Source of the DNA: an uncultured Acidimicrobiales bacterium
GTDB lineage: Bacteria; Actinomycetota; Acidimicrobiia; Acidimicrobiales; Aldehydirespiratoraceae
Assembly: GCA_958296055.1 (NCBI GenBank)
Contig: CATQHS010000001.1
Span: 289,917 to 353,916, forward strand
Direction: 5' to 3'
Length of the DNA stretch: 64,000 nucleotides
Both the position numbers and the translations under genes were made by a program. This document shows positions 1-64,000 of this stretch, one piece after another. Under the pieces are notes generated by a model that ran no database searches, was not told the origin of the DNA, and worked only from the letters and a program-made list of their open reading frames with translations. Numbering within the stretch: the stretch's first letter is position 1; every line of letters begins with the position of its first letter.

Positions 1-447
1 GCCGGTGTACAGAACGACATGATCTGGTCAAGCGAAGATTTCCGCCAAACCGCTGAAATTCAAACTAACACTACCCACATTGGCAATGATCCAGAAGTAG
101 CCGTAGTAGCTAACGTCGCTACAGATGCAACTCTTGCGGTTCGCAACTACATCACCGCCACAAAAATGCCAGTTGGAAGCCTCACTACTATCCTCCCTGC
201 AAGCAGCCCACATCCCAGAGTCATCCCTGATGGTTCAATTGCTGCAGCCGTAGCAGTAGCCGCACGCGATGCCATACGCGGCCTTATAGAGTCAACACCT
301 GTCTCACACATTCACCTCTTCATAGCCACACCTGGAGCCTTCGCATTACTGTTAGGTCACCGCTGGAACGCTCTGCCTCCTACGACCGTCTATGAGCATC
401 TCGGTGCAGGCAATGGGTACACCCCCACCTTTCATATCACCGCTTAG
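1..447 (+). CDS. SAVED-domain protein, C-terminal part (CBASS-type sensor/effector), 5' end outside window
   Basis: The frame is open from base 1, so the gene starts upstream of the window and only its last 148 codons are seen. The C-terminus reads HLFIATPGAFALLLGHRWN followed by LPPTTVYEHL and a GYTPTF ending, which is the characteristic last strand-helix of SAVED domains. In this family SAVED binds cyclic oligonucleotides made by a CD-NTase or a CRISPR Cas10/Csm-Cmr complex and activates a fused effector (nuclease, TM or protease). The effector would be N-terminal and lies outside. Base composition is clearly more AT-rich than most of the window, in line with an accessory defence gene. It is followed by a decayed gene and a toxin module. 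Confidence 0.8.
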   Translation, partial: AGVQNDMIWSSEDFRQTAEIQTNTTHIGNDPEVAVVANVATDATLAVRNYITATKMPVGSLTTILPASSPHPRVIPDGSIAAAVAVAARDAIRGLIESTPVSHIHLFIATPGAFALLLGHRWNALPPTTVYEHLGAGNGYTPTFHITA

Positions 448-491
448 TCAAGTGGTGCCACTTCCAAACTCATATAATGGGGTAGTAACTT

Positions 492-980
492 TCAACCATG
501 CATCAAGGCACCTTCGATCTGTTCGCCCCCGGGCTCAGCTCGTTTCTTACGGTGCAACTCCGTGAATCGGCCGCTACCGGGATCGGTGAGGCGAACCTTG
601 CTCACTTCGGGCGACAAGTCGGAACCGATAGAGGCCAGCTCTTCAGCCGCCCTCGGGAGAAGCCGGTCGTCGCCGTCTCCGCAGCCCTCCCGCCAATCGA
701 GCATTCGCTCAAAGCACCAAGCGGGGACTGGCGGAAGGCACCCCGTTGTTGGACTCCACCGACAAGACCAGTCAACCTCGACAGAACCGGGAGAAGGCGA
801 GCACTGCTTGAGCAACCCTCCTCGCCGCGTCGGCTCGCTCGGCGATCCCCGTCGGTCCGTGCCTTCGCGCTGATGATCGACTATGAGCCGAAACGCCCTC
901 TGAACATGGCCCAAGGTGGCCTGCATGTGGCGCTGGCTGATGAACGGCCGGGGCCGATGCGGCGGTCTCCGTATGACCAA
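492..980 (-). pseudogene. Truncated, decayed copy of the 307-aa toxin-partner protein
   Basis: The translation aligns along most of its length with residues about 45-190 of the intact protein at 1506-2429: shared blocks include GHVQRAF/GHVLRAF, IGSDLSPEVS/IGSDLSPAVS, DPGSGR, RKKRAEP/RKKPAEP and GEQIEGALMHG/GEQIEDALLHG. It stops right after the last block, so the whole C-terminal third is missing. Only a TTG is available as start, and the sequence upstream (981-1089) no longer matches the N-terminus in a clean frame and holds no other gene. I read this as a duplicated and decayed remnant, not an expressed gene. Together with the toxin pair it marks recombination in this part of the window. Confidence 0.7.
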
Positions 981-1089
981 GCGGCGGGCGACGATCCGCT
1001 GCGCTCAGCAGACGTTCAGGTATCGGTCCCGACATCTTGAACGCTTAAGGGCGCACCATTCACCCGAGGGGCGAGATAATCAGTAGAAA

Positions 1090-1497
1090 TCAAGCGGCTT
1101 GAATCAACTCTAATTCAGGTATCCCGCAGAAATCTTGATCAGAGGAAGCAAGCGGACAGTCCAACAGTAGTGCCGTAGCAGCAATCCACGCATCTGCCTG
1201 ACCCATCTTGCGCCCTACCGACTTGCGCTCGTGGCGCAGTCGGGCGCAAACCTCTACCAAGTCTGGAGTAGGCCATATAACTTCATATTGTTGCAAATGA
1301 TGCTTCAGAGCCTGCTTGCGCTGGGTTCCCCACTTGCCATTGTAAGCACCAAACCACAACTCCTCCGATGTTTGAAATGAAACGACAGCATGTCGTCCGG
1401 TAATTTGTTCCTGATAGAAATCTGCCAACTCGCCTCCACGAATGAACTGCGAAACAACGTTAGTATCGACAACTACAGATGAGGCGGTTTCTGACAT
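1090..1497 (-). CDS. VapC-type PIN-domain toxin (putative ribonuclease)
   Basis: A 135-residue protein, the usual size of VapC. The N-terminus VVVDTNVVSQFI carries the first PIN-domain acidic residue in the DTN motif; a middle Glu lies in TSEELWFG; the C-terminal acidic cluster is GQADAWIAATAL followed by LASSDQDF. PIN toxins cleave RNA (often tRNA or rRNA) with Mg2+ held by these residues. It begins 8 nt after the stop of the 307-residue protein, so the two are probably cotranscribed, with the partner first as in vapBC modules. The partner is far larger than a normal VapB antitoxin. ATG start at 1495-1497; no strong ribosome-binding site, which fits translational coupling. Confidence 0.85.
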   Translation of the reverse strand: MSETASSVVVDTNVVSQFIRGGELADFYQEQITGRHAVVSFQTSEELWFGAYNGKWGTQRKQALKHHLQQYEVIWPTPDLVEVCARLRHERKSVGRKMGQADAWIAATALLLDCPLASSDQDFCGIPELELIQAA

Positions 1498-1505
1498 CGG
1501 TTATT

Positions 1506-2429
1506 TCAGCTCTTCCGGCCTTCTCGGATGGCTTGATCGAATGTCTCCCATTCTTCATCAGTCAAGTCAAACGTCACAATTTTGTCTGGATCAAAGATTT
1601 TTGGGTTGGGGTTGTTCTGGAAGGCTTCGAGGTCAAAGGGCTCGCGACAAGAGCGTGTACCCCTAATCTGTTCAACGTGAACAGTCTCCCAACTGTCATC
1701 ATCGTCCGGCAAGCACCCCCGGCCGTGGATCTCCACGTAGCTCGTTGCCAGCCGGAGCATCTCCCAGTCCAGAGAAGCGTCGAAGCACAGGAGCACCCGA
1801 CTGCCGTCGCCTACGTGCAACTGCGCCGTCCGATCGTGCCAGTTCACCTCTTTCAGCCAACCGTGCAACAAGGCATCCTCGATCTGTTCACCTAGGGGCT
1901 CGGCTGGTTTCTTGCGCCGAAACTCCAAGCACCGCCCGCTGCCGGGATCGGCGAAGCGAACCGCGCTCACCGCAGGCGACAAGTCCGAACCAATGGCGTC
2001 CAACTCCTCGGTCACTATCTGAGGGAACTGATCGTCGCCGCCGCATAGGCCCTCCTGCCAGCCGAGCAATCGCTCAACGGCCAAGCGGTGATCGGCCGGA
2101 GGCTGCCCGTTCTCGGACTCCGCCGACAAGACCAGTTCAGCCTCAACCGATCCGGTCGACGGCACGCCCTGCCTGAGCAGGCCAACTCGCCGCACCGGCT
2201 CAGCCAGCGGCCCGGGCTGATCGGCGCCGCCGTGCAGATGGGCGACCATATGCCGGAACGCCCTCAGGACATGGCCCAGAGCAGCCTGCATGTCCTCTGG
2301 GGGCACGCCGTCCTCTCCCACGCGAGGCCCTTCGAATGTGACGATCAGTTTGGTCACAACCCGATCTCCCGCTCGGCCGTCCAACTGCCTGTTGATTACT
2401 TTACATGATATTACAGCAGGGTTGGTCAT
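1506..2429 (-). CDS. 307-aa protein of unknown function, candidate antitoxin/partner of the PIN toxin
   Basis: No family is recognised. The N-terminal 190 residues include an acidic/hydrophobic stretch with the motifs GHVLRAF, DAIGSDLSP and DPGSGRCLEF, and are duplicated as a remnant at 492-980. The C-terminal third contains DSWETVHVEQIRGTRSC and ends with the acidic segment KIVTFDLTDEEWETFD then QAIREGRKS, a short helical tail such as an antitoxin uses to clamp a PIN toxin. The stop lies 8 nt before the vapC start, on the same strand. The toxin-antitoxin role is inferred only from position and the C-terminal shape; the size is unusual for VapB. It is divergent from the GNAT gene, with 33 nt between starts. 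Confidence 0.6.
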   Translation of the reverse strand: MTNPAVISCKVINRQLDGRAGDRVVTKLIVTFEGPRVGEDGVPPEDMQAALGHVLRAFRHMVAHLHGGADQPGPLAEPVRRVGLLRQGVPSTGSVEAELVLSAESENGQPPADHRLAVERLLGWQEGLCGGDDQFPQIVTEELDAIGSDLSPAVSAVRFADPGSGRCLEFRRKKPAEPLGEQIEDALLHGWLKEVNWHDRTAQLHVGDGSRVLLCFDASLDWEMLRLATSYVEIHGRGCLPDDDDSWETVHVEQIRGTRSCREPFDLEAFQNNPNPKIFDPDKIVTFDLTDEEWETFDQAIREGRKS

Positions 2430-2462
2430 GCAACACCCACCGCACCGTTTAGCCTAGGCGCC

Positions 2463-3479
2463 ATGCGGCTGGTGGACGGCCGGGAGCTGGGGGCGGCGGA
2501 GACGGCGGCCGCGCTCGCCCTGCAACAGCGAATCGACTTGGCCAAGGACCCGCACATCCCGCCCACCTCTGAAGCCGAACTGCGGGCGGTACTGGCCAGC
2601 GACGCCACCAACTACGCCCGCCACGAGCGGATCGTGGCCTTCGACGGCGACGAGGCCGCGGCCATCGGCCACGTCGAACTCACCAACGACCCCAACAACC
2701 CCGAGCTGGCCGAGATCGAGATCATCACCGACGACATCGACAGCCCCGCCGTCGCCCCCCTGCTGGCCGCCGTCCTGGAGCGGGCCCGGGCCGACGGTCG
2801 CACGTCGGTCATCATCTGGGACTACCACACCCCTCAGCGCCACCGGTTCTGGACCGGCCTGGGTGCAGAGCTGCGCTACACCGAGCAGGAGTCCGACCTC
2901 GACCTGACATCGGTGGACCCCGACCTGATGGAGCGCTGGATGACGGCTGGGCCCCGAGACCTGCACCTGGCCCGCTGGACCGGCCCCTGCCCCGACCAGT
3001 GGATCGACGCCTTGGTGGAGATCACCAACGCCATGAACGACGCCCCCACCGACGACCTGGACATGGTCGACTACGAGGTGGACTCGGCCATGGTCCAAGC
3101 CGAGATCGCGGCCCGGGCCGCCTGCGGGCTCGACTACAAGGTGATCCTGGCCCTAGGCCCCGACCGCGCCGCCCCGGCGGGCGCCACCGAGGTGTTCGTC
3201 AACCGGCACCGGCCCGAATGCTCCTGGCAGTGGAGCACGGTGGTGCTGGCCTCCCACCGGGGCCAAGGCATCGCCAAACGGCTCAAGGCCGAGATGTGGC
3301 GGTGGCTGCGCGACGACGAGCCGCAGGTGACCGGTCTGCGCACCGGCAACGCCCACTCCAACGCGGCCATGCTGGCCATCAACGACGAGATGGGGTTCCG
3401 CCCCGTCCACTCCATGGGCACCTGGCAAGCCGACCTCAACACGCTGATGTCAGCCCTCACCCCAAGGACGAGGCCCTAG
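2463..3479 (+). CDS. Double-GNAT N-acetyltransferase
   Basis: 338 residues. The C-terminal half has a clear GNAT acetyl-CoA pyrophosphate loop HRGQGIAKRLKAEM, preceded by the beta strand QWSTVVLAS and followed by NAHSNAAMLAINDEMGFRP, the typical motif B region. The N-terminal half (about residues 1-165) looks like a degenerate first GNAT fold without a clean Q/RxxGxG loop, as in mycothiol synthase-like and other two-domain GNAT proteins of Actinobacteria. It would move an acetyl group from acetyl-CoA to an amine; the substrate cannot be told. ATG start at 2463. It is divergent from the toxin-partner gene and is followed by a hairpin terminator candidate. Confidence 0.85.
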   Translation: MRLVDGRELGAAETAAALALQQRIDLAKDPHIPPTSEAELRAVLASDATNYARHERIVAFDGDEAAAIGHVELTNDPNNPELAEIEIITDDIDSPAVAPLLAAVLERARADGRTSVIIWDYHTPQRHRFWTGLGAELRYTEQESDLDLTSVDPDLMERWMTAGPRDLHLARWTGPCPDQWIDALVEITNAMNDAPTDDLDMVDYEVDSAMVQAEIAARAACGLDYKVILALGPDRAAPAGATEVFVNRHRPECSWQWSTVVLASHRGQGIAKRLKAEMWRWLRDDEPQVTGLRTGNAHSNAAMLAINDEMGFRPVHSMGTWQADLNTLMSALTPRTRP

Positions 3480-3527
3480 CTGTGAATCCGCGGTTGCCGC
3501 CGCCGGAGGCGACGAAACCAGCCTAAG

Positions 3528-3546
3528 ACGGCCGGATTCCGGCCGT
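3528..3546 (+). terminator. Hairpin after the GNAT gene, possible terminator
   Basis: A near-perfect short hairpin, ACGGCCGG-ATT-CCGGCCGT, lies 49 nt after the GNAT stop. The stem is 8 bp of mostly G-C pairs. The following bases are TATTGACA, with no real T-run, so it is a weak intrinsic terminator at best. Confidence 0.4.
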
Positions 3547-3548
3547 TA

Positions 3549-3578
3549 TTGACAAACCCGCGTGTTATAGATTAACCT
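3549..3578 (+). promoter_or_regulatory. Candidate housekeeping sigma-factor promoter for the lipoprotein gene
   Basis: A perfect -35 box TTGACA at 3549-3554 is followed after 17-18 nt by TTAACCT (3572-3578), which can serve as a -10. This is in the AT-rich gap 33 nt before the GTG start at 3611. Seen by eye only. Confidence 0.4.
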
Positions 3579-3610
3579 GCCACTAAAGTGTTCCGGGATT
3601 GGAGCATAGG

Positions 3611-4489
3611 GTGCTACGATCCGTAATAGTCTTATTGGTAGCCTGGGTCTCTCTATTGGGATGCGTAGTCAATGATGCTTCCGAAGATTTGAACGGAGCC
3701 GAACTGTCTCTAGAAGGATATCAAACTGACCTGCTAGGTCTGTTTCCGTACGATCCAAAAGAAGGGTTTGATTCAGCCGAAATAACTGGAATACTTGTTA
3801 TTGAAGAGCCCTGCGTGTATGTCGAACTCACATTCGACGGAGAAGTACAGCTTACGGTTGACGGTAAACCATATCGCAGTTTCGTGAGTCTCCCGGAACC
3901 GTTGACACGCTTCAACCCGACCACTAACCAAATCTGGGTTGATGATATAGGCCCGATGACTAGCGGCGACCTTGTTCTTCTCAGTGGGGGTATAAGCGAG
4001 GGCAAGAGACCCAAAAGATATGAAGGAGCGTGCGTAGCGTATTCAGAAACGACGGCTGTCTCCATGAGGCCGTGGACTTGGGATCCGCGAGAACTGTATA
4101 CACCACGTAAAAACATCCAGGCTAGACAATTACTAAATGGGATATGGCCATACGACACAAAGAAGAATTACAGCACCGTTGAAATCTTCGGAACTCTTGT
4201 TCTAGAGGAACCGTGCGTGTACATTGAGCTATCACTTGACGGACATACGCAACATACCGTTGAAGGCGAACTAGTTCGCAGCTTCGTCAAGCTTCCCGAT
4301 TCGAGGACATTCTACAGCCCAACTACCAGTAGAATATGGACATCTGGCACAACTCCAATGAACAACGGCGACCCTATCCTGATTCATGGCACAATGAGTG
4401 AAACCACTAACATCCAAACCTACGAAGACGTATGCCTTGCCCATTCCGAAACAACAGCCGTCTCCATGGAACTGTGGTCAGGTAGGTGA
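3611..4489 (+). CDS. Lipoprotein with two tandem copies of an uncharacterised ~115-aa domain
   Basis: I chose the GTG at 3611 because GGAG sits 6 nt upstream (3601-3604); an in-frame TTG at 3599 is a worse start. The N-terminus MLRSVIVLLVAWVSLLGC is a type II signal peptide with lipobox LLGC (Cys18), so the protein is likely anchored outside the membrane. The mature part is two repeats of the same module: each has L-F/W-PYD, a 'VIEEPCVYVEL / VLEEPCVYIEL' block, RSFV, a proline-containing loop, an 'NPTT / SPTT' loop, GDLVLLSGG/GDPILIHGT, Y-E-x-C and ends with SETTAVSM. Two Cys per repeat could form a disulfide. No known family is recognised. Base composition is much more AT-rich than most of the window, suggesting transfer. 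Confidence 0.75.
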   Translation: MLRSVIVLLVAWVSLLGCVVNDASEDLNGAELSLEGYQTDLLGLFPYDPKEGFDSAEITGILVIEEPCVYVELTFDGEVQLTVDGKPYRSFVSLPEPLTRFNPTTNQIWVDDIGPMTSGDLVLLSGGISEGKRPKRYEGACVAYSETTAVSMRPWTWDPRELYTPRKNIQARQLLNGIWPYDTKKNYSTVEIFGTLVLEEPCVYIELSLDGHTQHTVEGELVRSFVKLPDSRTFYSPTTSRIWTSGTTPMNNGDPILIHGTMSETTNIQTYEDVCLAHSETTAVSMELWSGR

Positions 4490-4571
4490 CTCGTCACAGA
4501 AAGAGTGCCGCGGCGGCCCATCATCCCACCCGGCGAAGAGAAAGCGCCGTAGCGGTGTTCGCCGACTGCCG

Positions 4572-6476
4572 TCAGCCCTCACCCCGATCTGATTCCGGAA
4601 ACAGGTCGTTGACTAGCTCTATGGAGTCGGGGCACACCGGGGTTCGGGCTATCCAGGCGGGCAGGTCGGCCACCGCTACCTCGTCCAGGGCCACCACCTC
4701 GCCGTCGGCGGGGGCCAGTTCCCGGTCGTCGACCACCTCGAAGACCCGGCCGTGCCAGCGGATGTCGCCGATGTCGCACACCCGGGGGCCGAGGTCCACC
4801 AGATCGCCGGGGGCGACGGCCAGACCGGCCTCTTCGCCCAGCTCCCGGGCGGCGGCGATGGGCCACGACTCCCCCACCGCGGGGACGCCGCTGAAGGCCA
4901 CATCCCACATGGAGGCGAACACGTCCTTCCAGTCGGCCCGCTGATGCACCACCAGCGCCCCCGACGACCGGCGCACCATGACGATCACGTTGCGGTGCCA
5001 CAGGTTGCGGGCCCGCATCTCGGCCCGGCTGACCACCCCGACCACCCGACCCCCCTCGTCCAACTCCTCCACCAGCTCGGCACCGGGCGAGCCGGGCCCG
5101 GCATCAGCTCCTACACCGGCACCCGCGCCGCCGCTCGGCTGGTCGCCGGCCCATGTCCACGGCGCGCCCCTCGACCCGGCGGCCCCCGACTCGGCACTGC
5201 CGCCTCCCGAACTCGGTCCCCCGGCGCCCGAACCCGCCAGCAGGCGGCGGCGCAGCAGGTCTAGGGCGCTGATGGTGGTGAACTGGCGGACCCGGGGGCG
5301 GTCGAAAGGCAAAGACAGCTTCACCGCCTCGCCCCGGCCGTCGAGCCACAGGCCCACCCACACCGTGCCGGGCTCGGCCCCCTCGTGGGGCTCGGGGCCG
5401 GCCGCCCCGGTGGTGGCCAGGCCCACATCGCAGCCGAGCAGATCACACACCCGCTCAGCCAGGCCCAGCGCCATCTCCTCGCTCACCGCGGCCACGTCGG
5501 GCGCCCCCACCACGCCGGTCTTCACCGACCGGTCATAAGCCACCACCCCGCCCCGGAAAACAACGCTGACCCCGGCGACCTCGGTGATGCGGGCCGCGAT
5601 CAGCCCGCCGGTCACCGACTCGGCCACCCCCAGGGTGAGGCCCCGGTCCTCCAGCAGGCCGAGCACCACCGACTCCATGGTGTCGCCGTCGGTCCCGAAC
5701 ACGGAGTCGCCGATCAGCTCCCGCACCCGGCCCTCCACCCCATCCAGCGCCCGGCCCACGCTGGCGGGATCGGCACCCTTGGCCGTGATCCGCACCTTGA
5801 GCCCCTCCCAGCCGCTGGCCAGAAAGGCGATGGTGGCCTCGCCGGTGCGATCAAGGCGGGCAATCTCGCCGTCGAGGACCTCGGCCAGGCCCGACTCGGA
5901 CCGGCCCCAGGTGCGCAACACCCGGCTGGCTATCACCGACCTCGTCCCGGCCCGCTCCACCAGATCGGGGAGCACCGCCTCGGCCATCATCTCGCGCATC
6001 TCCCAGGGCACGCCGGGCACGGCGTAGACCACCTTGTCCCGACCGCCCCGCCGGACGGGGCACACCAGGCCGGGGGCGGTGCCGGGCTGGACCCCGATGA
6101 CCGACGCCCCGACCGGGACGTCGGCCTGGCGCAGGTTGTTGGCCGCCATCTCCCGGCCCCGGCGGGCGAACCGGGAGCGGATCCGCTCGGCCACCGCCGG
6201 GTCGCGCACCAACTCGGCATCCATGACCGCGGCCAGGGCGTCGCGGGTGATGTCGTCGGGGGTGGGGCCGAGCCCGCCGCAGACGATCACCGCGTCGCTG
6301 CGATCAAGGGCCAGCTCCAGCGCCCCGACCAGCCGGCCGTGGTTGTCGCCCACCTTGGTGTGGTGGAAGCTGTCGATCCCCGCGGCGGCGAGCTGCTCGC
6401 CGATCCAGGCCGAGTTGGTGTCCACCACCTGCCCCAGCAACAGCTCGGTGCCCACCGCCACCACCTCGCAGTTCAC
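4572..6476 (-). CDS. cinA: CinA-like protein fused to a C-terminal Nudix hydrolase
   Basis: 634 residues, well above the ~415 usual for CinA. Residues 1-170 are the MoCF/COG1058 domain (VAVGTELLLGQVVDTN; GGLGPTPDDITRD). Residues about 270-410 are the COG1546 amidase domain with GVAESVTGGLIA and ATTGAAGP, the NMN-deamidase signature. A Gly/Ala/Ser-rich linker of about 60 residues follows, then a complete Nudix domain with box GVPAVGE-x7-RELGEEAGL (G-x5-E-x7-REUxEExGU). CinA-type enzymes recycle NMN and may hydrolyse ADP-ribose; a fused Nudix domain could supply or extend pyrophosphatase activity. GTG start at 6476. It follows pgsA, as is common, through a 15-codon bridging mini-ORF. Confidence 0.9.
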   Translation of the reverse strand: MNCEVVAVGTELLLGQVVDTNSAWIGEQLAAAGIDSFHHTKVGDNHGRLVGALELALDRSDAVIVCGGLGPTPDDITRDALAAVMDAELVRDPAVAERIRSRFARRGREMAANNLRQADVPVGASVIGVQPGTAPGLVCPVRRGGRDKVVYAVPGVPWEMREMMAEAVLPDLVERAGTRSVIASRVLRTWGRSESGLAEVLDGEIARLDRTGEATIAFLASGWEGLKVRITAKGADPASVGRALDGVEGRVRELIGDSVFGTDGDTMESVVLGLLEDRGLTLGVAESVTGGLIAARITEVAGVSVVFRGGVVAYDRSVKTGVVGAPDVAAVSEEMALGLAERVCDLLGCDVGLATTGAAGPEPHEGAEPGTVWVGLWLDGRGEAVKLSLPFDRPRVRQFTTISALDLLRRRLLAGSGAGGPSSGGGSAESGAAGSRGAPWTWAGDQPSGGAGAGVGADAGPGSPGAELVEELDEGGRVVGVVSRAEMRARNLWHRNVIVMVRRSSGALVVHQRADWKDVFASMWDVAFSGVPAVGESWPIAAARELGEEAGLAVAPGDLVDLGPRVCDIGDIRWHGRVFEVVDDRELAPADGEVVALDEVAVADLPAWIARTPVCPDSIELVNDLFPESDRGEG

Positions 6477-6520
6477 CGGCCAGCGCCCCCGCCCAAGCCC
6501 ACCGCCACCTCGCAGTTCAC
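6473..6520 (-). other. Bridging mini-ORF pgsA-cinA (duplicated cinA start)
   Basis: A 15-codon frame (MNCEVAVGLGGGAGR) begins with a GTG overlapping the pgsA stop (GTGA) and ends with a TGA overlapping the cinA GTG (GTGA). Its first bases, GTGAACTGCGAGGTGG, are the same as the real cinA start, so the cinA 5' end was duplicated into the gap. Translation of the peptide is not proven; the geometry would let terminating ribosomes pass from pgsA to cinA. Confidence 0.55.
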
Positions 6521-7107
6521 GAGGGCTCGCCGGGGCCGGGAACTCCCGCCGAGCGGGCGTCGAGCAGGTACTGGGCCCCGGTGACCACGGTGAAGGCCAC
6601 CGCCACCCACAAGGCGGCGGTCAGCACCGCGTCGGCGTCCCCGAGCGGGGGCAGCAGGGCCAGGGCCATGGCCGTTCCCTGCACGAAGGTCTTGTACTTG
6701 GCCGAGCGCCGGGCCGGTATCACCACGCCCTCCCCCACCCAGCGGGTCCGCCAGGCGGTGATCCCCAGTTCGCGCCCGGCGATGATGGTCACCGGCAGCC
6801 ACCAGTAGCGCTCCACCGACACCAAACAGAAGCCAGCGCCGAGCACCACCACCTTGTCGGCCAGCGGATCCAGGAAAGCGCCGCCCCGGGTCTCGACGCC
6901 GGACCGACGGGCCACCCGGCCATCGAAGAAGTCGGTGCCAGCCATGACCACGCCCAAGCCGAAGGCGGCCCACGACGCCCCCTTCGTGGCGGAAGCGTCG
7001 AGGATCAGCCAGAACAGCAAGGGCGACAGCACCAGCCGGGTGAGGGTCAAAAGGTTGGCCGGATGCAGGATCAACGCCCTGGTGCGAGGCTCACCGGCGG
7101 CGGTCAT
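6517..7107 (-). CDS. pgsA: CDP-diacylglycerol--glycerol-3-phosphate 3-phosphatidyltransferase
   Basis: 196 residues with the CDP-alcohol phosphatidyltransferase signature DG-RV-AR-x8-G-x3-D-x3-D seen as DGRVARRSG then GGAFLDPLADK (about residues 62-84), preceded by an N-terminal membrane helix NLLTLTRLVLSPLLFWLIL and followed by further hydrophobic segments. It makes phosphatidylglycerol phosphate from CDP-diacylglycerol and glycerol-3-phosphate at the inner membrane, the committed step to phosphatidylglycerol and cardiolipin. The last residues (PGPGEPS) are soluble. The next gene is cinA, the usual neighbour. ATG start at 7105-7107; a copy of this start region lies 74 nt upstream. Confidence 0.92.
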   Translation of the reverse strand: MTAAGEPRTRALILHPANLLTLTRLVLSPLLFWLILDASATKGASWAAFGLGVVMAGTDFFDGRVARRSGVETRGGAFLDPLADKVVVLGAGFCLVSVERYWWLPVTIIAGRELGITAWRTRWVGEGVVIPARRSAKYKTFVQGTAMALALLPPLGDADAVLTAALWVAVAFTVVTGAQYLLDARSAGVPGPGEPS

Positions 7108-7181
7108 GGCCCGAGCCGACGAAGCAAGCTGGAGCTGCCGGTTCGCCCCCAGCCGGTGCGAGGCTCACCCGCGGCGGTCAT
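7104..7181 (-). other. Leader mini-ORF upstream of pgsA (duplicated pgsA start)
   Basis: About 35 bp spanning the pgsA start (7083-7119) recurs upstream at 7157-7191 with two or three mismatches. The upstream ATG (7181) opens a 25-codon frame starting MTAAGEPRTG, the same as PgsA, which then shifts frame relative to PgsA and ends in CCATGA, whose TGA overlaps the real pgsA ATG by 4 nt. It would act as a leader peptide coupled to pgsA. Confidence 0.5.
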
Positions 7182-7293
7182 GCCCCGAGCCTAGGCGGGC
7201 ACCGGCCGGGTCCGGGGAGAGGTCCGGCCCAGGTGGTCGCTGGTACCGTGGCCCGCTGCAACCGCGGCCGAGAATCGTCAACGGCAATGGAAC

Positions 7294-8118
7294 ATGATGC
7301 CCACAGCTAACCGGTCCGGCGCATCCCCCGACTCCCCCGGCACCAGCGGCCTGCCCGTGCGAAGAGTGCTTCACGCCTACCAGCAGGTCGCCCACCAGCT
7401 CCAGGACCTGATCACCAAGGGCGGCCTCGCCCCGGGCGAGCGCCTCCCCGCCGAGGGCAAGATGGCCGAGCAGTTCGGGGTGAGCCGCAGCACCGTCAGG
7501 GAGGCGCTGCGCGGGCTCTCGTCGCAGAACCTCGTTCACACCAAGCAGGGCGTGAACGGCGGCACGTTCGTGACTGAGCCGTCGGCCGACCAGACCCGGA
7601 CCTACCTCGAAACCACGATCGGGCTGCTCTCGGGGTCCGAGGCCATCACCGTCGACGAGCTCCTCGAAGCTCGCGAGCTGTTCGAGGTGCCGGCCGCCCG
7701 GCTGGCCGCCACCCGCCGGACGAGCGACCAACTCGAGGAGTTGAAGTCGGCCCTAACCCCCGACTCGGCAGCAACCGGCCAGGCGAAACCCGGCCAGACC
7801 TCACCCGGCCCGCCGAAACCCGGCCAGGCCAACCTGGCCCACAACTTCGAGGGCCACCGGAACTTCCACGTGGCCATCCTGAAGGCGTCGGGCAACCGCT
7901 TGCTCGAAGTCATCACCCTGCCCCTGTTCAACGTGCTGAGGACCAGGTTCCTGCGCGACACCGCCTCGCCGGACTTCTGGCTAACCGTGGACCGCGACCA
8001 CGAGGACATCTACGCGGCCATCGAGACGGCCGACGCCGACGCGGCGGCCCGGCTGATGTCGGAACACCTCCGGCGACTACGGGCGCTCTACGAGCGGATC
8101 GACCGAACCCGGCGCTGA
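7294..8118 (+). CDS. GntR-family (FadR/FCD subfamily) transcriptional regulator
   Basis: Residues about 25-95 form a winged helix of the GntR type: YQQVAHQLQDLI, LAPGERLPAEGKMAEQFGVS, then RSTVREALRGL and the wing HTKQGVNGGTFV. The C-terminal part is an all-helical FCD effector domain with ELLEARELFEVPAARLAA, HRNFHVAILKASGN and DHEDIYAAIETADADAAARLM, where the Asp and His residues usually bind a metal and a carboxylate ligand. An insertion between FCD helices is low-complexity and internally duplicated (GQAKPGQ). It stands at the left end of the catabolic island and is the best candidate for its regulator. Tail-to-tail with the hydrolase gene, overlapping it by 42 nt. Start at the first of two adjacent ATGs. 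Confidence 0.9.
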   Translation: MMPTANRSGASPDSPGTSGLPVRRVLHAYQQVAHQLQDLITKGGLAPGERLPAEGKMAEQFGVSRSTVREALRGLSSQNLVHTKQGVNGGTFVTEPSADQTRTYLETTIGLLSGSEAITVDELLEARELFEVPAARLAATRRTSDQLEELKSALTPDSAATGQAKPGQTSPGPPKPGQANLAHNFEGHRNFHVAILKASGNRLLEVITLPLFNVLRTRFLRDTASPDFWLTVDRDHEDIYAAIETADADAAARLMSEHLRRLRALYERIDRTRR

Positions 8119-9045
8119 CCCGCCAGACGCGCCGGCGCCAGACCTGCCGCCAACACCAGATCCGCCGCCCACAGGCCCGCCCCCACCAGACGCGCCGCCG
8201 CCAGATCCACCCCCACCAGCCCGAGCGTCGGTCCGGTCTAGGAAGTCCAACAGGACCCGGTTGAACTCGCCGGCCCTCTCGAAGTAAGGAGCGTGGGAGG
8301 CGCTTCCGATCACGGCCAGCTCCGAGCCGTCCAACATGGCGTGGGCCCGCCGTCCGGTCTCCAGCGGCACGGCCCGCTCCTGCTCGCCCCAGATCAACAG
8401 CGTCGGCGGGCGTTCGGCGGCCGCCAGCGCGGCCAGCCTCGGGCCGATGAGATCGTCGTCGATGCGGTCGGCCACGTAGTCGGAGATGGCGACAAAAGAC
8501 GCCTCGGCCCCCGGCGAGTTGTTGACCAGGTACTCCTCGGCTAACCACTCATCGGTGACGAGGCCGGGGTCGTACACCACAACCTCCAGCTTCCCGGCGA
8601 TGCCCTGGCGCGAGGTGTCCCGCAGCCGGGAGCGGGAGGCGGCCCGGCGCTCGGCCCCCCACGGCACCAGCCCGATGCTGCCGACCAGCACCAGGGCCCG
8701 CACCCTCTCGGGGCGCTCGCAGGCCAGGGTGGCGGCGACATGGCCTCCCAGCGAGGTGCCGACAACCACCGCCGAACCGGCACCGATGGCGTCAAGGAAG
8801 CCCTCCAGGAAACGGGCGTAGCCGGGCACCGAATAATCGAGACCCGGGCCCTTCTGGGCCAGCCCGTGGCCGGGGAGGTCGAAGGCGTGGACCTGCCACC
8901 CGGCGGCGGCCAGACCGTCTACGTTGCGGGCCCACCGGTCGGCCCTGGCCCCCACCCCGTGGACCAGCACCAGGTGATCGGGACCAGAGCCCGCAGCCAG
9001 CACTCGAGTGAGCACGCCGTCCACGGCCAGCGGAAACTGGATCAT
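8077..9045 (-). CDS. Alpha/beta-fold hydrolase with Gly-rich C-terminal tail
   Basis: The ATG at 9045 is chosen because GGGAAGGGG lies just upstream; the frame stays open further but without homology. The protein has the oxyanion-loop region LVLVHGVGARADRW, the nucleophile elbow GTSLGGH, a strand with WGEQERAVPLE and the catalytic His in GSASHAPYFE. It resembles meta-cleavage-product hydrolases and RutD-like enzymes, so it probably cuts a C-C or ester/carbamate bond in the island's pathway. The last ~45 residues are a Gly/Ser-rich run with no fold, lying over the end of the convergent GntR gene; this looks like read-through of a lost stop. Divergent from the SDR gene at 9127. Confidence 0.85.
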   Translation of the reverse strand: MIQFPLAVDGVLTRVLAAGSGPDHLVLVHGVGARADRWARNVDGLAAAGWQVHAFDLPGHGLAQKGPGLDYSVPGYARFLEGFLDAIGAGSAVVVGTSLGGHVAATLACERPERVRALVLVGSIGLVPWGAERRAASRSRLRDTSRQGIAGKLEVVVYDPGLVTDEWLAEEYLVNNSPGAEASFVAISDYVADRIDDDLIGPRLAALAAAERPPTLLIWGEQERAVPLETGRRAHAMLDGSELAVIGSASHAPYFERAGEFNRVLLDFLDRTDARAGGGGSGGGASGGGGPVGGGSGVGGRSGAGASGGSAPGSVDPLVERP

Positions 9046-9126
9046 CTCGGCCCCTTCCCGGCCCGGCTCCGGCCAGCCTATGCTCTCCGGCGAACCGGCT
9101 ACCGACGACCAACGAGGGGAGGCCGC

Positions 9127-9894
9127 GTGTTCAGGCTTGAGGGCCGCCGGGCGCTGATCACCGGCGGGGCCGGCGGTCTGGGCCGGGCCATGGCCGAGGC
9201 GTTGGCCGGCCAAGGCGCCGACGTGGCCGTGGCCGACCGGCAGGGCGGGGCCGCCGCCGAGTTGGCCGGCGAGCTGGCCGGTCGTCATGCCGGGCGGTCC
9301 TTCGCCGGGGTCGAAATGGACGTGACCGACGAGCAGTCGGTCGCCGACGCGGTCGGGCGGGTCGCCGCGCAGCTCGGGCCGCCCGATGTCGTGGTGGCCG
9401 CGGCCGGCATCGCCGAGGTGGTCCCGGTCGAGGAGATGAGCTACGGGCAGTGGCGGGCCATGCTCGCCGTCCACCTCGACGGGACCTTTCTGGCCGTCCG
9501 CCACACGGTCGGCCCCATGCTGGCCGGGGGCTGGGGCCGGGTGATCTGCTTCTCCTCGGTGGCGTCGCTGCAGGGCGTGGCCGGCCAGGCCCACTACGCG
9601 GCGGGCAAGGGTGGGATCGATGCCCTGGTGCGGTCCTTCAGCCGGGAGGTCGCCGACCGGGGCGTGACCGTTAACGCCATCGCCCCTGGCTACTTCGAGT
9701 CGCCGCTCAACGACCTGGCCTCCCCGGAGCGGATCTCGGCGCTGACCGCCAACGTCCCCGCCGGCCGGTTCGGGCGACCCGACGAGATGGGCGCGCTGGC
9801 CGTGTACCTGGCCTCGGACGAGGCGGCCTACCTGACCGGTCAGATCATCAGCCCCAACGGCGGGTTCGCCTACTGCCGCCACCTCGACGACTGA
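9127..9894 (+). CDS. SDR-family NAD(P)-dependent oxidoreductase
   Basis: Classical short-chain dehydrogenase of 255 residues: cofactor motif TGGAGGLGRA near the N-terminus, acidic MDVTD, AAAGIAEV (NNAG position), catalytic Ser in ICFSSVASLQG, and YAAGKGG for Tyr-x3-Lys, then PGYFESPLN. The GTG at 9127 follows GGGGAGG at a good distance. FabG-like sequence, but here it is catabolic, being first in a run with FAH and a Rieske oxygenase. The substrate alcohol or ketone is unknown. A 14-nt stop-region repeat (GACGACTGACAAGA twice) follows the stop. Confidence 0.9.
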   Translation: MFRLEGRRALITGGAGGLGRAMAEALAGQGADVAVADRQGGAAAELAGELAGRHAGRSFAGVEMDVTDEQSVADAVGRVAAQLGPPDVVVAAAGIAEVVPVEEMSYGQWRAMLAVHLDGTFLAVRHTVGPMLAGGWGRVICFSSVASLQGVAGQAHYAAGKGGIDALVRSFSREVADRGVTVNAIAPGYFESPLNDLASPERISALTANVPAGRFGRPDEMGALAVYLASDEAAYLTGQIISPNGGFAYCRHLDD

Positions 9895-9924
9895 CAAGAG
9901 ACGACTGACAAGAAAGGCAACGCC

Positions 9925-10827
9925 ATGCGCTTGGTCAACGTCCGCACTTCCATGGGGGACACCGCCGGCGTCCTTCATCCCGGCGGCGCCATCTCACCGC
10001 TGGAGCGGTTCGGCCACCAGACGATCCTGGGCCTGATCGAGGCCGGGCCGGCCGCTTGGCGGGCGGTGGAGGAGGCCGCCGAGGCCGCCGCGGGCGCTAC
10101 CAGCGCCGACATCATCGAAGCCGAGGACGCCGCTTTCCTGCCCCCCATCCCCCGGCCGCCGAGGAACATGGTGTGCGTGGGCCTCAACTACCGCGAGCAC
10201 TTCGATGAGGGCGACCGCCCCGAGGGCTCGGCCGTCCCCGAGGCCCCGGTCCTGTTCACCAAGCCCTGGACCTCCCTGTCCGGGCACGACGCCACCGTCG
10301 AGATCGACCGCGCCGCGACGGACAAAGCCGACTGGGAGGCCGAGATCGCGGTGGTGATCGGCGTCGCCGGGCGCAACATCGGCGAGGAGGACGCCCTGGG
10401 GCACGTGTTCGGCTACACCCTGGCCAACGACGTCAGCGCCCGGGATCTGCAGCTCTCGCACGGGATGTTCGGGCAGTGGTTCAAGGGGAAGTCCCTCGAC
10501 GGGTTCTGCCCGATGGGGCCGGCGGTGGTGACCGCCCCCGAAGTCGGCGACTACCGGTCCATCGAGGTGGAGCTGCGGGTCAACGGCGTTCAAAAGCAGG
10601 CTTTCAAGGCCTCGTCGATGGTCAACTCGGTGCCTCGGATCATCGCCCGCCTCAGCCTCGGGTGCTCGCTGGTGCCCGGCGACGTAATCCTCACCGGAAC
10701 CGCGGCGGGCGTGGGCCACTGGCACAAGCCGCCCGAGTTCCTCGGCGACGGCGACACAGTGGAGATCGAGTCGCCCCAGCTCGGCCTGCTGAGAACCCGC
10801 TTCGCCGAGGTCCGGGCCCGGCCATGA
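9925..10827 (+). CDS. Fumarylacetoacetate hydrolase family protein
   Basis: 300 residues. The FAH C-terminal domain is clear: NMVCVGLNYREHFDE, PVLFTKPWTSLSGH, the metal-binding acidic residues in WEAEIAVVIG, and GYTLANDVSARDLQ, then KSLDGFCPMGP and LVPGDVILTGTAAGVG. Members cleave C-C bonds of beta-diketo acids or act as 2-hydroxyhepta-2,4-diene-1,7-dioate isomerases or decarboxylases at the end of aromatic catabolism. The stop overlaps the start of the Rieske gene (ATGA), so the two are translationally coupled. This places it after ring oxygenation in the same pathway (inferred). Confidence 0.9.
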   Translation: MRLVNVRTSMGDTAGVLHPGGAISPLERFGHQTILGLIEAGPAAWRAVEEAAEAAAGATSADIIEAEDAAFLPPIPRPPRNMVCVGLNYREHFDEGDRPEGSAVPEAPVLFTKPWTSLSGHDATVEIDRAATDKADWEAEIAVVIGVAGRNIGEEDALGHVFGYTLANDVSARDLQLSHGMFGQWFKGKSLDGFCPMGPAVVTAPEVGDYRSIEVELRVNGVQKQAFKASSMVNSVPRIIARLSLGCSLVPGDVILTGTAAGVGHWHKPPEFLGDGDTVEIESPQLGLLRTRFAEVRARP

Positions 10828-11990
10828 CCCCGGCCCGGCTTCAGTCCCTGGCTCGGCCTCAAGCCCCAGGCCCGCCGACCGGCGCCGGGCCGACCTACGA
10901 CGGGGTCGCCATCGAGCCGCCCGCCGACGATTCGTTCATGGATCCGGCCAGCTACTTCTCCGAGGCGCTGTTCGAGTTGGAGCAGCGGGTCGTGTTCCCC
11001 CAAAGCTGGATCTTCGCCGCCGACCTGTCCATGCTGAAAGAGCCCGGCGACTACGCCACCGAGACCATCGGCGGCGAGCCGGTGATGGTCGTCCGGGACT
11101 CAGACGGCGGGCTCCGGGCCTTTCTAAACGTGTGCCCGCACCGGGCCAGCACCCTGGTGGAGGGGGCGGGTAACTGCGGCCGGCGCCTGGTGTGCCCCTA
11201 CCACGGCTGGACCTTCGAGTTGGACGGGCGCCTGGTCGGGATTCCCCGCCAAAAGGGCTTCGAGGGCGACATCGACTGGGGGGCGCACGGGCTGCGGGAG
11301 GTGGCGGTCGATGTTTGGGAGCAGTTCGTGTTCGTCAACGTGAGCGGCGCCGCCCCTTCCCTTCTTGAGTGGCTGCACCCGCTGCCCGAGCAGCTCGCCG
11401 GCCACGGGCTGTCCGACCCGAGCCGGGTGTATGAGATCGACGACTTGGTCGACTCGAACTGGAAGATCATGATGGACAACGCGTTCTGCGACTACCACTT
11501 GGAGTTCGTGCACGCCGAGTCGATCGGCGTCTACGCCGACCCGGCCTCCATCACCGAGGAGCTGTGGGACTACACCGGCAGGCTGACCACCCGGTGGACG
11601 CCCGAGCAGTTGTCGGCCATCGGCGTGAGGCCCGGCCTGTCCGGGGCGGCGGCCAGCGGGGCTTTCGCCTACTCGGTCTTCCCGAACTGGTTCATCGCCG
11701 TCTTCCCCAATGGGGGCGCCTCGGTGATGTGGTGGACGCCGGTGAGCCTGCGCCAGACCCGGGCCCGGGTCTGGAACTACTCGCCGGACCCTGACGGCGA
11801 CCACCGGGCCGACTACGAGCAGTTGCGGGCCGTCCAGCGGGAGGACTACGCCATCTGCGAGAAGGTCCAGCGGGGGCTGGCCTCGCGTTTCTACCGGCCC
11901 GGCCCCCAGCACTACCTGGAGCTGAGGATCCGCGGCTTCCAGCAGCGGCTCATGGCCATGCTGGCCGACCATCTCGCCACGGACCCATAG
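10824..11990 (+). CDS. Rieske aromatic-ring-hydroxylating oxygenase, alpha subunit
   Basis: 388 residues from the ATG that overlaps the FAH stop. The Rieske [2Fe-2S] ligands are CPHRAST and, 18 residues on, CPYHGWTFE (C-x-H ... C-x2-H). The catalytic mononuclear iron site is DNAFCDYHLEFVHAE, with both His ligands, in the usual place after NWKIMMDN. No separate ferredoxin, reductase or beta subunit gene is beside it, so electrons must come from elsewhere. It is about the length of other alpha-only oxygenases. A second, related alpha subunit is at 31128-32306. It would hydroxylate or dealkylate an aromatic or amine substrate. Confidence 0.9.
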   Translation: MTPARLQSLARPQAPGPPTGAGPTYDGVAIEPPADDSFMDPASYFSEALFELEQRVVFPQSWIFAADLSMLKEPGDYATETIGGEPVMVVRDSDGGLRAFLNVCPHRASTLVEGAGNCGRRLVCPYHGWTFELDGRLVGIPRQKGFEGDIDWGAHGLREVAVDVWEQFVFVNVSGAAPSLLEWLHPLPEQLAGHGLSDPSRVYEIDDLVDSNWKIMMDNAFCDYHLEFVHAESIGVYADPASITEELWDYTGRLTTRWTPEQLSAIGVRPGLSGAAASGAFAYSVFPNWFIAVFPNGGASVMWWTPVSLRQTRARVWNYSPDPDGDHRADYEQLRAVQREDYAICEKVQRGLASRFYRPGPQHYLELRIRGFQQRLMAMLADHLATDP

Positions 11991-11993
11991 GTT

Positions 11994-12959
11994 CTACCCG
12001 AGCCGCTGCCCCGCCATCCGGCCCAGCTCGTCGAGGGCGCCCCGGGCGCGCCCCACCGAGGCGAAGAAGCCCAAGAAGCCGTGGATCATGCCGCCGTAGT
12101 GCATCAAGACCGTGTCCACGCCGGCGTCGCTGCAGGCCCGGGCCAGGTCGAGGCCCTGATCGCGGAGCGGGTCGAGGCCGGCCGTGACCACCACGACGGG
12201 GCACAGGCCGGCCAGGTCGGCCCGCAGCGGGCTCAGCTCCGGCCTCGACCGGTCGGTCCCAACCGGCGCGTACTGGTCCCAGTACCACCCCATCTTGGCC
12301 GTGGTCAAGAAGTACCCCTCGGCCAGATCGGTCATCGAGGCGTCGTCGAGCCGGTGATCGACCACCGGGCAGGTGAGCAGGCACAGCCTCAGATTCGGGG
12401 CCCCGCCGTCCCGGGCCCGCAGGGCGACCCCCAGGGCCAGGTTGCCGCCCGCGCTGTCGCCCGCCACCCCCAGCCGCCCCGGGTCGACGCCCAGATCGGC
12501 GCCGCAGGCCGCGGCCCAGCGGCAGGCCGCCCAGGCGTCGTCGGCCGCGGCCGGGAACGGGTGCTCGGGGGCCAGCCGGTAGTCCACCGACAGCACCGCG
12601 CACCCGGCCCGGTTGGCCAGCGCCCGGCACAGGCCGTCCTGGATCTCGAGATCTCCGATCACCCATCCGCCCCCGTGCAAGAAGACCAGCAGCGGCGGCG
12701 CCGGCGGGCCGGGCGGGCCGGGGCGGTACAGCCGCAGCGCCAGGGGGCCGCCGGGGCCGTCGATGCTGAAATCCTCGACCTGATCCACCGGCTCCGGCGG
12801 ACCCTTGAGCCGGGCCAGGGCCGGCACCGGGGGGCGGCGGGCCGCCTCGACGCTGAAAGGCCCGGCGGGGCCGGCCAGCGACTCCAAGACGGCGGCCATC
12901 TCCGGATCGATGCCGCCGGCCGGGCGGTCGGCTGGTTTCGGCATGGTCTCAGCGGGCAT
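11994..12959 (-). CDS. Alpha/beta hydrolase fold-3 (HSL-type) esterase
   Basis: Contains the hormone-sensitive-lipase HGGG oxyanion motif (VFLHGGGWVIGD), the nucleophile GDSAGGN, and late strands with VTAGLDPLRDQG (Asp) and YGGMIHGFLGF (His). About 321 residues, usual for bacterial Aes/LipH-like carboxylesterases, which cleave short acyl esters in the cytoplasm. ATG at 12959 is chosen; a second ATG at 12944 is possible and neither has a strong ribosome-binding site. It is tail-to-tail with the Rieske gene (stops about 4 nt apart) and divergent from the importer operon. Confidence 0.85.
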   Translation of the reverse strand: MPAETMPKPADRPAGGIDPEMAAVLESLAGPAGPFSVEAARRPPVPALARLKGPPEPVDQVEDFSIDGPGGPLALRLYRPGPPGPPAPPLLVFLHGGGWVIGDLEIQDGLCRALANRAGCAVLSVDYRLAPEHPFPAAADDAWAACRWAAACGADLGVDPGRLGVAGDSAGGNLALGVALRARDGGAPNLRLCLLTCPVVDHRLDDASMTDLAEGYFLTTAKMGWYWDQYAPVGTDRSRPELSPLRADLAGLCPVVVVTAGLDPLRDQGLDLARACSDAGVDTVLMHYGGMIHGFLGFFASVGRARGALDELGRMAGQRLG

Positions 12960-12976
12960 CCGGCTAATTGACGGTG

Positions 12977-12996
12977 AAGTGTCTGATGTTACTATC
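12977..12996 (+). promoter_or_regulatory. Island motif, site 1 (importer operon)
   Basis: AAGTGTCTGATGTTACTATC lies 66 nt before the binding-protein gene and points towards it. It matches the motif at 23897-23917 (opposite strand) at nearly every position, and related sequences at 26577-26597 and 32351-32367. TACTAT could be a -10 element, with GTCTGA as an adjoining operator half or upstream element. Confidence 0.5.
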
Positions 12997-13061
12997 TGCT
13001 CACCTGCCGACCGTCCGGGCTGCCTTAGAACGGACGAACGAACGAATCCTGGAGGGATCGA

Positions 13062-14303
13062 ATGAATTCGAGGTTTCTGAAAGCGCTGGCGCCGATGCTG
13101 GCATTCGGCCTGCTCGCCGCCGCCTGTGGCGGTGACGACGACACCGAGACATCCACCGGCGAAAGCACGACCGCCACCACGGCGGCCCCGGCGGACTCCG
13201 ACGACAGCCAGATGCCAGAGGAGGAGATGGCCTCCACCGACGACGACCAGATGGACGACGACGAGGAAATGCCCGCCGCCGACGACGAGATGCCAGAGGA
13301 GGAGATGCCCGCCGACGATGCCGAGATGGAAGAGATGGAGTTGTCGGGCCGTCTGGTGTGGTGGTCCGACTGGACGATCGAGCAGACCGAGGCCTTCATC
13401 GACGAGTTCAACGAGGTCCATCCGGGAATCCAGGTCGAGTACACCCGCTCGGACGACGCCGAGATGTACAACCGCTTCACCACCGAGTCCGCGGCCGGGA
13501 CCATCGACGCCGACATAGTGATCATCGGCTGGGACGGCTTCTCGCGCGGCTGGGACGCCGAGGGCTGGCTCCACGCCTACGACTCGCCCGAAGGGGCGGC
13601 GATCCCCGCCGAATCCCGGGCCGAGAACGGCACCTGGTACACCTACGGCACCCTCCTCGAGGGCATGTGCCACAACACCGAGCGGGTCGCCGAACTCGGG
13701 CTGGACGCCCCGACGCAGTGGGAGGATCTGGCCGATCCCCAGTACAAAGACGAGATCGTCATGCAAGACATCCTCAAGGTGGGCAGCGGCGCCCACGACC
13801 TCATGATCGAGACCAGGGTGTACTGGGACGACGACGAGCGCTGGGAGGCGTTCTGGGAGGGCTACGGAGCCAACAACGTGGTATTCCAGGCCAGCTACAC
13901 CGAGGCGCAGCAGCAGCTCGTGCAGGGCAACTTCGCGGTGCTCGGCCTCTGCTACCTCGACTTCGTCCAGCCGTCGATCGACCAGGGCGCCCCGGTGGTG
14001 TGGAGCGCGGCCGAGCCGGTGGTGACGGTGGGGTTCACCGTGAACATCCCGGTCAACGCGCCCAACAAAGAGAACGCCGAGGCGTTCGTCGACTTCATCC
14101 TCAGCGCGGACGGCCAAGCCGTGGTGGCCGACGTGGTCGGCCAGGTGCCGGCCCGGCCGGGCGCGCCGTTCCCCGAACCGGCCAAGGTGGCCGAGGGCAT
14201 CCCCCAGATCCTGGCCCTGGGCACCCCCCGGGCGCAAGCCGAGTACAACGACAACGCCCAGTGGTACGTCGAGTTGGCCAAGGAATGGTTCGACTTGCGC
14301 TGA
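13062..14303 (+). CDS. ABC transporter substrate-binding lipoprotein (Fe3+/polyamine type)
   Basis: 413 residues. The signal peptide ends in lipobox LAAAC (Cys22). Residues about 25-95 are an extremely acidic, Met-containing linker with repeats of MPEEEM and MPADD, after which the type II binding-protein fold starts (LVWWSDWTIEQTEAFIDEF). It continues with ADIVIIGWDG, WEDLADPQYKDEIV and a closing PNKENAEAFVDFILS. It binds a ligand outside the membrane and delivers it to the permease two genes on. The fold belongs with iron(III), thiamine, spermidine and phosphonate binders; the ligand cannot be told. First gene of a three-gene importer operon; GGAGGG precedes the ATG. Confidence 0.9.
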   Translation: MNSRFLKALAPMLAFGLLAAACGGDDDTETSTGESTTATTAAPADSDDSQMPEEEMASTDDDQMDDDEEMPAADDEMPEEEMPADDAEMEEMELSGRLVWWSDWTIEQTEAFIDEFNEVHPGIQVEYTRSDDAEMYNRFTTESAAGTIDADIVIIGWDGFSRGWDAEGWLHAYDSPEGAAIPAESRAENGTWYTYGTLLEGMCHNTERVAELGLDAPTQWEDLADPQYKDEIVMQDILKVGSGAHDLMIETRVYWDDDERWEAFWEGYGANNVVFQASYTEAQQQLVQGNFAVLGLCYLDFVQPSIDQGAPVVWSAAEPVVTVGFTVNIPVNAPNKENAEAFVDFILSADGQAVVADVVGQVPARPGAPFPEPAKVAEGIPQILALGTPRAQAEYNDNAQWYVELAKEWFDLR

Positions 14304-14340
14304 GCCGGCCTGGGCGGGGCCCGGGCGGACGCGGCTGCCT

Positions 14341-15525
14341 GTGACCGACATGGCAGCCGGCGAGTCCGCGGCCCCGCCGCCCGGTGGGCCCTCCGATCAG
14401 CCGGAGGGCCCACCGGCGGCTTCGCCCCCGGCAGAGCCGCCCGGCGGCCGGGAGGCGCTGCGGGTGGACGGCCTGGAGAAGTACTTCGGGCCGGTGGCCG
14501 CGCTCACCGGGGTCAGCTTCACCATCGGCACCGGCGAGTTCGTCACCCTGCTCGGGCCCAGCGGGTGCGGCAAGTCCACCATCCTGCGGATCGTGGCCGG
14601 GATCGAGGAGCCGAGCCGGGGGGCGGTGACCGCCGGGGGCGAGGTGGTGAACGACACCGAGGCGGGGCGGATGACGCCCCCCGAGACGCGCGACCTGAGC
14701 ATGGTCTTCCAGTCCTACGCGGTGTGGCCCCACATGACCGTGGCCAAGAACGTGGCCTTCCCCCTCCGCTACCGGAAGGTCCCCCGGCGGGAGCGGGCCG
14801 CCATGGTGGACGACGCGCTGCGGGCGGTGCGGATGGACGGCTTCGCCGACCGCTACCCGCACCAGCTCTCGGGCGGGCAGCAGCAGCGGGTGGCCATCGC
14901 CCGGTCCATCGTCGCTCGGCCGGGGCTGCTGCTGCTCGACGAGCCCCTCTCCAACCTCGACGCCCGCCTGCGCGAGGACATGCGGATCGAGCTCAAGCGG
15001 CTGCAGCTCGAGCTGGGCCTCACCATGCTGTACGTGACCCACGACCAGGCTGAAGCCCTGGCCATGTCGGACCGGATTCTGGTGATGGACCACGGCCGGG
15101 TGCTCCAAGAGGGCACCCCCGAGGAGGTGTACCGGGGGCCGGAGTCGCTGGCCGCGGCCCGGTTCCTGGGCGTGAAGAACACCTTCGGAGGCACGCTGGC
15201 CGGTCCGGGGACCGTCGAGGTGCTCGGGCGCAAGCTGCCCGCCCGGGTGGTCGGGGAGGCCGCGACCGGCGGCCCGGTGACGGTGGCCATCCGGCCCGAC
15301 GGCTTCGTGCCGGCCTCCCCGGGCGGGTCAGCCATCGCCGGGGAGATACGGCTGACCGAGTTCCTGGGCCAGGCCTACGACCACGAGATCGACGTCGACG
15401 GCGTCACCCTCATTGTCCGCACAGCCGAGCGCCTCGGCGACCGGGGCGACGCCGTCACCTTGGGCCTGGCGCCGTCGGCCGCGGTGGCCTTCGCCGAGCC
15501 CCCCGAGGGCGAGCCCGGCGGATGA
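14341..15525 (+). CDS. ABC importer ATP-binding protein (PotA/FbpC type)
   Basis: 394 residues; GTG at 14341 or ATG at 14350 are both possible and add only a Pro/Ala-rich lead of about 35 residues. Walker A is LLGPSGCGKSTI, the Q-loop MVFQSYAVWPHM, the signature LSGGQQQR, Walker B GLLLLDEPLSNLD and the switch His is in YVTHDQ. A C-terminal TOBE domain (VAIRPDGFV and following) is present. It powers import by the permease encoded next, whose ATG overlaps this stop by 4 nt. Confidence 0.93.
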   Translation: MTDMAAGESAAPPPGGPSDQPEGPPAASPPAEPPGGREALRVDGLEKYFGPVAALTGVSFTIGTGEFVTLLGPSGCGKSTILRIVAGIEEPSRGAVTAGGEVVNDTEAGRMTPPETRDLSMVFQSYAVWPHMTVAKNVAFPLRYRKVPRRERAAMVDDALRAVRMDGFADRYPHQLSGGQQQRVAIARSIVARPGLLLLDEPLSNLDARLREDMRIELKRLQLELGLTMLYVTHDQAEALAMSDRILVMDHGRVLQEGTPEEVYRGPESLAAARFLGVKNTFGGTLAGPGTVEVLGRKLPARVVGEAATGGPVTVAIRPDGFVPASPGGSAIAGEIRLTEFLGQAYDHEIDVDGVTLIVRTAERLGDRGDAVTLGLAPSAAVAFAEPPEGEPGG

Positions 15526-17234
15526 GCGCATCGACGGCGCTCCGCCGCCGAGTGCTGTCTTTCCCGTTTCTGCTGCGGGTCGGGTTGAGCGCCGGCGTGG
15601 CCGTGCTGGTGGTCTTCCCCTTCTACCGGCTGATCCTCGGCTCCTTCCAGACTGGGGGGCCGCCGGAGCGGGGGGCCCTGACGCTGGAGAACTACCGGGC
15701 CACTTTCCACAAGTCCAGCGACATCATCACCAACACGCTGCTGTTCGCCATCGGCCAGACCATCGTGCCGCTGGTCATCGGGGTACTGCTGGCCTGGGCG
15801 GTGACCCGCACCGACGTGCCCTGGCGGGGGGTGTGGGAGTTCTCCACCCTGGGCCTGTACTTCATCCCCCTGCTGGCTGCGGGCACGGCCTGGAGCATCC
15901 TGCTCGGCGGCCGCAACGGCATGCTCAACGAGCTGATCCGGGCGGTCACCCCCTGGGACGGCTTCGACGTGAACTCGATGGCCGGGATGGTCTTCGTTCA
16001 GTCCCTCTACCTGGTCCCGCTGGTCTTTTTGGTCGTCGGGGCCAGCATGCGCAACGTCCACCCCGACTACGAGCACGCCTCCCGCATCAACGGGGCGTCC
16101 CCGTGGGCCACGTTCAGGCGGATCACCCTGGGGGTGTCGCGGCCCGCCCTGCTGGCCTCGGCGGTGCTGTGCTTCATCATCGGCCTCGGCTCGATGGAGG
16201 TACCGCTCCTGTTCGGCTTCCCGGCCCGCGAGCACGTGTTCACCACCGACATCTACAACGCGCTGCGGGTGCGGTTCCCGCCCGAGCACGGGCGGGCCTC
16301 GGCCACCGGCGTGGTGCTGTTGGCCGGGGCGATGGTGGTGCTGGTGCTGTATCTGCGCTCGATCCGCCACAGCGAGCGCTACGTGACCGTGGCGGGCAAG
16401 AGCGGGCCCGAGACGCCGGTGCGCCTCGGGCGGTGGCGCTGGGTGGTGTTCGGGCTCTGCTCCGGGTTCTTCTTCTTCACCATGGTGCTCCCCTTTGCCG
16501 CGGTGGTGGTGGGGTCCCTGCTGCCCTACATCGGCCGGCCCGACACCGAGCTGCTGGCCCAGTCGTCGCTGGAGAACTACCGACAGCTCTCCGACAACCC
16601 CATCCTGTGGCGGTCCCTGAAGAACAGCCTGATCCTGTCGCTGGGGGCCGGGTTCTTCGTCATGGTGTTCGGGTCGCTCATCGCCTACTGCGTGGTCCGC
16701 TTCAAGAGCCGGTGGAGCCGGATGATCGACTACGGGGGCAGCCTTCCGCTGATGATCCCCGCGGTGGTGCTGGCCACCTCGCTGCTGTACACCTACATCA
16801 CGCTGAGGCTCCCGGGCGGGTTCACCCTCTGGGGCACGCTGTGGATCATGGGCATCGCCTACGCCGTCTGGTTCCTGCCGGTGTCCATCCGCCAGATGAC
16901 CGGCCCGATAGTGCAGCTCTCGGTGGATTTGGAGAACGCCAGCCGGATCTCGGGGGCGGGCAGCCTGGCCACTCTGGCCCGGATCGTGATCCCCATCCTG
17001 CGCCCGGCCCTGCTGGGGGGAGTGGTGCTGGCCTTCATCAGCTTCATGCGGGAGTTCACCGCGTCGGTGCTGCTGTTCCGGTCGGGCACCGAGGTGATCT
17101 CGACGGTGATGTACAGCTTCTACTCGAACGGCCGGCTGCCGTTCGTGGCCGCCATCTCCGTCGGCCTGTGGGTGGCCAGCCTGATCCTGATGCTGGTGCT
17201 CAGGTTCCTGCTGAAGGCCCGGATCAGCTTCTGA
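15522..17234 (+). CDS. ABC importer permease, two fused halves (FbpB/ThiP type)
   Basis: 570 residues with about 12 membrane segments in two homologous halves, as in FbpB and ThiP where one gene replaces two permease subunits. Each half has a coupling EAA-like loop: EHASRINGASPWATFRRITL in the first and ENASRISGAGSLATLARIVI in the second. The stop region TCAGCTTCTGACCG is repeated once directly after the stop (17223-17250). The three genes form one importer that probably feeds the island's substrate to the cell. It converges on the MmgE/PrpD gene. Confidence 0.93.
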   Translation: MSASTALRRRVLSFPFLLRVGLSAGVAVLVVFPFYRLILGSFQTGGPPERGALTLENYRATFHKSSDIITNTLLFAIGQTIVPLVIGVLLAWAVTRTDVPWRGVWEFSTLGLYFIPLLAAGTAWSILLGGRNGMLNELIRAVTPWDGFDVNSMAGMVFVQSLYLVPLVFLVVGASMRNVHPDYEHASRINGASPWATFRRITLGVSRPALLASAVLCFIIGLGSMEVPLLFGFPAREHVFTTDIYNALRVRFPPEHGRASATGVVLLAGAMVVLVLYLRSIRHSERYVTVAGKSGPETPVRLGRWRWVVFGLCSGFFFFTMVLPFAAVVVGSLLPYIGRPDTELLAQSSLENYRQLSDNPILWRSLKNSLILSLGAGFFVMVFGSLIAYCVVRFKSRWSRMIDYGGSLPLMIPAVVLATSLLYTYITLRLPGGFTLWGTLWIMGIAYAVWFLPVSIRQMTGPIVQLSVDLENASRISGAGSLATLARIVIPILRPALLGGVVLAFISFMREFTASVLLFRSGTEVISTVMYSFYSNGRLPFVAAISVGLWVASLILMLVLRFLLKARISF

Positions 17235-17289
17235 CCGTCAGCTTCTGACCGCCTCACCCGGCAGGCCGGGTCAGGCTCGGCGACCGAGG

Positions 17290-18678
17290 TCAGGCCGCAG
17301 GGCGGGTCAGGGCGTCGGTCAGGGCCTTCCAGGAGCCGGGCTCGCCGATGCTCAGGGCGTGCTCGGCGATGGCCCGGCGGGCCGCCTCGCCGTAGACGCA
17401 GGCGGCCAGCGAGTCGAACTTGTCGCGGATCTCGGTCGGGGTCAGCGGGTTCCCCGGATCGCCCTTGGGCTCGTCGGTCTCGGCGTAGAAGGAGTCGCCG
17501 CCCGCGGCCACCCGGGCCCACGCCCGCCACTTCTCGGGGTAGACCCGGTCGATCTCGGGGTCGACCTCATAGCGGACCCGGTCGGCCAGATCGAGCACGT
17601 CCTTGTCGTCGAGCACCTCTTCGCGGTACTCGGCCAGCCCGGCCCGCCCCCGCACCAGGGCCACCGCCGCGCCGTACGGCAGGCTGAACTGGGCGTCCAC
17701 CACCGAGCGGGGGCGGCGCTTGGCCGCGGCCGGCTCGGTGACGATGTCCACCGCCACCGAGGGCACGCCGATGAGCACGTCGGCCACCTCGTCGCCGGCC
17801 AGGCCGTGGGCGGACCGGATGGCGAGCAGCGTGTCGATGGGGCCCTGGTTGTAGCGGCAGCAGGTGTGGGCCTTGACGCTGGTGGCCGAGATCTCCAGCG
17901 GCCGGTCCCCCCAGCCCTCCAGGAGCCGGTCGGGGCGGGGCGCGCTGCTGTAGGCGGCCAAGAAGCCCCGCTGGCCGGCGATCCCGTCGACGGTCCCCCG
18001 GTAGCCGTCGGCGGCCAGGAGGGCGGCCTCCAGCCCGTTGCGGGCGGCCAGCGCCGGGTGCAGGCGCTTGGTCCAGGCCCCGTCGACCAAAAACTGCATG
18101 CTCCCCGAGGCCATGGACCCGGCGATCCCGACAGCTGACACCAGATCGTCGACGCCGAGGCCGAGGACCGCGCCCGCGGCCGCGGCCGCGCCCAGCGCGC
18201 CGATGGTGCCTGTCGGGTGGAAGTGGCGCTCGTAGTGGGCGGGCGGGTCGGCGGCCCGGCCGGCCCGGCACATCACCTCGTAGCCGACGGCCGCGCCCCG
18301 CACCAGCTCCCGCTCGCCCGCGGCGGCCAGGGCGGTGGCGGCCATGACCGCCGGGAAGATCACCGTCCCGGGGTGGCTGGACGAGGCGTTGTGGACGTCG
18401 TCGTATTCGATTGAGTGCCCGGCCACTGCGTTGGCCATGGCCGCCACCGCGGCCGGGGCCGACTCGCCGGTCCCGACGACCGGCGCGGTGGCCGGGGCGC
18501 TGTAGCCGACCCGGTGCAGGGTGCGGCGGAAGCAGACGGCCGAGTCGGTGGTCGAGCCGTTGGCGGCCACTCCGAGATGGTCGAGCAGCAGGGTGCGCAC
18601 CGCGGCCAGGTCGGCCTCGGTCAGGTCGTCGTAGCCGATCCCGCTCGCCGCTTCGAGCAGTTCTCTGGTTTGGCTCAT
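17290..18678 (-). CDS. MmgE/PrpD family protein
   Basis: 462 residues matching the MmgE/PrpD fold: N-terminal helical domain with LLDHLGVAANGS, then GHSIEYDDVHNASSSHPGTVIFPA, AAGYEVMCRAG-like HFHPTGTIGALGAAAAAG, and the C-terminal VKAHTCCRYNQGPIDTLLAI with QFSLPYGAAVAL. The family includes 2-methylcitrate dehydratase PrpD and cis-aconitate decarboxylase, and many members of unknown substrate. The ATG overlaps the stop of the RidA gene (ATGA), so it is coupled to the pentein-RidA-RidA run upstream. A dehydration or decarboxylation of a tricarboxylate-like intermediate is inferred. Confidence 0.88.
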   Translation of the reverse strand: MSQTRELLEAASGIGYDDLTEADLAAVRTLLLDHLGVAANGSTTDSAVCFRRTLHRVGYSAPATAPVVGTGESAPAAVAAMANAVAGHSIEYDDVHNASSSHPGTVIFPAVMAATALAAAGERELVRGAAVGYEVMCRAGRAADPPAHYERHFHPTGTIGALGAAAAAGAVLGLGVDDLVSAVGIAGSMASGSMQFLVDGAWTKRLHPALAARNGLEAALLAADGYRGTVDGIAGQRGFLAAYSSAPRPDRLLEGWGDRPLEISATSVKAHTCCRYNQGPIDTLLAIRSAHGLAGDEVADVLIGVPSVAVDIVTEPAAAKRRPRSVVDAQFSLPYGAAVALVRGRAGLAEYREEVLDDKDVLDLADRVRYEVDPEIDRVYPEKWRAWARVAAGGDSFYAETDEPKGDPGNPLTPTEIRDKFDSLAACVYGEAARRAIAEHALSIGEPGSWKALTDALTRPAA

Positions 18679-19118
18679 GGCCGGCCCTCCTTCACGTCGC
18701 CGTCGTCAGGTCGCCGTCGTCGGGTCGCCGCGATCACGTCGATCTCGATGAGCATCCCCTCGATGGCGAAGTTCGAGGCCTCGATCATGGTGGACACCGG
18801 GTGCCGGCCCTCGTCGAAGAACTCGGCCCGGACCTCGCGCACCGGCCACTTGTGGTTGTCGATGTCGCTCAGGTACACGGTCATGTCGCAGATGTCGTCC
18901 AGCGTCGCCCCCGCGGCTTCGAGCTCTATGGCAATGAGCTCGAAGCAGCGGCGGGTCTGCTCTTTGATGTCGTCGGAGGTGACGGTCAGGTCGGGGCCGA
19001 CCGCGGCCATGCCCGCCACGAAGATGAGGTTCTGGGGATTGGTGACCTTCACCACATGGCTGTAGCTGCGTTTTCTCAAATCCCACAGGCCGGCGGGGTT
19101 GATGACTTCTTTGGGCAT
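18675..19118 (-). CDS. RidA-family protein (copy A)
   Basis: 147 residues, RidA/YjgF fold: starts MPKEVINPAGLW, has NLIFVAGMAAVGPD and ends with IEGMLIEIDVIAAT. The Arg that binds carboxylates in true RidA is replaced or shifted (VREVRAEFFDEGRHPVSTMIE), so substrate use may differ. RidA proteins hydrolyse reactive enamines or imines, or act in pathways such as RutC. The C-terminus past IAAT (RRRRPDDGDVKEGRP) comes from a local repeat of GCGACC(C/T)GACGACG which removed the original stop and carried the frame into the MmgE/PrpD start. About three quarters identical to copy B just upstream. Confidence 0.9.
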   Translation of the reverse strand: MPKEVINPAGLWDLRKRSYSHVVKVTNPQNLIFVAGMAAVGPDLTVTSDDIKEQTRRCFELIAIELEAAGATLDDICDMTVYLSDIDNHKWPVREVRAEFFDEGRHPVSTMIEASNFAIEGMLIEIDVIAATRRRRPDDGDVKEGRP

Positions 19119-19131
19119 GGGAAAACCGGCT

Positions 19132-19530
19132 TCAGGTCGCTGCGATCACGTCGATCTCGATGAGCATCCCCTCGATGGGCAGGTTCGAGACCTCGACCAT
19201 GGTGGACGCCGGGTGTCGGCCCTCGTCGAAGAACTCGGCCCGGACCTCGCGCACCGGCCACTTGTGGTTGTCGATGTCGCTTAGGTACACGGTCATGTCG
19301 CAGATGTCGTCCAGCGTCGCCCCGGCGGCTTTGAGGTCTGCGGCGATGTGCTCGAAGCAGCGGCGGGTCTGCTCTCTGATGTCGCCGGTGATGACGTCGG
19401 TGTCGGAGCCGAACGCGGCCATGCCCTCTACGAAGATGAGGCTCTGGGGGTTGGTGACCTTCACCACGTGGCTGTAGCTGCGTTTTCCCAAGTCCCACAG
19501 GCCGGCGGGGTTGATGACTTCTTTAGGCAT
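19132..19530 (-). CDS. RidA-family protein (copy B)
   Basis: 132 residues, tandem paralogue of copy A; the two share the N-terminus MPKEVINPAGLWDL-KRSYSH and most later positions. It ends right after IAAT, which is likely the ancestral end. GGTTTTTTC-type spacing with AAAGG upstream of the ATG gives a plausible ribosome-binding site. It follows the pentein gene by 21 nt. Nucleotide identity with copy A is high throughout, so the duplication is young. As trimers form in this family, heterotrimers are possible. Confidence 0.9.
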   Translation of the reverse strand: MPKEVINPAGLWDLGKRSYSHVVKVTNPQSLIFVEGMAAFGSDTDVITGDIREQTRRCFEHIAADLKAAGATLDDICDMTVYLSDIDNHKWPVREVRAEFFDEGRHPASTMVEVSNLPIEGMLIEIDVIAAT

Positions 19531-19551
19531 GAAAAAACCTTTCGTGGATGT

Positions 19552-20724
19552 TCAGCGGTCGGTGGAGTAGGGACCCTTCTCGCGCCAGATCTGCCCGGTG
19601 GAGCAGTGTAGGCCCCCGCCCTCTTTCATGAACTCCGAGTAGGGCACCTCGATGACCTCGACGCCGGCCTGGCGGACCTTGGCGATGCTCTCGGTGGCCT
19701 CGGCGTGCATTATCACCAGGCCCGGCTCGATGAGCATGACGTTGGCCGGCCCGAACCGCACGTGCTCGGTGTGGTCCACCTCCACGATCGTGTAGCCCCG
19801 GGTCCGCAGCCACTCCAGGGTGGTGAAGTCGAGGCCGGGCGGGTAGGCGATGACCTTGTCGACGTCCAGGGCGGCCAGCAACAGGTCGGGGTGGTGGCTG
19901 GTGCCGGTGGCGGCGTCGTAGTAGCAGGACCCCGGGAACTCGACGTGCAGGAAGGTCATGTCCTCGATGTCCAGGCCGGCTGAGCGGGCCACCACCGGCT
20001 TGACCTGGGCCAGGCCCTCGTCGTTGAAGGCCATGCCGTTGCCGGAGATGAACACGTCCTCGGCCAAGAAGGAGCAGGGCCCGATCTCGAAGATCCCCCG
20101 GCCGGTGACCGCGAACAGCACGGGCACGCCCAGCCGGGTCCACGCCCACAGCGCCATGTACTCGGCCCGGCCGTAGGCCAGGGGCTGCACCCCGCGCTTG
20201 GGCAGCACCGACCCGCCCCGCAGCACGAACAGCTCCGCCGCCCCCCAGGTGCTCTTGCCGGGTCCGTAGGCGGACACCGGGGGCTGGGGGAAGCGGATGC
20301 GGTGCACGGTCACGCCCTGGGACTCGAGGGCCTGCTCGTAGGCCAGGCTCTGGTCGGTCATCTTGGGTATGTCGATGCTGTCGTAGGCGTCGGCCATCTT
20401 CGGGAAGTACTCGGGGTCCAGGTCGTGGTACGGGAACTTCTCGGCCTCGGTGATCTCGGTCAGCACCACCTCGCGGAGCCGGCCGATCCCGTTCTTGCCG
20501 CACTCGCGGCCCCACACCCGCGGGTACACCTCCAGATGGTCCAAGCGGTGCCACACGTCGGTGGAGGGGGCCTTCCCCTTCACGTAGCCCGGCATCTGCT
20601 CCAGCGTGAACTCGCCGGCCCGCAGCCGCCGCTGCATGTCGGCGACCCGCTCCTCGTACACCGGCGGCAGCGGCGGGATCGTGGGCACGCCCGCCTCCAC
20701 CGCCGGGGCGGCCTCAATAGTCAT
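19552..20724 (-). CDS. Pentein-fold amidinotransferase/DDAH-like protein (copy A)
   Basis: 390 residues. The C-terminal GGGLHCST holds the catalytic Cys of the guanidine-modifying (pentein) superfamily, the catalytic His is in GTSHHPDLLLAALD, and SFLAEDVFISG occupies the place of the acidic guanidinium-binding motif. Length and layout (N-terminal ~100 residues before the fold) are close to amidinotransferases such as AGAT. It could move an amidino group, or hydrolyse a guanidine or amidine. The ATG at 20724 follows AGGAGG; a GTG one codon upstream is possible. Preceded by a 30-bp tandem repeat and coupled to it by TGATG. Closely related to copy B at 22689-23840. Confidence 0.85.
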   Translation of the reverse strand: MTIEAAPAVEAGVPTIPPLPPVYEERVADMQRRLRAGEFTLEQMPGYVKGKAPSTDVWHRLDHLEVYPRVWGRECGKNGIGRLREVVLTEITEAEKFPYHDLDPEYFPKMADAYDSIDIPKMTDQSLAYEQALESQGVTVHRIRFPQPPVSAYGPGKSTWGAAELFVLRGGSVLPKRGVQPLAYGRAEYMALWAWTRLGVPVLFAVTGRGIFEIGPCSFLAEDVFISGNGMAFNDEGLAQVKPVVARSAGLDIEDMTFLHVEFPGSCYYDAATGTSHHPDLLLAALDVDKVIAYPPGLDFTTLEWLRTRGYTIVEVDHTEHVRFGPANVMLIEPGLVIMHAEATESIAKVRQAGVEVIEVPYSEFMKEGGGLHCSTGQIWREKGPYSTDR

Positions 20725-20828
20725 CACAACCTCCTCATCGGGTTCAAACTCATCGGTTCAGACTTCATCGGGTTCAAATCCATCGTTTCAGACTTCATCG
20801 GGTTCAAATCCATCGTTTCAGATTTCAT
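20724..20828 (-). other. Bridging mini-ORF built from 30-bp repeats
   Basis: Reading through the repeats at 20731-20828, a 34-codon frame starts 4 nt after the SDR stop and ends TGATG on the pentein start. It is three rounds of the ten residues MKSETMDLNP, the last diverged. Because the repeat is a multiple of three, the frame stays open. Its 3' end carries GATGAGGAGG, the ribosome-binding site of the next gene. Confidence 0.5.
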
Positions 20829-20830
20829 CG
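20731..20830. repeat. 30-bp tandem repeat (about 3.3 copies) in an operon junction
   Basis: Two exact 30-bp units lie at 20761-20790 and 20791-20820, flanked by a diverged unit at 20731-20760 and the first 10 bases of another after 20820. On the minus strand each unit contains a TGA and a GATGA, the elements of the SDR stop and the next gene's Shine-Dalgarno area. Confidence 0.9.
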
Positions 20831-20832
20831 GT

Positions 20833-21585
20833 TCAGAACACTCCCCCGGTCACCGACAGCGACTCGGCGGTTATGCACGAGGCCAGATCGGAGGCCAAGA
20901 AGACCACGGCGTCGGCCACGTCGCCGGGCTGCACCAGCCTGCGCAGCGCGGTCCTGGCGATGATCTGATCCTCGATCTCCCCCACCGACGCGCCCAGCCG
21001 TCGGGCGTCCCGGGCCATCGTGTCGGTGTTCATCTCCGAGGAGACCGCGCCGGGGCAGACGGCGTTGACCCGGACGCCAGCCGGTCCGACCTCTCGGGCC
21101 AGCGACTGGGTGAGGCCGATCACGCCGAACTTCGACGCGCAGTAGCCGGAGAAGTCGGGCTCGCCCCTCAGGCCGCCAATCGACGAGATGTTCACGATGC
21201 TGCCCCCGCCGGCCGAGGCCATGAGCGGGGCGAAGGCCCGGCAGACCAGGAACACGCCGGTGAGGTTGACGTCGATCGTCTCCTGCCACCGATCCGGGTC
21301 GATCTCGGCCACCGATCCGAACCGGGCCACCGCCGCGGTGTTCACCAGGGTCGTCACCGGGCCGTGCTCGTCCCAGGCCCGGGCCGCGGCCCGCTCGACC
21401 TGGCCGCGGTCAGACACGTCCACCGCCCGGGCCCCCAGGCCGCCGGTTCGGGCCGCGGCGAGGGCGGGCTCGGACACGTCCCACACCTCCACCCGGGCGC
21501 CGTGCTCGGCCAGCCGCCGGGCGATCACCATCCCGATGTCGCCCGCGCCGGTGACCACGGCGCGGCGCTGATCGAGGAGCCCCAC
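20833..21585 (-). CDS. SDR-family oxidoreductase
   Basis: 250 residues with TGAGDIGMVIA (cofactor loop), VDVSD, NTAAVARFG, catalytic Ser in VNISSIGGLRG, and YCASKFG for Tyr-x3-Lys; ends TGGVF. The glycine-rich loop reads TGAGDIG instead of TGxxxGIG, a mild variant. Part of the minus-strand run LLM - SDR - pentein - RidA - RidA - MmgE/PrpD. Reaction is NAD(P)-dependent alcohol/carbonyl interconversion; substrate unknown. Confidence 0.9.
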   Translation of the reverse strand: MGLLDQRRAVVTGAGDIGMVIARRLAEHGARVEVWDVSEPALAAARTGGLGARAVDVSDRGQVERAAARAWDEHGPVTTLVNTAAVARFGSVAEIDPDRWQETIDVNLTGVFLVCRAFAPLMASAGGGSIVNISSIGGLRGEPDFSGYCASKFGVIGLTQSLAREVGPAGVRVNAVCPGAVSSEMNTDTMARDARRLGASVGEIEDQIIARTALRRLVQPGDVADAVVFLASDLASCITAESLSVTGGVF

Positions 21586-21612
21586 CCGGCCGGCCCGCCC
21601 GCCTCGGTCCGC

Positions 21613-22692
21613 TCAGGCCGCGGCCAGCGGGGGCGCCGCCAGCCGGGGGGCGACCTCGCCCATGAACAGCTCGTGGGACCGGCGCACCTGCTCGAAGGTC
21701 AGCTCGCCGAAGGAGAACTCCCCGACGAAGACGTTCACGCCCAGACGGTCGCGCAGGCGGTCGATCTGGGCCGCCACCGTGGACGGCGAGCCGTGCACGA
21801 ACCGGAGTCCTTCGGCCGCGGCGTCCATGTCGGCCCGGATGGCGGCCATGCGGCCCAGCGAGGCCGAGGTGGCCTGGCGGATGGCGGAGTCGCCCGCCCG
21901 GTGCGAGCGCCGCCTCTCGTCTTCGAACAGGGCGAGCTGGCGCAGGAAGTGGTCGTACATGAGCTCTTTGGCCTCGGCGTCGGTGTCGGCCACCAGGGCC
22001 GAGGCCAGGTAGCACACCGGGCGCCGGTCGGGGGGTACGCCGGCCTCGTCGCAGCCCCGCCGGTACTCGGAGAACACCGTCTCGTACAGCCCCATGCCGA
22101 CCACCGCGAACCCCCCGATGCCGAAGCCGCGCTTGCCGTACTGGTAGGCCGTCGCCGGGGTGTTGGTGGGGATCCACACCGGGGGGTGGGGGGTCTGGAG
22201 GGGCTTCCAGGGCAGATCGACGTCGATGTATTGCCAGTATTCGCCCACGTAGGAGAAGGGGCCGTCGCTGGTGAACGCCTTCAGCACGATCTCCAAGCCC
22301 TCCTCGAACCGGGCCCGGTCGCTGTGGGTGTTGATGCCGTAGGAGGTGTGCTCGTGGGGGGTGATGCCCCGGCCGAAGCCCATCTCCAGGCGGCCGCCGG
22401 ACATGTGGTCCAAGATGAGCATCTCCTCCACCACCCTCAGCGGCTGGCTGATGGGGAGCAGGACCACCATCGGCCCAAACCTCATCCGCTCGGAGTTCTG
22501 GGCGACGACGGTGAGCGACACCGGCTGGGACGGGGCCATGGAGAAGCGGCCGGTGAAGTGGTGCTCGGTGGTGAAGAAGTAGTCGTAGCCCAGCTCGTCG
22601 GCCAGCCGCACCTCGGCGGCGAACTCGTCGAGCCGCTGCTTGGGGGTGGCCGTCGCCTTCTCGGCGACGTGGCTGAAGACGGCGAACTTCAC
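21613..22692 (-). CDS. Luciferase-like (LLM) flavin-dependent oxidoreductase 1
   Basis: 359 residues of the bacterial-luciferase TIM-barrel family: LADELGYDYFFTTEHHF near the N-terminus, RMRFGPMVVLLPISQPLRVVEE, GGRLEMGFGRG and PHPPVWIPTNTP. Members use FMNH2 or F420 to oxygenate or reduce; RutA, alkanesulfonate and EDTA/NTA monooxygenases belong here. ATG at 22692 overlaps the end of pentein copy B, so the two are coupled. One of three LLM enzymes in the island; an associated flavin reductase is not seen, so it may be F420-dependent (inferred). Confidence 0.88.
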   Translation of the reverse strand: MKFAVFSHVAEKATATPKQRLDEFAAEVRLADELGYDYFFTTEHHFTGRFSMAPSQPVSLTVVAQNSERMRFGPMVVLLPISQPLRVVEEMLILDHMSGGRLEMGFGRGITPHEHTSYGINTHSDRARFEEGLEIVLKAFTSDGPFSYVGEYWQYIDVDLPWKPLQTPHPPVWIPTNTPATAYQYGKRGFGIGGFAVVGMGLYETVFSEYRRGCDEAGVPPDRRPVCYLASALVADTDAEAKELMYDHFLRQLALFEDERRRSHRAGDSAIRQATSASLGRMAAIRADMDAAAEGLRFVHGSPSTVAAQIDRLRDRLGVNVFVGEFSFGELTFEQVRRSHELFMGEVAPRLAAPPLAAA

Positions 22693-23840
22693 GGCCGATC
22701 CGTCGAATAGGGGCCCTTGTCCCGCAGCAGCCGCAGAGTGGAGCAGTGCAGGCCGCCGCCGATGCGGAGGAACTCCGAGTAGGGCGTCTCGATCACCTCC
22801 ACCCCGGCCTTGCGCACCGCGGCCACGGCGTTGGGGGCCTCGGCGTGCATGATCACCAGGCCGGGCTCGATCTGCATGACGTTGGCCGGGGCGAAGCGCC
22901 GCTGCTCCTCGGGCTCCACCTCGACCATCTCATAGCCCCGCTTGCGCAGCCACTCGTAGGTCCTGAAGTCGAGGCTGGGGGGGTAGACGATCACCTTGTC
23001 GACGTCGAGGGACCCCAGCGACATGTCGGGATGGTGCGACTGCCCGGTTTTGGGGTTGAAGTAGATGTTGCCGGGGAAGTTGACGGCCAGCGTGGTCATC
23101 TCCGACTCCTCCAGGCCGGCCGACCGGGCCACCACGGGAAGGATCTGGTCGAGGCCCTCTTGGTTGTAGGCCAGGCCCCGGCCGGCCACGAAGACGTCCT
23201 CGGCCAGCCAGAAGCACGGCCCGGCCTCGCAGACCCCGGTGCCGGTGATGGTGAAGATGGGCGGGATGCCCAGGCAGGCGAAGGCCCACAGGGCCAGGTA
23301 CTCGGCCCGGCCGGTGCCGAAGGGGCTGATGGCGATCTTCTCAATGATCGAGCCGCCCCTCACCACCAGCAGCTCGTTGGCCGCCCAGGTGCCCCGCATG
23401 GGCCCGTAGGCCCCCACCGCGGGCTGGGGGAAGTCGATGCGGTGTACGGCCACGCCCGCCCCCTCCAGGCAGGCCTGATAGGCCAGGCTCTGGTCGCGCA
23501 TCCGCCCGATGTCGAGATCGTCGTGGGAGAGCCCCATGGTGGGGAAGTACTGCGGGTCGTCGTCGTAGAGCGGGAACCGCTCCGACTCGGTGATGTTCAC
23601 CAGGGCCGCCTCCCGCAGCCTGCCGATCCCGTTGGCCCCGCACTCGCGCCCGTAGATCTTGGCGTAGATGTCCAGGTAGTCCATCTGGTGCCAGACGTCG
23701 GGGTTGGGGGGCCGCCCGGGCTCGTAGCCGGGGAGGCTTTCGAGGTTGAAGCCGCCCGATTCGAGTTCGGCCTGGGTGGCCGCGATGCGATCGGCCCACA
23801 CCTGGGGAAGTGGCGGTTCGGTCGGGACGTTTGAAGCCAT
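22689..23840 (-). CDS. Pentein-fold amidinotransferase/DDAH-like protein (copy B)
   Basis: 383 residues, aligned end to end with copy A: shared WGRECG/YGRECGANGIGRLRE, QSLAY, AYGP-x-TWAANELLVVRGGS, GTGRAEYLALWAF, FWLAEDVFVAG, SHHPDMSLGSLDVDKVI, and the terminal GGGLHCST with the catalytic Cys. The start is the ATG at 23840 with GGGGTG upstream. First gene of the large minus-strand run; the upstream intergene carries site 2 of the island motif. As both paralogues keep Cys and His, both may be active, on different substrates or as a mixed complex. Confidence 0.85.
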   Translation of the reverse strand: MASNVPTEPPLPQVWADRIAATQAELESGGFNLESLPGYEPGRPPNPDVWHQMDYLDIYAKIYGRECGANGIGRLREAALVNITESERFPLYDDDPQYFPTMGLSHDDLDIGRMRDQSLAYQACLEGAGVAVHRIDFPQPAVGAYGPMRGTWAANELLVVRGGSIIEKIAISPFGTGRAEYLALWAFACLGIPPIFTITGTGVCEAGPCFWLAEDVFVAGRGLAYNQEGLDQILPVVARSAGLEESEMTTLAVNFPGNIYFNPKTGQSHHPDMSLGSLDVDKVIVYPPSLDFRTYEWLRKRGYEMVEVEPEEQRRFAPANVMQIEPGLVIMHAEAPNAVAAVRKAGVEVIETPYSEFLRIGGGLHCSTLRLLRDKGPYSTDRP

Positions 23841-23896
23841 GCGCACCCCGGTCAGCGGTCGGTGACGGTCGCCGGGCGGTCGCCGGCCCGACGCCG

Positions 23897-23917
23897 AATA
23901 GTAAACATCGGACACTT
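23897..23917 (-). promoter_or_regulatory. Island motif, site 2 (pentein copy B operon)
   Basis: On the minus strand the bases read AAGTGTCCGATGTTTACTAT, 57 nt before the pentein copy B start. The best match to site 1. It lies in the 184-nt divergent gap between the pentein operon and the M24-like gene; nothing else was recognised in that gap. Confidence 0.5.
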
Positions 23918-24024
23918 TAGCCCGGTCAAGCAGCCCCCACCCGCGGTCAAACCGCCTCTGGCCCGAAGTCAAGCAGCCCCCCACCCCCACCGGGGCCCGG
24001 CCGCGGAAGGGTTACGCTGCGGGC

Positions 24025-25218
24025 GTGGCAGTGCTGTCGGCCGCCGAGCGGGACCGGCGCTGGGGGGTGCTGCGGGAGGCGATGGGCGCCGAGGGCTGGT
24101 CAGCCCTGGTGGTGGCGGGCGGCCCCGATCCCGGTCCGGTCCGCTACCTCTCCGGCAGCCCGGAGCTGACCGCGGACTGCGCCGTGGTGATGACCGAGGA
24201 TCGGGCCCCGGTGCTGCTCGCTCCAGCCGGCGCCGGGCTGCGGGGCGGGCCGGGCTGGATCGACGAGGTCCGGGCCGTGGCCGGCCCCAGAGCCGTCGGG
24301 GACGCGGCGCTCGAGCGGCTGGACTGGCCCGGACCCGGTGATCGCGCCCGCGGTATGGGCGGGGGCGTCGGGGGCGCGGCGCTTGAGCGGCTGGGGAGCG
24401 GCGGCGGCCGGGTGGGCGTCGCCGATCTGGGGGCCGGGCCGGCCGGCCTCGTCGAAGCCCTGCGGGGCCGGTTCGAGCTGGCCGACGCCGGGCCGGCTGT
24501 CGCCGCCTGCCGGGCGGTGAAGAGCCCCGAAGAACTCGATGCCGTGCGGGAGGCGGCCTGGGTGGCCGACCGCTGCTTCGAGCACCTGCTGGAGACGGCC
24601 GAACCCGGCCGGACCCTGCGCCAGGTGGCCGCCGGCCTGGCCCGTCGGGCCCTGTCGCTCGGCGCCTGCCGCCTCGAGGTGAGCGTCCCGGCCGGCGCTT
24701 TCGCCAGCGGGCGGATCAGCGCGGCCCGGGGGCCCGACGACGCCGCCTTGATCCCGAGCCGGCCGCTCCACCCCCGCTTGGAGGTGACCGGGCGCCTCGG
24801 GTACCGGTCGGTTCTGGGCCGGCCGGTCGGGTTCGCTCCTCCCGGCGAGGTCACCGAGCGGACCGCCCGGGCCGCAGCAAAGGCGCTCGACGCGGCGGTG
24901 CGGGTCTTGGCCCCCGGCCTCGCCGGCGACGCCGTGCAGCGGGCGGCCGCCGAGGCCGCCGCCTCCGAAGGCGCCGCTCTGGTGGGGCCGATCGGCGGCG
25001 GAATCGGCCTCGGCGGCAGCGAGCTCCCGGCGGTCGCCGCCGGGTCGGCCTACGTGATCGCTGCGGGCAACGCCATCGCCCTGCTGGTCCACGTCGTCGA
25101 CGAGGCCACCGGCGAGGAGGCCAGCGCGGCCGACACCGTGATCGTCGGGACCGACACCGGGCGGCGGCTCTCAGAGCTCCCGGTCGGGACGCTCTACCCG
25201 GGCCGACCGCCGCGCTAA
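24025..25218 (+). CDS. M24-family (creatinase/Xaa-Pro peptidase) pseudoenzyme
   Basis: 397 residues. The N-terminal creatinase-type domain is visible (WSALVVAGGPDPGPVRYLSG), and the 'pita-bread' domain begins at VKSPEELDAVREAAWVAD. The five metal ligands of M24 enzymes are not where expected: the D-x-G...D strand is VTGRLGYRSVLGRP, and the His motif HGxGHGIG is PIGGGIGLGG. So it probably lacks metallopeptidase activity. Creatinase itself needs no metal and uses another His, which I cannot place here. A segment GGAALERLG repeats DAALERLD. Divergent from pentein copy B. GTG start at 24025. A role in binding or modifying a guanidino or amide substrate is only inferred. Confidence 0.7.
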   Translation: MAVLSAAERDRRWGVLREAMGAEGWSALVVAGGPDPGPVRYLSGSPELTADCAVVMTEDRAPVLLAPAGAGLRGGPGWIDEVRAVAGPRAVGDAALERLDWPGPGDRARGMGGGVGGAALERLGSGGGRVGVADLGAGPAGLVEALRGRFELADAGPAVAACRAVKSPEELDAVREAAWVADRCFEHLLETAEPGRTLRQVAAGLARRALSLGACRLEVSVPAGAFASGRISAARGPDDAALIPSRPLHPRLEVTGRLGYRSVLGRPVGFAPPGEVTERTARAAAKALDAAVRVLAPGLAGDAVQRAAAEAAASEGAALVGPIGGGIGLGGSELPAVAAGSAYVIAAGNAIALLVHVVDEATGEEASAADTVIVGTDTGRRLSELPVGTLYPGRPPR

Positions 25219-25304
25219 GACCGAGGCCAGGCCAAACCGGGGCCTCAGCCGTCCGGCACTGAGACCGAATCGGAGCCCGGCGCGCTGACCAGCCAGCCGG
25301 GAAC

Positions 25305-26510
25305 TCAGCCGCCCGGCGCGCCGAAGGCGCCCTGGGCGGCTAGGGCGTCGATGCGGGCCCGGTCGTAGCCGAGCAGGTTCTCCAGCACGTGGCCCCGGTC
25401 GGCGTCGAGCGGCGGAGCCCGGCGGTGATCTTCACGGGGCGGCCCCACCCTCACCGGCGTGACCGGCTGCCACACCGTCCCGAAATGGGGGTGCTCGGTG
25501 CCCGCCACCAAGCCCCGGGCCTGGGTGTGGGGATCGCGCAGCGCCTCGGGAACAGACTGAACCGGCCCGGAGGGAACGCCCGCGGCTCGCAGCGACTCCA
25601 GCCACTCCGCGGTCCCCCGGGTGCGGAAGATCTCCCCGAGCAGCCCGATCAGCTCGTCTTTGTGCTCGCGGCGGGCGGTGAAGTCGGCGAAGCGGGGATC
25701 GTCGGCCAGTTCGGGGCGGCCCAGGACCTCGGCCAGGCGCTGCCAGAACTTCTCCTTGGCGCAGCCGACCACCAGCCAGCCGTCGCTGGCCTCGAACAAC
25801 TGGAACGGCACCAGCGAGGGATGGCCCGAGTCGGCCACCCGCTCCGGCTCGAACCCGCCGGTCAGGTGCCACGTCCCCAGGTAACCGAGGAGGCTGACGG
25901 CGGTGTCGAACAGGCTGAGGTCGCAGTCCATGCCCACCCCGTCGCGGCGGGCGGCGTGGATGCCGGTCAGCAGGGCCACCGCGGCCACCAGGCCGCCCGA
26001 GAAGTCCACCAGCGACAGGCCGGACTTGGTGGGCGGCCCGTCGGGCTCCCCGGTCAGCGCCATCCAGCCGCACAGGCCCTGCAGGATGTAGTCGTAGCCG
26101 GGCTGGGCGGCCCGGGGCCCGGTCATGCCGAACCCGCTGAGCGAGCAGCACACGATGCGGGGGTTGGCGTCCTTGAGGTGCCGGTAGCAGATCTCGAGGC
26201 TCTCGGGGACGTCGCCGCGCAGGTTCGAGAACACCGCGTCGGACCGGGCCACGAGATCGAGCAGCACGGCCCGGCCCGCGGGGCTGCGGACGTCGAGGGC
26301 GAGGCTGCGCTTGTTGCGGTTGTAGGTCTCGAAGAACAGGCTGTCGTCGTCGATCTGGAACGGCGGGACGTACCGGCCCACGTCGCCCCCCGAGCCCGGA
26401 TCCTCGATCTTGACGATCTCGGCGCCGAGATCGGCGAGGTGCATGGTGGCGAAGGGCCCGGCGCCGTACTGCTCCAGGGCCACGATCCGCACGTCTTCCA
26501 GCGGTCTCAT
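25305..26510 (-). CDS. CaiB/BaiF class III CoA-transferase
   Basis: 401 residues. Typical start PLEDVRIVALEQYGAGPFATMHLADLGAEIVKIE, with the catalytic-Asp region SDAVFSNLRGDVPESL and the GYDYILQGLCGWMALTG segment followed by LVDFSGGLVAAVALLTGI. These enzymes move CoA between acyl-CoA and a free carboxylic acid without external energy. It may activate the island's acid intermediate for the MaoC and acyl-CoA dehydrogenase steps. Divergent from LLM 2. The stop context is partly repeated downstream (GGCTGAG at the stop and again about 55 nt on). Confidence 0.9.
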   Translation of the reverse strand: MRPLEDVRIVALEQYGAGPFATMHLADLGAEIVKIEDPGSGGDVGRYVPPFQIDDDSLFFETYNRNKRSLALDVRSPAGRAVLLDLVARSDAVFSNLRGDVPESLEICYRHLKDANPRIVCCSLSGFGMTGPRAAQPGYDYILQGLCGWMALTGEPDGPPTKSGLSLVDFSGGLVAAVALLTGIHAARRDGVGMDCDLSLFDTAVSLLGYLGTWHLTGGFEPERVADSGHPSLVPFQLFEASDGWLVVGCAKEKFWQRLAEVLGRPELADDPRFADFTARREHKDELIGLLGEIFRTRGTAEWLESLRAAGVPSGPVQSVPEALRDPHTQARGLVAGTEHPHFGTVWQPVTPVRVGPPREDHRRAPPLDADRGHVLENLLGYDRARIDALAAQGAFGAPGG

Positions 26511-26576
26511 CGCCGGCGCCTCCTCTCACAGCCCGCCCGGGCCGGTGAACTGCGTCCGCGGGAACGATCCGCAGGG

Positions 26577-26597
26577 AATATATGTCTGAGTATTATC
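26577..26597 (+). promoter_or_regulatory. Island motif, site 3 (LLM 2 - RidA - LLM 3 operon)
   Basis: An AT-rich patch containing TATGTCTGAGTATTATC ends 27 nt before the GTG of LLM 2. GTCTGAG and the TATTAT (-10-like) match the other three sites, with one base fewer between them. Confidence 0.4.
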
Positions 26598-26624
26598 TTC
26601 CCAGGGTATGCCTCGGAGGGTTCT

Positions 26625-27653
26625 GTGACCGGCGGCCGCCACATCCAGATCGGGTTGTTCCTCACCAACCAGCATCCGCCCGGCGCCGACTTGGTGGCCG
26701 CCACCGAGGACCAGCTCCGGCTGGTGCGGGTGGTGCGCGACCTGGGGTGGGACTCCATCTGGGCCGGCCAGCACTACCTGCCCGACGGCATGGCCATGCC
26801 CCAGTGCGCGCCGTTCCTGGCCCGGATCACGGCCGAGTCGGGCGACATGCAAGTCGGCATCGGCATCTTGTTGTTGGCCCTCCACAACCCGCTCGACGTG
26901 GCCGAGACGTGGGCGACGCTGGACGTGTTGTCCGGCGGGCGGCTCGTCTTCGGGGTCGGGCTCGGGTACCGCGAGGTGGAGTACGAGGCCTTCGGCCTCG
27001 ACCCGAGGACGAAGGTGCGGCGCTTCGAGGCCAACCTCGACATCGTCACCCGCCTGTGGGCCGGTGAGGCCGTCGACTGCGATCTGCCGTGGTGCCGGCT
27101 CGCCGGGGCCACGCTGAACGTGCGGCCGGTGCAGCGGCCCCGGCCCCCGATCTGGATCGCGGCCAACGCCCATCGGGCGGTCGAGCGGGCCGCCCGGCTG
27201 GGAGACGCCTGGCTCATCAACCCCCACGCCACCGCCGAGACCATCGCCGAGCAGGTCGACGTCTTCCGGGCGGCCCGGGCGGCCGCGGGGCTTCCGCCTG
27301 CGGCGGCCATGCCCGCGCTCCGGGAGGTCTATTGCGCCCCCAGCCGCCGGCTGGCCCTGGAGCGCTGCGGGCCCTATCTGGCCAAGAAGTACCGGCACTA
27401 CGCCGACTGGGGCCAGGACAAGGCCCTCCCCGGCGAAGAGGACTTCCGCATCCCCTTCGACGACCTGGCCCGCGACCGCTTCATCATCGGCACGCCCGAC
27501 GACTGCCTGGAACAGCTCCTGCCGCTGCGGGAGGACCTGGGGGTGGACCATTTCATCTTCCGCACCGACTGGATCGGCATGCCCGCCGACACCGCGCTCC
27601 AGTCGATCGAGCTCTTGGACCGCGAGGTCCGCCCGGCGCTCACCGCGGCCTGA
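26625..27653 (+). CDS. Luciferase-like (LLM) oxidoreductase 2
   Basis: 342 residues from the GTG at 26625, chosen because GGAGGG lies 5 nt upstream and the family N-terminus (IQIGLFLTNQHPPGADL) begins right there. Contains LGWDSIWAGQHYLPDGM, GIGILLLALHNPLDVAETWATLD, LSGGRLVFGVGLGYREVE and RPPIWIAANAHRAVERAARLGD, close to F420- or FMN-dependent limonene/alkanal-monooxygenase-like proteins. First of an LLM - RidA - LLM operon, so the three probably act in order on one compound. Confidence 0.88.
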   Translation: MTGGRHIQIGLFLTNQHPPGADLVAATEDQLRLVRVVRDLGWDSIWAGQHYLPDGMAMPQCAPFLARITAESGDMQVGIGILLLALHNPLDVAETWATLDVLSGGRLVFGVGLGYREVEYEAFGLDPRTKVRRFEANLDIVTRLWAGEAVDCDLPWCRLAGATLNVRPVQRPRPPIWIAANAHRAVERAARLGDAWLINPHATAETIAEQVDVFRAARAAAGLPPAAAMPALREVYCAPSRRLALERCGPYLAKKYRHYADWGQDKALPGEEDFRIPFDDLARDRFIIGTPDDCLEQLLPLREDLGVDHFIFRTDWIGMPADTALQSIELLDREVRPALTAA

Positions 27654-27711
27654 CCGAGGCGCCGCCGCACCGGAAACCCACCAGAGAGACGCAACAGAAA
27701 AGGGAGACCAC

Positions 27712-28161
27712 ATGGTCGACAAGCAGATCATCAACGCCGACATCGGCACCGACTGGCACTTCTTCGAGGGTGCCGGCGTGAACGAGCTGGTCCACTCGGG
27801 GGGCGTCGTCGTGGATGCGGGCGACCTCAAGCTGGTGTACCTGTCGGGGCGGACCGCCACCGCGGGCGACGACGAGACGATCGTCGGGCCCGGAGACATC
27901 AAGGAGCAGACCCGCCAGGTCATCCGCAACCTGCTGGGCGCCCTGGAGCCGGTGGGCGGCACCATCGACGACATCGTCCGGGTCCGGGTGTTCGTGACCC
28001 CGCCGTTCACCCGGGAGATGTTCGCCCAGATACACGAGGCCCGGGCCGAGTTCTTCCACAAGGACCACTACCCGGCCAGCACCCTGGTGGTGGTGCACAC
28101 CCTGGCCCGGGAAGGCGCGATGATCGAGATCGACGCCGACGCGGTCATCGCCAAGCGCTGA
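27712..28161 (+). CDS. RidA-family protein (copy C)
   Basis: 149 residues, RidA fold with LVYLSGRTATAGDD, DIKEQTRQVIRNLLGALEPVGGTIDDIVRVRVFV and the C-terminal IEIDADAVIA. The region of the RidA active-site Arg reads ASTLVVVHTLAREGAMIEID. It is more distant from copies A and B than they are from each other. GGGAG precedes the ATG. Placed between two LLM enzymes, it likely removes or hydrolyses an imine or enamine product made by them, as RutC does after RutA (inferred). Confidence 0.9.
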   Translation: MVDKQIINADIGTDWHFFEGAGVNELVHSGGVVVDAGDLKLVYLSGRTATAGDDETIVGPGDIKEQTRQVIRNLLGALEPVGGTIDDIVRVRVFVTPPFTREMFAQIHEARAEFFHKDHYPASTLVVVHTLAREGAMIEIDADAVIAKR

Positions 28162-28199
28162 GCAACTGAGCACTGAGCGCCTGACCCGAGCGAGGCCGG

Positions 28200-29279
28200 A
28201 TGCAGATCGCCCTCAACGTCGTCCAGCAGAGCCCGATCGGCGACGGCCCCGAGTGGTGGGGGCTGGCCGACGACGCCGGCGTCGACGTGATCGGGCTGCC
28301 GGACTCCCCCGCTTTGGTGCGCGACCTCTACGTCGCCGCCGCGCTGTGCGCCCAGCACACGAAGCGCTCCCGGGTGATGACCGCGGTGACCAACCCGCGG
28401 TCGCGGGACCCGGCGGTCACCGCCTCGGCGCTGCGGACGCTGGAGGAGATCGCCCCGGGCCGGATCGCCATGGGCATCGGCACCGGCGACAGCGCCCTGT
28501 GGGGGGTGGGCCGCCAGCCGGCCACCGTCGCCCGGCTGCGGGAGTACATCGTGGCGGTCAAGCGGCTGGTCCGGGGCGAGGAGGCCGCCTATCAGGGCCG
28601 CCGGTTCCGGCTCCGGTGGGCCGACGCCCCGCCGCCGGCCGAGATCCCGGTGGTGGTGGCCGTCTCCGGGCCGAAGGTGCTGCGCATGGCCTGCGAGGTA
28701 GCCGACGGGATGCTGCTGTCGATGGGCTTCGGCGCCGACAACGTCGCCTACGTCCAGGGCCTCATCGAGCAGGGCTGCGCGGCGGCGGGGCGGCAGCCCG
28801 ACGAGCTGGAGTGCTGGTGGAACTCCGAGATCGTGTTCGGGGACAGCGTCGCCGACGCCCGGGCCCGGGGTATGGGCGTGGGCACCGAGTGGCTGACCAT
28901 GGGAACGATGGAGGGCAAGCAGATCCCCGAGCGCCTCAAGCCGGCCCTGGTGCAGTTCAACGCCGACGTCCACGACCTGGCGGCCGAGTACCAAGACGAG
29001 GACCGGGAGGGCAAGCTCATCGACCGGGCCCGCGAGCTGGGCCTCTACGACTGGCTGATGGCCCGGGCCCCTGGGCTGTGGGGCCGCCCCGCCGATGTGG
29101 CCGACCGGCTGCGCGAGCTGGAGGCCGCCGGGATGGACCGCTGGATGTTCTACGTGGGCCGCCGCGAGAGCGACCGGATGAACCATCTGCGCCTGATCTG
29201 CCGCGAGGTGATCCCCCGGCTGCGGGGCCCGCTCAACAGCGCCTCGTCCGACAGGGCCTCCTCGGGCGGCGGGCCCTGA
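28200..29279 (+). CDS. Luciferase-like (LLM) oxidoreductase 3
   Basis: 359 residues. LADDAGVDVIGLPDSPALVRDLY, TNPRSRDPAVTASALRTLEEIAPGRIAMGIGTGDSA and PVVVAVSGPKVLRMACEVADGMLL match the F420-dependent methylene-H4MPT reductase-like branch of the LLM family. That branch, unlike LLM 1, often uses F420. The 38-nt gap before it holds CTGAGCA-type repeats of the RidA stop region. Last gene of its operon, converging on the amidohydrolase. Confidence 0.88.
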   Translation: MQIALNVVQQSPIGDGPEWWGLADDAGVDVIGLPDSPALVRDLYVAAALCAQHTKRSRVMTAVTNPRSRDPAVTASALRTLEEIAPGRIAMGIGTGDSALWGVGRQPATVARLREYIVAVKRLVRGEEAAYQGRRFRLRWADAPPPAEIPVVVAVSGPKVLRMACEVADGMLLSMGFGADNVAYVQGLIEQGCAAAGRQPDELECWWNSEIVFGDSVADARARGMGVGTEWLTMGTMEGKQIPERLKPALVQFNADVHDLAAEYQDEDREGKLIDRARELGLYDWLMARAPGLWGRPADVADRLRELEAAGMDRWMFYVGRRESDRMNHLRLICREVIPRLRGPLNSASSDRASSGGGP

Positions 29280-29305
29280 GGCACCCGGCCGCTAGCGGTT
29301 CACGC

Positions 29306-30613
29306 TCAGCGGTTCACCAGGTCCTGGGTGATCTCGCCCGCCGCTATCACCTGGTTGCGGTCATAGGGCCAGCGCAGGGCCGGGTCCAGATCGTCGAAGG
29401 ACTGAACTTCGCCGTCGGCGATGACGGTGAGCCGGTCCCGGTCTTGGAGCACGCCGATGTCGGCCACCGGGTCGCCGTCGACTAGGAGCAGGTCGGCGAT
29501 CCGCCCGGCCTGCACCGTTCCCACCTCCTGATCCAGGCCCAGAGCCCGGGCACCGTTGGCGGTGGCGGCCCGGATGGCCTCCAGCGAGGAGAGCCCGGCG
29601 TAGGTCATCAACAGCTCCAGTTCGCGGGCGTGCCACTCGCCGTAGGGGGTGACCGAGAAGCCGCTGTCGCTGCCGGCCATGAACGCCACCCCCGCCTCGC
29701 GGGCCTTGGTGAGCGCGGGGGCGGCGCAGTCGAACAGCAGCCGCTGGTAGGCGTCCTTCTTGTGCTGGGGGACGCCGACGAGGTGGCCCCACTCGTAGAG
29801 GTTGGCGATGAGGGTGAGCGTCGGGCACAACGGGATGCCGGAGGCGGCCAGCCGCTCGATCACGTCGTCGGCCATGCGGTCGCCGTGCATGATCCAGTCC
29901 ACCCCGGCGCTGACCGCGAAGTCGACGGCTTCGGAGCCCCGGGCGTGGATGGTCACCGAGCGGCCCAACTGGTGGGCCATCTCGGTGATGGCCGCGATCT
30001 CGTCGCGCCGGAACGCCGTCCACTCGCCGGTGGCGGTGTCGCCGATCTTGATGAAGTCGACGCCGTTCTTGATCTGCACCCGCACCTCGGCCCGCATCTC
30101 GTCGATGGTGTTGGCCACCGTCCCGATGCTGCCCTCGGGCACCCCCACCGACGTCGGGTAGAAGTCGGCGATCCCGTTGCTGGTGGTGATGAAGCGGCCC
30201 GCGGTGGTGAGGCGGGGGCCCCGCAGCATCCCCGCGGCCACCGCGTCCCGCAGGGCCACGCCGATGTAGTAGCTGCCGCCCGGGGCCGAGAACCCGGTCA
30301 CCCCGGCCCGCAGGACCTTGCCGAGGTTGAACGCCGACCGCAGGGTCCGGGACTCGACGCCGGTGTAGAGGTCCTGCTCCTCCTGGGTGCGGGCCTCCCC
30401 GAAGCTGATGTGGCAGTGGCAGTCGATGAGCCCCGGCATCAGGGTCTGGCCGGCGGCGTCGATCCGCTCGACGGGGGCCCCTTCGGGGGCGGTGACGCCG
30501 GGGCCGACCGCGGCGATCCGGTTGCCCTCAACCAGGACCGACTCCCCCGGACGCGGGGGGCCGCCGGTGCCGTCGACCACGGTGGCGTCGGAGATGAGCA
30601 GGCGGGCGGTCAT
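29306..30613 (-). CDS. Amidohydrolase family protein (imidazolonepropionase/prolidase-like)
   Basis: 435 residues. Metal-binding motif GLIDCHCHISFG (HxH) after the N-terminal beta sandwich; later SVTIHARGSEAVDFAV and WIMHGDRM supply the His ligands, and AGSDSGFSVTPYG the Asp. The Lys of the bridge is probably in FIKIGDTATG. The family hydrolyses C-N bonds in cyclic amides and related compounds. ATG overlaps the MaoC stop (ATGA). The C-terminal stop region GTGAACCGCT is repeated directly after itself. Confidence 0.88.
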   Translation of the reverse strand: MTARLLISDATVVDGTGGPPRPGESVLVEGNRIAAVGPGVTAPEGAPVERIDAAGQTLMPGLIDCHCHISFGEARTQEEQDLYTGVESRTLRSAFNLGKVLRAGVTGFSAPGGSYYIGVALRDAVAAGMLRGPRLTTAGRFITTSNGIADFYPTSVGVPEGSIGTVANTIDEMRAEVRVQIKNGVDFIKIGDTATGEWTAFRRDEIAAITEMAHQLGRSVTIHARGSEAVDFAVSAGVDWIMHGDRMADDVIERLAASGIPLCPTLTLIANLYEWGHLVGVPQHKKDAYQRLLFDCAAPALTKAREAGVAFMAGSDSGFSVTPYGEWHARELELLMTYAGLSSLEAIRAATANGARALGLDQEVGTVQAGRIADLLLVDGDPVADIGVLQDRDRLTVIADGEVQSFDDLDPALRWPYDRNQVIAAGEITQDLVNR

Positions 30614-31131
30614 GGGTGGGGGTCCATCGGCTCGGGTTCGGAGGGGAACAGGCCCTCGTCGTGGCCTCGGCCCCGTTTGTACACCATCACGTTGCGGTGG
30701 AAGCGCAGGCATTCGTCGCCGGCCTGGTTCAAGCCCCGGGTGCGCACGGTCACGATGCCGGCGTGGGGCCGGGAGGCCGACTCCCGCTTGGCCAGCACGA
30801 CGGTCTCGGCGTAGAGGGTGTCGCCCACGAACACCGGGTGGGTGAACCGCACCTCGTCCAGCCCCAGGTTGGCCACCGCCTGCTGGCTCACGTCGGTCAC
30901 CGTCTCGCCCAGCACGATGGCCAGGCTGAGGGTCGAGTTGACCAGCGCCCGGCCGAACTCCGACCTCTCGGCGTAGTGGTTGTTGAAGTGCATCATGTTG
31001 GTGTTGCAGGTGAGCAGCGTGAACCAGACGTTGTCGGACTCGGTGATGGACCGGCCCAGGGGGTGCTGATAAACGTCGCCCACCTCGAAGTCCTCGTAGA
31101 ACCGGCCCTGCCAGCCGGGCTTGACGGTCAC
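30610..31131 (-). CDS. MaoC-like hot-dog dehydratase
   Basis: 173 residues. YEDFEVGDVYQHPLGRSITESDNVWFTLLTCNTN is the R-specific enoyl-CoA hydratase (MaoC) start with the catalytic Asp/His area FNNHYAERSEFGR, and the hot-dog core LDEVRFTHPVFVGDTLYAETVV. It hydrates a 2-enoyl-CoA or related mesaconyl/methylfumaryl-type CoA. The GTG start overlaps the Rieske stop (GTGA) and the stop overlaps the amidohydrolase ATG, so Rieske - MaoC - amidohydrolase is a tightly coupled operon. Confidence 0.9.
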   Translation of the reverse strand: MTVKPGWQGRFYEDFEVGDVYQHPLGRSITESDNVWFTLLTCNTNMMHFNNHYAERSEFGRALVNSTLSLAIVLGETVTDVSQQAVANLGLDEVRFTHPVFVGDTLYAETVVLAKRESASRPHAGIVTVRTRGLNQAGDECLRFHRNVMVYKRGRGHDEGLFPSEPEPMDPHP

Positions 31132-32306
31132 GGCCGCCCCCCGGCGGGACGCGGCGTCGGTCCCGTCCGCTCCCCGGCGGCGGTGGCGAGCATCTCCATG
31201 AGCCGGCGCTGGAAGGTGACGATTCGCAGCTCTTCGCCGTGGCGGGGGCCGGGGCGAAAGCCGTTGGAGCGGATGCCGCGCTGCATTCTCTCGCAAACGT
31301 CGAAGTCCTCCCGCTGGACCGCGGCCAGCAGCTCGGCACCGGCCCGGACGTCGTCGTCGGGCTGGTGCGACAGGCTCAGCACCCGGGCCCGGGTGCCGGC
31401 GATGCCCGTCGGCGTCCACCACATGACGGTGGCGCCGCCGGTCGGGAACCCGATCACGTGCAGGTTGGGGAACACGTAGCAGCCGAGGGAGCCGCGGGCG
31501 GCGTCGCCGGTGAGAGTCGGCCAGGGCTCGGCCGGGCGGGCCGAGGCGGTCCACGGCACGGCCGCGACCGCGGTGGTGGCCCCGGCCCGGTCGCGGACCC
31601 CGTCCAGGTCGACCAGAGCGGCTATGGACGACCGGTGGACCATGGACAGGTGGTAGTCGCAGATGGCGTTGTCCATCACCAGCTTCCAGTTGGCGGCGAT
31701 GGGGTCGTCGAGAAAGGCGCCGAGCCCCATGCCCGCTATCTGGTGGCCGCCCAGCAGCCGGGGCACGTCCTCGAGGTAGTCGATGAGCGCCGGCGCGTCG
31801 CCGGACACGTTCACGAACACCAGCCCCTCCCAGGTGTCGAGCCGCAGCGGGCGCAGACCGAGCCGGGCCGGGTCGATCGGGGGGTCGAACAGGCGCCGGC
31901 GGGGCACCCCGGTCAGGCGCCCGTCGAGGTCGAAGGTCCAGCCGTGGTAGGGGCAGACGAGCCGGCGGCCGCAGTTGCCGCGGCCCTCGGCCAGCAGGCT
32001 GGCCCGATGGGGGCACACGTTGCTGTAGGCCCGCAGCTCGCCGTCGAGGCCGCGAACGACGACGACCGGCTCGGACCCGACGGTCTCGGCCATGAAGTCG
32101 CCGGGCTGCGCCGCCCACCGTTCGTGGCCCACGAACACCCAGCTAGAGGGGAACACGGTCTCCAGCTCGGCCTCGTAGAAGGCGGGCGACGTGTAGGCCC
32201 GGGCGGGCATGGGGCTGTTGTCGGGCCCGAGGGTGAGCGCAACCCCGTCGAGGGTCTGGGTTCCGCCGGCGTCTATCCGGCTCTCGGCGCGCACACTGAC
32301 CGTCAC
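31128..32306 (-). CDS. Rieske aromatic-ring-hydroxylating oxygenase, alpha subunit 2
   Basis: About 392 residues. Rieske ligands CPHRASLL and CPYHGWTFD; catalytic iron site DNAICDYHLSMVHRSS with two His ligands. Related along its length to the enzyme at 10824-11990 but clearly diverged. The start is uncertain: the GTG at 32306 has GGAGG only 3 nt upstream and the GTG at 32294 has it 15 nt upstream; I use the first. The frame continues upstream without family similarity. No reductase or ferredoxin is nearby. Confidence 0.85.
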   Translation of the reverse strand: MTVSVRAESRIDAGGTQTLDGVALTLGPDNSPMPARAYTSPAFYEAELETVFPSSWVFVGHERWAAQPGDFMAETVGSEPVVVVRGLDGELRAYSNVCPHRASLLAEGRGNCGRRLVCPYHGWTFDLDGRLTGVPRRRLFDPPIDPARLGLRPLRLDTWEGLVFVNVSGDAPALIDYLEDVPRLLGGHQIAGMGLGAFLDDPIAANWKLVMDNAICDYHLSMVHRSSIAALVDLDGVRDRAGATTAVAAVPWTASARPAEPWPTLTGDAARGSLGCYVFPNLHVIGFPTGGATVMWWTPTGIAGTRARVLSLSHQPDDDVRAGAELLAAVQREDFDVCERMQRGIRSNGFRPGPRHGEELRIVTFQRRLMEMLATAAGERTGPTPRPAGGRP

Positions 32307-32350
32307 GATCCTCCGACCCCTCGCTGACCCTCGCGCTTGTGAGTTTGAAA

Positions 32351-32367
32351 CTGTATACCTCAGACTT
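32351..32367 (-). promoter_or_regulatory. Island motif, site 4 (Rieske 2 operon)
   Basis: On the minus strand AAGTCTGAGGTATACAG lies 45 nt before the Rieske 2 start in the 136-nt divergent gap. It fits the GTCTGA-x-GTTTAC pattern of the other sites; GTATAC also fits GntR-type operator half-site rules. Confidence 0.45.
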
Positions 32368-32442
32368 CTAGGCTCCGGGCCGACCAGACGGGAGCGGATC
32401 GGACGGGCCGGCTGACCGGGCCGAACGAGGACGGGGGCGGAG

Positions 32443-33306
32443 ATGGGCGACTTGGGCGACATTCGCCGCCGGTTCATCAGGGCCGGAGGGCATCGCACCT
32501 GCCTGCTCGAGGCTGGCGATCCCGACTTTCCCACGGTGGTGTTGGTCCACGACGGGGCCTACGGGACCGACGCCGCGCTGTGCTGGGAGGACGTGATCGC
32601 CGATCTGAGCGCCGACCACCACGTGGTGGCGCCCGACCTGATCGGCTGGGGGGCGACCGACAAGCTCTGCTACTTCGACCGGTCCCCGTACGACTACCGG
32701 CTCGAGCACATCGCCGCCGTCTGCGATGTCTTGGCCCCCGACGAGCCGGTGTTCTTCGCCGGCAGCTCGTTCGGGGCCGAGCTGGTCGTCCGGGGGGTGG
32801 CCGAGCCCCGCTGGGGGTGGAGCGGGCGGGCCGCCGTAGCCATCGCCGGCACCGGCGGCCGGCTCTTCCGGGTCCCCGGCGGGATCGAGCAGCTCGGCGA
32901 TTACACGCCGAGCCTGGAGGACGCGGCCCGCCTGACCGGCTTCTTGGTCACCAGCACCGAGGGCATGGACGAGCACGTCCGGCGCCGGTTCGAGAACAGC
33001 CTGGTTGCCGGACACTGGGAGTCGCTGCGGGCCCTGCACCTGCGGAATCCAGCCGTCGAGCGCACCCCGCCCCCCGACGACTGGCCCGACCCGCTGCGGG
33101 GCTGCGCTGTTCCCATCCTCTTCGTCGAGGGCGAAGACGACCCCCTGCTCGAACCCGGATGGGCGGCGGCGATGGCCGAGCTGAGCCCAGCGTTCTCATC
33201 CGAGGTGGTCCGCGGGTCGCACGAGCCCAACCTCGAGCACCCGGCGGACACGGCCCGCCTGATCCGCAATTTCCTGGCCCCCCACCGCCCCGGCCTCGCC
33301 AGCTAG
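32443..33306 (+). CDS. Alpha/beta-fold hydrolase
   Basis: 287 residues: VVLVHDGAYGTDA (oxyanion region), GWGATDK, the nucleophile elbow FAGSSFGAEL, the acid strand LFVEGEDDPLLEPG and the catalytic His in RGSHEPNLEHP. A usual alpha/beta hydrolase of the 2-hydroxymuconate semialdehyde hydrolase or haloalkane dehalogenase type. GGGGGCGGAG precedes the ATG. Divergent from the Rieske 2 operon and probably in the same pathway. Confidence 0.88.
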   Translation: MGDLGDIRRRFIRAGGHRTCLLEAGDPDFPTVVLVHDGAYGTDAALCWEDVIADLSADHHVVAPDLIGWGATDKLCYFDRSPYDYRLEHIAAVCDVLAPDEPVFFAGSSFGAELVVRGVAEPRWGWSGRAAVAIAGTGGRLFRVPGGIEQLGDYTPSLEDAARLTGFLVTSTEGMDEHVRRRFENSLVAGHWESLRALHLRNPAVERTPPPDDWPDPLRGCAVPILFVEGEDDPLLEPGWAAAMAELSPAFSSEVVRGSHEPNLEHPADTARLIRNFLAPHRPGLAS

Positions 33307-33330
33307 TTATGAGAGCGTTGAGTACGTTTA

Positions 33331-33822
33331 ATGAGAATCTGGACTCAGATTCAGATTACCGCTGGACTCGCGGTCATAATCCTGTTGATATCGGCCTGCA
33401 ATGGTGCCGATGAACGGGTTGTCGAGGAAGTCGGAACCGCGATCCCGGTCACGACCGCGGTTTCTGCCACGGCTCAGACTTCGGTTCTGACAGAGGAACC
33501 GCCGTCTACGCCGACGTTGCCTCTCGCCGATGTTGTCAACATCTGGCTGTTCCAAATCGGTTTACGGGGGCCGAGCGATCTGGATGAATGGCGGGAGCGG
33601 CTGGAGCGGGTGTGCAACGCTCCGATCTGGGAGGCTGAGCCGGCGGCGCAGATCACAACTGAGTTCGTGCTTGAAGACGGTGGCGACCCCACTCAGCCTG
33701 AGTTCATGCAGCAAGCAGTCTTCGCGCTCTGGACCATGGCCCGCCAGCCTGTCGTCTGCGGAGACCGGTTCCCACCTGACGCTGATTACCCCCCTTCAGT
33801 GGGCGGCGGCCCCTCGGGGTGA
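33331..33822 (+). CDS. Small putative lipoprotein of unknown function
   Basis: 163 residues. The N-terminus ends in a lipobox LISAC (Cys23) after a hydrophobic helix, so the protein is likely anchored to the outside of the membrane. A Thr/Pro-rich linker (about 35-65) leads to a short domain with two Cys (RVCNAPIW and VVCGDRF) that could form a disulfide. No family recognised. It starts 25 nt after the hydrolase stop but its base composition is less GC-rich, so it may not belong to the operon. Confidence 0.65.
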   Translation: MRIWTQIQITAGLAVIILLISACNGADERVVEEVGTAIPVTTAVSATAQTSVLTEEPPSTPTLPLADVVNIWLFQIGLRGPSDLDEWRERLERVCNAPIWEAEPAAQITTEFVLEDGGDPTQPEFMQQAVFALWTMARQPVVCGDRFPPDADYPPSVGGGPSG

Positions 33823-33853
33823 GTGCCGCATTCAGGTGCCGGGGCTGCGGGGG

Positions 33854-34591
33854 TTATCTCCAGCGCTGGTAGGCGGGGTCCTCTAAGAAGAAGGCGCGGT
33901 GCATGCCGTCGAAGGCGAGCCACTGGAGGTCGATGCTGGTGGTCACCGCGTCGAGCACTGAGGCTTGGGTGGGCTCGTCGTTGGCGTAGCGGCCCACGAT
34001 CAGGGGGCCGACGTCTCCGTGGCCCTCCTCGATCTCCGACGCGTGCAGTTCCCAGAAGAGCAGGTCGGGCGCGCCGCGCTCGAAGCCGTAGTGCTCGACA
34101 AGGCCGTCGATGATGATGTCGTTGCGCCGAGCCGAGGCCCCCTCGATGAAAGCCGTGCCCGCGATGGCCCCCAGCCAGTCGCCCTTATAGGCCAGGTGGT
34201 AGCGCCAGTGGACGAAGGCCTTGCACTCCGGGATGGTGTCGGTGCCGTCGAGGTCTTCCTGGGTGAGCCCGAACGCCTGGGCGTGCTCGACGAAGATGTC
34301 GAGATGGCGGCCGGTGCCGGACTCGGCCCCCGCGCCCTCCTCGAGGATCACCTCCTCGAAGAGGTGATGGAAGATGTCGGGGTCCTCGGGGCACTTGGCG
34401 AAGATGGCGCAGTCGGCCTGCGGCGAGGGCCGGGGGCCGATCTGGTAGAAGTTCCGCAGGAACCCGGCGATGGCCGAGCGCGAGGCGGTCCCGTCCCGGA
34501 TGGCGTCCACCAGCGGATGGCCCAAGATGTGGCGGGACTCGACCAGATCATCGATCCGGGCCAAAAAATCCCGGGTGCTCTCAGCAGTCAT
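33854..34591 (-). CDS. Iron-containing redox enzyme, heme-oxygenase-like (PqqC/TenA/CADD superfamily)
   Basis: 245 residues, all-helical. The diiron ligand pattern of HDO-type oxidases is visible: E in HHLFEEVILEEGAG, H and E in LLFWELHASEIEEGHGD, plus HWRYHLAYKGDW, where CADD/PqqC proteins carry substrate or metal ligands. Members oxidise or cleave amino-acid-like or tyrosine-derived compounds, or fatty acids (UndA). No pqq genes are near, so PQQ synthesis is unlikely. ATG at 34591; the acyl-CoA dehydrogenase stop is 10 nt before it, so this gene is coupled as second gene. Confidence 0.8.
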   Translation of the reverse strand: MTAESTRDFLARIDDLVESRHILGHPLVDAIRDGTASRSAIAGFLRNFYQIGPRPSPQADCAIFAKCPEDPDIFHHLFEEVILEEGAGAESGTGRHLDIFVEHAQAFGLTQEDLDGTDTIPECKAFVHWRYHLAYKGDWLGAIAGTAFIEGASARRNDIIIDGLVEHYGFERGAPDLLFWELHASEIEEGHGDVGPLIVGRYANDEPTQASVLDAVTTSIDLQWLAFDGMHRAFFLEDPAYQRWR

Positions 34592-34601
34592 ACCCGCGAG
34601 G

Positions 34602-35765
34602 CTAACTGTCGCCGCGGCTGCGGCGCAGGAGGCCTTTGGCGATGACGGTTCGCTGGATCTCGTTGGTGCCCTCGCCGATGGCCATCAGCGGGGCGTCGCG
34701 GTAGAGCCGCTCAATCTCAAACTCAGTGGAATAGCCATAGCCGCCGTGGATGCGCATGGCCTCCAACGACGCCCGAATCGCCGCCTCCGACGCGAAGTAC
34801 TTGGCCATCCCCGCCTCCACATCGGCCCGCAAGCCTTTGTCGATGCGATCAGCGGCCCAACGGGTCAGCAACCGGGCCGCCTCCAGCTCGGTGGCCATGT
34901 CCGCCAGCTTCAACTGAATAGCCTGAAAATCGGCGATCGGCCGCCCGAACGCCTCCCGCTGCTGCGCGTAGGCCAACGACGCGTCCAACGCGGCCTGCGC
35001 GATCCCCACGCTGCGGGCCGCGATGTTCACCCGCCCCGCCTCCAGGCCGCTCATCACTTGCACGAACCCCCGGCCCTCCACCGCGCCCAACAAACAATCC
35101 GCGGGCACCCGCACGTCGTCGAGCACCACCTCACACGACTCCGGGCCCTTATAACCCAACTTGCCCAGATCCTTGGTCACCTCATAGCCGGGACGGCCCG
35201 CTTCCACCAACAACACGCTCATCCCTTTGTGGCGGGGTACCGCGTCCGGGTCGGTCTTGACCAGCACCGGCAGCGGATCGGCGAAGCGGGCGTTGGTGAT
35301 CCACGTCTTGGTCCCCCGCACTACATACTCATCGCCGTCGCGCCACGCCCGGGTGGAGATCCCCTGCAAATCGCTGCCCCCGCCCGGCTCGGTCAACGCG
35401 ATCCCCGTCCGCCGCCGCCCCGACGCCAAATCCGGCAGCCACCGCCGCTTCTGCTCCTCAGTGCCATGAGCGGCGATCATCCGACACGACAGCGAATGGC
35501 TGCCCAGAACGCCGGCCACGCCCATCCAGCCCCGAGAGATCTCCTCGAACACCAAACTCATCGACACCGTGTCCAAGTCCAAGCCCCCGTATTCGGCCGG
35601 GACGGTGATCCCGAACAAGCCCAGCCCGGCCATCTCAGCCACGATCTCCGACGGATAACGCCCCTCGCGCTCATACTCGCGGACCACCGGCTTGACGTGC
35701 TCGCCCACGAACCGGCGCAGCACCTCCTGGAACATCTCCTGCTCGTCGGTGAGCTCGAAGTCCAT
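34602..35765 (-). CDS. Acyl-CoA dehydrogenase
   Basis: 387 residues, full-length ACAD: FELTDEQEMFQEVLRRFV, GLFGITVPAEYGGL, IALTEPGGGSDLQGISTRA, TKTWITNARFADPL, and the C-terminal QLKLADMATELEAARLL and IHGGYGYSTEFEIERLYRDA with the flavin-contacting residues and GTNEIQR. FAD-dependent alpha,beta-desaturation of an acyl-CoA; the catalytic Glu of short/medium-chain enzymes would be in DAPLMAIGEGTNEIQ. First of a two-gene run with the HDO-like enzyme. Confidence 0.93.
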   Translation of the reverse strand: MDFELTDEQEMFQEVLRRFVGEHVKPVVREYEREGRYPSEIVAEMAGLGLFGITVPAEYGGLDLDTVSMSLVFEEISRGWMGVAGVLGSHSLSCRMIAAHGTEEQKRRWLPDLASGRRRTGIALTEPGGGSDLQGISTRAWRDGDEYVVRGTKTWITNARFADPLPVLVKTDPDAVPRHKGMSVLLVEAGRPGYEVTKDLGKLGYKGPESCEVVLDDVRVPADCLLGAVEGRGFVQVMSGLEAGRVNIAARSVGIAQAALDASLAYAQQREAFGRPIADFQAIQLKLADMATELEAARLLTRWAADRIDKGLRADVEAGMAKYFASEAAIRASLEAMRIHGGYGYSTEFEIERLYRDAPLMAIGEGTNEIQRTVIAKGLLRRSRGDS

Positions 35766-35844
35766 CGTCCCCCAGTCGAAAACGGGCCCGGGCGCCCCGG
35801 AGCCTACTCAGCCCCCGAGGGCGCCGAAGCCCGGCCCGCGCCGG

Positions 35845-37134
35845 TCAGGCCGCCACCAAGTCGATGCCCGCGGAGGCGGTGACGGTCAGCGTCGCCATCG
35901 TCCCGGCGGTCAGGCCGTCGGGCACCCGCACCGCGCCGTCGATCTCGGGGGCCTCCCGGTGGGTCCGGCCCGTCCCGGGCTCGTCCACCAGCACCTCCAC
36001 CCGCCGCCCCACCAGCCGGTCCCGGCGGCGGGCGGTGATCGGGTCCTGAAGCTCGCGCAGCTCGGCCAGCCGGTCGTCCCGCAGCCCGGCATCGACCGCG
36101 CCGTCCAGGCCGGCCGCGTGGGTGCCGGCCTCTTCGGAGTAGGCGAAGAACCCACACCAGTCGAGCTGGGCTTCTTCCAAGAACCTCAGCAGCTCGTCGT
36201 GGTCGGCCTCGGTCTCGCCGGGGTAGCCGACGATGAAGCTGGACCTAAAGGCGGCGTCGGGTTCGAGGCGGCGGATGGCGGCGATCCGCTCCCGGAACCG
36301 CTCCCCGCTCCCCCAGCGCCGCATCCGGCGCAGCAGCGGGGCCGAAGCGTGCTGCAGCGACAGGTCGAAGTACGCCACCCCGGTGGCGACGACAGCGTCG
36401 ATCAGCTCGCCGGTGAGGTCCGACGGGTACAGGTACAGCAGCCGGACCCGGTCCACCAGTTCGTCCACCGCCTTCACCAGCGGCACGATCCGCCGTCGCC
36501 CCCGGCCCTGGTCCCGGCCGTAGGAGGCCAGGTCTTGGGCCACCAGCACCGCCTCTTTGACCCCGAGGGCGGCCACCTCTTCGAGGATCAGCTCTTGGGG
36601 GCGGCTGCGCTGGGGGCCCCGGAAGCTGGGGATGGCGCAGAACCCGCAGGCCCGGTCGCAGCCCTCGGCGATCTTCACGTAAGCCCAGGGCCGGGGAGAG
36701 GGGGGCCGGGGCAGGTTGAGCAGGTCCATCTCCGGGGCGGGCCGCCTCGACCCCAGCTCCACCGGCACCGGGGCCACCGCAACCGGGGGCGGGTCGATGA
36801 GCGGCGGTGGGTCGATGAGCGGGGCCCCGAAGCCGGCCACCCGGTCGGCCTCGGGCAGGGCTCGGGCCAGTTCGTCGCCGTAGCGCTCGGCCAGGCAGCC
36901 GGTTACCACCAGCCGGGCCGAGGCGCGCTTGGCCTCGGCCAGCGCCAAGATGGCGTCGATCGACTCCTGGCGGGCCTCCTCGATGAAGGCGCAGGTGTTG
37001 ACCACCACCACGTCGGCCGAGGCCGCGCCGTCGGCCCGCTCTAGGCCGCCGGCGGCAAGCGTGCCCTCGAGCTTGTCCGAGTCGACCTGGTTCTTAGGAC
37101 AGCCCAGCGTCTCGATGTGATAGCTCTGAGTCAC
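35845..37134 (-). CDS. rimO: Ribosomal protein S12 methylthiotransferase
   Basis: 429 residues from the GTG overlapping the VOC stop (GTGA). N-terminal UPF0004 domain with Cys in TLGCPKNQVDSD, VVNTCAFIEEARQES and VTGCLAERY; radical-SAM CxxxCxxC in EGCDRACGFCAIPSFRG; the HxxH-like part LSLQHASAPLLRRMRR, IVGYPGETEADHDEL, and a C-terminal TRAM domain. RimO adds a methylthio group to an Asp of S12 using SAM and two [4Fe-4S] clusters. The insert PLIDPPPLIDPPP before the radical domain is a short tandem duplication. In Actinobacteria it normally sits with ftsK and pgsA; pgsA is 28 kb away here. Confidence 0.95.
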   Translation of the reverse strand: MTQSYHIETLGCPKNQVDSDKLEGTLAAGGLERADGAASADVVVVNTCAFIEEARQESIDAILALAEAKRASARLVVTGCLAERYGDELARALPEADRVAGFGAPLIDPPPLIDPPPVAVAPVPVELGSRRPAPEMDLLNLPRPPSPRPWAYVKIAEGCDRACGFCAIPSFRGPQRSRPQELILEEVAALGVKEAVLVAQDLASYGRDQGRGRRRIVPLVKAVDELVDRVRLLYLYPSDLTGELIDAVVATGVAYFDLSLQHASAPLLRRMRRWGSGERFRERIAAIRRLEPDAAFRSSFIVGYPGETEADHDELLRFLEEAQLDWCGFFAYSEEAGTHAAGLDGAVDAGLRDDRLAELRELQDPITARRRDRLVGRRVEVLVDEPGTGRTHREAPEIDGAVRVPDGLTAGTMATLTVTASAGIDLVAA

Positions 37135-37889
37135 CCGGTGGGGGTGATGATCTCGTAGACCACCTCGTCGGGGCCCTCGACGTAGATCCAGCGCAGGCCG
37201 GGTACCTCGGCCCGGCCGATGGCGGCGACGCCCCGGCGGGCCAAAACCGCCTCGGCCGCGTCCAAGTCGTCGACGCAGAACCCGATCATGGGGTAGCCGC
37301 CGAACTCCGACCCGGGCAGGCCGTCGACCATGAGCTCGAAGGTCCGCCCCGAGGGCATCTGATACAGGGTCAGCGGCAGGTCCGGGTCGGTGTCGATCCG
37401 GTCGAAGCCGAGCTTGTCGAACCGGGCGGTCTCGGCGGCCAGGTCGTCGACGGTCACCCCGGTCCACAGGATCGACCGGATGCCGAGTTCGCCGCCGCCG
37501 GCGTCGAGGTCGCCGCGGCGGGGCGGGCACTTGACGATCTCATGAGTGGTGCCCCGCCCGTCGGAGAAGAAGGCCCAGGCGAACCCGCCGGTGTCCACGG
37601 TTTCGCCGTCGAAGACCAGCCCCCGGCGCTCCAGCTCGGCCCGGGCGGCGTGGACGTCGTCCACCTCGAAGCCGAGCACCGGCCTCCCGAACAGCTCGGC
37701 GCCGGGTGCCTCGGTGCTCATGATCTCGAACTGCTGGCCCGACGGGAGCTGGAAGATCTCGATCCCCATCTCGGGGAGCTCGATGGCCAGAGCCAGGTCC
37801 AGGCGCCCGCGGAACCACTCAGAGGCCGACGAGAGGTCGCTCGCGGCCACCCCTACCCAGCCGATGTCGGTGGGAACTGCTTCACTCAT
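37131..37889 (-). CDS. Two-domain VOC (glyoxalase/bleomycin resistance) family protein
   Basis: 252 residues: two VOC modules, WVGVAASDLSSASEWFRG ... IEIFQLPSGQQFEIMS and ILWTGVTVDDLAAETARF ... LTLYQMPSGRTFELMV, each ending with a Glu-containing strand. VOC proteins bind a metal to act on lactoylglutathione, catechols or antibiotics; the metal ligands are not clear. ATG at 37889. Its stop overlaps the rimO start. Confidence 0.85.
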   Translation of the reverse strand: MSEAVPTDIGWVGVAASDLSSASEWFRGRLDLALAIELPEMGIEIFQLPSGQQFEIMSTEAPGAELFGRPVLGFEVDDVHAARAELERRGLVFDGETVDTGGFAWAFFSDGRGTTHEIVKCPPRRGDLDAGGGELGIRSILWTGVTVDDLAAETARFDKLGFDRIDTDPDLPLTLYQMPSGRTFELMVDGLPGSEFGGYPMIGFCVDDLDAAEAVLARRGVAAIGRAEVPGLRWIYVEGPDEVVYEIITPTG

Positions 37890-37976
37890 GGCCGCCAATC
37901 CTACGGGCCGAGCCGGCAACGCCGCCGACCGCAGCGGCGCCGGCCGGCGGTCGGGCCGGGGGGCGGCCCGGGCTGG

Positions 37977-39869
37977 TCAGCCCAGGTTCTCGCGGGCGGT
38001 GGTGGCGTAGGCGTCGAACCGGTCGGTGCGCAGCCCCGGAGCGAAGGCCGGGTCCTGTTTCACGTAGGTGTTGAACATGGCCACCGCGTAGTGGTTGCGG
38101 ATCTGATGGGGCAGGTACTGCTGGTTGCCCTCGGCGTCGGTCGCCCATCCCAGCAGCTCGAACTCCTCGCCCCTAAAGGAGGGGTCGTCCCGCTCGGCCC
38201 CCTTGGGGAAGCGCACCGACCGCATGGTCGTTCCCACGGTGAGGCTGTAGGGGATGTCGACCCCGACGTTGTCGGTGAACAGGTCGTGGTTGAGGTCGGT
38301 CACCATCACGTTGATCTTGGGCCCGGTGGCCCGGGCGTAGCTGGAGGCGACGATGGGCAGCGGGTTGTCGGCGGTGGGGACCGCCTGCTCGGCCGGCAGC
38401 GGGAACATCTCGTCGAGGTCGCCGCCGCTGCCGGTCCAGGCGTCCATCCAGACGGTGCGGAACACGAAGTTCAAGAAGTCGTCCTCGGCCCCGGACAAGA
38501 AGGCGATGGGCTTGGCCACCCCGTCGGGGCGGTCTGGGTTTCCGGAGGCGTCGGGGAAGCCGGCGCCGGACTCCCAGGTGGAGGGTAGGCCGTTGTTGAG
38601 GCCGACCACGGCCCGCACCGCTTCGATCTGGACGCTGGCCACCTGCGAGGTGATCGAGCCCAGCGAGTGGCCCATCACCCCGACCCGGCTGGTGTCGATG
38701 GCCCCCTCGAAGGCGCCGCACCGCGGGGCCCGGTCGCCGCCGGCGCCGGCGCCGAGCCGGGCCGCGCAGTCGGCGGCCGGGGCGTTCAGGGCGCCGAGGT
38801 AGTCGAGGACGGCGGCGATGTCGTCCACTCGCTGCTGGAACAGCTCCCCCATCATGACCGCCACCGCGGCCGCGCCGCCGTCGATGGCGGTTAGGGAACT
38901 CGGGTCGAGCCCGCCCGGGCCGAAGGGCGGCGGCACGCCCCAGCCCAGATCGAAGAAGTTGCGGAACACGGGCTGGTCGGCGCCGAACCGGGCTTCGGCC
39001 GAGGCCGCGGCCGATGGGCCGCCCAGGCCGGCCGCGTAGGCCGAGTCCGGGTCGTGGAACACCAGCGGGCTGGACGAGTCGGACACGTAGCTGGGCGACA
39101 CCACCACATAGCCGTGGCTGGCCAGGTGCTCGGCCGCCGCGGTCCACTGCCGCCCGGTCCCGCCGAGGCCGTGGGACAAGACGACCACCGGGAACGGGCC
39201 CTCGGCCACCGCCGCGTTCAGGAAGCTGCGGCGGTCCTCGGCCTCCACTTCCTCCACTTCGAGCCGGGGCGATCCGGGCAGGCCGAAACCCGCGAGCTGG
39301 GCCGCGAAGCCGGCGTCGTACAGGGCCCGGTCGCCGTGGAAGTAGTCGAGGTTGGTGGCCCGAACCGCGCCCGGTTCGGCCGCTTCGGCCACCCGGGCGG
39401 GCTGGACGGAGACGGAGACGGCGGCGCCGGGCGCGGCCTCGACGGGGTAATGGATCTCGATGGGCACGATCTGGGGGTCGCCGGCGGCGCGCACCTCCCC
39501 GATCACCGCCTGCACGCCGGGGCTCTTGTACCGGGCGCCCCACGGGTCGAAGGGTCGGCTCGGGTCGCGCACGAAGGCGGAGGCGGCGCCGACTGCGTAG
39601 GGCCCGGGCAGGGTCGGCGCCGCTCCCATCTCGGCGACCGGGATCTCGTCTCCGGGAGAGGCTGGTTCGGCCACGGCATCGCCGGTGGTGGGCGCAGGGT
39701 TCGAGTCGGACGCGGCGTCGCCGGTGGTCGGCGCCGGGTCCGGATCGGCCACGGTGCCGCCGGTGGTCGGCGCCGGGTCTGGATCGGACGCGCCGCCGCT
39801 ACAGGCCACGGCGACGAGGCAGAGAGCGAACAGCGCGGTCAGGCCGCGAAGAAACGAAGGGGGCTTCAC
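37977..39869 (-). CDS. Secreted lipoprotein alpha/beta hydrolase (platelet-activating-factor acetylhydrolase-like)
   Basis: 630 residues. Lipobox LVAVAC (Cys23), then a spacer with three repeats of DPAPTTGG/D-type units (x-PDPAPTTGD). The catalytic domain has VVVLSHGLGGTGRQW, a long insertion, VGVMGHSLGS as nucleophile elbow, and a likely catalytic His in VTDLNHDLFTDN. It resembles bacterial dienelactone hydrolase/PAF-AH-like lipases acting outside the membrane. The start ATG at 39867-39869 is preceded by GGAGATCCGCC. Gene-dense neighbours: the antiporter behind and VOC ahead. Confidence 0.85.
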   Translation of the reverse strand: MKPPSFLRGLTALFALCLVAVACSGGASDPDPAPTTGGTVADPDPAPTTGDAASDSNPAPTTGDAVAEPASPGDEIPVAEMGAAPTLPGPYAVGAASAFVRDPSRPFDPWGARYKSPGVQAVIGEVRAAGDPQIVPIEIHYPVEAAPGAAVSVSVQPARVAEAAEPGAVRATNLDYFHGDRALYDAGFAAQLAGFGLPGSPRLEVEEVEAEDRRSFLNAAVAEGPFPVVVLSHGLGGTGRQWTAAAEHLASHGYVVVSPSYVSDSSSPLVFHDPDSAYAAGLGGPSAAASAEARFGADQPVFRNFFDLGWGVPPPFGPGGLDPSSLTAIDGGAAAVAVMMGELFQQRVDDIAAVLDYLGALNAPAADCAARLGAGAGGDRAPRCGAFEGAIDTSRVGVMGHSLGSITSQVASVQIEAVRAVVGLNNGLPSTWESGAGFPDASGNPDRPDGVAKPIAFLSGAEDDFLNFVFRTVWMDAWTGSGGDLDEMFPLPAEQAVPTADNPLPIVASSYARATGPKINVMVTDLNHDLFTDNVGVDIPYSLTVGTTMRSVRFPKGAERDDPSFRGEEFELLGWATDAEGNQQYLPHQIRNHYAVAMFNTYVKQDPAFAPGLRTDRFDAYATTARENLG

Positions 39870-39968
39870 GGCGGATCTCCTCAGGGGTGGGGTGAGATAG
39901 GCGGCGCAAGCAGGCGCCCATGGTTCGAGGATAAGCCCGGCCCGCCGCGACGCGACCGCGTCCCGCCC

Positions 39969-40961
39969 TCAGCCGCTGGCCAGCGCTCCCATCCCGGCGG
40001 CCGCGACCTCCTCGCCGCTGCCCAGCACGATCACGCTCATCAGCCACAGCGACACCAGCAAGGCCCCCTTGCGGCGGGTCACGCGGCCGCCGGCCATGGC
40101 CAGCCAGCTCACTCCGCATATGGCCACCATCAGGGCCGAGCCCAACGTGACCAGCACCGGGTCCATCACCGGCCCGGGCCCGACCATCCCGATGACCGCC
40201 CCCACGGCCAGGGCGTTGAAGATGTTGCTGCCCAGCAGGTTGCCCACCAGCAGCTCGGTCTCGCCCTGGCGGGCCGCCACCAAAGCGGTGACGATCTCGG
40301 GGGCGGAGGTGCCCACCGCCACCAGCGTGTAGCCCACGAACCCGCCGGACAGGCCCAGCTCGTCGGCCAGCCGCTCGGCCCCCTCCACTATCACGAAGGC
40401 CGAGCCGGCCACCAGCCCCAGCGAGACCACGGTGCGAACCACCTCGGCCACCGGTCGCACCGCCCGCCCGGCGGCCGGGCCGTCCTCGATCAGCTCGTCG
40501 AGGGCGCCGGGCGGGTCGGTCCGGGACCCGATGATTATCACCGCCAGCGCCACCACCAGCAGCAGGCCCAGGGCGACGGCCTCAAAACGGTTCAGTCCGT
40601 TCTGGACGAGCAGGGCGAAGACGGCCACGGCCGCCACCGACAACGGCGCCTCCCGGCGCAGCACGGCCCGCTTCACCGGGACGGCGGCCGCCAGCGCGGC
40701 CACCCCCAGCACCAGCGAGATATTGGCGACGTTGGAGCCGATCACGTTGCCCGCGCCGATGTCGAGGCGGTCGTCGGCGGCCGCGAAGCCCGACACCAGC
40801 ATCTCGGGGGCGCTGGTCCCGAATCCGACGATCACCGCCCCCACCACGATGGGGGCCACCCGCATGATCACCGCCAGCCGGGCCGCGCCCCGCACGAACT
40901 GCTCGGAGGCCAGCCCCAGCACCACCAGCCCGCCGACGGAATAGGCCAGACCGGTCAGCAC
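39969..40961 (-). CDS. Calcium/sodium:cation antiporter (CaCA family, YrbG-like)
   Basis: 330 residues from the GTG at 40961. Two inverted halves each with the alpha-repeat: VGFGTSAPEMLVSGFAA with GNVIGSNVANISLVLG, and LVAVGTSAPEIVTALVA with GNLLGSNIFNALAVG. These are the G-T-S-x-PE and GSN motifs that bind Ca2+/Na+. About 10 membrane segments. Frames upstream of 40961 are only 36-bp repeat and are not taken as coding for this protein. Confidence 0.93.
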   Translation of the reverse strand: MLTGLAYSVGGLVVLGLASEQFVRGAARLAVIMRVAPIVVGAVIVGFGTSAPEMLVSGFAAADDRLDIGAGNVIGSNVANISLVLGVAALAAAVPVKRAVLRREAPLSVAAVAVFALLVQNGLNRFEAVALGLLLVVALAVIIIGSRTDPPGALDELIEDGPAAGRAVRPVAEVVRTVVSLGLVAGSAFVIVEGAERLADELGLSGGFVGYTLVAVGTSAPEIVTALVAARQGETELLVGNLLGSNIFNALAVGAVIGMVGPGPVMDPVLVTLGSALMVAICGVSWLAMAGGRVTRRKGALLVSLWLMSVIVLGSGEEVAAAGMGALASG

Positions 40962-41080
40962 GGCGCGGTCATCGGTCGCGCCGGTCGGCCAGTTCGCCAC
41001 CCGGTCATCGGTCGCGCCGGTCGGCCAGTTCGCCACCCGGTCATCGGTCGCGCCGGTCGGCCAGTTCGCCACCCGGTCAT
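40955..41080 (-). other. Bridging mini-ORF ftsK-antiporter, built from 36-bp repeats
   Basis: A 41-codon frame starts at the ATG overlapping the ftsK stop (ATGA) and runs three rounds of MTGWRTGRPARP plus MTAPC, ending at a TGA 7 nt inside the antiporter gene. The repeat unit (36 bp) is a multiple of three so the frame never closes. The peptide is not proven to be made. Confidence 0.5.
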
Positions 41081-41100
41081 CGGTCGCGCCGGTCGGCCAG
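40967..41100. repeat. 36-bp direct repeat, 3.7 copies, between ftsK and the antiporter
   Basis: Exact units at 40967-41002, 41003-41038 and 41039-41074, followed by 26 bases of a fourth (41075-41100) that is the real 3' end of ftsK. Each copy contains the final codons and the stop (CGATGA) of ftsK on the minus strand, so the unit arose by duplicating the ftsK end. Confidence 0.95.
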
Positions 41101-43641
41101 CTCCTCGGGGGTGATGAGCACCTCCCGGGCCTTGGAGCCCAGCGACGGGCCGACCACGCCCCGCTGCTCGAGCAGGTCCATGATCCGGCCCGCCCGGGCG
41201 AAGCCCACCCGGAGCCGGCGCTGCAGCATCGAGGTGGAGCCGAGCTGGGTCTCCACCACTAGGGCCATGGCCTCCTCCAGCAGGTCGTCGCCGTCGTCGG
41301 CCGAGTCGGCCGGGGGCGGGGCGGAGGTGATGCCGGACGCGTCCGGGCCGCCGCCCGCGCCGGCCGGCGGGCGTTCGGGGGCCGGGGCCGAGGCGCGGCC
41401 AGCGGAGGCGCCCGCCCCCGCCCTTGTCCTTGCCTTCGATTCTCCCCCGGCGCCGGGAGCGGAGACGGAGGAGACGGCCTGGTCCTCGCGGAAGCGGGGG
41501 GCCTGGTCGATCCAGTGGCCCACTACCGCCCTCACCTCGGCCTCGTCCACCCACGACCCCTGGATCCGGTGCGGGGCCGACGAGGTGGGGCCCAGCAGCA
41601 GCATGTCGCCCCGGCCCACCAGACGCTCGGCTCCGGCTTGGTCGAGGATGACCCGGGAGTCGGTGAGGCTGGAGACGGCGAAGGCCAGCCGGGCCGGGAC
41701 GTTGGCTTTTATCACCCCGGTGATCACGTCCACCGAGGGCCGCTGGGTGGCGATGATCAGGTGGATGCCCACCGCCCGGGCCATCTGGGCGATCCGGGCG
41801 ATGGACTCCTCCACGTCCCGGGCGGCCACCATCATCAGGTCGGACAGCTCGTCCACCACCACCAGCACGAAGGGCAGGATCCGGTACTTCAGCGGCTCGC
41901 CCTCGGCATCGGTCTCGCCCGGCTTGGCTTTCACCTCGCCCCGGACCACGGCGGTGTTGTAGCCGGTCATGTCCCGGAACCCGACCCGAGACAGCAGGTC
42001 GTAGCGCCGGTCCATCTCCCGCACCGCCCAGGCCAGGGCGTTGGCGGCCTGGCGGGGATCGGTGACCGGCGCGGTCAGCAGATGGGGGGCCCGGTCGTAC
42101 TGGCCCATCTCCACCCGCTTGGGGTCCACCAGGATCATCCGCACCTGGTCGGGGGTGGACCGCATCAGGATCGAGGTGATCACCGAGTTGAGGCACGACG
42201 ACTTGCCCGCCCCGGTGGCCCCGGCGATGAGGATGTGGGGCATCTGGGCCAGGTTCATCAGCACCGCCCGGCCGTTGATGTCGCGCCCGACCGCCACCTC
42301 CAGGGGATGGCGGGCGGCCCGGGCCTCGGCGGAGCGGAGGATGTCGCCCAGCTTCACCACCTCGCGGTCGACGTTGGGCACCTCCACCCCGACGGCCCGC
42401 TGACCGGGTATGGGGGCCAGGATCCTCACGTCGGGCGAGGCCATGGCCAGGGCGATGTCCTTGCGGAGGCTTTCCAGCTTGGAGACCTTGATCCCCTCCC
42501 CCAGCTCCAGCACGAACCGGGTGACGGTGGGCCCCACCACCGGCTCCAGCAGGGTGGTGGGCACCCCGAACTTGGCCAGGGTGTCCCTCAGCAGCAGGCC
42601 CCGCTCGGTCACCTCGGCCCGGTCGATCTGGCGGGATTCGGTGGAGGCCAGCAGGTCCGGCGGCGGCAGCTTCCACCCCGAGCCGGCCGGGACCGCTCCG
42701 GGGTCGGTCGGGGTCGGGGGCCGGGCGGGCCGCTTGGCTGGGGCGGGGGCGGCCGGGCGGGGCGGGGTTTCCCGGGCCGCCGGAGGCTGGGGTTCGGGGC
42801 GGGGCTCGGGCTCGGCGGAGGGGTCGGGCCGGGCGGCCGCGGCCACCGCTCGGGGGTCGGGCGGGCTCGGGTCCGAGCCGGCGGGCGGGGCCTGACGGCG
42901 GGTCGCGCCCACGTCGCGGAACAGGTGTTGGACCCCCAGGCGGAACAGCCTTCCCACCGGCCTCACCAGCGCGACGACGGCTCTGGCCCCGGTCCGAGCC
43001 GACGACGCGGTCAGCACCATCAGGCCCACCGCCCCGATGAAGCTCAGCACCAGCACCGCCCCGAAACCGGCGATGTAGGCGTGCAGGGGGCCGCCGACGG
43101 CCACGCCGATCGCTCCCCCGGCCGCTCCGAGATCCTCGACTCCGGCGCCGAGGCCGGGCCGGCCCCGCACCACGTGGGCGATCCCCATGAACGCCAGCAG
43201 CATCAGACCGCTGCCCAGGAGGGCCCGCACCCAGCGCTCCGAGCCGTCTTCGTCTCCGCCGGCCTTCTCGGCCTCCTCGGCGGCGGCGTCGGCGTCGGCG
43301 CGGCTGGAGCGCCCGCCGTCTCGCACCAGCGTCACCCCGATCCACACGAGGACCACCGGGGCCAGCCATCGGATCAGGCCCAGCGACCAGGCCAGGGATT
43401 TGTCGATCGCCTCGCCCACCGGGCCCATGGCCGCCACCCAGACGCTGCCCGCCACCAGCAGGCCGGCCACCACCGCGCCCAGGCCCCAGATGTCGCGGGC
43501 GTGGCGGCCCAGCACCGACCCCACCGCCTGGGACCGCGAGGTGCGCTTCGGGGAGCGGCGGGCCGGGGGGCGACGCCGCTCGCCGGGCCCCGTCTTCGCA
43601 CTCCCGGCCGCCTTCGCCGGCCTGGGCTTCGCCGCGGCCAT
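41077..43641 (-). CDS. ftsK: DNA translocase FtsK/SpoIIIE
   Basis: 854 residues. N-terminal ~230 residues hold four or more membrane segments after a basic start; a Pro/Ala-rich linker follows (about 240-330). The motor has Walker A GATGAGKSSCLNSV, Walker B LVVVDELSDLMMVA, and EESIARIAQMARAVGIHLIIATQRPSVDVITG. The gamma domain at the C-terminus (TSMLQRRLRVGFARAGRIMDLLE) recognises polar KOPS sequences. It moves chromosomal DNA at the division septum. ATG at 43641. In the 139-nt gap before it only short repeats of TGAGGGGC were seen. Confidence 0.95.
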   Translation of the reverse strand: MAAAKPRPAKAAGSAKTGPGERRRPPARRSPKRTSRSQAVGSVLGRHARDIWGLGAVVAGLLVAGSVWVAAMGPVGEAIDKSLAWSLGLIRWLAPVVLVWIGVTLVRDGGRSSRADADAAAEEAEKAGGDEDGSERWVRALLGSGLMLLAFMGIAHVVRGRPGLGAGVEDLGAAGGAIGVAVGGPLHAYIAGFGAVLVLSFIGAVGLMVLTASSARTGARAVVALVRPVGRLFRLGVQHLFRDVGATRRQAPPAGSDPSPPDPRAVAAAARPDPSAEPEPRPEPQPPAARETPPRPAAPAPAKRPARPPTPTDPGAVPAGSGWKLPPPDLLASTESRQIDRAEVTERGLLLRDTLAKFGVPTTLLEPVVGPTVTRFVLELGEGIKVSKLESLRKDIALAMASPDVRILAPIPGQRAVGVEVPNVDREVVKLGDILRSAEARAARHPLEVAVGRDINGRAVLMNLAQMPHILIAGATGAGKSSCLNSVITSILMRSTPDQVRMILVDPKRVEMGQYDRAPHLLTAPVTDPRQAANALAWAVREMDRRYDLLSRVGFRDMTGYNTAVVRGEVKAKPGETDAEGEPLKYRILPFVLVVVDELSDLMMVAARDVEESIARIAQMARAVGIHLIIATQRPSVDVITGVIKANVPARLAFAVSSLTDSRVILDQAGAERLVGRGDMLLLGPTSSAPHRIQGSWVDEAEVRAVVGHWIDQAPRFREDQAVSSVSAPGAGGESKARTRAGAGASAGRASAPAPERPPAGAGGGPDASGITSAPPPADSADDGDDLLEEAMALVVETQLGSTSMLQRRLRVGFARAGRIMDLLEQRGVVGPSLGSKAREVLITPEELADRRDR

Positions 43642-43780
43642 ACGGCCCGCAACGCTACCAGTGGCCCTGGCTGGCTTCGGCGACCCTACGGGCCGGTTCC
43701 GCCGGTCTGATTTTCGATGACGGCCCCTCAGACATCAAGCGGTTCGGCCGGTCGATCTTCCGCCGATTCGCTGGCGCCCC

Positions 43781-44551
43781 TCAGTCGTCGGGCCGGTCTT
43801 GGAGGCGGCGCAGGGACGAGAGCGACGAGACTCCGATCCGCTCCACCAGGCCGGTGGGCGACTCGATCTCCAGCTTGCCGTCGGCCCCGATCCCCCGGAC
43901 CGTTCCCCGGGCGGAGCCGTGGGGAAGCAACGCCACCGCCACCGTGCGCCCGACGGTGGCGCAGCGCCGGCGGTAGGCGGCGACCAGCTCACCGGGCTGG
44001 TCGAGGAGCCGGGCCGCGGTCCGCAGCTCGTCTACTAGGGCTTCATCGACCGCCGGGGCGAAGGCGGAGGCCGGGCCGAGCCGGACGGTCAGGATGGCGT
44101 AGTCGACCCGGCCCGGCCCCAGGGCGCAGACGGCGTTCACCGCCACCTCGGCGCGGCCGGGAGGGTCGATCAGCACCGTGTCGGGCCACTCGCAGAGGTG
44201 CTCGGGCCCGGCGAGGGCGTCGAGGGCCGGGCCAGCTCCGGGGTCCGCCACCACGGCCGGCTCGCAGAGGTGCTCGAGCCCGGCGAGGGCGTCGAGGGCC
44301 CGGGCCGCGCCCAGGCCGGCGGCCAGCCAGGCCAGGTCGGCGTCGGAGGGGTCCAGGCCCGCGGGCCGGGCCAGCACCGACGCGGCCAGAGCCTCGGGGG
44401 TCCGCCATAAGGCCCCGCCCCGCAGCCGGGCCGAGATCTCGGCGCCGACCACCAGCGCTGAGCCGTCCGGGGCCGACTCCCGGCGGGCCCACTGGTGCAT
44501 GAGCGCCTCGGCCGATACCGCCACCGGCGCCCGTCGGATGTCGCCGCTCAC
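43781..44551 (-). CDS. Degenerate biotin--protein ligase (BirA-like) protein, hydrogenase-locus end
   Basis: 256 residues from the GTG at 44551 chosen by the 4-nt overlap with the mini-ORF. The C-terminal domain GTVRGIGADGKLEIESPTG is typical of BirA. In the catalytic part the KWPND motif reads EWPDT (WPDTVLIDPP), and the GRGR loop is SARLRGG, so normal biotinyl-AMP synthesis is doubtful. Just before WPDT about 25 residues containing ALDALAGLEHLCE are duplicated in frame. It lies last in the minus-strand hydrogenase run; it may be a housekeeping ligase that lost activity, or an adapted ligase for another cofactor (inferred). Confidence 0.7.
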   Translation of the reverse strand: MSGDIRRAPVAVSAEALMHQWARRESAPDGSALVVGAEISARLRGGALWRTPEALAASVLARPAGLDPSDADLAWLAAGLGAARALDALAGLEHLCEPAVVADPGAGPALDALAGPEHLCEWPDTVLIDPPGRAEVAVNAVCALGPGRVDYAILTVRLGPASAFAPAVDEALVDELRTAARLLDQPGELVAAYRRRCATVGRTVAVALLPHGSARGTVRGIGADGKLEIESPTGLVERIGVSSLSSLRRLQDRPDD

Positions 44552-44619
44552 GGGGCGGCCGTACGGGCCGCGGCCGCCGTCCCGCGGCGGGGATGCCAGT
44601 CGCCTAGACCGCCGCTCAC
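44548..44619 (-). other. Bridging mini-ORF before the BirA-like gene
   Basis: 23 codons from a GTG that overlaps the preceding stop (GTGA) to a TGA overlapping the BirA-like GTG. Both ends carry GTGAGCGGC, so the downstream start was duplicated. Codons in between are Arg/Ala-rich. Confidence 0.55.
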
Positions 44620-45089
44620 GGACCGGCCAGCCGGGGCTCGAGTCGGTCGACGCCCCAAGCCCCATCGGGACCGCAGCTCAGCACCAGGCGCCCGGCCGGC
44701 CAGGCCTCGGTGCCGGGCAGCGCCGAGGGGGTGACCAGGTCGACGATCGCTGAGCCGTCCGGGCCGGGCCGGGGCTCGCCGGCCGCGGTCACGTTCTCGA
44801 GATCGACGCTGCGCATGTCCCGGCGCAGCCCGACCAGAAGCTGGCGCAGGAAGTCGTCGAACTCGACCGGGTCGGCCAGACCGTCGCTTATGCGGGCCGC
44901 CGCCACCCGGTCCAGGCCATTGGCCGCCGCCACCGACACGGCGACGGCCCGGCCCCTCGGGCTCAGCATGGCCCACAGACGGGTGTGCTCGCCCCACACG
45001 ACGGCGCTCAAGAACCGGCGGGCCGCCTCGGCCGCCCCGGCCGGCGGAGCCGCAGGGGTCAAAGCCTCAGGGGTCAGGGCCGCACCCAT
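44616..45089 (-). CDS. Hypothetical protein of the hydrogenase locus
   Basis: 157 residues. After a Thr/Pro/Ala-rich start the protein has AEAARRFLSAVVWGEHTRLWAMLS, FLRQLLVGLRRDM and a final CGPDGAWGVDRLEP, which together resemble small NTF2-like or SnoaL-type alpha+beta folds, but no family is certain. ATG at 45089 overlaps the TPR gene end by 16 nt, so it is coupled. The start zone repeats TGACCCCTG. Possibly a soluble accessory protein of the hydrogenase. Confidence 0.6.
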   Translation of the reverse strand: MGAALTPEALTPAAPPAGAAEAARRFLSAVVWGEHTRLWAMLSPRGRAVAVSVAAANGLDRVAAARISDGLADPVEFDDFLRQLLVGLRRDMRSVDLENVTAAGEPRPGPDGSAIVDLVTPSALPGTEAWPAGRLVLSCGPDGAWGVDRLEPRLAGP

Positions 45090-46378
45090 CCGTTGGCGGC
45101 GAGCAGGTCCCGGACCCGCACCCGCTGCGGCCCGAACAGCCGGTCGTGGATCACCCGGTCCAGCGCCCCGTCGAAGGCCTGGGCCGACCCGGAGGCCCGG
45201 TGGGCCGCGGCCAGCGCGGCGCAGGCCGAGTCCAGCACCGGGTCGGGCAGTTCCATCAGCACCGGGACCATCGACTGCATCACCGTCTCGTACTCCTCGG
45301 GGCCGAGCCCGGTCAAGGCCGAGGCCAGCCCGTCCAGTTCCCGGCGGCGGCGGATCTCGGGCGCCGGGGCCAGCCGGGCCAGCCGGTCCCGCAGCAGGCC
45401 GGTCCTCTCGTCGGCGGCGACGGCGGCCAGCAGCCGGGCGAAGCGGTCGGCTCGGGTTCCGGGCCCGTCGGCGACCTCCAGCGTTCGCTCCAGCCGGGCC
45501 AGGGTGTCGGCCGCCGCCGCCCACTGGGGGCGGTGGAGGCGGGGGTCGAAGATGCTCATGGCCGCCTCGACGCCGGCCAGGGCCCGGGCCGGGTCGGAAG
45601 GGCCGCCCCGGCGCTCGTGGGCGATGGCCAGGCTGTGGCGGGCGATGGCGTGCTGGAACGGGAAGGCCGCCTCGGTCAAGACTCCGAGAGCCTGCTCAAA
45701 GGCGCCGATGGCCTCATCGACGCCGTGGGCCCCGGACCGGCCGCCGGCGCCCGCCTGGTTCCGGTCGATCTGCTCTAGGAGGGCCGAGCCCAGGCCGTGG
45801 AGGGCCATCCCCCGCTGGGGGGCGTCGGCCGCCGCGGCCCCCGCGGCCGCCCGGTAGTCGGCGGCGGCCCGTTCCAGTTCGGAGTGGCCGCCCAGGGCCT
45901 GGAGGGCCTGGGCCCGGTTGATCAGCGCCGCGGCCCGGACCCGGCCGGCCTCGTCGCCGTCGGCACCGGCCAAAAGGTCCAAGGCCCGGCCCAGCGGCTC
46001 GACGGCCCCGGCCGGCCGGCCGGTCTCGGTGAGGGCCAGGCCCAGGTTCACCAAAGCCGCGGCCTGCTCTGCGGCTGGCGCTCGGTCTCGGACCAGGCCC
46101 GCGGCCCGCTCGAATAAGGGCGCGGCCCGATCGGGCCGGCCCAGCCGCCGGTGGCATTGTCCGGCCGCGGTGCAGATGCGGGCGTACTCCACCGGCGAGC
46201 GGGCCTCGGTGAGGATCCGGCCGGCCCTCTCCAGCAGATCAAGAGCCTCGGCGAGGTCGCCGGCGGCGGCGGATTCGCTGCGGGCCACCGCCACCCGGTA
46301 GGCGGCCAGCGCCCATCCGTCGGGGTCGTGCCCGGCCCGGATCTCGGCCAGCTCCGCCTCAAGCCGCTCCAAACTCAT
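45074..46378 (-). CDS. TPR-repeat protein of the hydrogenase locus
   Basis: 434 residues; ATG at 46378 with GGAGGCGGGG upstream. The middle is helix-turn-helix repeats of the TPR type: ALDLLERAGRILTEA, YARICTAAGQCHRRLGRPDRAAPLFERAAGL, AALVNLGLALTETGRPAGAVEPLGRAL, AALINRAQALQALG, and so on. The C-terminal ~130 residues are less repetitive, with PGTRADRFARLLAAV and QSMVPVLMELPDPVLDSA. Group 1h hydrogenase clusters in other Actinobacteria also contain TPR proteins of unknown role. The 49-bp element (copy 1) lies directly upstream. Confidence 0.75.
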   Translation of the reverse strand: MSLERLEAELAEIRAGHDPDGWALAAYRVAVARSESAAAGDLAEALDLLERAGRILTEARSPVEYARICTAAGQCHRRLGRPDRAAPLFERAAGLVRDRAPAAEQAAALVNLGLALTETGRPAGAVEPLGRALDLLAGADGDEAGRVRAAALINRAQALQALGGHSELERAAADYRAAAGAAAADAPQRGMALHGLGSALLEQIDRNQAGAGGRSGAHGVDEAIGAFEQALGVLTEAAFPFQHAIARHSLAIAHERRGGPSDPARALAGVEAAMSIFDPRLHRPQWAAAADTLARLERTLEVADGPGTRADRFARLLAAVAADERTGLLRDRLARLAPAPEIRRRRELDGLASALTGLGPEEYETVMQSMVPVLMELPDPVLDSACAALAAAHRASGSAQAFDGALDRVIHDRLFGPQRVRVRDLLAANGWVRP

Positions 46379-46392
46379 AACCCCGCCTCCGG

Positions 46393-46441
46393 GTTTTCTG
46401 AGCAACCGTTGTCGTATAGCGACATTTCCTGCTCAGAAAAT
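46393..46441. repeat. 49-bp double-dyad element, copy 1
   Basis: Outer arms TTTTCTGAGCA and TGCTCAGAAAA enclose a central GTCG-TATAG-CGAC. Sits between the end of the protease gene (overlap 1 nt) and the TPR gene start 15 nt away, so it is in the promoter position of the TPR gene. Homologous to copies at 58831 and 63003. Confidence 0.85.
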
Positions 46442-46956
46442 CAGGGGCTCGGGAAAACTTGGAGGTGGAGGAGGGAGGCGAGGCAGCGCTCCACTTCGGT
46501 CACGGCGGTGTCGACGGCCTCGGCCACCTCGTCGGTGAGGCCGACGCCCAGGGCCTCGATCCGTCGGGGCTGGCAGCCGACGATGACGGTGCGCTCGGGC
46601 AGCACCCCGACCGCCCGGGCCACCATGAGGGCCCGCTCGGGGGTGGCCAGGTGCATGTCGGCCAGCAGGTCGTGGCGGGTTGTCGTCTCCATCTCGGACA
46701 CGTCGAGCACCTCGGCCTCGATCACCATCACCGTGCCGGGCGGGCGGCCCCGGTCGACGGCGTCCACCACCACCAGGGCGTCATAGCCGTCCATCAGCTC
46801 GTGGACCAAGTGGATGCCGCCGATGCCGGTCTCGGCCACCCTGACCCCCGCGGGCTGCGGGCGGGCGGCCAGCCGCCGGGCCACCTCCACCCCGAAGCCG
46901 TCGTCGCCGTTGAGGACGTTGCCGACGCCGACCACCAGCACCCGTGGGCCGGTCAC
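46441..46956 (-). CDS. Hydrogenase maturation protease (M52, HycI/HupD type)
   Basis: 171 residues from the GTG overlapping the preceding stop. VLVVGVGNVLNGDDGFGVEVARRL is the M52 start with the metal-binding Asp/Glu, DALVVVDAVDRGRPPGTV the second site, and MHLATPERALMVARAVGVLPERTVIVGCQPRR holds the third (His). The enzyme trims the C-terminal tail of a hydrogenase large subunit after Ni insertion. HhyL in this window ends 20 residues past the last metal ligand, giving a likely substrate. Confidence 0.9.
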   Translation of the reverse strand: MTGPRVLVVGVGNVLNGDDGFGVEVARRLAARPQPAGVRVAETGIGGIHLVHELMDGYDALVVVDAVDRGRPPGTVMVIEAEVLDVSEMETTTRHDLLADMHLATPERALMVARAVGVLPERTVIVGCQPRRIEALGVGLTDEVAEAVDTAVTEVERCLASLLHLQVFPSP

Positions 46957-47576
46957 GGTGACTCGGCGGCGGGAGCCGGGCTCAGTCCGGTCTCGGCGGC
47001 CCTCAGGGCGTAGCCGTGGACCGACCACCAGGCGATGTAGTCCTCCAGCTCCGACCACTGGCGGTCGTCGAGCTGCTCCCGCAGATGCTCGCGGCGCTTG
47101 TCCAGCTCGGTGGCGATGACCCGGTCCAGGGCGGCGATGGTGACAGCGGGGGCCAGCAGCGTCACCCGCCCGGCCTCCCCAGCCCGCAGCGACTCGGCTA
47201 CGGCGGCCATGGCCGGGGCCAGATGGTCAAGCCCGGCATCGGCGGGCTCGGCCTCGGACCCGGCGCGCTGCTCCTCGGCGTCGGCCGGCTCGGCCCCGGT
47301 CCATCCGGGCTCGGCCTCGGACTCGACGCGCTGCTCCTCGGCCCGGCGCAGGCAGTAGCCGACCAGCAGGGCGGTGGAGGCCCAGTCGGCTGGCTCGGTG
47401 ACCGGCTGGCGAGCTCGCTCGGTTTGGTGGCAACGCTGGCGGTAGCGGTGGGCGGCCTCGGTCATGGGGTGAGTCTGGGCCAGGGCCCGGGCGGTGAAAC
47501 AAAGATCGTCGACGGCCTCGACCACCTCGCCAGCCTCGTCAACCACCCCGCCGACGGCGGCTCGGGCCGAACTCAC
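46953..47576 (-). CDS. Hypothetical protein of the hydrogenase locus
   Basis: 207 residues starting at the GTG overlapping the NifU-type stop. It is helical and rich in Ala/Glu/Arg (ALVGYCLRRAEEQR, ALDRVIATELDKRREHLREQLDD), with SELEDYIAWWSVHGYALRAAE near the end. An acidic spacer has a near-repeat of EEQR-x-ESEAEP. No family recognised. Coupled on both sides by 4-nt overlaps in the hydrogenase operon, so it is likely needed for assembly or activity. Confidence 0.65.
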   Translation of the reverse strand: MSSARAAVGGVVDEAGEVVEAVDDLCFTARALAQTHPMTEAAHRYRQRCHQTERARQPVTEPADWASTALLVGYCLRRAEEQRVESEAEPGWTGAEPADAEEQRAGSEAEPADAGLDHLAPAMAAVAESLRAGEAGRVTLLAPAVTIAALDRVIATELDKRREHLREQLDDRQWSELEDYIAWWSVHGYALRAAETGLSPAPAAESP

Positions 47577-48151
47577 GGCCGTCGGGGGCCGATGCCGAGG
47601 CCGGTGGCCATCTGGCCGGGGGCCGGGGGCGGATGGGGAGGCTGCGTGGCCTCGGTCGTCTCGACCCGGCGGAAGTCGATCCAATGCTCGCGCAGGGCGG
47701 TCTCGATCCGGTGGGCGATGGTGTCGCCGGCCGCGGTGCAGCCGTCGCAGTTGCCGTGCATGCGCAGCTTGACCACCCCGTCGTCCACCGAGAGCACCTC
47801 CAGCTCGCCGCCGTGGGAGGCGACGTAGGGGCGGACCTCGTCCAGCGCGGCCTGCACGGTCCGCTCGACGGCGGCCGAGTCCACGTCCACCCCGAGGCTG
47901 TAGGTGGCCAGCAGCTCCCCCACCACCGGGTCCAGCGCGGCCTGCTCCAGGAAGATCTCGCCCCGCCACTGGCGCACCATCTCCACTAGGCGGCCCAGCC
48001 CCTCGCGGTGGTAGGCGTCGATCCAGTCCAGCACCTCGGCCGCGTCGGCGCGCACCTCCGGGTCGTCGTGCTCCAGCAGCCGCTCGGCCCGCTCCCCGGC
48101 ATGGGCCAAGATCTCACCGTAGGCCAGCCCTTCGGACCCGACCTCGCTCAC
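47573..48151 (-). CDS. NifU-like Fe-S scaffold domain protein
   Basis: 192 residues. The C-terminal part is a NifU/NfuA Fe-S domain: RPYVASHGGELEVLSVDDGVVKLRMHGNCDGCTAAGDTI with the CxxC ligands. The N-terminal half is helical and not like IscU. NifU-type scaffold proteins near hydrogenases probably build Fe-S clusters for HhyS. The GTG at 48151 is the third copy-like start in a chain of mini-ORFs from the upstream gene. Confidence 0.85.
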   Translation of the reverse strand: MSEVGSEGLAYGEILAHAGERAERLLEHDDPEVRADAAEVLDWIDAYHREGLGRLVEMVRQWRGEIFLEQAALDPVVGELLATYSLGVDVDSAAVERTVQAALDEVRPYVASHGGELEVLSVDDGVVKLRMHGNCDGCTAAGDTIAHRIETALREHWIDFRRVETTEATQPPHPPPAPGQMATGLGIGPRRP

Positions 48152-48230
48152 CGCGGCACCCCGCGCCCGTCCAGCCCCTCGGACCCGACCTCACTCACCA
48201 GCGCCCCCCGCGCCCGGCGTCGAAGCTCAC
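48148..48230 (-). other. Two chained mini-ORFs before the NifU-type gene
   Basis: First frame 48195-48230 (11 codons, MSFDAGRGGRW) starts on the preceding stop (GTGA). Its TGA overlaps the GTG of the second, 48148-48198 (16 codons, MSEVGSEGLDGRGVPR), whose TGA overlaps the real NifU-type start. The second is a 28-bp near-copy (two mismatches) of the NifU-type gene's own 5' end. Confidence 0.55.
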
Positions 48231-48790
48231 CGCAGGACCTCGTCGAGGACCATGTCGAGGACCCGGTCCACCGCCTCGGTCACCGGGGCCGAGAAGCCCA
48301 GCCCGAAATGGCTCTCGGCCGGCTCCACCTCGATGATGGTGGTGTCGGGGGGCAGGGCGTCCCAGTGGCGGCACACGGCGATGGTGTGATCCAAGTCGAT
48401 GATCCCGCCCACCGCCTCGGCCAGCCGCTCGTGGACCTCGGCCGGGTCGGGGGGCGGCGCCTCGGCCGGCACCCAGCGGCGGACGGTCCCGGCCGGGTCG
48501 GCCCCCCGGGGCATGCAGCCGATCAGCACCACCCGGCCGGGCCGGAGCTCCTCAAGCCGGTGCATCACCCGGTGGGCACCGTAGGACAAGTCCTCGAGCA
48601 CCACGCCGTCGGGCCACGGCAGCGACGCCGCCCGGGCCAGCCAGTTGGCGCCGAAGTCGAGGTCGCGCAGCCACGGCAGCCCGATCCCGCCCACCAGCGT
48701 GCATCCCGGACCGACCGGCCCGCCCGAGCGGACCTGGGCTCCGGGCCCGAGCAGGGTGTCGAGGAACCGGTCCCGCTCGGAGTCGCTCAC
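48227..48790 (-). CDS. Divergent M52-like hydrogenase maturation protein
   Basis: 187 residues; GTG at 48790 is on a 4-nt overlap with the bridging mini-ORF. VGGIGLPWLRDLDFGANWLARA and VVLEDLSYGAHRVMHRLEEL recall the first two metal sites of M52 proteases, and RVVLIGCMPRG and VEPAESHFGLGFSAPVTEAVDRV are the usual later blocks. The first motif lacks the GxGN start, so proteolysis is uncertain. Being directly behind hhyL, it may be the true partner of HhyL, with the second, canonical M52 gene downstream serving the same or another step. Confidence 0.7.
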   Translation of the reverse strand: MSDSERDRFLDTLLGPGAQVRSGGPVGPGCTLVGGIGLPWLRDLDFGANWLARAASLPWPDGVVLEDLSYGAHRVMHRLEELRPGRVVLIGCMPRGADPAGTVRRWVPAEAPPPDPAEVHERLAEAVGGIIDLDHTIAVCRHWDALPPDTTIIEVEPAESHFGLGFSAPVTEAVDRVLDMVLDEVLR

Positions 48791-48837
48791 CCCGGGCGAC
48801 GGCCGCACCGGCGGATCGCTCCCCGGCCCCGGATCAC
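48787..48837 (-). other. Bridging mini-ORF after hhyL
   Basis: 16 codons (MIRGRGAIRRCGRRPG): GTG overlaps the hhyL stop and TGA overlaps the next gene's GTG. Confidence 0.5.
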
Positions 48838-50780
48838 TCCAGGGTGCAACCGCAGGAGTTGACCTCGCGGGTGATGACGCCTCTTCCGGTGTCCATGTGG
48901 GTGGTGCAGGGCATGCACGGGTCGAAGCTGCGGATGGACCGCAGGATGTCGATCCCCTTGATGTCGTCGTCGGCCACGCTCTCCAGCAGCGGGGTGCCGA
49001 CGATGGCCTCCTCGTAGGGGCCGGGGTTGCCGAACGGGTCCCGGGGCGAGGCGTTCCAGGTAGAGGGGGTGTTGATCTGGTAGTTGAGCAGCTTGCCCTT
49101 GTCCATGTGCAGGTGGTGGGTGAGGTAGCCGCGGCCCGCTTCCCACGCCCCCATCGCCACCCGCTCGTCGGTGGGGACCTTGAACGGGGTCGACACCCTG
49201 GTCTCGCCCTTGCGCCAGTACTCGAAGGCCTGCATCAGGCAGATCATGCCGATGGCGGCGGTGAACCCCACCCCGTAGGCCCGGCCCCGGTTGCGCTCGA
49301 AGGCGTTGAGCTTGGCCGGGATCTTCCACTCCAGCTCGGTCTCGGGCAGGTCGTGGGCGGGCAGCAGGATGCGCAGCCCGTCGCCGGTGGCCTCTATGTA
49401 GGGGTTGTCGGGGAGCTGGCGGGCCATGGCCGTGGTCCACATCCGCCCGTACACGCCGGTCTCCATGGAGATCCGGTCCCAGCGGGGGGCGGTGGCCCAG
49501 GAGTACTTCTCCTTGAAGTTCTTGCCCTCAGGCCGGGGGATGGTCTCCTTGTTCCAGGCGTGGTACGGCGACAGCGGGTTGCCCAGCGCGTCGGCCGCGA
49601 ACCGGGGTCCGCCCCGCCCCGCCCCGTTGCCGTTGCCGTTGGACCCGTTCGGGTTGGCACCCGAGCCGTTCCAGCCCGCGGTCCAGTCCTCGTAGTAGGA
49701 GTGCTCGACGAACTCCTCTATCCCCATGTTGATCTCGGTCAGCTTGGTGGTGACCAGCTCGCCGTCCTTGACGATGCCCGGCGCCGAATACCGGGCCTGC
49801 CCCCAGGCGTCGATGTTGGCGTAGGTGGCGTCGTAGACGGCGGGGTCGTCCCAGATGCCGGTCTGGATCAGGTTGGAGGGCCGCAGCCCCACGTCGGAGT
49901 AGCGGGGGTCGGCTTCCAGGAAGAAGTCGCAGATGTCGTCCCAGATCCCGGCCAGGCGCTTGGCGTAGTCGAAGATCTTGCCCAGGTTGGCGTAGTACTC
50001 GTTGAAGGTGGAGGTGCTGACCGTGGTGGACACCCCGCCGGGCACCAGGGTGGACGGGTGCGGGTACTTGCCGTACATCAGCGTGCACATGGTGCGGGCG
50101 ATGCGGGTGTACTCCAGGGACTCGAGGTAGATGGCGCCTTCGAGGGGGTTGAACCCGTCCATGATGTCCTTGACGGTCCTGAAGCCGTGCACATCGGCGT
50201 GGGGGGCCGGGGTCTTGGCCGCCCGCTCCACCAGCTCGGGGTTGGTGACCGACACGATGGCGGTGGAGTAGTCGGGGCCGGCCAACAGGCCCAGGTGCAG
50301 CGGGTGGTCGTAGAACATCTCGGCCACCTCGCCCAGGTTGCGCACGCAGGTGCCCAGCGGCGGGGACACGATCCCGAACGCCATCTCCATGGCCAGCGAC
50401 GAAACCGTGGAGTGAACGCCCCCGCACACCCCGCAGGCCCTTGAGGAGATGTCGATGGCGTCGCGGGGGTCCCGGCCCTTCAGGATGATCTCATAGCCCC
50501 GGAACAGCATGGCCATCGAGTGGGCCTCGACCGCGGTGCGGGTCTCCAGGTCGAGCACGGTGTGCACGGCCAGGGCCCCCGCCACCCGGGTGACCGGGTC
50601 GATGCTCCACTCCCGCAGCCGGGGCGGGGCGGCCAGGGCCCCGGCGCTGGACCGGGCCTGGGCGCTGCGGACGAAGTCTTTGGGCTCGGCCACCGCCACC
50701 GCGTACGGGTCGGCCACCCCCTCGGCCAGGCGGGCTCGGCCATCGGAGTCGAAGGTGATGGGCAGGTTCTTGAAGCACAT
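48834..50780 (-). CDS. hhyL: [NiFe]-hydrogenase large subunit, group 1h type
   Basis: 648 residues. The N-terminal Ni ligands lie in RACGVCGGVHSTV (Cys116 and Cys119) and the C-terminal ones in SFDPCMPCTTHMDTG (Cys622 and Cys625, His628). Twenty residues follow this His, ending CGCTLE. The long form and RACGVCGGVHS are typical of the actinobacterial high-affinity group 1h (formerly group 5) enzymes that oxidise atmospheric H2. A Gly/Asn run GSNGNGNGAGRGG marks a loop expansion. ATG at 50780 has no close Shine-Dalgarno; the mini-ORF from hhyS ends 7 nt upstream. Made together with hhyS. Confidence 0.95.
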   Translation of the reverse strand: MCFKNLPITFDSDGRARLAEGVADPYAVAVAEPKDFVRSAQARSSAGALAAPPRLREWSIDPVTRVAGALAVHTVLDLETRTAVEAHSMAMLFRGYEIILKGRDPRDAIDISSRACGVCGGVHSTVSSLAMEMAFGIVSPPLGTCVRNLGEVAEMFYDHPLHLGLLAGPDYSTAIVSVTNPELVERAAKTPAPHADVHGFRTVKDIMDGFNPLEGAIYLESLEYTRIARTMCTLMYGKYPHPSTLVPGGVSTTVSTSTFNEYYANLGKIFDYAKRLAGIWDDICDFFLEADPRYSDVGLRPSNLIQTGIWDDPAVYDATYANIDAWGQARYSAPGIVKDGELVTTKLTEINMGIEEFVEHSYYEDWTAGWNGSGANPNGSNGNGNGAGRGGPRFAADALGNPLSPYHAWNKETIPRPEGKNFKEKYSWATAPRWDRISMETGVYGRMWTTAMARQLPDNPYIEATGDGLRILLPAHDLPETELEWKIPAKLNAFERNRGRAYGVGFTAAIGMICLMQAFEYWRKGETRVSTPFKVPTDERVAMGAWEAGRGYLTHHLHMDKGKLLNYQINTPSTWNASPRDPFGNPGPYEEAIVGTPLLESVADDDIKGIDILRSIRSFDPCMPCTTHMDTGRGVITREVNSCGCTLE

Positions 50781-50787
50781 GGCCGGG

Positions 50788-50886
50788 TCAGCCTCCGGTG
50801 GGTGAGTCGGCGGGGGCAGGAGCAGGAACGGGGGCGGAGTCCGGCCGCGGGCCGCGGTGTGAGCCCGCGGTCGGGTAAGAGGCCAT
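50788..50886 (-). other. Mini-ORF between hhyS and hhyL
   Basis: 32 codons starting MASYPTAGSHRG, Pro/Ala-rich later. Starts 2 nt past the hhyS stop (TGAGGATG) and ends 7 nt before hhyL. It keeps the gap open to ribosomes, unlike a plain spacer, but its overlaps are looser than at other junctions. Confidence 0.4.
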
Positions 50887-50888
50887 CC

Positions 50889-52121
50889 TCAGCCGCCTTC
50901 GCGGGAGTGCTGGCGGCGGGAGTAGAGGCGATGCACCAGGCGCTCGGCCCCCACCGGCTGGGTCTTGTACCGGCCCCAGCCGCTGGGCAGGTCGCGGTCG
51001 CCGTCCCAGCGGGCTGAGCGCATCTTGTCGGTCTGGGACAGGCGGCGCAGACGGCGGATGAACCCGCCCATAACCCGGTTGGCGTTGGTGGACAGCAAGG
51101 CGCCGGGAGGGCGCTCGTAGAAGGGCGAGAACTTGTCGGGGAACCCCGGCATGGTGCACCCGATGCAGATGCCGCCCATGTTCATGCAGCCGCCGTGGCC
51201 GTCCACGATGCCCCGCTCGGCGATGTTGCACTGCACCACCGGGCCCCAGCAGCCCAGCTCCACCAGGCACTCCTTGTCGCCGTAGGAGTGGGCGAACACC
51301 CCCTCCTCGTAGTAGCCGGCCCGAGGGCAATGGCGGTGGACGGTCTCGGTGAACAGCCAGGCCGGCCGGCCCAGCTCGTCGAACTCGGGCAGCGGGGCCA
51401 GCCCGTTGAGGAACAGCAGGGCGGCGGCCGCGGTCTCGGTGATGTTGTCGCCGATGGGCGAGCAGCCCGGGACGTTGATGACTGGCAGGCCCAGCGCCGA
51501 GCGGTAGTCCTTGCCCAGATGGTCCATCACTCCCATGGCGTTGGTGGGGTTGCCGTGGGCGGCGGGGATGCCGCCCCAGCAGGCGCAGGTGCCGATGGCC
51601 AGCACCGCCGCCGCGCCCGGGGCCATCCGGTCCAGCCACTCCAGGCTGGTGATCTGGCGGCCGTCGGCGGGGTCCTCGCCCAGGCCCATCCAGTAGCCGT
51701 GCTCGCCCGAGACGGTCTCGTCCATGACCGACCCCTCCCAGGCGATCAGATAAGGGGCGTCGAGCTTGCCCTCAGCGGCCAGGCGGAGGTTCTCGGTCCA
51801 CTCCGGGCCGGACTCCACCGACAGCACGGTGTGGACGATCTCGATCCGGGGCAGCCCCGGCACCCGGCCGTTGAGCAGGTCCTCCACCGGCGGGTGGGTG
51901 GCGCCGGCCACCGCAATGGTGCAGCCGTCGCAGCTCGCGCCCACAATCCAGAACAGGTAGGCCTTCTCCAGCGGCCCCTGCGACACCAGATCAGACCGCT
52001 TGGGCCGGCGGGCGCTGCGCAGCGCCACCGGGGCGAAGGGATCGTCGGGGTCGGTGACCAGCGGCTTGGCCTCGATCTCGCCGTGGGGAACCCCGGGCAC
52101 GACCTTGGTGTACTGGGTCAC
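50889..52121 (-). CDS. hhyS: [NiFe]-hydrogenase small subunit, group 1h type
   Basis: 410 residues from the GTG at 52121, with GGAGAGG 7 nt upstream. No Tat signal peptide is present, as in group 1h. Fe-S ligands: SCDGCTIAVAGA (Cys64, Cys67) and GTCACWGGIPAA for the proximal cluster, GCSPIGDN, then HRHCPRAGYYEEG and ELGCWGP, and CMNMGGICIGCTMPGFPDKF for the distal clusters. Asp65 next to the first Cys, in place of a Cys, fits the reports that this group's proximal cluster has an Asp ligand (established for the Ralstonia enzyme; which Asp is not shown here). Electrons from H2 leave through this chain to the respiratory chain. Confidence 0.95.
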   Translation of the reverse strand: MTQYTKVVPGVPHGEIEAKPLVTDPDDPFAPVALRSARRPKRSDLVSQGPLEKAYLFWIVGASCDGCTIAVAGATHPPVEDLLNGRVPGLPRIEIVHTVLSVESGPEWTENLRLAAEGKLDAPYLIAWEGSVMDETVSGEHGYWMGLGEDPADGRQITSLEWLDRMAPGAAAVLAIGTCACWGGIPAAHGNPTNAMGVMDHLGKDYRSALGLPVINVPGCSPIGDNITETAAAALLFLNGLAPLPEFDELGRPAWLFTETVHRHCPRAGYYEEGVFAHSYGDKECLVELGCWGPVVQCNIAERGIVDGHGGCMNMGGICIGCTMPGFPDKFSPFYERPPGALLSTNANRVMGGFIRRLRRLSQTDKMRSARWDGDRDLPSGWGRYKTQPVGAERLVHRLYSRRQHSREGG

Positions 52122-52201
52122 TGGCAGCCTCTCCGATGGTCGTGGCGGGCGCTGGGCGTCACCGGCAATCCTCCCCCGTTGGCAGCGGCGACATCCTAAC
52201 A

Positions 52202-52222
52202 CTAGGTGCGGATCGCATCTAG
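52202..52222. promoter_or_regulatory. Dyad in the divergent hhyS promoter region
   Basis: CTAGGTGCG-GAT-CGCATCTAG, a 9+9 bp inverted repeat with one mismatch and a 3-bp spacer, sits in the 160-nt gap between hhyS (minus) and the small membrane gene (plus), about 80 nt from each start. This is where a repressor or activator of both operons would bind. The PadR and winged-helix proteins encoded nearby are candidates (inferred). Confidence 0.5.
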
Positions 52223-52281
52223 CATGACTGGGCGCCTAAGCTGGCCGGCGTCGCCGACCGTCGCCAACCCGAGGGGGACCA

Positions 52282-52536
52282 GTGTCGACAGGATGGGTCA
52301 TCGGTTATGTCGTGGGCGGGGTGATCGTCTTGGCCGTGGTGGTGCTGTTGCTGATGATGATCAAGGGGGCGCGCCGGGCCGCGGTCACCGCCGAGGCCAT
52401 CCTGGCCGCCCTGGCCGAGTCCCACGGCAACACCGAGCCGCTGTGGGTGGTCAACGACGTGAACGGCGCCATCGAGCGGATCACCGACGGGGCGGCCGCC
52501 GTCCGCCGCCACCTGGCCGCCAAGGCCGACGGGTGA
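52282..52536 (+). CDS. Small single-pass membrane protein 1 of the hydrogenase locus
   Basis: 84 residues: one N-terminal membrane helix (VVGGVIVLAVVVLLLMM) followed by a helical soluble tail with RRAAVTAEAILAALAES and DVNGAIERITDGAAAVRRHL. GTG at 52282 has GGGGACC upstream. First of three similar genes; heptad-like spacing in the tails suggests a coiled-coil bundle, perhaps an anchor or scaffold for the soluble HhySL. Confidence 0.7.
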   Translation: MSTGWVIGYVVGGVIVLAVVVLLLMMIKGARRAAVTAEAILAALAESHGNTEPLWVVNDVNGAIERITDGAAAVRRHLAAKADG

Positions 52537-52546
52537 GGGGCTGACG

Positions 52547-52591
52547 GTGAGAGAGGCGGAGCCGATGAACGCAAGCGAGGCCGGACGGTGA
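52547..52591 (+). other. Bridging mini-ORF between membrane genes 1 and 2
   Basis: 14 codons (MREAEPMNASEAGR) ending in GGTGAG, the TGA overlapping the next GTG. A 4-codon frame (52533-52544) that overlaps the previous stop lies just before it, 2 nt apart. The three GTGAG sites at stop, mini-ORF and gene start look like copies of one junction. Confidence 0.45.
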
Positions 52592-52902
52592 GCACCAACG
52601 CCGCGTGGTGGCTGACCCTGGGACTGGGGCTGGCGGTGGCGCTGATCGCAGTGGCCCTGCTGCAGATCTTCTACCGGCTGGTCCGGCGCATCGAGGCCGG
52701 CTCGGAGGCCATCTGGGAGACGGGCAAGAAGGTGGCCCGCAACACCGCCACCACCTGGATGCTGCACCAGACCACGGTCCGCCTCGACGCCCTGACCGAC
52801 GAGGCGCTGCGCCACGACGCCTTCCTGGGCGCGGCCGGCGCCGGCAACGGCGATGCCCCCGCCCAAGCCGCCCCGACGGCGGGAGAAACGGGAGAGAACT
52901 GA
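52588..52902 (+). CDS. Small single-pass membrane protein 2 of the hydrogenase locus
   Basis: 104 residues. Membrane helix LTLGLGLAVALIAVALLQIFY, then a basic juxtamembrane region RRIEAGSEAIWETGKKVARNTATT and MLHQTTVRLDALTDEAL, ending Ala/Gly/Pro-rich. Begins at GTG on a 4-nt overlap with the mini-ORF and ends TGATG on the next gene. No family recognised. Confidence 0.7.
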   Translation: MSTNAAWWLTLGLGLAVALIAVALLQIFYRLVRRIEAGSEAIWETGKKVARNTATTWMLHQTTVRLDALTDEALRHDAFLGAAGAGNGDAPAQAAPTAGETGEN

Positions 52903-53165
52903 TGCGCACCCTGCTGATCGTGCTCACCGTGGTGGAGATCGCCATCTTCGTGGGGGCGCTGGCCGCCTACCTGATCGCCATCGCCCGCTCCCTGAGCCGC
53001 ATCTCCCAGAACCTGGCCAAGGTCACGTTCGGGGTGCGGGCCATCGAGACCCAGTGCTCCTCCATCGGGCCGTCGGTCACCAGGGTCAACGAGCAGCTCA
53101 CCGGGATCGCCGGGGCTCTGGAAGCAGTGGCGGGCAAGGCGGAGCGACTCGGCGCCGAGGCATGA
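52902..53165 (+). CDS. Small single-pass membrane protein 3 of the hydrogenase locus
   Basis: 87 residues. N-terminal helix LLIVLTVVEIAIFVGALAAYLIAIARSL spans the membrane; the tail SRISQNLAKVTFGVRAIETQCSS and TRVNEQLTGIAGALEAVAGKAERL is an amphipathic helix of DUF948/HAMP-like character. ATG overlaps the previous stop and the stop overlaps the next ATG, so it is a tight operon. Confidence 0.7.
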   Translation: MRTLLIVLTVVEIAIFVGALAAYLIAIARSLSRISQNLAKVTFGVRAIETQCSSIGPSVTRVNEQLTGIAGALEAVAGKAERLGAEA

Positions 53166-53551
53166 CCCAGGCCCCGCCCGCGCCCAAGTCGGAGGCCCTG
53201 GCCGCCCTGTACTGGCGCAGCGAGATCCTCCAGGTCATGTACTGGCTCCGGGGCGAGGGGTTCGGCGATGTCGTCGACCCGGGCCTGATCGAGCGCTTCC
53301 TGGGCGTGGACGCGGCCATCGGCCTCACCTACCTGGACCGGCTGGTGGTCGAGGGGTACCTGGTGCGAGACGGGGAGTGGTACGCCCTGTCCGAACTCGG
53401 GCTCGAGCAGGGGGCCCGCGAGTTCACCGAGGCCTTCGCCGACCTCACCAAGCCCGCCCACGGCGAGTGCAGCGACGACTGCTGGTGCCATGTGTCCGCA
53501 GACGAGGCCGAAGCCTGCCTGGCCCACCGCCACCCCGGCCATGACCACTGA
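53162..53551 (+). CDS. Winged-helix-like protein with His/Cys metal-binding C-terminus
   Basis: 129 residues. Residues 15-85 look like a winged helix: LYWRSEILQVMYWLRGEGFGD, PGLIERFLGVDAAIGLTYLDRLVVEGYLVRDGEWYALSELG. The C-terminus has HGECSDDCWCH and AHRHPGHDH, a set of three Cys and six His able to hold Ni2+ or Zn2+. In a hydrogenase operon this points to a nickel-sensing regulator or nickel carrier. It is not HypA: no MHE start and only one cluster of Cys. Unlike NikR or NmtR in layout. ATG on a 4-nt overlap. Confidence 0.7.
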   Translation: MTQAPPAPKSEALAALYWRSEILQVMYWLRGEGFGDVVDPGLIERFLGVDAAIGLTYLDRLVVEGYLVRDGEWYALSELGLEQGAREFTEAFADLTKPAHGECSDDCWCHVSADEAEACLAHRHPGHDH

Positions 53552-53927
53552 ACCGGGCGCGCCGCGAGGAGAGCCTCCGGCGAGTGCCGGGGCGCTGCCC
53601 CGGTCGTTTCTGCGCTCGTTTCTGCTGCTGGCCCTCGACCGCGGCGGCCGCTCCTACGGCTACGAGCTGTTCGAAACGGTGCAGGCCCAGGGCCTGGTCA
53701 CCGACTTGGCCGGGGTGTACCGGGCTCTGAGGGCCATGCAGCGCCACGATCTGGTCACCTCGGTCTGGGAGCCCTCGGCCAGCGGCCCCGACCGGCGGGT
53801 CTACGCCCTGTCCGAACCGGGCCGGGGGGCCGCGGCCGAAGCGGCCCGAGAGCTGCTGGGCATCCGCGACGCCCTGTCGGCGGCCCTGGGCCGTTTTGAC
53901 GCGGCCACCGCCGGGCGGTCGGCGTGA
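53541..53927 (+). CDS. PadR-family transcriptional regulator
   Basis: 128 residues. PRSFLRSFLLLALDRGGRSYGYELFETVQAQGL and LAGVYRALRAMQRHDLV, then GPDRRVYALSEPGRGAAAE with the wing and start of the dimerisation helix, are typical of short PadR proteins. The ATG at 53541 lies 11 nt inside the metal-tail gene. Probably controls the divergent hydrogenase operons, directly or with the metal-tail protein; the operator candidate is at 52202-52222. Confidence 0.85.
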   Translation: MTTEPGAPRGEPPASAGALPRSFLRSFLLLALDRGGRSYGYELFETVQAQGLVTDLAGVYRALRAMQRHDLVTSVWEPSASGPDRRVYALSEPGRGAAAEAARELLGIRDALSAALGRFDAATAGRSA

Positions 53928-53998
53928 GGCCGGCCCGGGCGGGCCGACAGAGCCTCCGGCCGGGTGCCTCCAGCGACGCTCGGGGGCGGCGGGCGTGA
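53924..53998 (+). other. Bridging mini-ORF PadR-CooC1
   Basis: 24 codons, start MRPARAGRQS. GTG overlaps the PadR stop and TGA overlaps the CooC1 GTG; both ends share CGTGAGGC(C/T)GGCC. The start of CooC1 was copied into the gap. Confidence 0.55.
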
Positions 53999-54798
53999 GG
54001 CTGGCCGTGGCCGGCAAGGGGGGCGCGGGCAAGACCACGTTCTGCGCCACCGCGGCCCGCCTGCTGGGCCGAGCCGGGCGCCGGGTGGTGGCCATCGACG
54101 GCGACACCAACCCCAATCTCCACGCCGCCGTCGGGTTGGCCGCGCCGGCCGGGGAGTTCGCCTCGCTGCCGGTCGATCTGGTGTCGCGCCGGCTCGACGG
54201 ACCGGCCCTGAAGGTTCCGGCGGCCGAGGTGCTGGACCGCTACGGGGTCCGGGGCCCCGACGGGGTGGTGGTGATGCGGATGGGCGCGGCCGGCCACGCC
54301 GACGAGGGGTGCCTGTGCTCGGCCCATGCCGTGGTCTCCGCTTTGCTGGCCGACTTGGGGGCCGAGCCGGGGCTCGTCACCGTTTTGGACCTAGAGGCCT
54401 CCCCCGAGCATCTGAGCCGGGGCACCGCTCGCCACGCCGACGTGCTGGCCCTGATGGCCGAGCCCTACTACCGGTCGCTGGAGGCGGTGCGGCTCCAAGC
54501 CCGGCTGGCGGCGGAGACCTCGATAGGCCGGGTGGCGGTGGTGGCCAACAAGTGCCGCCGCCCCGCCGAGGCCGACGCCATCGCCGAGTTCTGCCAGCGC
54601 CACGGCTTGGAGCTGGCCGGGGTCATCGGGTGGAGCGACGCCGCCCTCGACGCCGACGCGGCCTCGGTCCCGGTGCTCGACTACCCCGGCGCCGAGCCGA
54701 TGGCCGAAGCGGTGGCCGCGGCCGTGGTCCGGCTCCTTGACCTAGACGATCCTCTCCCGGTTCCCAGGCCAGCCGCAGAGGCGGGGGCGCGGGCCTGA
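53995..54798 (+). CDS. CooC-like MinD/ArsA-superfamily ATPase 1
   Basis: 267 residues. Deviant Walker A VAGKGGAGKTTF, a switch VVAIDGDTNPNLHAAVG as in CooC, GCLCSAHAVV (C-x-C ahead of His, the CooC/Fe-protein-like ligand pair), LDLEASPEHLSRG, and VVANKCRRP. CooC supplies Ni2+ or ATP-driven change to nickel CO dehydrogenase. Beside hypC it may serve nickel delivery to HhyL, in the place of HypB (inferred). Start GTG on a mini-ORF overlap; stop overlaps hypC by TGATG. Confidence 0.85.
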   Translation: MRLAVAGKGGAGKTTFCATAARLLGRAGRRVVAIDGDTNPNLHAAVGLAAPAGEFASLPVDLVSRRLDGPALKVPAAEVLDRYGVRGPDGVVVMRMGAAGHADEGCLCSAHAVVSALLADLGAEPGLVTVLDLEASPEHLSRGTARHADVLALMAEPYYRSLEAVRLQARLAAETSIGRVAVVANKCRRPAEADAIAEFCQRHGLELAGVIGWSDAALDADAASVPVLDYPGAEPMAEAVAAAVVRLLDLDDPLPVPRPAAEAGARA

Positions 54799-55067
54799 TG
54801 TGTGTGGGGATTCCGGCCCGGGTGGTCGAACTCGGCCCGGCCGGGTCGCACTCCGCCATCGTGGACGTGGAGGGAGTGCGCCGCGAGGTCAACACGGTCA
54901 TGGTGGACGACGACGGCCTGGCCGCGGGCGAGTGGGTGCTGCTGCATGTCGGCTTCGCGCTCACCAAGATCGACGAGGCCGAGGCGGCCGAGACCCTGGC
55001 CTTCATGCGCCAGCTCGGGTCGGTGTACGACGAAGAGATCGAAGCGGTGGGCATTGAGCTGCCGTGA
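54798..55067 (+). CDS. hypC: Hydrogenase assembly chaperone HypC
   Basis: 89 residues with the essential N-terminal Cys motif MCVGIPARVVEL, and VNTVMVDDDGLAAGEWVLLHVGFALTKID in the OB-fold core. HypC carries the Fe(CN)2CO moiety between HypD and the large subunit. Clear hypC by length and start. Overlaps CooC1 by 1 nt, and its stop begins a three-step mini-ORF chain. Confidence 0.95.
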   Translation: MCVGIPARVVELGPAGSHSAIVDVEGVRREVNTVMVDDDGLAAGEWVLLHVGFALTKIDEAEAAETLAFMRQLGSVYDEEIEAVGIELP

Positions 55068-55226
55068 ACTCGGCAGGCAACGACCAGATCGCGGCCGGGG
55101 CCAAGTCGCCGTGAACTCGGCCCACGACGAGGAGGCCGGAGCCGTGAGCGCCGCGCCGTCATGAGCGTCGCCGCCCCTACCGTCATCGACTGCGCCCGCC
55201 GACCGGTACACGCCGAGCCGTCATGA
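55064..55226 (+). other. Chain of three mini-ORFs between hypC and the SIS gene
   Basis: Frames 55064-55114 (16 codons, MNSAGNDQIAAGAKSP), 55111-55164 (17 codons, MNSAHDEEAGAVSAAPS) and 55161-55226 (21 codons, start MSVAAPTVIDCARRPV) each overlap the next by exactly 4 nt (GTGA, ATGA, ATGA). The first starts on the hypC stop; the last ends on the SIS gene start. The third opens with a perfect 53-bp copy (55155-55207 equals 55217-55269) of the SIS gene's 5' end. Confidence 0.6.
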
Positions 55227-55269
55227 GCGTCGCCGCCCCTACCGTCATCGACTGCGCCCGCCGACCGGT
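55155..55269 (+). repeat. Perfect 53-bp direct repeat covering the SIS gene start
   Basis: 55155-55207 and 55217-55269 are identical, separated by 9 nt. Each contains ATGAGCGTCGCC with the first codons of the SIS gene. The offset of 62 nt is not a multiple of three, so the first copy cannot simply lengthen the protein. Confidence 0.95.
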
Positions 55270-56338
55270 GGACGCCGCACTGTGGCTGGCCCGGGCCTTC
55301 ACCTCCGGCCGGGCTCTGATGGTGCGGGCCCCCGGCTGCGAGGACCACGCCCATCACGTGGCCGTCGAGTTCGTACACCCGGTGGTGGCCGGGGCCCGGT
55401 CTCTGCCCGCGGCCGCGGGCAGCTACGGGCCGCCCCCGGCCGGTCCTCCGCCGTTCGCCACCGCCACCGGCCCGCTCGGGACGGGCGCTGGCGCCCGCTG
55501 GTGCCACCTGCTTATCGGGCCGCCCGACGGCGGGCCCGCCGACCTGTCAATCCCCGCCGACGACGGCGACGCCGCGGTGATGACCGGCTACCACCTGCTG
55601 TGGGAGTTGGTGCAAGTGGCCCTCGAGCACCCCGGCCTAGTGGGCACCTTCGACGCCTCCGGCCGCCACTCCGACCGCGGCGACTCCAACTCCAACGGCG
55701 ACTCTGGCAACGGCGACTCCACCGGGTTCCTGTATCCGTTCCTGGACGCGGCCGAGAGCGACGAGGCCTCCCTGCGCTCGGCCCTGGAGGCCTCGGTCTT
55801 CGCCAAGCGGGCCTCCTCGCAGCAGCTGGCCGCCGAGTCGGTGGCCGCCAACCGACCGGCCCTGGAGGCGGCGGCGGCCATGGTGAACGGCACCGTCGCC
55901 GCCGGGGGGCGGGTGCTGACCATGGGCAACGGGGGGAGCGCGGCCGACGCGGCCCGTCTGGTGAGGCTGCTCGGGGCCCGGGGGGTGGAGGCTCTCTCCC
56001 TGGCCGGTGATTACGCGGTGGTCTCGGCTCTGGCCAACGACCTGGGTGCCGAGGCGGTGTTCGCCCGCCAGATCGAGGCCCTGGGCGCCCCTGGCGACGT
56101 GCTGATCGGGTGCAGCACCAGCGGCGCTTCGCCCAATCTGCTGGCCGCCTTCGAGCGGGCCGCGGCCAGCGGCGTGAGGACCGTCGGGATCAGCGGCTAC
56201 GGCGGAGGCGCCTTTGCCGCCCGGGGCGGTGCCGAGGTGTGCCTGGCGGTGGCCTCCGATTCGGTGCACCGCATCCAAGAGGCCGAGGCCGCCCTCACCG
56301 CCGAGCTGTGCCGCCGGATCGAACCGGCCCGGCCGTGA
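55223..56338 (+). CDS. SIS-domain protein (GmhA/phosphoheptose-isomerase-like) in the hyp operon
   Basis: 371 residues. C-terminal half is a SIS domain with TMGNGGSAADAARL, VFARQIEALGAPGDVLIGCSTSGASPNLLAAFERA and SVHRIQEAEAALTAELC, as in sedoheptulose-7-phosphate isomerase GmhA. The N-terminal ~180 residues are extra, with CEDHAHHVAVEF and a Gly/Asn/Ser run (GDSNSNGDSGNGD). Its place between hypC and hypD is unusual for a sugar enzyme: it may bind or protect an intermediate of cofactor synthesis, or it may be structurally repurposed. Function not known. Confidence 0.75.
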   Translation: MSVAAPTVIDCARRPVDAALWLARAFTSGRALMVRAPGCEDHAHHVAVEFVHPVVAGARSLPAAAGSYGPPPAGPPPFATATGPLGTGAGARWCHLLIGPPDGGPADLSIPADDGDAAVMTGYHLLWELVQVALEHPGLVGTFDASGRHSDRGDSNSNGDSGNGDSTGFLYPFLDAAESDEASLRSALEASVFAKRASSQQLAAESVAANRPALEAAAAMVNGTVAAGGRVLTMGNGGSAADAARLVRLLGARGVEALSLAGDYAVVSALANDLGAEAVFARQIEALGAPGDVLIGCSTSGASPNLLAAFERAAASGVRTVGISGYGGGAFAARGGAEVCLAVASDSVHRIQEAEAALTAELCRRIEPARP

Positions 56339-56409
56339 GAGCCAGCCCGGCGGCCGGCCCGCCAACGAGGACGGCCCCGCCGGTGGCGGGCCCGAGGCGT
56401 CAGTCGTGA
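56335..56409 (+). other. Bridging mini-ORF SIS-hypD
   Basis: 24 codons starting MRASPAAGPP; GTG overlaps the SIS stop and TGA overlaps the hypD GTG (GTGA both ends). Confidence 0.55.
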
Positions 56410-57533
56410 AGTACATCGACGAGTACCGCGACCCGGAGACGGCCCGGGTGCTGCTGGGCGAGATCGAAGCGCTGGCCGCCGATCAGCCCCAGCGCAAGCT
56501 GATGGAGGTCTGCGGAGGCCACACCCACGCCATCTACCGCCACGGCATCGAGTCGCTGCTGCCCGACAGCATCGAATTGGTGCATGGGCCGGGGTGCCCG
56601 GTGTGCGTCATCCCCATGGGCCGGGTGGACGACGCCATCGCCGTGGCCCGGGCCGACGGCGTCACCCTGTGCTGCTTCGGCGACATGCTGCGGGTGCCGG
56701 GCGGCGACTCGACCCTCCAAGAGGCCAAGGCCGGCGGCGCCGACGTGCGGATCGTGTACTCGCCGCTGGACGCCCTGGCCCTGGCCGAGCGCGAGCCCGA
56801 CCGGGAGGTGGTGTTTCTGGCGGTGGGGTTCGAGACCACCGCCCCCTCTACCGCCGCCACCGTGCTGGCCGCCCGGGACCGGGGAGTCCGAAACTTCAGC
56901 GTCTTCTGCAACCACGTCACCATCGTCCCCCCGCTCAAGGCCATCCTCGACTCGCCCGGCTTGGACCTCGACGGGTTCCTGGGGCCCGGCCACGTCTCCA
57001 CCGTGATCGGAACCGACCCCTTCAGGTTCGTGCCCGCCCAATACGGGCGGCCGCTGGTGGTGGCCGGGTTCGAGCCGGTGGACGTCCTCCAAGGGGTGTC
57101 CATGCTGCTGCGCCAACTCGGCGGGGGCCGCTGCGAGGTGGAGAACCAGTACCGACGGGCGGTCGGCGGCGGCGGCAACCGGCGGGGGTTGGAGCTGATG
57201 CGGGAGGCGTTCGTGCTGCGGCCCCATTTCGAGTGGCGGGGCCTGGGGTTCATCGCCCAAAGCGCCTTGGCCCTGGCCCCCGGGCTGGCCGACTGGGACG
57301 CCGAGATCCGCTTCGATGTGCCCGGCCTGCGGGTGGCCGACCCCAAGGCCTGCCAGTGCGGCGAGGTGCTCAAAGGAGCGCTACGGCCCTGGGAGTGCAA
57401 GGTGTTCGGCACTGCCTGCACCCCCGAGTCGCCCATAGGCACCTGCATGGTGTCCTCCGAGGGCGCCTGCGCGGCCTACTACAACTACGGGCGCTACTCG
57501 CCCCGGGCCCGCATCCCCGTCTCGGCAAGCTGA
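56406..57533 (+). CDS. hypD: Hydrogenase maturation protein HypD
   Basis: 375 residues from GTG 56406. Shows the active-site Cys of LMEVCGGHTHAIYRHG and GPGCPVCVIP, the redox Cys pair region VFCNHVTIVP, and the [4Fe-4S] ligands KACQCGEVL, ECKVFGTACTPESPIGTCMVSSEGACAAYYNYGR. HypD is the scaffold on which HypE-thiocyanate and HypC assemble Fe(CN)2CO. Full length. Confidence 0.95.
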   Translation: MKYIDEYRDPETARVLLGEIEALAADQPQRKLMEVCGGHTHAIYRHGIESLLPDSIELVHGPGCPVCVIPMGRVDDAIAVARADGVTLCCFGDMLRVPGGDSTLQEAKAGGADVRIVYSPLDALALAEREPDREVVFLAVGFETTAPSTAATVLAARDRGVRNFSVFCNHVTIVPPLKAILDSPGLDLDGFLGPGHVSTVIGTDPFRFVPAQYGRPLVVAGFEPVDVLQGVSMLLRQLGGGRCEVENQYRRAVGGGGNRRGLELMREAFVLRPHFEWRGLGFIAQSALALAPGLADWDAEIRFDVPGLRVADPKACQCGEVLKGALRPWECKVFGTACTPESPIGTCMVSSEGACAAYYNYGRYSPRARIPVSAS

Positions 57534-57540
57534 TGGCCTG

Positions 57541-57660
57541 ATGACGGCCGAGGCCGAGGCGACCGGGCCGACGGGCCCAACGCCGGCCAGGGCCGAGGCG
57601 ACCGGGCCGACGGGCACAACGCCGGCCAGGGCCGAGGCGGCGCCCCCGCCGCCCCGCTGA
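57541..57660 (+). other. Bridging mini-ORF hypD-hypE with 39-bp repeats
   Basis: 39 codons, starting MTAEAEATGPTG. Its ATG joins a preceding 2-codon frame ATG GCC TGA (57533-57541) by TGATG, which itself starts on the hypD stop, and its TGA joins the hypE ATG by TGATG. The body is two 39-bp units, 57552-57590 and 57591-57629, plus 10 bases; unit length is a multiple of three. Confidence 0.5.
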
Positions 57661-58751
57661 TGGCCGCCAACGCCGACCGGGCCGCCCGCGAGGAGGTGCT
57701 GGCCCGGGTGGAGTCGTGGCGGCGGCGGGCGCCAAAGCTCACCGACAAGGTCGTCACCATGGCCCACGGCGCGGGAGGCAAGGCCGGCCAAGCCCTCCTG
57801 GAGGCAGTGATCCGGCCCGCCTTCTCCAACCCGGCGCTGGACCGCCTCGACGACGGCGCCGTGCTGGAGGCCCCGCCGGGCCGGAGGCTGGTGCTGACCA
57901 CCGACTCGTTCGTGGTCACCCCCCGACGATTCGGCGGCGGCTCCATCGGCGACTTGGCCGTCAACGGCACGGTGAACGACCTGGCGGCCATGGGGGCCGA
58001 ACCGCACGCCCTAGCCCTCTCCTTCGTGCTGGAAGAGGGACTGGCGGTGGCCGAGTTGCGCCAGATCGTCGCCGACGCGGCCGCGGCCGCCGCCCGGGCC
58101 GGGGCACCGGTGGTGACCGGAGACACCAAGGTGGTGGAGCGGGGGGCGGCCGACGGGTGCTACATCACCTCCAGCGGGGTGGGCTGGGTGATGCCGGGGC
58201 TGGAGTTGGGCGCGGAGCGGGTGCGGCCCGGCGACGCGGTGCTGGTGTCGGGGACCCTCGGCGACCACGGCACCGCGGTCATGGTGGCCCGCGGCGACCT
58301 GGCCCTGGCCTCCGCCGTCGAATCCGACACCGCCCCGCTGTGGGACCTGGCCGAGGCGCTGCTGACCGCCGTGCCTGAAACCCGCTGGATGCGGGACCCG
58401 ACCCGGGGCGGCCTGGCCTCGGCCGGCAACGAGCTGGCTGCCGCGGCCGGGGTGGGGATCCGGCTCTTCGAGCGCCGCCTGCCGGTGCGGCCGGAGGTGG
58501 CGGCGGCCTGCGAGCTGTTAGGCCTCGATCCGCTGCACATAGCCAACGAGGGCAAGCTGGCCGCGGTGGTCCCCGGCGACCGGGCCGACGCCGCGGTGGC
58601 CGCCATGCGGTCCTGCGCCACCGGTGCGGACGCCGCTATCGTCGGCGAGGTCACCGGCGAGCACCCCGGCTTGGTCGTCATCGAGACCGCCCTGGGCGGG
58701 ACCCGGATCGCGGACATGCTGGTCGGCGACCCACTCCCCCGCATCTGCTGA
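57660..58751 (+). CDS. hypE: Hydrogenase expression/formation protein HypE
   Basis: 363 residues; AIR-synthase-like fold with VVTMAHGAGGKAG, LDDGAVLEAPPGRRLVLTTDSFVVTP, GSIGDLAVNGTVNDLAAMGAEP, PVVTGDTKVVERG, and TRWMRDPTRGGLASAGNELA. It ends in PRIC, the C-terminal Cys that accepts a carbamoyl group and is dehydrated to thiocyanate. Start ATG on the TGATG overlap. Last plus-strand gene of the hyp operon before a G-free tract. Confidence 0.95.
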   Translation: MAANADRAAREEVLARVESWRRRAPKLTDKVVTMAHGAGGKAGQALLEAVIRPAFSNPALDRLDDGAVLEAPPGRRLVLTTDSFVVTPRRFGGGSIGDLAVNGTVNDLAAMGAEPHALALSFVLEEGLAVAELRQIVADAAAAAARAGAPVVTGDTKVVERGAADGCYITSSGVGWVMPGLELGAERVRPGDAVLVSGTLGDHGTAVMVARGDLALASAVESDTAPLWDLAEALLTAVPETRWMRDPTRGGLASAGNELAAAAGVGIRLFERRLPVRPEVAAACELLGLDPLHIANEGKLAAVVPGDRADAAVAAMRSCATGADAAIVGEVTGEHPGLVVIETALGGTRIADMLVGDPLPRIC

Positions 58752-58828
58752 CCACTCCCCCACCTTCCCCCTCTCTCTTCATCCTTCTTTCCCTTCTTCT
58801 TCCCCTCTCCTCATCCCCTCCCTCTTCA
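58752..58828 (+). terminator. 77-nt C/T-rich tract without G, possible Rho-utilisation site
   Basis: From just after the hypE stop to 58826 there is no G, only C and T runs with a few A. In high-GC DNA this is striking. C-rich, G-poor unstructured RNA is what Rho binds, so this could be a Rho-dependent terminator for the hyp operon. On the other strand it is a polypurine tract. Confidence 0.4.
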
Positions 58829-58830
58829 GG

Positions 58831-58879
58831 TTTTTCTGAGCAAAAAGCGCTCGTATACGACAACGATTGCTCAGAAAAC
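58831..58879. repeat. 49-bp double-dyad element, copy 2
   Basis: TTTTTCTGAGCA ... TGCTCAGAAAAC around the central TCGTATACGA. Lies 41 nt before the DUF3800-like gene and behind the hyp operon. Same layout as copies 1 and 3. Confidence 0.85.
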
Positions 58880-58919
58880 CCGGGGAAGGGGGGCCTCAAT
58901 CCCGAAAGGGCGTCCACCG

Positions 58920-59450
58920 ATGAGCGTCCATGCATTCGTCGACGAATCGCAACGAGGCCCGTACCTCCTCTGCGCTGCTCTGATCGATCCCCGTGATCTG
59001 GCCGCCGCTCGGGCCCGGCTGCGATCCATGCTCCTGTCAGGGCAACGCCGCCTGCACTTCACCAAAGAGCGCCCGCCGCGCCGTCGGTCGCTGCTGTCGG
59101 CCATGTCCAATCTCGGCGTTCGGGTCAGGCTGTACGAGTCGACCGAGAAGCAAGAGACGGCCCGGCAGCAGGTCATGGCTTCCCTTCTGGCCGACTTGGT
59201 CGCCTTGGGATGCAGGCGGATCGTCATCGAGAGCCGTCACTACATCCAGAACGACAAAGAGCGCCGTGCGATAGCCACGGCCGTTCGATTAGGCCATGCA
59301 CCCGAAGACTTGGTCTACGACCACATGCGTGCCCACGAGGAGCCCCTGCTGTGGATAGCTGACGCCGTGGCCTGGGCCTACGGGGCCCGCGGGGAGTGGC
59401 GGCCCCGAGTGGCCGAGATAATCGATCACGTTCGCCGCGTCGGCGGCTGA
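58920..59450 (+). CDS. DUF3800-like protein (RNase H-like fold)
   Basis: 176 residues. The N-terminus VHAFVDESQRGPYLLCAALI has the Asp-Glu of DUF3800-type RNase H-like proteins, followed by RLRSMLLSGQRRLHFTKE, CRRIVIESRHYIQNDKERR and EPLLWIADAVAWAYG with a late Asp. This family is seen in mobile and defence islands and may cleave nucleic acid. It is placed among hyp genes without an obvious link to hydrogenase. ATG at 58920 follows copy 2 of the 49-bp element; no strong ribosome-binding site. It converges on CooC2 over a hairpin. Confidence 0.6.
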   Translation: MSVHAFVDESQRGPYLLCAALIDPRDLAAARARLRSMLLSGQRRLHFTKERPPRRRSLLSAMSNLGVRVRLYESTEKQETARQQVMASLLADLVALGCRRIVIESRHYIQNDKERRAIATAVRLGHAPEDLVYDHMRAHEEPLLWIADAVAWAYGARGEWRPRVAEIIDHVRRVGG

Positions 59451-59463
59451 CCCGCAAAGCGCA

Positions 59464-59502
59464 AAGCCCGGCTCTCCTCCGTCCGGAGGGATGACCGGGC
59501 TT
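59464..59502. terminator. Bidirectional hairpin terminator between convergent genes
   Basis: Arms AAGCCCGG (59464-59471) and CCGGGCTT (59495-59502) enclose a second inner hairpin CCTCCG-TCCGGAGG. It lies 13 nt after the DUF3800-like stop and about 90 nt from the CooC2 stop. The terminal TT in both directions is short. Confidence 0.55.
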
Positions 59503-59594
59503 CACTTCCTGGGGCTACTGCCCCCGGCACCAGTCAGTATGGCCGCCGCGGGCACCGGATGCAACTCCCCCGGCGTCTCTCCCGGTCCCGGCGA

Positions 59595-60356
59595 TCAGCC
59601 CACCGGGGCGGGCTCGGGCCGGAGGTGGTCGGCCAGATGCTCCACGGCTTGCCATACGTCGGGGGCGGAGGTCCGCTCCAGGAGCAGGCCGAGCCGGTCG
59701 GCGGCGACCAGTTCTCCGCTGGCCGGTACGACCGCGTCGAGGGGCACCTCGTGCTGGCGGCACAGCTCTTCGAGCGCGTCGAGCTGGTCGGGGCCGTCCA
59801 CCTTGTTGCCCAGCCCGACCCAGGCCCCGATGCCCAGCTCTGCGGCCAGGGTGATGGTGCGCCGGGCGGTGATCACCGCCTTGCGGCTCGGCTCCATGAC
59901 CAGAACCAGCACGTCGGCGTGGGCCAAGGTGCCGCCGGAGCGGCTCAGGTGCTCGATGCCGGCCTCCATGTCGATGACGGTGTCGTCGGCCTCGGAGTCG
60001 AGGGCCTGGCCGAGCAGGCTGCGCACGGTGGCATGGCCTCCGCAGGTGCAGCCGGCCGCGGCCTCGGTCACCCGCAGGGCCGACATCAGGGCCACCCCCG
60101 CCGGGGTGGCGACCGCGTAATCCCCCATCAGCTCGGCCACGGTGAGGTCGCCCCGGGGGCCGACCACCGCCGAGCGGGGGACGACAGGGACGGCCTCGGT
60201 CTCAGCCGGGTCGAGCCCCAGGGACAGCCCGAGGTTGGGGTTGGAGTCGGTGTCCACCGCCAGCACCCGCCGGCCCCGCTCGGCCAGAGTACGGGCCAGC
60301 AGCGAAGCCACCGTCGTCTTGCCCGCGCCCCCCTTGCCGACCACGCCGATCTTCAC
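59595..60356 (-). CDS. CooC-like ATPase 2
   Basis: 253 residues from a GTG start. VVGKGGAGKTTVASLLA, VLAVDTDSNPNLGLSLGLD, CTCGGHATV (the C-x-C...H motif of CooC) and DMEAGIEHLSRSGGTLAHADVLVLVMEPSRKA match CooC-type Ni-insertion ATPases well, better than CooC1. It follows hypF by about 100 nt on the minus strand. Converges on the DUF3800-like gene. Confidence 0.9.
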   Translation of the reverse strand: MKIGVVGKGGAGKTTVASLLARTLAERGRRVLAVDTDSNPNLGLSLGLDPAETEAVPVVPRSAVVGPRGDLTVAELMGDYAVATPAGVALMSALRVTEAAAGCTCGGHATVRSLLGQALDSEADDTVIDMEAGIEHLSRSGGTLAHADVLVLVMEPSRKAVITARRTITLAAELGIGAWVGLGNKVDGPDQLDALEELCRQHEVPLDAVVPASGELVAADRLGLLLERTSAPDVWQAVEHLADHLRPEPAPVG

Positions 60357-60458
60357 GCCGTACTCCCTTTGCCGGGCCTTTCTCGCCGTCCGGGCCCTGC
60401 GCTCGCTCTTGCCTCCGGCCTCGGAGGCGGTCTCCGTCGATCTCCGCCCGATCTCCGG

Positions 60459-62960
60459 TTACCGCCGGTCTCGGGCGGCGATGTCGTCGATGCTACCGGC
60501 GGCCCGCAGGAGGGCCCGGCCCACCGCGACCTGGCCCAGGGATATGCCGCCGTCGTTGGGCGGAACCTGGGAATGGAGCAGCACTTCAAACCCGGCGGCT
60601 TCCAGAAGGGGCACGGCCAGCTCGACCAAGAGCCGGTTCTGGAAGACTCCCCCGCTCAGGGCCGCGGTCCCCACCCCGGTGGCGTCCCGCAGGCGGGCGC
60701 AGACCTCGACGATCATGGCGACCAAGCCGGTGTGGAAGGCGCCCGCCATCACCGCCGGACCTACCCCGGCCATGGCGTCCTCGGCGACGGCCGCCATCAC
60801 CGAGGCCGGGTCAATCCGCATCGGAGCCTCGAGGGGATCGACGGATTCGGGCAGGTCCCACCGGTAGGAGCGGCCGGTGACGACGGCGGCCTGTTCCAGG
60901 CGGGCCGCGGCCTGGCCGTCGTAGGACACCGAGCCGGCCAGCCCGCACAGCGCGGCCACCGCGTCGAACAGCCGGCCCATCGAGGAGGTGACCAACGAAC
61001 GACCCCCAGCGCACAGATCCGCTACTGCGGCCACTTCAGACTCAGAACGCCCCAACAACCCGGCCACCGCGGCCGCCTCGGACTCAGAGCGCCCCGGCTG
61101 GCCAGACCGGTCGCCGGGGCGGTCGGCGGTGTCGGCGCCCGGGCCGACCGGGCGGAGTAGGTGGGCCACGGCCATGCGCCACGGCTCCCGGATGGCGGCG
61201 GTGGAGCCCGGAAGGGGGACGGGGGCCAGATGGGCGGCCCGGTCGAAGCCGGCGGCGTCGCCCACCAGGAACTCCCCGCCCCACAGAGTGCCGTCGTCAC
61301 CCCAGCCGAGCCCGTCGAAGGTCACCCCTATGGCCGGGCCGTCGTGGGCGTTGTCGGCCAGGCAGGCGGCCAGATGGGCGTGGTGGTGCTGGACGGCGAC
61401 GGCGGGGGCCAGGGTCTGGGACCGGGCGAACTTGGCCGACAGGTACTCGGGATGCCGATCATGCACCACCAAGGCCGGCTCGGCCCCGGACAGCTCCAGC
61501 AGGTCGGCCACCGCCCCCTCGAAGGCTTCCAAAGTGAGGTGCTCCTCTAGGTCGCCCAGGTGAACCGAGAGGTGGGCCTCGTCGCCCAAGCCCAGACAGA
61601 CCGTGCTCTTCAGCTCGGCCCCCACCCCCAGCACGGTCGGGCCCCCCCGCTCCAGGCGCACCGGCCGGGGGACGAATCCCCGGGCCCGGCGCAGGAGCTG
61701 GAACCGGCCGGCCGCGGCCTGCCCCACCGAGTCGTCGGCCCGGCGCTCGATCCGGCGGTCGTGGGTTAGGAAGGCGTCGGCGATGACCCCCAGCCGGACG
61801 GCGGCGTCAGCGTCGTCGATGACGATGGGCTCATCGGAGCGGTTGCCGCTGGTGCACACCAGCGGCGCCGAGGCCGCGGAGGCCAGGAGTTGGTGCAGCG
61901 GGGCGGCGGGCAGCATCACCCCTAGGAGCCGCGAACCGGGCGCCACCGCCTCGCAGACTCCAGCGCCAGGCCGGCGCTCGGCCAGCACGATGGGCCGCTC
62001 GGGCCCGGTCAGGGCCCGCCGGGAGAGGTCGTCCAACTCGACCAGGGCCTCGGCCTCGCCCAGGCTGGCGACCAGCAGGGCGAAGGGCTTCTCATAGCGG
62101 TTCTTGGCCGCCCGCAGCCGGGCCACCGCGGTGTCGTCGTCGGCCCGGCACACGAGCTGATAGCCGCCCAGGCCCTTGACGGCCACGATTCCAGAGCCGG
62201 CGATCAGCGAGGCGGCGGCGGCAAGGAGATCGCCGGGCCCGAGCGGCACCCGGTGCGAGCCCCGACGGTCGGCGATCAGCGAAACGGCTCCGCCGTCGGG
62301 ATCGCCGGCGATCGGGGGGCCGGTGGCATCCCGCAGTTCCAGGGTCGGCCCGCAGTCGGGGCAGCAGGTGGCCTGGGCGTGGTGGCGGCGGTCGCCGGCC
62401 CGGTCGTACTCGGCCCGGCACCGCCCGCACAGGGCGAAATCGGCCATGGCGGTGCCGGCCCGGTCATAGGGCAGGGAGCGCACCACGGTGTAACGGGGAC
62501 CGCAGTCGGTGCAGCAGGTGAAGGCGTAGCCGAAGCGCCGGTCGGCCGGGTCGGAGATCTCGGCCGCACAGGCCTCGCACACCGCGGCGTCAGGCGGGAT
62601 GGACGCCGGGGTCATCGGCAACCCGGCACCGTCGCCGTCGCCGGCCCGGGCACCAGCAGCGGCATCGAGGTCAGCGGCAGCCCGAGCGTCGATTGCGATC
62701 ACGAAGTCGTCCTCGTCGGCGACCACCGCGATCGGCTCGGTCTTGATCTCCCGGATGCAGGCCAGCGGCGGCGCCTGTTGGCGCAAGGCGTCGGCGAAAG
62801 CGTCCAGCGCCGCATCAGGGCCCTGAACCTCGCACCAGACGCCGCGGCCGTCGTTGCCCACCGCCCCGGTCAGCCCCGACCGTCGGGCCAGCCGGTGGAC
62901 GAAAGGCCTGAACCCCACTCCCTGAACGGTGCCGCTCACCCGCAGCCGCCACCTCTGCAC
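60459..62960 (-). CDS. hypF: Carbamoyltransferase HypF
   Basis: 833 residues from the GTG at 62960; further upstream the frame is open but reads the 49-bp element. N-terminal acylphosphatase domain (RVSGTVQGVGFRPFVHRLA), two zinc fingers with CEACAAEI, CCTDCGPRYT and CGRCRAEYDRA, CCPDCGPTL, then the Sua5/YrdC-like domain (VAVKGLGGYQLVCRADDDTAVARLRAAK, KPFALLV) and the Kae1-like C-terminal domain (HHHAHLAACLADN, TFDGLGWGDDGTLWGGEFL, GGVFQNRLLVE). Carbamoyl-AMP is passed to HypE. A repeat of RSESE-AAVA inside the last domain is a local in-frame duplication. Confidence 0.93.
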   Translation of the reverse strand: MQRWRLRVSGTVQGVGFRPFVHRLARRSGLTGAVGNDGRGVWCEVQGPDAALDAFADALRQQAPPLACIREIKTEPIAVVADEDDFVIAIDARAAADLDAAAGARAGDGDGAGLPMTPASIPPDAAVCEACAAEISDPADRRFGYAFTCCTDCGPRYTVVRSLPYDRAGTAMADFALCGRCRAEYDRAGDRRHHAQATCCPDCGPTLELRDATGPPIAGDPDGGAVSLIADRRGSHRVPLGPGDLLAAAASLIAGSGIVAVKGLGGYQLVCRADDDTAVARLRAAKNRYEKPFALLVASLGEAEALVELDDLSRRALTGPERPIVLAERRPGAGVCEAVAPGSRLLGVMLPAAPLHQLLASAASAPLVCTSGNRSDEPIVIDDADAAVRLGVIADAFLTHDRRIERRADDSVGQAAAGRFQLLRRARGFVPRPVRLERGGPTVLGVGAELKSTVCLGLGDEAHLSVHLGDLEEHLTLEAFEGAVADLLELSGAEPALVVHDRHPEYLSAKFARSQTLAPAVAVQHHHAHLAACLADNAHDGPAIGVTFDGLGWGDDGTLWGGEFLVGDAAGFDRAAHLAPVPLPGSTAAIREPWRMAVAHLLRPVGPGADTADRPGDRSGQPGRSESEAAAVAGLLGRSESEVAAVADLCAGGRSLVTSSMGRLFDAVAALCGLAGSVSYDGQAAARLEQAAVVTGRSYRWDLPESVDPLEAPMRIDPASVMAAVAEDAMAGVGPAVMAGAFHTGLVAMIVEVCARLRDATGVGTAALSGGVFQNRLLVELAVPLLEAAGFEVLLHSQVPPNDGGISLGQVAVGRALLRAAGSIDDIAARDRR

Positions 62961-63002
62961 ACCCCCACCCCCCTCCGCCGGCTTCTGGTTTCGCGTCCCC
63001 AG

Positions 63003-63051
63003 TTTTTCTGAGCAAGAAACGTCGCTATACGACAATCTTTGCTCAGAAAAC
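63003..63051. repeat. 49-bp double-dyad element, copy 3
   Basis: TTTTTCTGAGCA ... TGCTCAGAAAAC around GTCG-CTATA-CGAC. It lies between the divergent starts of hypF (62960) and CooC3 (63067), the classical place for an operator or promoter. Confidence 0.85.
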
Positions 63052-63066
63052 GCGGGAGGGGGCGGG

Positions 63067-63858
63067 ATGAGCGGGTCGGGGCGGGTGCGGGTGGCCTTCG
63101 TGGGCAAGGGGGGCGCGGGCAAGTCCACCATCGCCGGGACCTTCGCCCGGCTGTTGGGCCGGGCCGGGCGCTCGGTGCTGGCCATCGACTCCGACCCGCT
63201 GCCGGGCCTGCCCTACTCGCTGGGCGTCGCCGTCGACGACCGGCCGATTCCCGACGACGCCGTGACCGAGGGCCCGCCCGGCGGGCCTCGCTGGGTGCTG
63301 GCCCCGCACCTGGACCCCGAGGCGCTGATCCGACGCCACGGGCGGGTCTGCCCCGACGGGGTCCGCTACCTGCAGTTCGGCAACCTGCGGGGCCACGTCG
63401 CCGCCCTTCAGAAGGCCCAGCACGCCTGGAGCCAGACGGTGAGCGAACTGGACCGCCACCGCTGGGACGTGGTCGGGGACCTGCCGGGAGGGACCCGCCA
63501 GCCCATGTTCGGCTGGGCCAAGTACGCGGAGGTGGTGTGCGTGGTGGTCGAGCCCACCGCCAAGTCGCTGCACACCGCCCGGCGGCTGCTCACCCTGTCG
63601 AAGTCCAGGTGGGCGCCGCAGACGGTGGCGGTGGTGGCCAGCAAGGTCCGCGGTCCCGACGACGCCGAGCTCATCGGCAGCCGCCTCGGCGCCGAGGTGC
63701 TGGCCGCCGTGCCCCACTCCGATCCGGTGTTGGCCGGAGACCGCCGGGGCGCGGCCCCTCTCGACGCCGACCCGGAGGGAGACTTCGCCAAGGCGGTGGG
63801 GGTGCTGGTCGAGCGAGTGCTCAGCCTCTACCCTGCCGCGGCTAAAGAGCGGTCATAA
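63067..63858 (+). CDS. CooC/MinD-like ATPase 3
   Basis: 263 residues; ATG at 63067 with GGGAGGGGGCGGG upstream. Walker A VAFVGKGGAGKSTIAG, then VLAIDSDPLPGLPYSLGV, where the SNPNL of CooC is replaced by PLPGL. It lacks the C-x-C motif but has VCPDGVRYLQFGNLRGHV, and DVVGDLPGGTRQPMFGWAKYAEVVCVVVEPTAKS. More diverged from CooC than the other copies and closer to general MinD-like nucleotide switch proteins; may handle a different metal or partner. Confidence 0.8.
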   Translation: MSGSGRVRVAFVGKGGAGKSTIAGTFARLLGRAGRSVLAIDSDPLPGLPYSLGVAVDDRPIPDDAVTEGPPGGPRWVLAPHLDPEALIRRHGRVCPDGVRYLQFGNLRGHVAALQKAQHAWSQTVSELDRHRWDVVGDLPGGTRQPMFGWAKYAEVVCVVVEPTAKSLHTARRLLTLSKSRWAPQTVAVVASKVRGPDDAELIGSRLGAEVLAAVPHSDPVLAGDRRGAAPLDADPEGDFAKAVGVLVERVLSLYPAAAKERS

Positions 63859-63867
63859 GGAGCAGGC

Positions 63868-63888
63868 ATGAGGATGGCTCGGGCGTGA
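63868..63888 (+). other. 6-codon mini-ORF with Shine-Dalgarno before CooC4
   Basis: ATG AGG ATG GCT CGG GCG TGA: its TGA overlaps the CooC4 GTG by GTGA. AAGGAG lies 5 nt before its ATG, and no such site fits the CooC4 GTG. So ribosomes probably enter at the mini-ORF and reinitiate on the real gene. Confidence 0.6.
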
Positions 63889-64000
63889 AGATCGCGGTGG
63901 TCGGCAAGGGCGGGGCGGGCAAGACCACGGCCAGCGCGGTGCTGGCCCGCACCCTGGCCCGCCGGGGCGAACCGGTGGTGGCCCTGGACTGCGACACCAA
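63885..64000 (+). CDS. CooC-like ATPase 4, N-terminus only (runs off the window)
   Basis: 39 residues are seen: KIAVVGKGGAGKTTASAVLA, then ARRGEPVVALDCDT, i.e. Walker A and the start of the switch. GTG start, coupled to the mini-ORF before it. It is the fourth CooC-like gene within 10 kb. The 3' part is outside the window. Confidence 0.85.
   Translation, partial: MKIAVVGKGGAGKTTASAVLARTLARRGEPVVALDCDT

What the first reader, a model, noticed from the sequence alone, without database searches (positions are those of the whole stretch)
19552..25218. Two amidinotransferase-like penteins beside a metal-less creatinase-like protein
Penteins of the AGAT/DDAH type and an M24 creatinase-fold protein meet in one divergent pair. 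M24 metal ligands are missing. Creatine-type chemistry joins these two families, so the pair may handle guanidino acids. Both penteins keep Cys and His.
Basis: partly seen in the sequence, partly recalled or inferred. Interest (0 to 1): 0.5.

Follow-up and report, generated by a model that had tools for sequence, protein, structure and literature searches.

The report
Twin NnhA-type penteins in degradative gene cluster
Two related enzymes of a poorly known family, whose one studied member breaks down a nitroimidazole antibiotic, sit in a large gene cluster shared with related bacteria, some of them from marine sponges, that probably imports and degrades an unidentified nitrogen-rich compound; the neighbouring creatinase-like gene looks like an inactive bystander.

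Summary
The three proteins exist as described: two penteins with intact Cys, His and Glu, and a divergent M24-fold protein that has lost all five metal ligands. The family label and the pairing do not hold. The penteins (60% identical to each other) are closest to 2-nitroimidazole nitrohydrolase NnhA (E 3e-53), not AGAT or DDAH. They lie in a conserved 14-gene degradative cluster with a luciferase-like monooxygenase, SDR, RidA-like protein, CoA enzymes, a Rieske oxygenase and an ABC importer, found whole or in part in 9 loci of 8 Acidimicrobiia MAGs; 4 loci carry bin names traced to sponges in papers. The M24 gene is absent from 8 of 8 loci spanning its place. PenA and PenB keep NnhA's catalytic residues, lack the arginine-carboxylate clamp, and have Glu at NnhA's Trp149 site. 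I read them as hydrolases of a cationic amidine or guanidine, possibly cyclic, other than arginine. The substrate is unproven. Orthologs are rare: none in 40 related genomes, and none but the window's own in samples of 395 (class) and 396 (phylum).

The parts
19552..20727 (-). PenA: NnhA-type pentein, 391 aa; E214, H279, D281, N329, C375
   Evidence: PDB best match NnhA 9azg E 2.7e-53, residues 59-389; catalytic residues aligned; 79-82% to PenA of 7 loci
22689..23840 (-). PenB: second NnhA-type pentein, paralog of PenA (60%); same catalytic residues
   Evidence: 84-87% to PenB of 8 loci; start set by ortholog alignment
20833..21585 (-). SDR oxidoreductase between the penteins
   Evidence: Pfam adh_short_C2 9e-58; conserved position
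21613..22692 (-). LLM1: luciferase-like flavin monooxygenase
   Evidence: Pfam Bac_luciferase 1.1e-52; conserved position
19132..19530 (-). Rid2: RidA-family protein, tandem copy seen only in the window
   Evidence: 91.5% nucleotide identity to Rid1 over 400 bases
18675..19118 (-). Rid1: RidA-family protein
   Evidence: 81-83% to the Rid of 7 loci
17290..18678 (-). MmgE/PrpD-family protein (closest solved: iminodisuccinate epimerase, IRG1)
   Evidence: 69-70% in 7 loci
15522..17234 (+). fused ABC permease (nearest NCBIfam model 2-aminoethylphosphonate PhnU2, below cutoff)
   Evidence: 81-83% in 5 loci
14341..15525 (+). ABC ATPase
   Evidence: orthologs 70-72% in 5 loci; the L010 ortholog is Pfam ABC_tran
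13062..14303 (+). ABC solute-binding protein
   Evidence: orthologs 77-79% in 5 loci
11994..12983 (-). alpha/beta hydrolase (Abhydrolase_3), start approximate
   Evidence: orthologs 67-68% in 4 loci; Pfam of the L010 ortholog
10824..11990 (+). Rieske oxygenase, closest solved carnitine monooxygenase CntA
   Evidence: orthologs 69-73% in 5 loci
9925..10827 (+). fumarylacetoacetate-hydrolase-family protein
   Evidence: orthologs 79-81% in 4 loci
25305..26510 (-). CaiB/BaiF-type CoA transferase, directly before PenB in the other genomes
   Evidence: Pfam CoA_transf_3 3.8e-119; 75-77% in 8 loci
34602..35765 (-). acyl-CoA dehydrogenase, ortholog (81-83% in 7 loci) of the one that lies between Rid and MmgE in those loci; at another place in the window
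24025..25218 (+). M24-fold protein without metal ligands, lying between PenB and CaiB; not part of the conserved cluster
   Evidence: absent from 8 of 8 spanning loci

Best explanation
PenA and PenB are paralogous, probably both active, cysteine hydrolases of the NnhA branch of the pentein (guanidino-group modifying) superfamily. They work inside a degradative gene cluster of Acidimicrobiia, some of them from sponges. An ABC importer brings in a nitrogen-rich small molecule. The pentein Cys attacks the central carbon of an amidine or guanidine group (open or part of a ring), expels an amine, and water steered by His/Glu frees a urea-type product. A luciferase-type monooxygenase, a Rieske oxygenase, an SDR, a RidA-like protein and CoA-linked and other enzymes (CaiB, acyl-CoA dehydrogenase, MmgE/PrpD, FAH-family) break down the remainder. 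Shown: residues, gene order, conservation. Inferred: the reaction class, from NnhA/ADI/DDAH chemistry, and that the cluster degrades rather than makes something. Guessed: the identity of the substrate. The M24 protein is a bystander.
For: Near full-length similarity to NnhA and none comparable to AGAT, DDAH or ADI. PenA/PenB group with a gene annotated as Streptomyces nnhA, support 99/97. NnhA's E197, H260, D262, N311 and C357 are all present as E214, H279, D281, N329 and C375. A Glu, invariant in 9 of 9 aligned PenA/PenB, stands at NnhA W149; NnhA's M168 and S216, which replace arginine-clamp residues of ADI/DDAH, are Ala or Gly here. CaiB-to-MmgE order is complete in 6 of 9 loci and consistent in the other three, which contig ends cut. 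Purifying selection on both penteins among the related MAGs, omega 0.04-0.16. Of 5 more distant plasmid-borne relatives whose surroundings I fetched, 3 lie beside ABC-transporter genes (Ensifer by eye) and one beside a molybdenum hydroxylase.
Against: No substrate evidence. In the sequence alignment the canonical RD-motif Asp column is Ala (PenA) or Asn (PenB), and the Glu is one residue further on, so its role depends on the NnhA paper's structural equation of W149 with that Asp. The predicted PenA model was useless (mean pLDDT 36), so no pocket was seen. The cluster's CoA enzymes and Rieske oxygenase could serve a substrate without a guanidine. The Thermomicrobium relative and one Actinomycetota-phylum relative (L066) show no such catabolic neighbours.
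Confidence: 0.5

Rival explanations
1. PenA and PenB are nitrohydrolases like NnhA and detoxify or use 2-nitroimidazoles.
For: Closest characterised relative is NnhA; same catalytic set.
Against: Only 35-36% identity to the Streptomyces NnhA; the hydrophobic W149 and F146 are Glu and Gly/Ala; a large importer and CoA-linked cluster is more than resistance needs. The NnhA authors say activity below 50% identity is hard to predict.
Confidence: 0.12
2. Creatine or guanidino-acid handling by the penteins together with the M24 protein.
For: Creatine and creatinine are reported as sponge-derived compounds that may feed symbionts (PMC6742649, passages); pentein chemistry fits guanidino acids; a Shinella pentein/ABC operon is followed by a gene annotated Xaa-Pro aminopeptidase (that such enzymes are often M24 is recalled).
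Against: M24 gene absent from all 8 spanning loci; all ligands lost; arginine-carboxylate clamp missing; [quoted passage not shown]
Confidence: 0.08
3. The penteins are amidinotransferases in a biosynthetic cluster.
For: Same superfamily; the profile reaches AGAT, inosamine-phosphate amidinotransferase and SxtG at 1e-8 to 6e-7.
Against: Weak, C-terminal matches only; the neighbours look like import and degradative enzymes.
Confidence: 0.08
4. One pentein is catalytic and the other mainly structural, in a mixed ring.
For: NnhA forms a hexameric ring of domain-swapped dimers (abstract of PMC11659421); PenA and PenB occur together in the 6 loci long enough to show both fully.
Against: Both keep every catalytic residue and both are under purifying selection.
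Confidence: 0.15

Closest known systems
2-nitroimidazole nitrohydrolase NnhA (PDB 9azg, Mycobacterium sp. JS330)
   Same: Near full-length homology; catalytic Glu/His/Asp/Asn/Cys
   Different: 35-36% identity to the gene annotated Streptomyces nnhA; Glu instead of Trp149; Gly instead of Cys352; two paralogs in a degradative cluster
Arginine deiminase / DDAH
   Same: Pentein catalytic centre
   Different: Only profile-level similarity (1e-17 to 1e-23); no arginine-carboxylate clamp at the M168 and S216 sites
AGAT amidinotransferase
   Same: Superfamily
   Different: Profile match about 1e-8, C-terminal third only
'Arginine deiminase family' penteins in Rhizobiaceae and Haladaptatus plasmids
   Same: 24-28% identical to PenA; beside ABC-transporter genes
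   Different: Keep the RD motif; no shared LLM/CaiB cluster seen
Rut pyrimidine degradation (recalled)
   Same: Luciferase-like monooxygenase plus RidA-like protein plus hydrolase
   Different: No pentein in Rut (recalled); RutC model far below cutoff for the Rid proteins here

Membership tests
NnhA (2-nitroimidazole nitrohydrolase) | Near full-length homology and catalytic E197/H260/D262/N311/C357 | tested here: met
   with paper residues
NnhA (2-nitroimidazole nitrohydrolase) | Close orthology, over 50% identity (the paper's working line) | tested here: not met
   34.9% (PenA) and 36.1% (PenB) to Streptomyces nnhA
NnhA (2-nitroimidazole nitrohydrolase) | Hydrophobic pocket with W149 and F146 | tested here: not met
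   Glu and Gly/Ala at these sites
NnhA (2-nitroimidazole nitrohydrolase) | Nitrite release from 2-nitroimidazole | not testable with these tools
   needs an assay
ADI / DDAH | Arg residues that bind the substrate carboxylate | tested here: not met
   Ala184/Ala233 in PenA and Gly/Ala in PenB at the NnhA M168/S216 sites
ADI / DDAH | NCBIfam curated cutoff | tested here: not met
   best PenA score 31.7 bits against a cutoff of 414
AGAT amidinotransferase | Full-length similarity | tested here: not met
   C-terminal match only, about 1e-8
Creatinase / M24 peptidase (the M24-like protein) | M24 fold by profile | tested here: met
   Peptidase_M24 39.4 bits, cutoff 23
Creatinase / M24 peptidase (the M24-like protein) | Metal ligands D, D, H, E, E | tested here: not met
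   0 of 5 kept
Creatinase / M24 peptidase (the M24-like protein) | Creatinase's own catalytic His and Glu (recalled) | tested here: inconclusive
   Glu site is Leu354; the 'PH' His motif of many relatives is missing, but no creatinase was aligned

The most novel reading that the evidence does not exclude
Acidimicrobiia living in sponges carry a dedicated pathway, not described in the papers I searched, that imports and dismantles a sponge-derived cyclic guanidine (2-aminoimidazole-like) or similar amidine. A pair of NnhA-branch penteins, perhaps a mixed hexamer, removes the C2 nitrogen, and a luciferase-type monooxygenase then opens the ring. NnhA itself would be an offshoot of this chemistry that was recruited against an antibiotic.
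Probability: 0.2. Interest if true: 0.72.

Novelty: new variant of a known kind. Interest (0 to 1): 0.5.

Why it matters
The NnhA branch has one characterised member; its authors describe its relatives as uncharacterised and say their activity is hard to predict. A conserved cluster with a transporter and oxidative and CoA enzymes gives that branch a testable metabolic setting. It may also point to a nitrogen source that sponge bacteria draw from their hosts.

Tried and rejected
M24 as a partner: rejected, because it is missing from 8 of 8 spanning loci and has no close relative in 8 cassette genomes and 40 kin genomes. AGAT/DDAH label: rejected. Recent horizontal gain as the only reason for rarity: weakened. 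A protein that I take by eye for CinA is 70-72% identical in the four cassette genomes tested against 64% and 66% in two same-family genomes without the penteins; a third, G003, gave only a partial 53% match. Structure prediction of PenA with 9 sequences failed (pLDDT 36), so no fold search was made; the M24 protein was not folded. 2-aminoimidazole alkaloids as the specific substrate: not claimed. They are reported from several sponges (listing); aerophobin-2 is a major alkaloid of Aplysina aerophoba (passages; that it carries a 2-aminoimidazole is recalled); I know of none from Ircinia. The LLM of the Streptomyces nnhA cluster gave no hit to LLM1 at 1e-4, so that parallel is only at family level. 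The genome scan looks for two short peptide patterns, so relatives that lack them were missed. Literature, open library only: 'pentein'+'sponge' gave 1 paper, on DDAH in cancer; amidinotransferase/RidA/luciferase-like terms gave 0; '2-nitroimidazole nitrohydrolase' gave 1 paper. These searches showed no description of this cluster.
Full report
What is there. PenA (19552-20727, -) and PenB (22689-23840, -) are two pentein genes, 60% identical. Between them lie an SDR and a luciferase-like monooxygenase, LLM1. Downstream on the same strand are two RidA-like genes and an MmgE/PrpD gene. The M24-like gene (24025-25218, +) points away from PenB. PenB begins at the ATG at 23840, where its orthologs begin, not at the listed GTG at 23990.

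Family. With PenA as query, the best solved structure is 2-nitroimidazole nitrohydrolase NnhA, E 2.7e-53 over residues 59-389. The best arginine deiminase match covers only residues 328-383, at 2.5e-4. A profile of 11 relatives gives NnhA 1e-121, DDAH and ADI 1e-17 to 1e-23, AGAT about 1e-8. A tree of 16 rows puts PenA and PenB together with the gene annotated Streptomyces nnhA (support 99/97); the root is drawn at the midpoint only, the fork of all PenA and PenB rows is 90/99, and the program warns of long branches, NnhA among them. The PenA rows form a clade (99/100); the PenB rows of the MAGs group at 92/92 and the window's PenB is unresolved beside them. The window's PenA is 79-82% identical to PenA of the MAGs and its PenB 84-87% to theirs, against 60% to each other, so the duplication is older than the split of these genomes.

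Active site. The NnhA paper (PMC11659421; abstract, sections 6 and 9 and passages seen) names E197, H260, D262, N311 and C357; mutants of H260, D262, N311 and C357 were inactive. All five are present in PenA and PenB. NnhA's second pocket cysteine C352 is Gly. The two sites where NnhA lost the carboxylate-binding Arg of ADI/DDAH (M168, S216) are Ala/Ala in PenA and Gly/Ala in PenB. NnhA W149, which the authors place at the second guanidinium-binding Asp, is Glu in 9 of 9 PenA/PenB sequences aligned. I mapped the paper's numbers to the PDB chain by hand, offset 7. Against a simple reading: the sequence alignment puts the RD-motif Asp one column earlier, where PenA has Ala and PenB has Asn. I infer a cationic amidine or guanidine substrate without an arginine-type carboxylate grip. 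No structure supports this yet; the prediction failed.

Gene cluster. One scan of a genome collection with PenA+PenB returned 9 loci, all titled as MAGs of Acidimicrobiia or Acidimicrobiaceae, from 8 genomes. Six of the 9 (L010-L015) hold CaiB, PenB, LLM1, SDR, PenA, Rid, acyl-CoA dehydrogenase and MmgE in this order on one strand. The other three (L009, L016, L017) are cut by contig ends and agree where they overlap. The ABC permease, ATPase, solute-binding protein and Rieske oxygenase follow in 5 of 9, and the alpha/beta hydrolase and FAH-family genes in 4 of 9. The four loci without the ABC genes end before that point; L015 has the ABC genes and ends inside the Rieske gene, and the alpha/beta hydrolase was not matched in it. 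Identities to the window are 67-87%. Among the five (PenA) or six (PenB) MAG loci compared, omega is 0.04-0.16; comparisons with the window give 0.18-0.35. In the window the dehydrogenase lies at 34602-35765, a tandem Rid copy (91.5% nucleotide identity) sits near its usual place, and the M24 gene sits between PenB and CaiB.

M24. Between the CaiB and PenB matches the 8 loci that span the place (L010-L017) hold 86-214 bases. The M24-like protein has only distant relatives: best E 1.2e-10, 28% over 213 aa, among 40 other kin genomes, and matches at E 3.5e-7 or worse in 6 of the 8 cassette genomes. Of 29 relatives found, 26 of ordinary length were aligned and 3 were dropped for length. All five metal ligands are missing in the window protein.

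Distribution. No PenA ortholog in 24 same-family and 16 same-order genomes; five of the 41 genomes, own included, had any match, the other four weak (best 2.6e-8). In 395 genomes of the class, 4 had a match at 1e-15, only the own genome at ortholog level. In 396 of the phylum, 4 at 1e-20, again only the own at ortholog level; the next is 4e-68. These samples are drawn from larger groups. A protein that looks like CinA is 70-72% identical in four cassette genomes and 64-66% in two same-family genomes, so the cassette genomes look like close kin. The window's own class is not named by any search; Acidimicrobiia is inferred. A remnant of a third pentein lies beside a tRNA-Ser gene elsewhere in the genome.

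Sponge link. Bin names of the form jk18x are from Caribbean Ircinia (PMC9531527, passages), and 277c is a Petrosia ficiformis specimen (PMC8941161, passages). These names cover 4 of the 9 loci (L009, L015, L016, L017), 3 of 8 genomes. That SB06xx bins are from Ircinia ramosa and APA from Aplysina aerophoba is recalled; p16x bins share the jk18x naming style but the term was not found in that paper. The source of the window's own genome is not told. So sponge origin is supported for some and inferred for the rest.

Wider context. Of 8 plasmid records with a PenA relative I fetched 5 regions. The Streptomyces gene annotated nnhA is followed by molybdenum-hydroxylase subunits, an LLM and an SDR. 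The Shinella relative lies inside an ABC-transporter operon, the Haladaptatus one beside a spermidine/putrescine ABC transporter, and the Ensifer one, unannotated, before genes that I read by eye as an ABC transporter (ATPase similarity). The Thermomicrobium one shows no such neighbours. Of two NnhA-like genes of other genomes of the phylum, one lies by eye beside a molybdenum hydroxylase (L065) and the other has no evident catabolic neighbours (L066). An LLM1 relative (47%) in another genome of the window's class sits with Rieske, alpha/beta hydrolase and acyl-CoA dehydrogenase relatives; PenA and PenB gave no match in that 20-kb stretch. This suggests that the penteins adapt a general degradative module to a particular substrate; that is inference from one case.

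Verdict. The penteins are a new subfamily of a known kind in a cluster for which I found no description; the M24 neighbour is incidental. A guanidine or amidine hydrolase role is likely but unproven; the substrate is open.

Noticed in passing
window 33854-34591 (-): Heme-oxygenase-like diiron oxidase (CADD/PqqC-like) 10 bp from the acyl-CoA dehydrogenase; no match in the stretches held of the other cassette loci. Such enzymes include the N-oxygenase of azomycin synthesis (recalled).
   Followed up: partly
window 18675-19530 (-): Tandem RidA-like genes, 91.5% identical in DNA; by eye the canonical RidA Arg (recalled, Arg105) is not conserved in them or in four orthologs printed.
   Followed up: partly
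L003, G000:C1:1701919-1702086: Pentein remnant of about 56 residues (50% to PenA) next to a tRNA-Ser gene: perhaps a decayed third copy at an integration site.
   Followed up: partly
window 31128-32534 (-): Second Rieske oxygenase, 41-49% identical to the cassette's Rieske in five loci, near LLM2, a third Rid and LLM3, which have no ortholog in the stretches held of the other cassette loci.
   Followed up: no
window 29306-30550 (-): Amidohydrolase with HutI-like and Xaa-Pro dipeptidase model matches below cutoff.
   Followed up: no
L058 12045-13409: A gene annotated Xaa-Pro aminopeptidase follows the pentein/ABC operon in Shinella: possibly a second pentein/M24 neighbourhood; its family was not tested.
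   Followed up: no
L070 (G040): A distant pentein (L004, E 2.6e-8) next to isochorismatase-like and gamma-butyrobetaine-dioxygenase-like genes (names by eye).
   Followed up: no

What the first reader, a model, noticed from the sequence alone, without database searches (positions are those of the whole stretch)
55064..55269. Triple mini-ORF relay between hypC and the SIS gene, with a perfect 53-bp start duplication
Three successive frames overlap by exactly 4 nt each and link hypC to the next gene. The third is a perfect 53-bp copy of the downstream gene's 5' end at a 62-nt offset, so it can only be coupled, not fused. Perfect identity suggests a recent event. The first two mini-ORFs also resemble each other (both start GTG AAC TCG GC), which suggests successive rounds of the same duplication.
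Basis: seen in the sequence. Interest (0 to 1): 0.7.

Follow-up and report, generated by a model that had tools for sequence, protein, structure and literature searches.

The report
Duplicated gene junction as translation relay
Between two hydrogenase-maturation genes the short stop/start overlap that joins them has been copied repeatedly, leaving a chain of three tiny reading frames that can hand a ribosome from one gene to the next; the same kind of chain occurs far more often than chance across this bacterium's genome, so it looks like selection for keeping neighbouring genes translationally linked.

Summary
hypC and the SIS gene are linked by three mini-ORFs with four exact 4-nt NTGA overlaps. 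The last is a 62-nt tandem copy of the SIS start (59/62 identical, 53 nt exact), and the first two are diverged copies of each other. In nearly all Acidimicrobiia relatives hypC and SIS overlap directly by NTGA, so the window's junction is expanded. SIS-hypD and hypD-hypE here also carry mini-ORF relays. In relatives, six further expanded hyp-operon junctions (some filled by a dispersed repeat) form unbroken relays; one 45-nt gap does not. Across 1.26 Mb of this genome, 63 of 304 spaced co-directional gene pairs are bridged by relays (shuffled null 24.5, z 9.8), spacer lengths favour the relay phase, and many relays are visible tandem duplications of the junction. Three other genomes sampled sit at chance. 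Best explanation: this lineage makes many small tandem duplications, and at stop/start junctions those in the relay phase are preferentially kept because the downstream gene depends on ribosome hand-over. The mechanism is known translational coupling (closest precedent: mycobacterial MIRUs); the genome-wide, duplication-built form is, as far as I found, undescribed. Translation itself was not tested.

The parts
54798..55067 (+). hypC (89 aa), hydrogenase maturation chaperone; stop codon inside GTGA
   Evidence: Pfam HupF_HypC 5e-24; TIGR00074 above cut-off
55064..55114 (+). mini-ORF 1 (16 codons, GTG start); sits where the SIS start lies in relatives
55111..55164 (+). mini-ORF 2 (17 codons, GTG start), diverged copy of mini-ORF 1
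55161..55226 (+). mini-ORF 3 (21 codons, ATG start), out-of-frame copy of the SIS 5' end
55149..55210 (+). first copy of the 62-nt tandem duplication
   Evidence: 59/62 identical to the next copy, exact over 55155-55207
55211..55272 (+). second copy of the 62-nt tandem duplication, containing the true SIS start
   Evidence: following residues VDAALWLARAF match relatives
55223..56338 (+). SIS-domain gene of the hyp operon (371 aa, C-terminal half like phosphoheptose isomerase); no SD-like sequence before its start
   Evidence: Pfam SIS_2 2.9e-16; gmhA model below cut-off
56335..56409 (+). mini-ORF bridging SIS and hypD (24 codons), GTGA at both ends
56406..57533 (+). hypD (375 aa, GTG start)
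   Evidence: TIGR00075 1.6e-141
57533..57541 (+). two-codon mini-ORF (ATG GCC TGA) after hypD, TGATG overlaps
57541..57660 (+). mini-ORF (39 codons, internal repeat at 39-nt offset) bridging to hypE, TGATG at both ends
57660..58751 (+). hypE (363 aa)
   Evidence: TIGR02124 1.1e-117

Best explanation
The chain arose by successive small tandem duplications that each included the stop/start overlap of hypC and SIS. A duplication whose unit is 2 mod 3 in length turns one NTGA overlap into two, separated by a mini-ORF that is read from the first and ends on the second. A ribosome finishing hypC can therefore terminate and reinitiate four times in a row and arrive at SIS without crossing untranslated RNA. 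SIS has no Shine-Dalgarno-like sequence, so it probably depends on this hand-over; duplications in the other non-fusing phase would break it and are lost. The mini-peptides themselves most likely have no function. The same process has acted at many gene junctions of this genome. Shown here: duplications, direct overlap as the usual and therefore probably ancestral state, exact overlaps, genome-wide excess and phase bias. Inferred: selection for coupling as the cause, ancestral polarity, and actual translation of the mini-ORFs.
For: Usual state in relatives is a direct NTGA overlap for hypC-SIS and SIS-hypD and mostly TGATG for hypD-hypE. Nine expanded hyp junctions (window hypC-SIS, SIS-hypD, hypD-hypE; L041, L033 and L182 hypC-SIS; L045 SIS-hypD; L033 and L038 hypD-hypE) all form unbroken relays; on a tree the expansions need 4, 2 and 3 separate changes. 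Chance per junction 0.001-0.35; counting a conservative 1/3 each and the one failure, binomial for 9 of 10 is about 4e-4 (my arithmetic). Genome: 63 relays of 304 spaced pairs vs null 24.5 +/- 3.9, z 9.8, against z 0.4-0.5 in G097, G042 and G007 (searches agree). Spacers of 10-80 nt fall in phase classes 0/1/2 as 53/95/64, p 0.0012, no bias above 80 nt; NTGA..NTGA pairs 38 relay phase vs 8 in the other non-fusing phase, p 9e-6 (one search agrees). Duplication origin: sequence right of the two NTGAs matches for 2.4 nt vs 0.47 in mispaired controls; 6 of 42 match for 6 nt or more vs 0.2%. More tandem duplications per junction in this genome (7.25 per 10 kb) than in the three others (1.5-3.3). 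Published: a gap of about 20 nt nearly abolishes coupling (PMC10666635).
Against: No ribosome profiling, transcript or protein data exist here. L182 hypD-hypE has a 45-nt gap after TAG without relay, so coupling is not absolute. SD-like sequences are about as common before relay-fed genes (26%) as before other spaced genes (29%), so loss of SD is not a general mark of relays. The phase bias rests on my own codon-usage gene finder, whose starts are imperfect, although the same finder shows no significant bias in the three controls. GTGA at a TGA stop is common by chance at 69% GC, so single relays with GTGA can be accidental (null 24.5 of 63). For L182 hypC-SIS the SIS start was taken where the relay lands; a later in-frame ATG is an alternative.
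Confidence: 0.74

Rival explanations
1. Neutral debris: duplications happen often in this genome and survive at junctions because nothing important is there; SIS, hypD and hypE start independently and the exact overlaps are a by-product of copying an overlap.
For: Tandem duplications are raised in coding and junction DNA of this genome; copying an NTGA gives a relay in about one of three lengths without any selection; SD-like sequences are not rarer at relay-fed genes; the L182 hypD-hypE gap shows a break can be tolerated.
Against: Neutral duplication predicts equal phases, but relay phase outnumbers the other non-fusing phase 38 to 8, and all nine expanded hyp junctions other than L182 hypD-hypE are relays. 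Duplicates without selection would also pick up stops and shifts.
Confidence: 0.14
2. Regulatory leader peptides: the mini-ORFs tune the ratio of HypC to SIS, as attenuator or uORF, and their sequence matters.
For: Upstream mini-ORFs with such roles are known (PMC8092293 and PMC11260477, seen only as search results); several reinitiation steps in series should lower SIS output relative to HypC (inference).
Against: Sequences and lengths differ entirely between species and most relatives lack them; the RNA has no stable structure (z +1.74); no Rfam match in the window.
Confidence: 0.06
3. MIRU-like mobile insertion: a repeat unit carrying its own small ORF inserted at the stop/start overlap.
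For: Four expanded junctions in relatives contain a dispersed repeat (L041, L033, L038, L045) that has more than 40 copies in G031, and MIRUs are described as inserting at start codons with -4 spacing (PMC12548453).
Against: In the window the extra DNA is a local copy; the 301-base region has no second copy in the genome except a 35-nt 86% match, and the repeat is absent from G000.
Confidence: 0.04
4. Assembly or sequencing artefact: duplicated or frame-shifted bases in a draft genome.
For: No reads were available; the genome is a three-contig assembly with 95% completeness.
Against: The two copies differ at three bases; the duplication pattern recurs with different sequences genome-wide with a codon-phase bias, which assembly errors do not produce.
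Confidence: 0.02

Closest known systems
Translational coupling by termination-reinitiation at -4/-1 nt overlaps (Huber et al. 2019 PMC6728339, 2023 PMC10666635)
   Same: Exact ATGA/GTGA and TGATG stop/start overlaps between co-directional genes; published loss of coupling over short gaps explains why a spacer must be translated.
   Different: Those studies describe direct gene pairs; here one to three (elsewhere in the sample up to four) mini-ORFs lie between the genes and arose by duplicating the overlap.
Mycobacterial interspersed repetitive units (MIRUs; Supply et al. 1997, as reviewed in PMC12548453)
   Same: A short extra unit with a small ORF coupled at -4 nt sits between operon genes and so avoids disturbing expression.
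   Different: MIRUs are one dispersed, apparently mobile repeat family; the window's spacers are unrelated local tandem copies of each junction itself. The dispersed repeat in relatives is nearer to MIRUs, but it also occurs outside such junctions.
Leader genes or uORFs that deliver ribosomes (Korolev et al. 2016 PMC4833913)
   Same: Short non-functional ORF whose proposed role is to raise translation of the next gene by reinitiation.
   Different: Leader genes were sought at positive distances with a peak at 10-11 bp and in the 5' leader of genes; here the frames are inside operons with -4 or -1 overlaps on both sides.

Membership tests
Translational coupling by stop/start overlap | Stop and start codons overlap by 4 or 1 nt on the same strand | tested here: met
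   Four NTGA overlaps hypC-ORF1-ORF2-ORF3-SIS; also GTGA x2 and TGATG x3 at the next two junctions
Translational coupling by stop/start overlap | Translation of the downstream gene depends on the upstream one | not testable with these tools
   Only indirect: phase bias and relay excess, no SD-like site before SIS
MIRU | Member of a dispersed repeat family in the genome | tested here: not met
   No second copy of the window's spacer in G000 beyond a 35-nt 86% match
MIRU | Small ORF coupled at -4 nt to the neighbouring genes | tested here: met
   Overlap geometry only; coupling itself not assayed
Attenuator or structured leader | Stable alternative RNA structure or known RNA family | tested here: not met
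   Fold z +1.74; no Rfam match in the window
Hydrogenase maturation (hyp) operon | hypC, hypD and hypE side by side near a [NiFe] hydrogenase | tested here: met
   TIGR00074, TIGR00075, TIGR02124 above cut-off; hydrogenase small subunit closest to PDB 5aa5

The most novel reading that the evidence does not exclude
This lineage shows a genome-wide mode of operon evolution: frequent tandem duplication of gene junctions, filtered by selection for the one phase that keeps ribosomes handed on, so that about a fifth of spaced co-directional gene pairs are joined by meaningless translated relay ORFs instead of by ribosome-binding sites.
Probability: 0.55. Interest if true: 0.72.

Novelty: new variant of a known kind. 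Interest (0 to 1): 0.58.

Why it matters
Whether overlaps matter because ribosomes are passed on, or whether downstream genes mostly start afresh, is still debated (PMC7538156 against PMC10666635, as discussed). A genome in which junctions were repeatedly pushed apart, and survivors are biased to the phase that keeps overlaps, is a natural experiment on that question. It also suggests a source of very short translated ORFs inside operons that have no peptide function, which would matter for reading small-ORF catalogues from ribosome profiling.

Tried and rejected
Structured RNA or riboswitch: no Rfam match and less structure than shuffles. Mobile element in the window: rejected by genome search. 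Frame-shifted single protein: rejected, relatives' SIS begins at the IDC motif right after the overlap with no long N-terminus. Shine-Dalgarno loss as a general signature of relays: not supported. Tandem-repeat unit length mod 3 over all junction repeats was not informative (27/30/18 for 2/0/1), probably because many of them reach into coding DNA. The tree tool's own 'one change' count leaves out the ungrouped rows and was replaced by a parsimony count over all rows, on the tree copied by hand.

Full report
What is there. The window holds a hydrogenase maturation operon on the + strand: a P-loop ATPase (53896 or later to 54798), hypC (54798-55067), a SIS-domain gene (55223-56338), hypD (56406-57533) and hypE (57660-58751). 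It lies beside a [NiFe] hydrogenase on the - strand (48834-52202) whose small subunit is closest to PDB 5aa5; from my own knowledge that entry is the actinobacterial-type enzyme of Ralstonia. Between hypC and SIS are three mini-ORFs joined by four exact 4-nt overlaps. The third lies in a 62-nt tandem duplication, 59/62 identical with a 53-nt exact run. The first two are diverged copies of each other: their alignment score is reached by about 3 in 10,000 control pairs.

Usual state in relatives. In Acidimicrobiia with the same gene order, hypC and SIS nearly always overlap directly by ATGA or GTGA (L004, L005, L006, L009, L034-L037, L039, L040, L042-L049). In L006 the SIS gene starts ATGAACACGGGG; in the window GTGAACTCGGCA occupies that place but now opens mini-ORF 1, while the conserved IDC...PVDAALWLARAF start has moved 159 nt downstream. 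The frame arithmetic is simple: duplicating a unit that contains NTGA gives a mini-ORF with 4-nt overlaps on both sides whenever the unit is 2 mod 3. The 62-nt unit is 2 mod 3, and so is the 47-nt offset between the starts of mini-ORFs 1 and 2.

Other junctions of the operon. SIS-hypD is a direct NTGA overlap in the relatives except L045, and hypD-hypE is a TGATG overlap in most close relatives. In the window SIS-hypD is bridged by a 24-codon mini-ORF with GTGA at each end, and hypD-hypE by a two-codon and a 39-codon mini-ORF with TGATG at each joint. In relatives, L033, L041 and L182 (hypC-SIS), L045 (SIS-hypD), and L033 and L038 (hypD-hypE) have spacers of roughly 45-125 nt, and each again is an unbroken relay; in L033 hypD-hypE the first step is adjacent (TAG then GTG) and not overlapping. 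Several of these spacers contain a dispersed repeat with more than 40 copies in G031. The one exception is L182 hypD-hypE, 45 nt after TAG with no relay. On a tree of HypC, HypD and HypE the expansions need four, two and three separate changes. With flanking overlaps kept and spacers shuffled with random length phase, a relay appears with probability 0.001-0.35 per junction. Taking a conservative 1/3 for each, nine of ten has a binomial probability of about 4e-4 (own arithmetic).

Genome-wide test. I sampled 1.2 Mb of the same chromosome plus the window and called genes with a codon-usage finder. Among 304 co-directional pairs spaced 10-160 nt without a direct overlap, 63 are bridged by a relay of -4 or -1 overlaps, against 24.5 +/- 3.9 after shuffling spacers (z 9.8). 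In 0.4 Mb each from G007 (same family), G042 (same order) and G097 (same phylum), relays are at chance: 4 vs 3.1, 5 vs 4.2 and 2 vs 1.5. Two earlier passes over the G000 sample, with slightly different gene sets and gap limits, agree. Spacer lengths of 10-80 nt prefer the relay phase (53/95/64 for 0/1/2 mod 3, p 0.0012), with no preference above 80 nt. For pairs with NTGA at both ends the relay phase has 38 and the other non-fusing phase 8 (p 9e-6); the remaining class (17) is in frame with the downstream gene. The three other genomes show no significant bias, though their counts are small.

Origin by duplication. In relay-phase pairs the bases to the right of the upstream NTGA match those to the right of the downstream NTGA for 2.4 nt on average, against 0.47 for mispaired controls, and 6 of 42 match for at least 6 nt against 0.2%. 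Examples are at sample positions 684674, 870020 and 855717 and on the window's - strand. Tandem duplications are also more frequent in this genome's junctions (7.25 per 10 kb) than in the three others (1.5-3.3), and in coding DNA (1.36 vs 0.41-0.99), where 133 of 147 units are multiples of three. So a raised supply of duplications and selection on their phase are both needed to explain the pattern.

Mechanism. Coupling by stop/start overlap is established, and published reporter work finds that gaps of about 20 nt nearly abolish it (PMC10666635). SIS, the three mini-ORFs and hypE have no SD-like sequence. The simplest account is that SIS needs a ribosome delivered by hypC, so a duplication that pushes the genes apart survives mainly when the spacer is itself translated end to end. 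That ribosomes really run through the four steps is inferred; no expression data were available. SD-like sequences do not separate relay-fed genes from others genome-wide, so dependence on the relay may vary between junctions.

Comparison with known systems. MIRUs of mycobacteria work in the same way, as a unit with a small ORF coupled at -4 nt (PMC12548453), but they are one dispersed family, and the window's spacer is a local copy found nowhere else in the genome. Leader genes in Actinobacteria were proposed to raise translation by reinitiation (PMC4833913), without the double overlaps. My literature searches found no report of junction duplication generating relay ORFs across a genome; the library holds open-licence papers only, so this is not proof of novelty.

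Limits. The gene finder is home-made, gene starts are imperfect, more than half of the genome was not sampled, and the comparison genomes are three. The GC content (69%) makes GTGA common by chance, which the shuffles account for.

Noticed in passing
L041:2379-2506; L140-L159; L033, L038 and L045 hyp junctions: A dispersed repeat of about 75-100 bp (GAGGCCGAGCTTGCGAGGCCGTGGGCTGTG...GGCCCGTGAGCGCAGCGAAC) with more than 40 copies in G031 and 18 matches in G069; many copies sit just after gene ends, it occurs in either orientation, and it is absent from the window's genome.
   Followed up: partly
window 55660-55725: The SIS protein has an in-frame insertion with repeats (SDRGDSNSNGDSGNGDS) absent from six relatives, another sign of frequent small tandem duplications in this genome.
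   Followed up: partly
window 53927-53998 (+) and - strand junctions near 6516, 44615, 48226, 48833: Further mini-ORF relays at other gene junctions of the window, found by the same scan.
   Followed up: partly
L038 (same locus as L180), between hypC and SIS: About 1.4 kb separate hypC from SIS in this species, where the relatives have a direct overlap; content not examined.
   Followed up: no
window 59595-60356 (-): A MinD/ArsA/ParA-like P-loop ATPase on the opposite strand just after the hyp operon, besides the one before hypC; both only weakly like named families.
   Followed up: no
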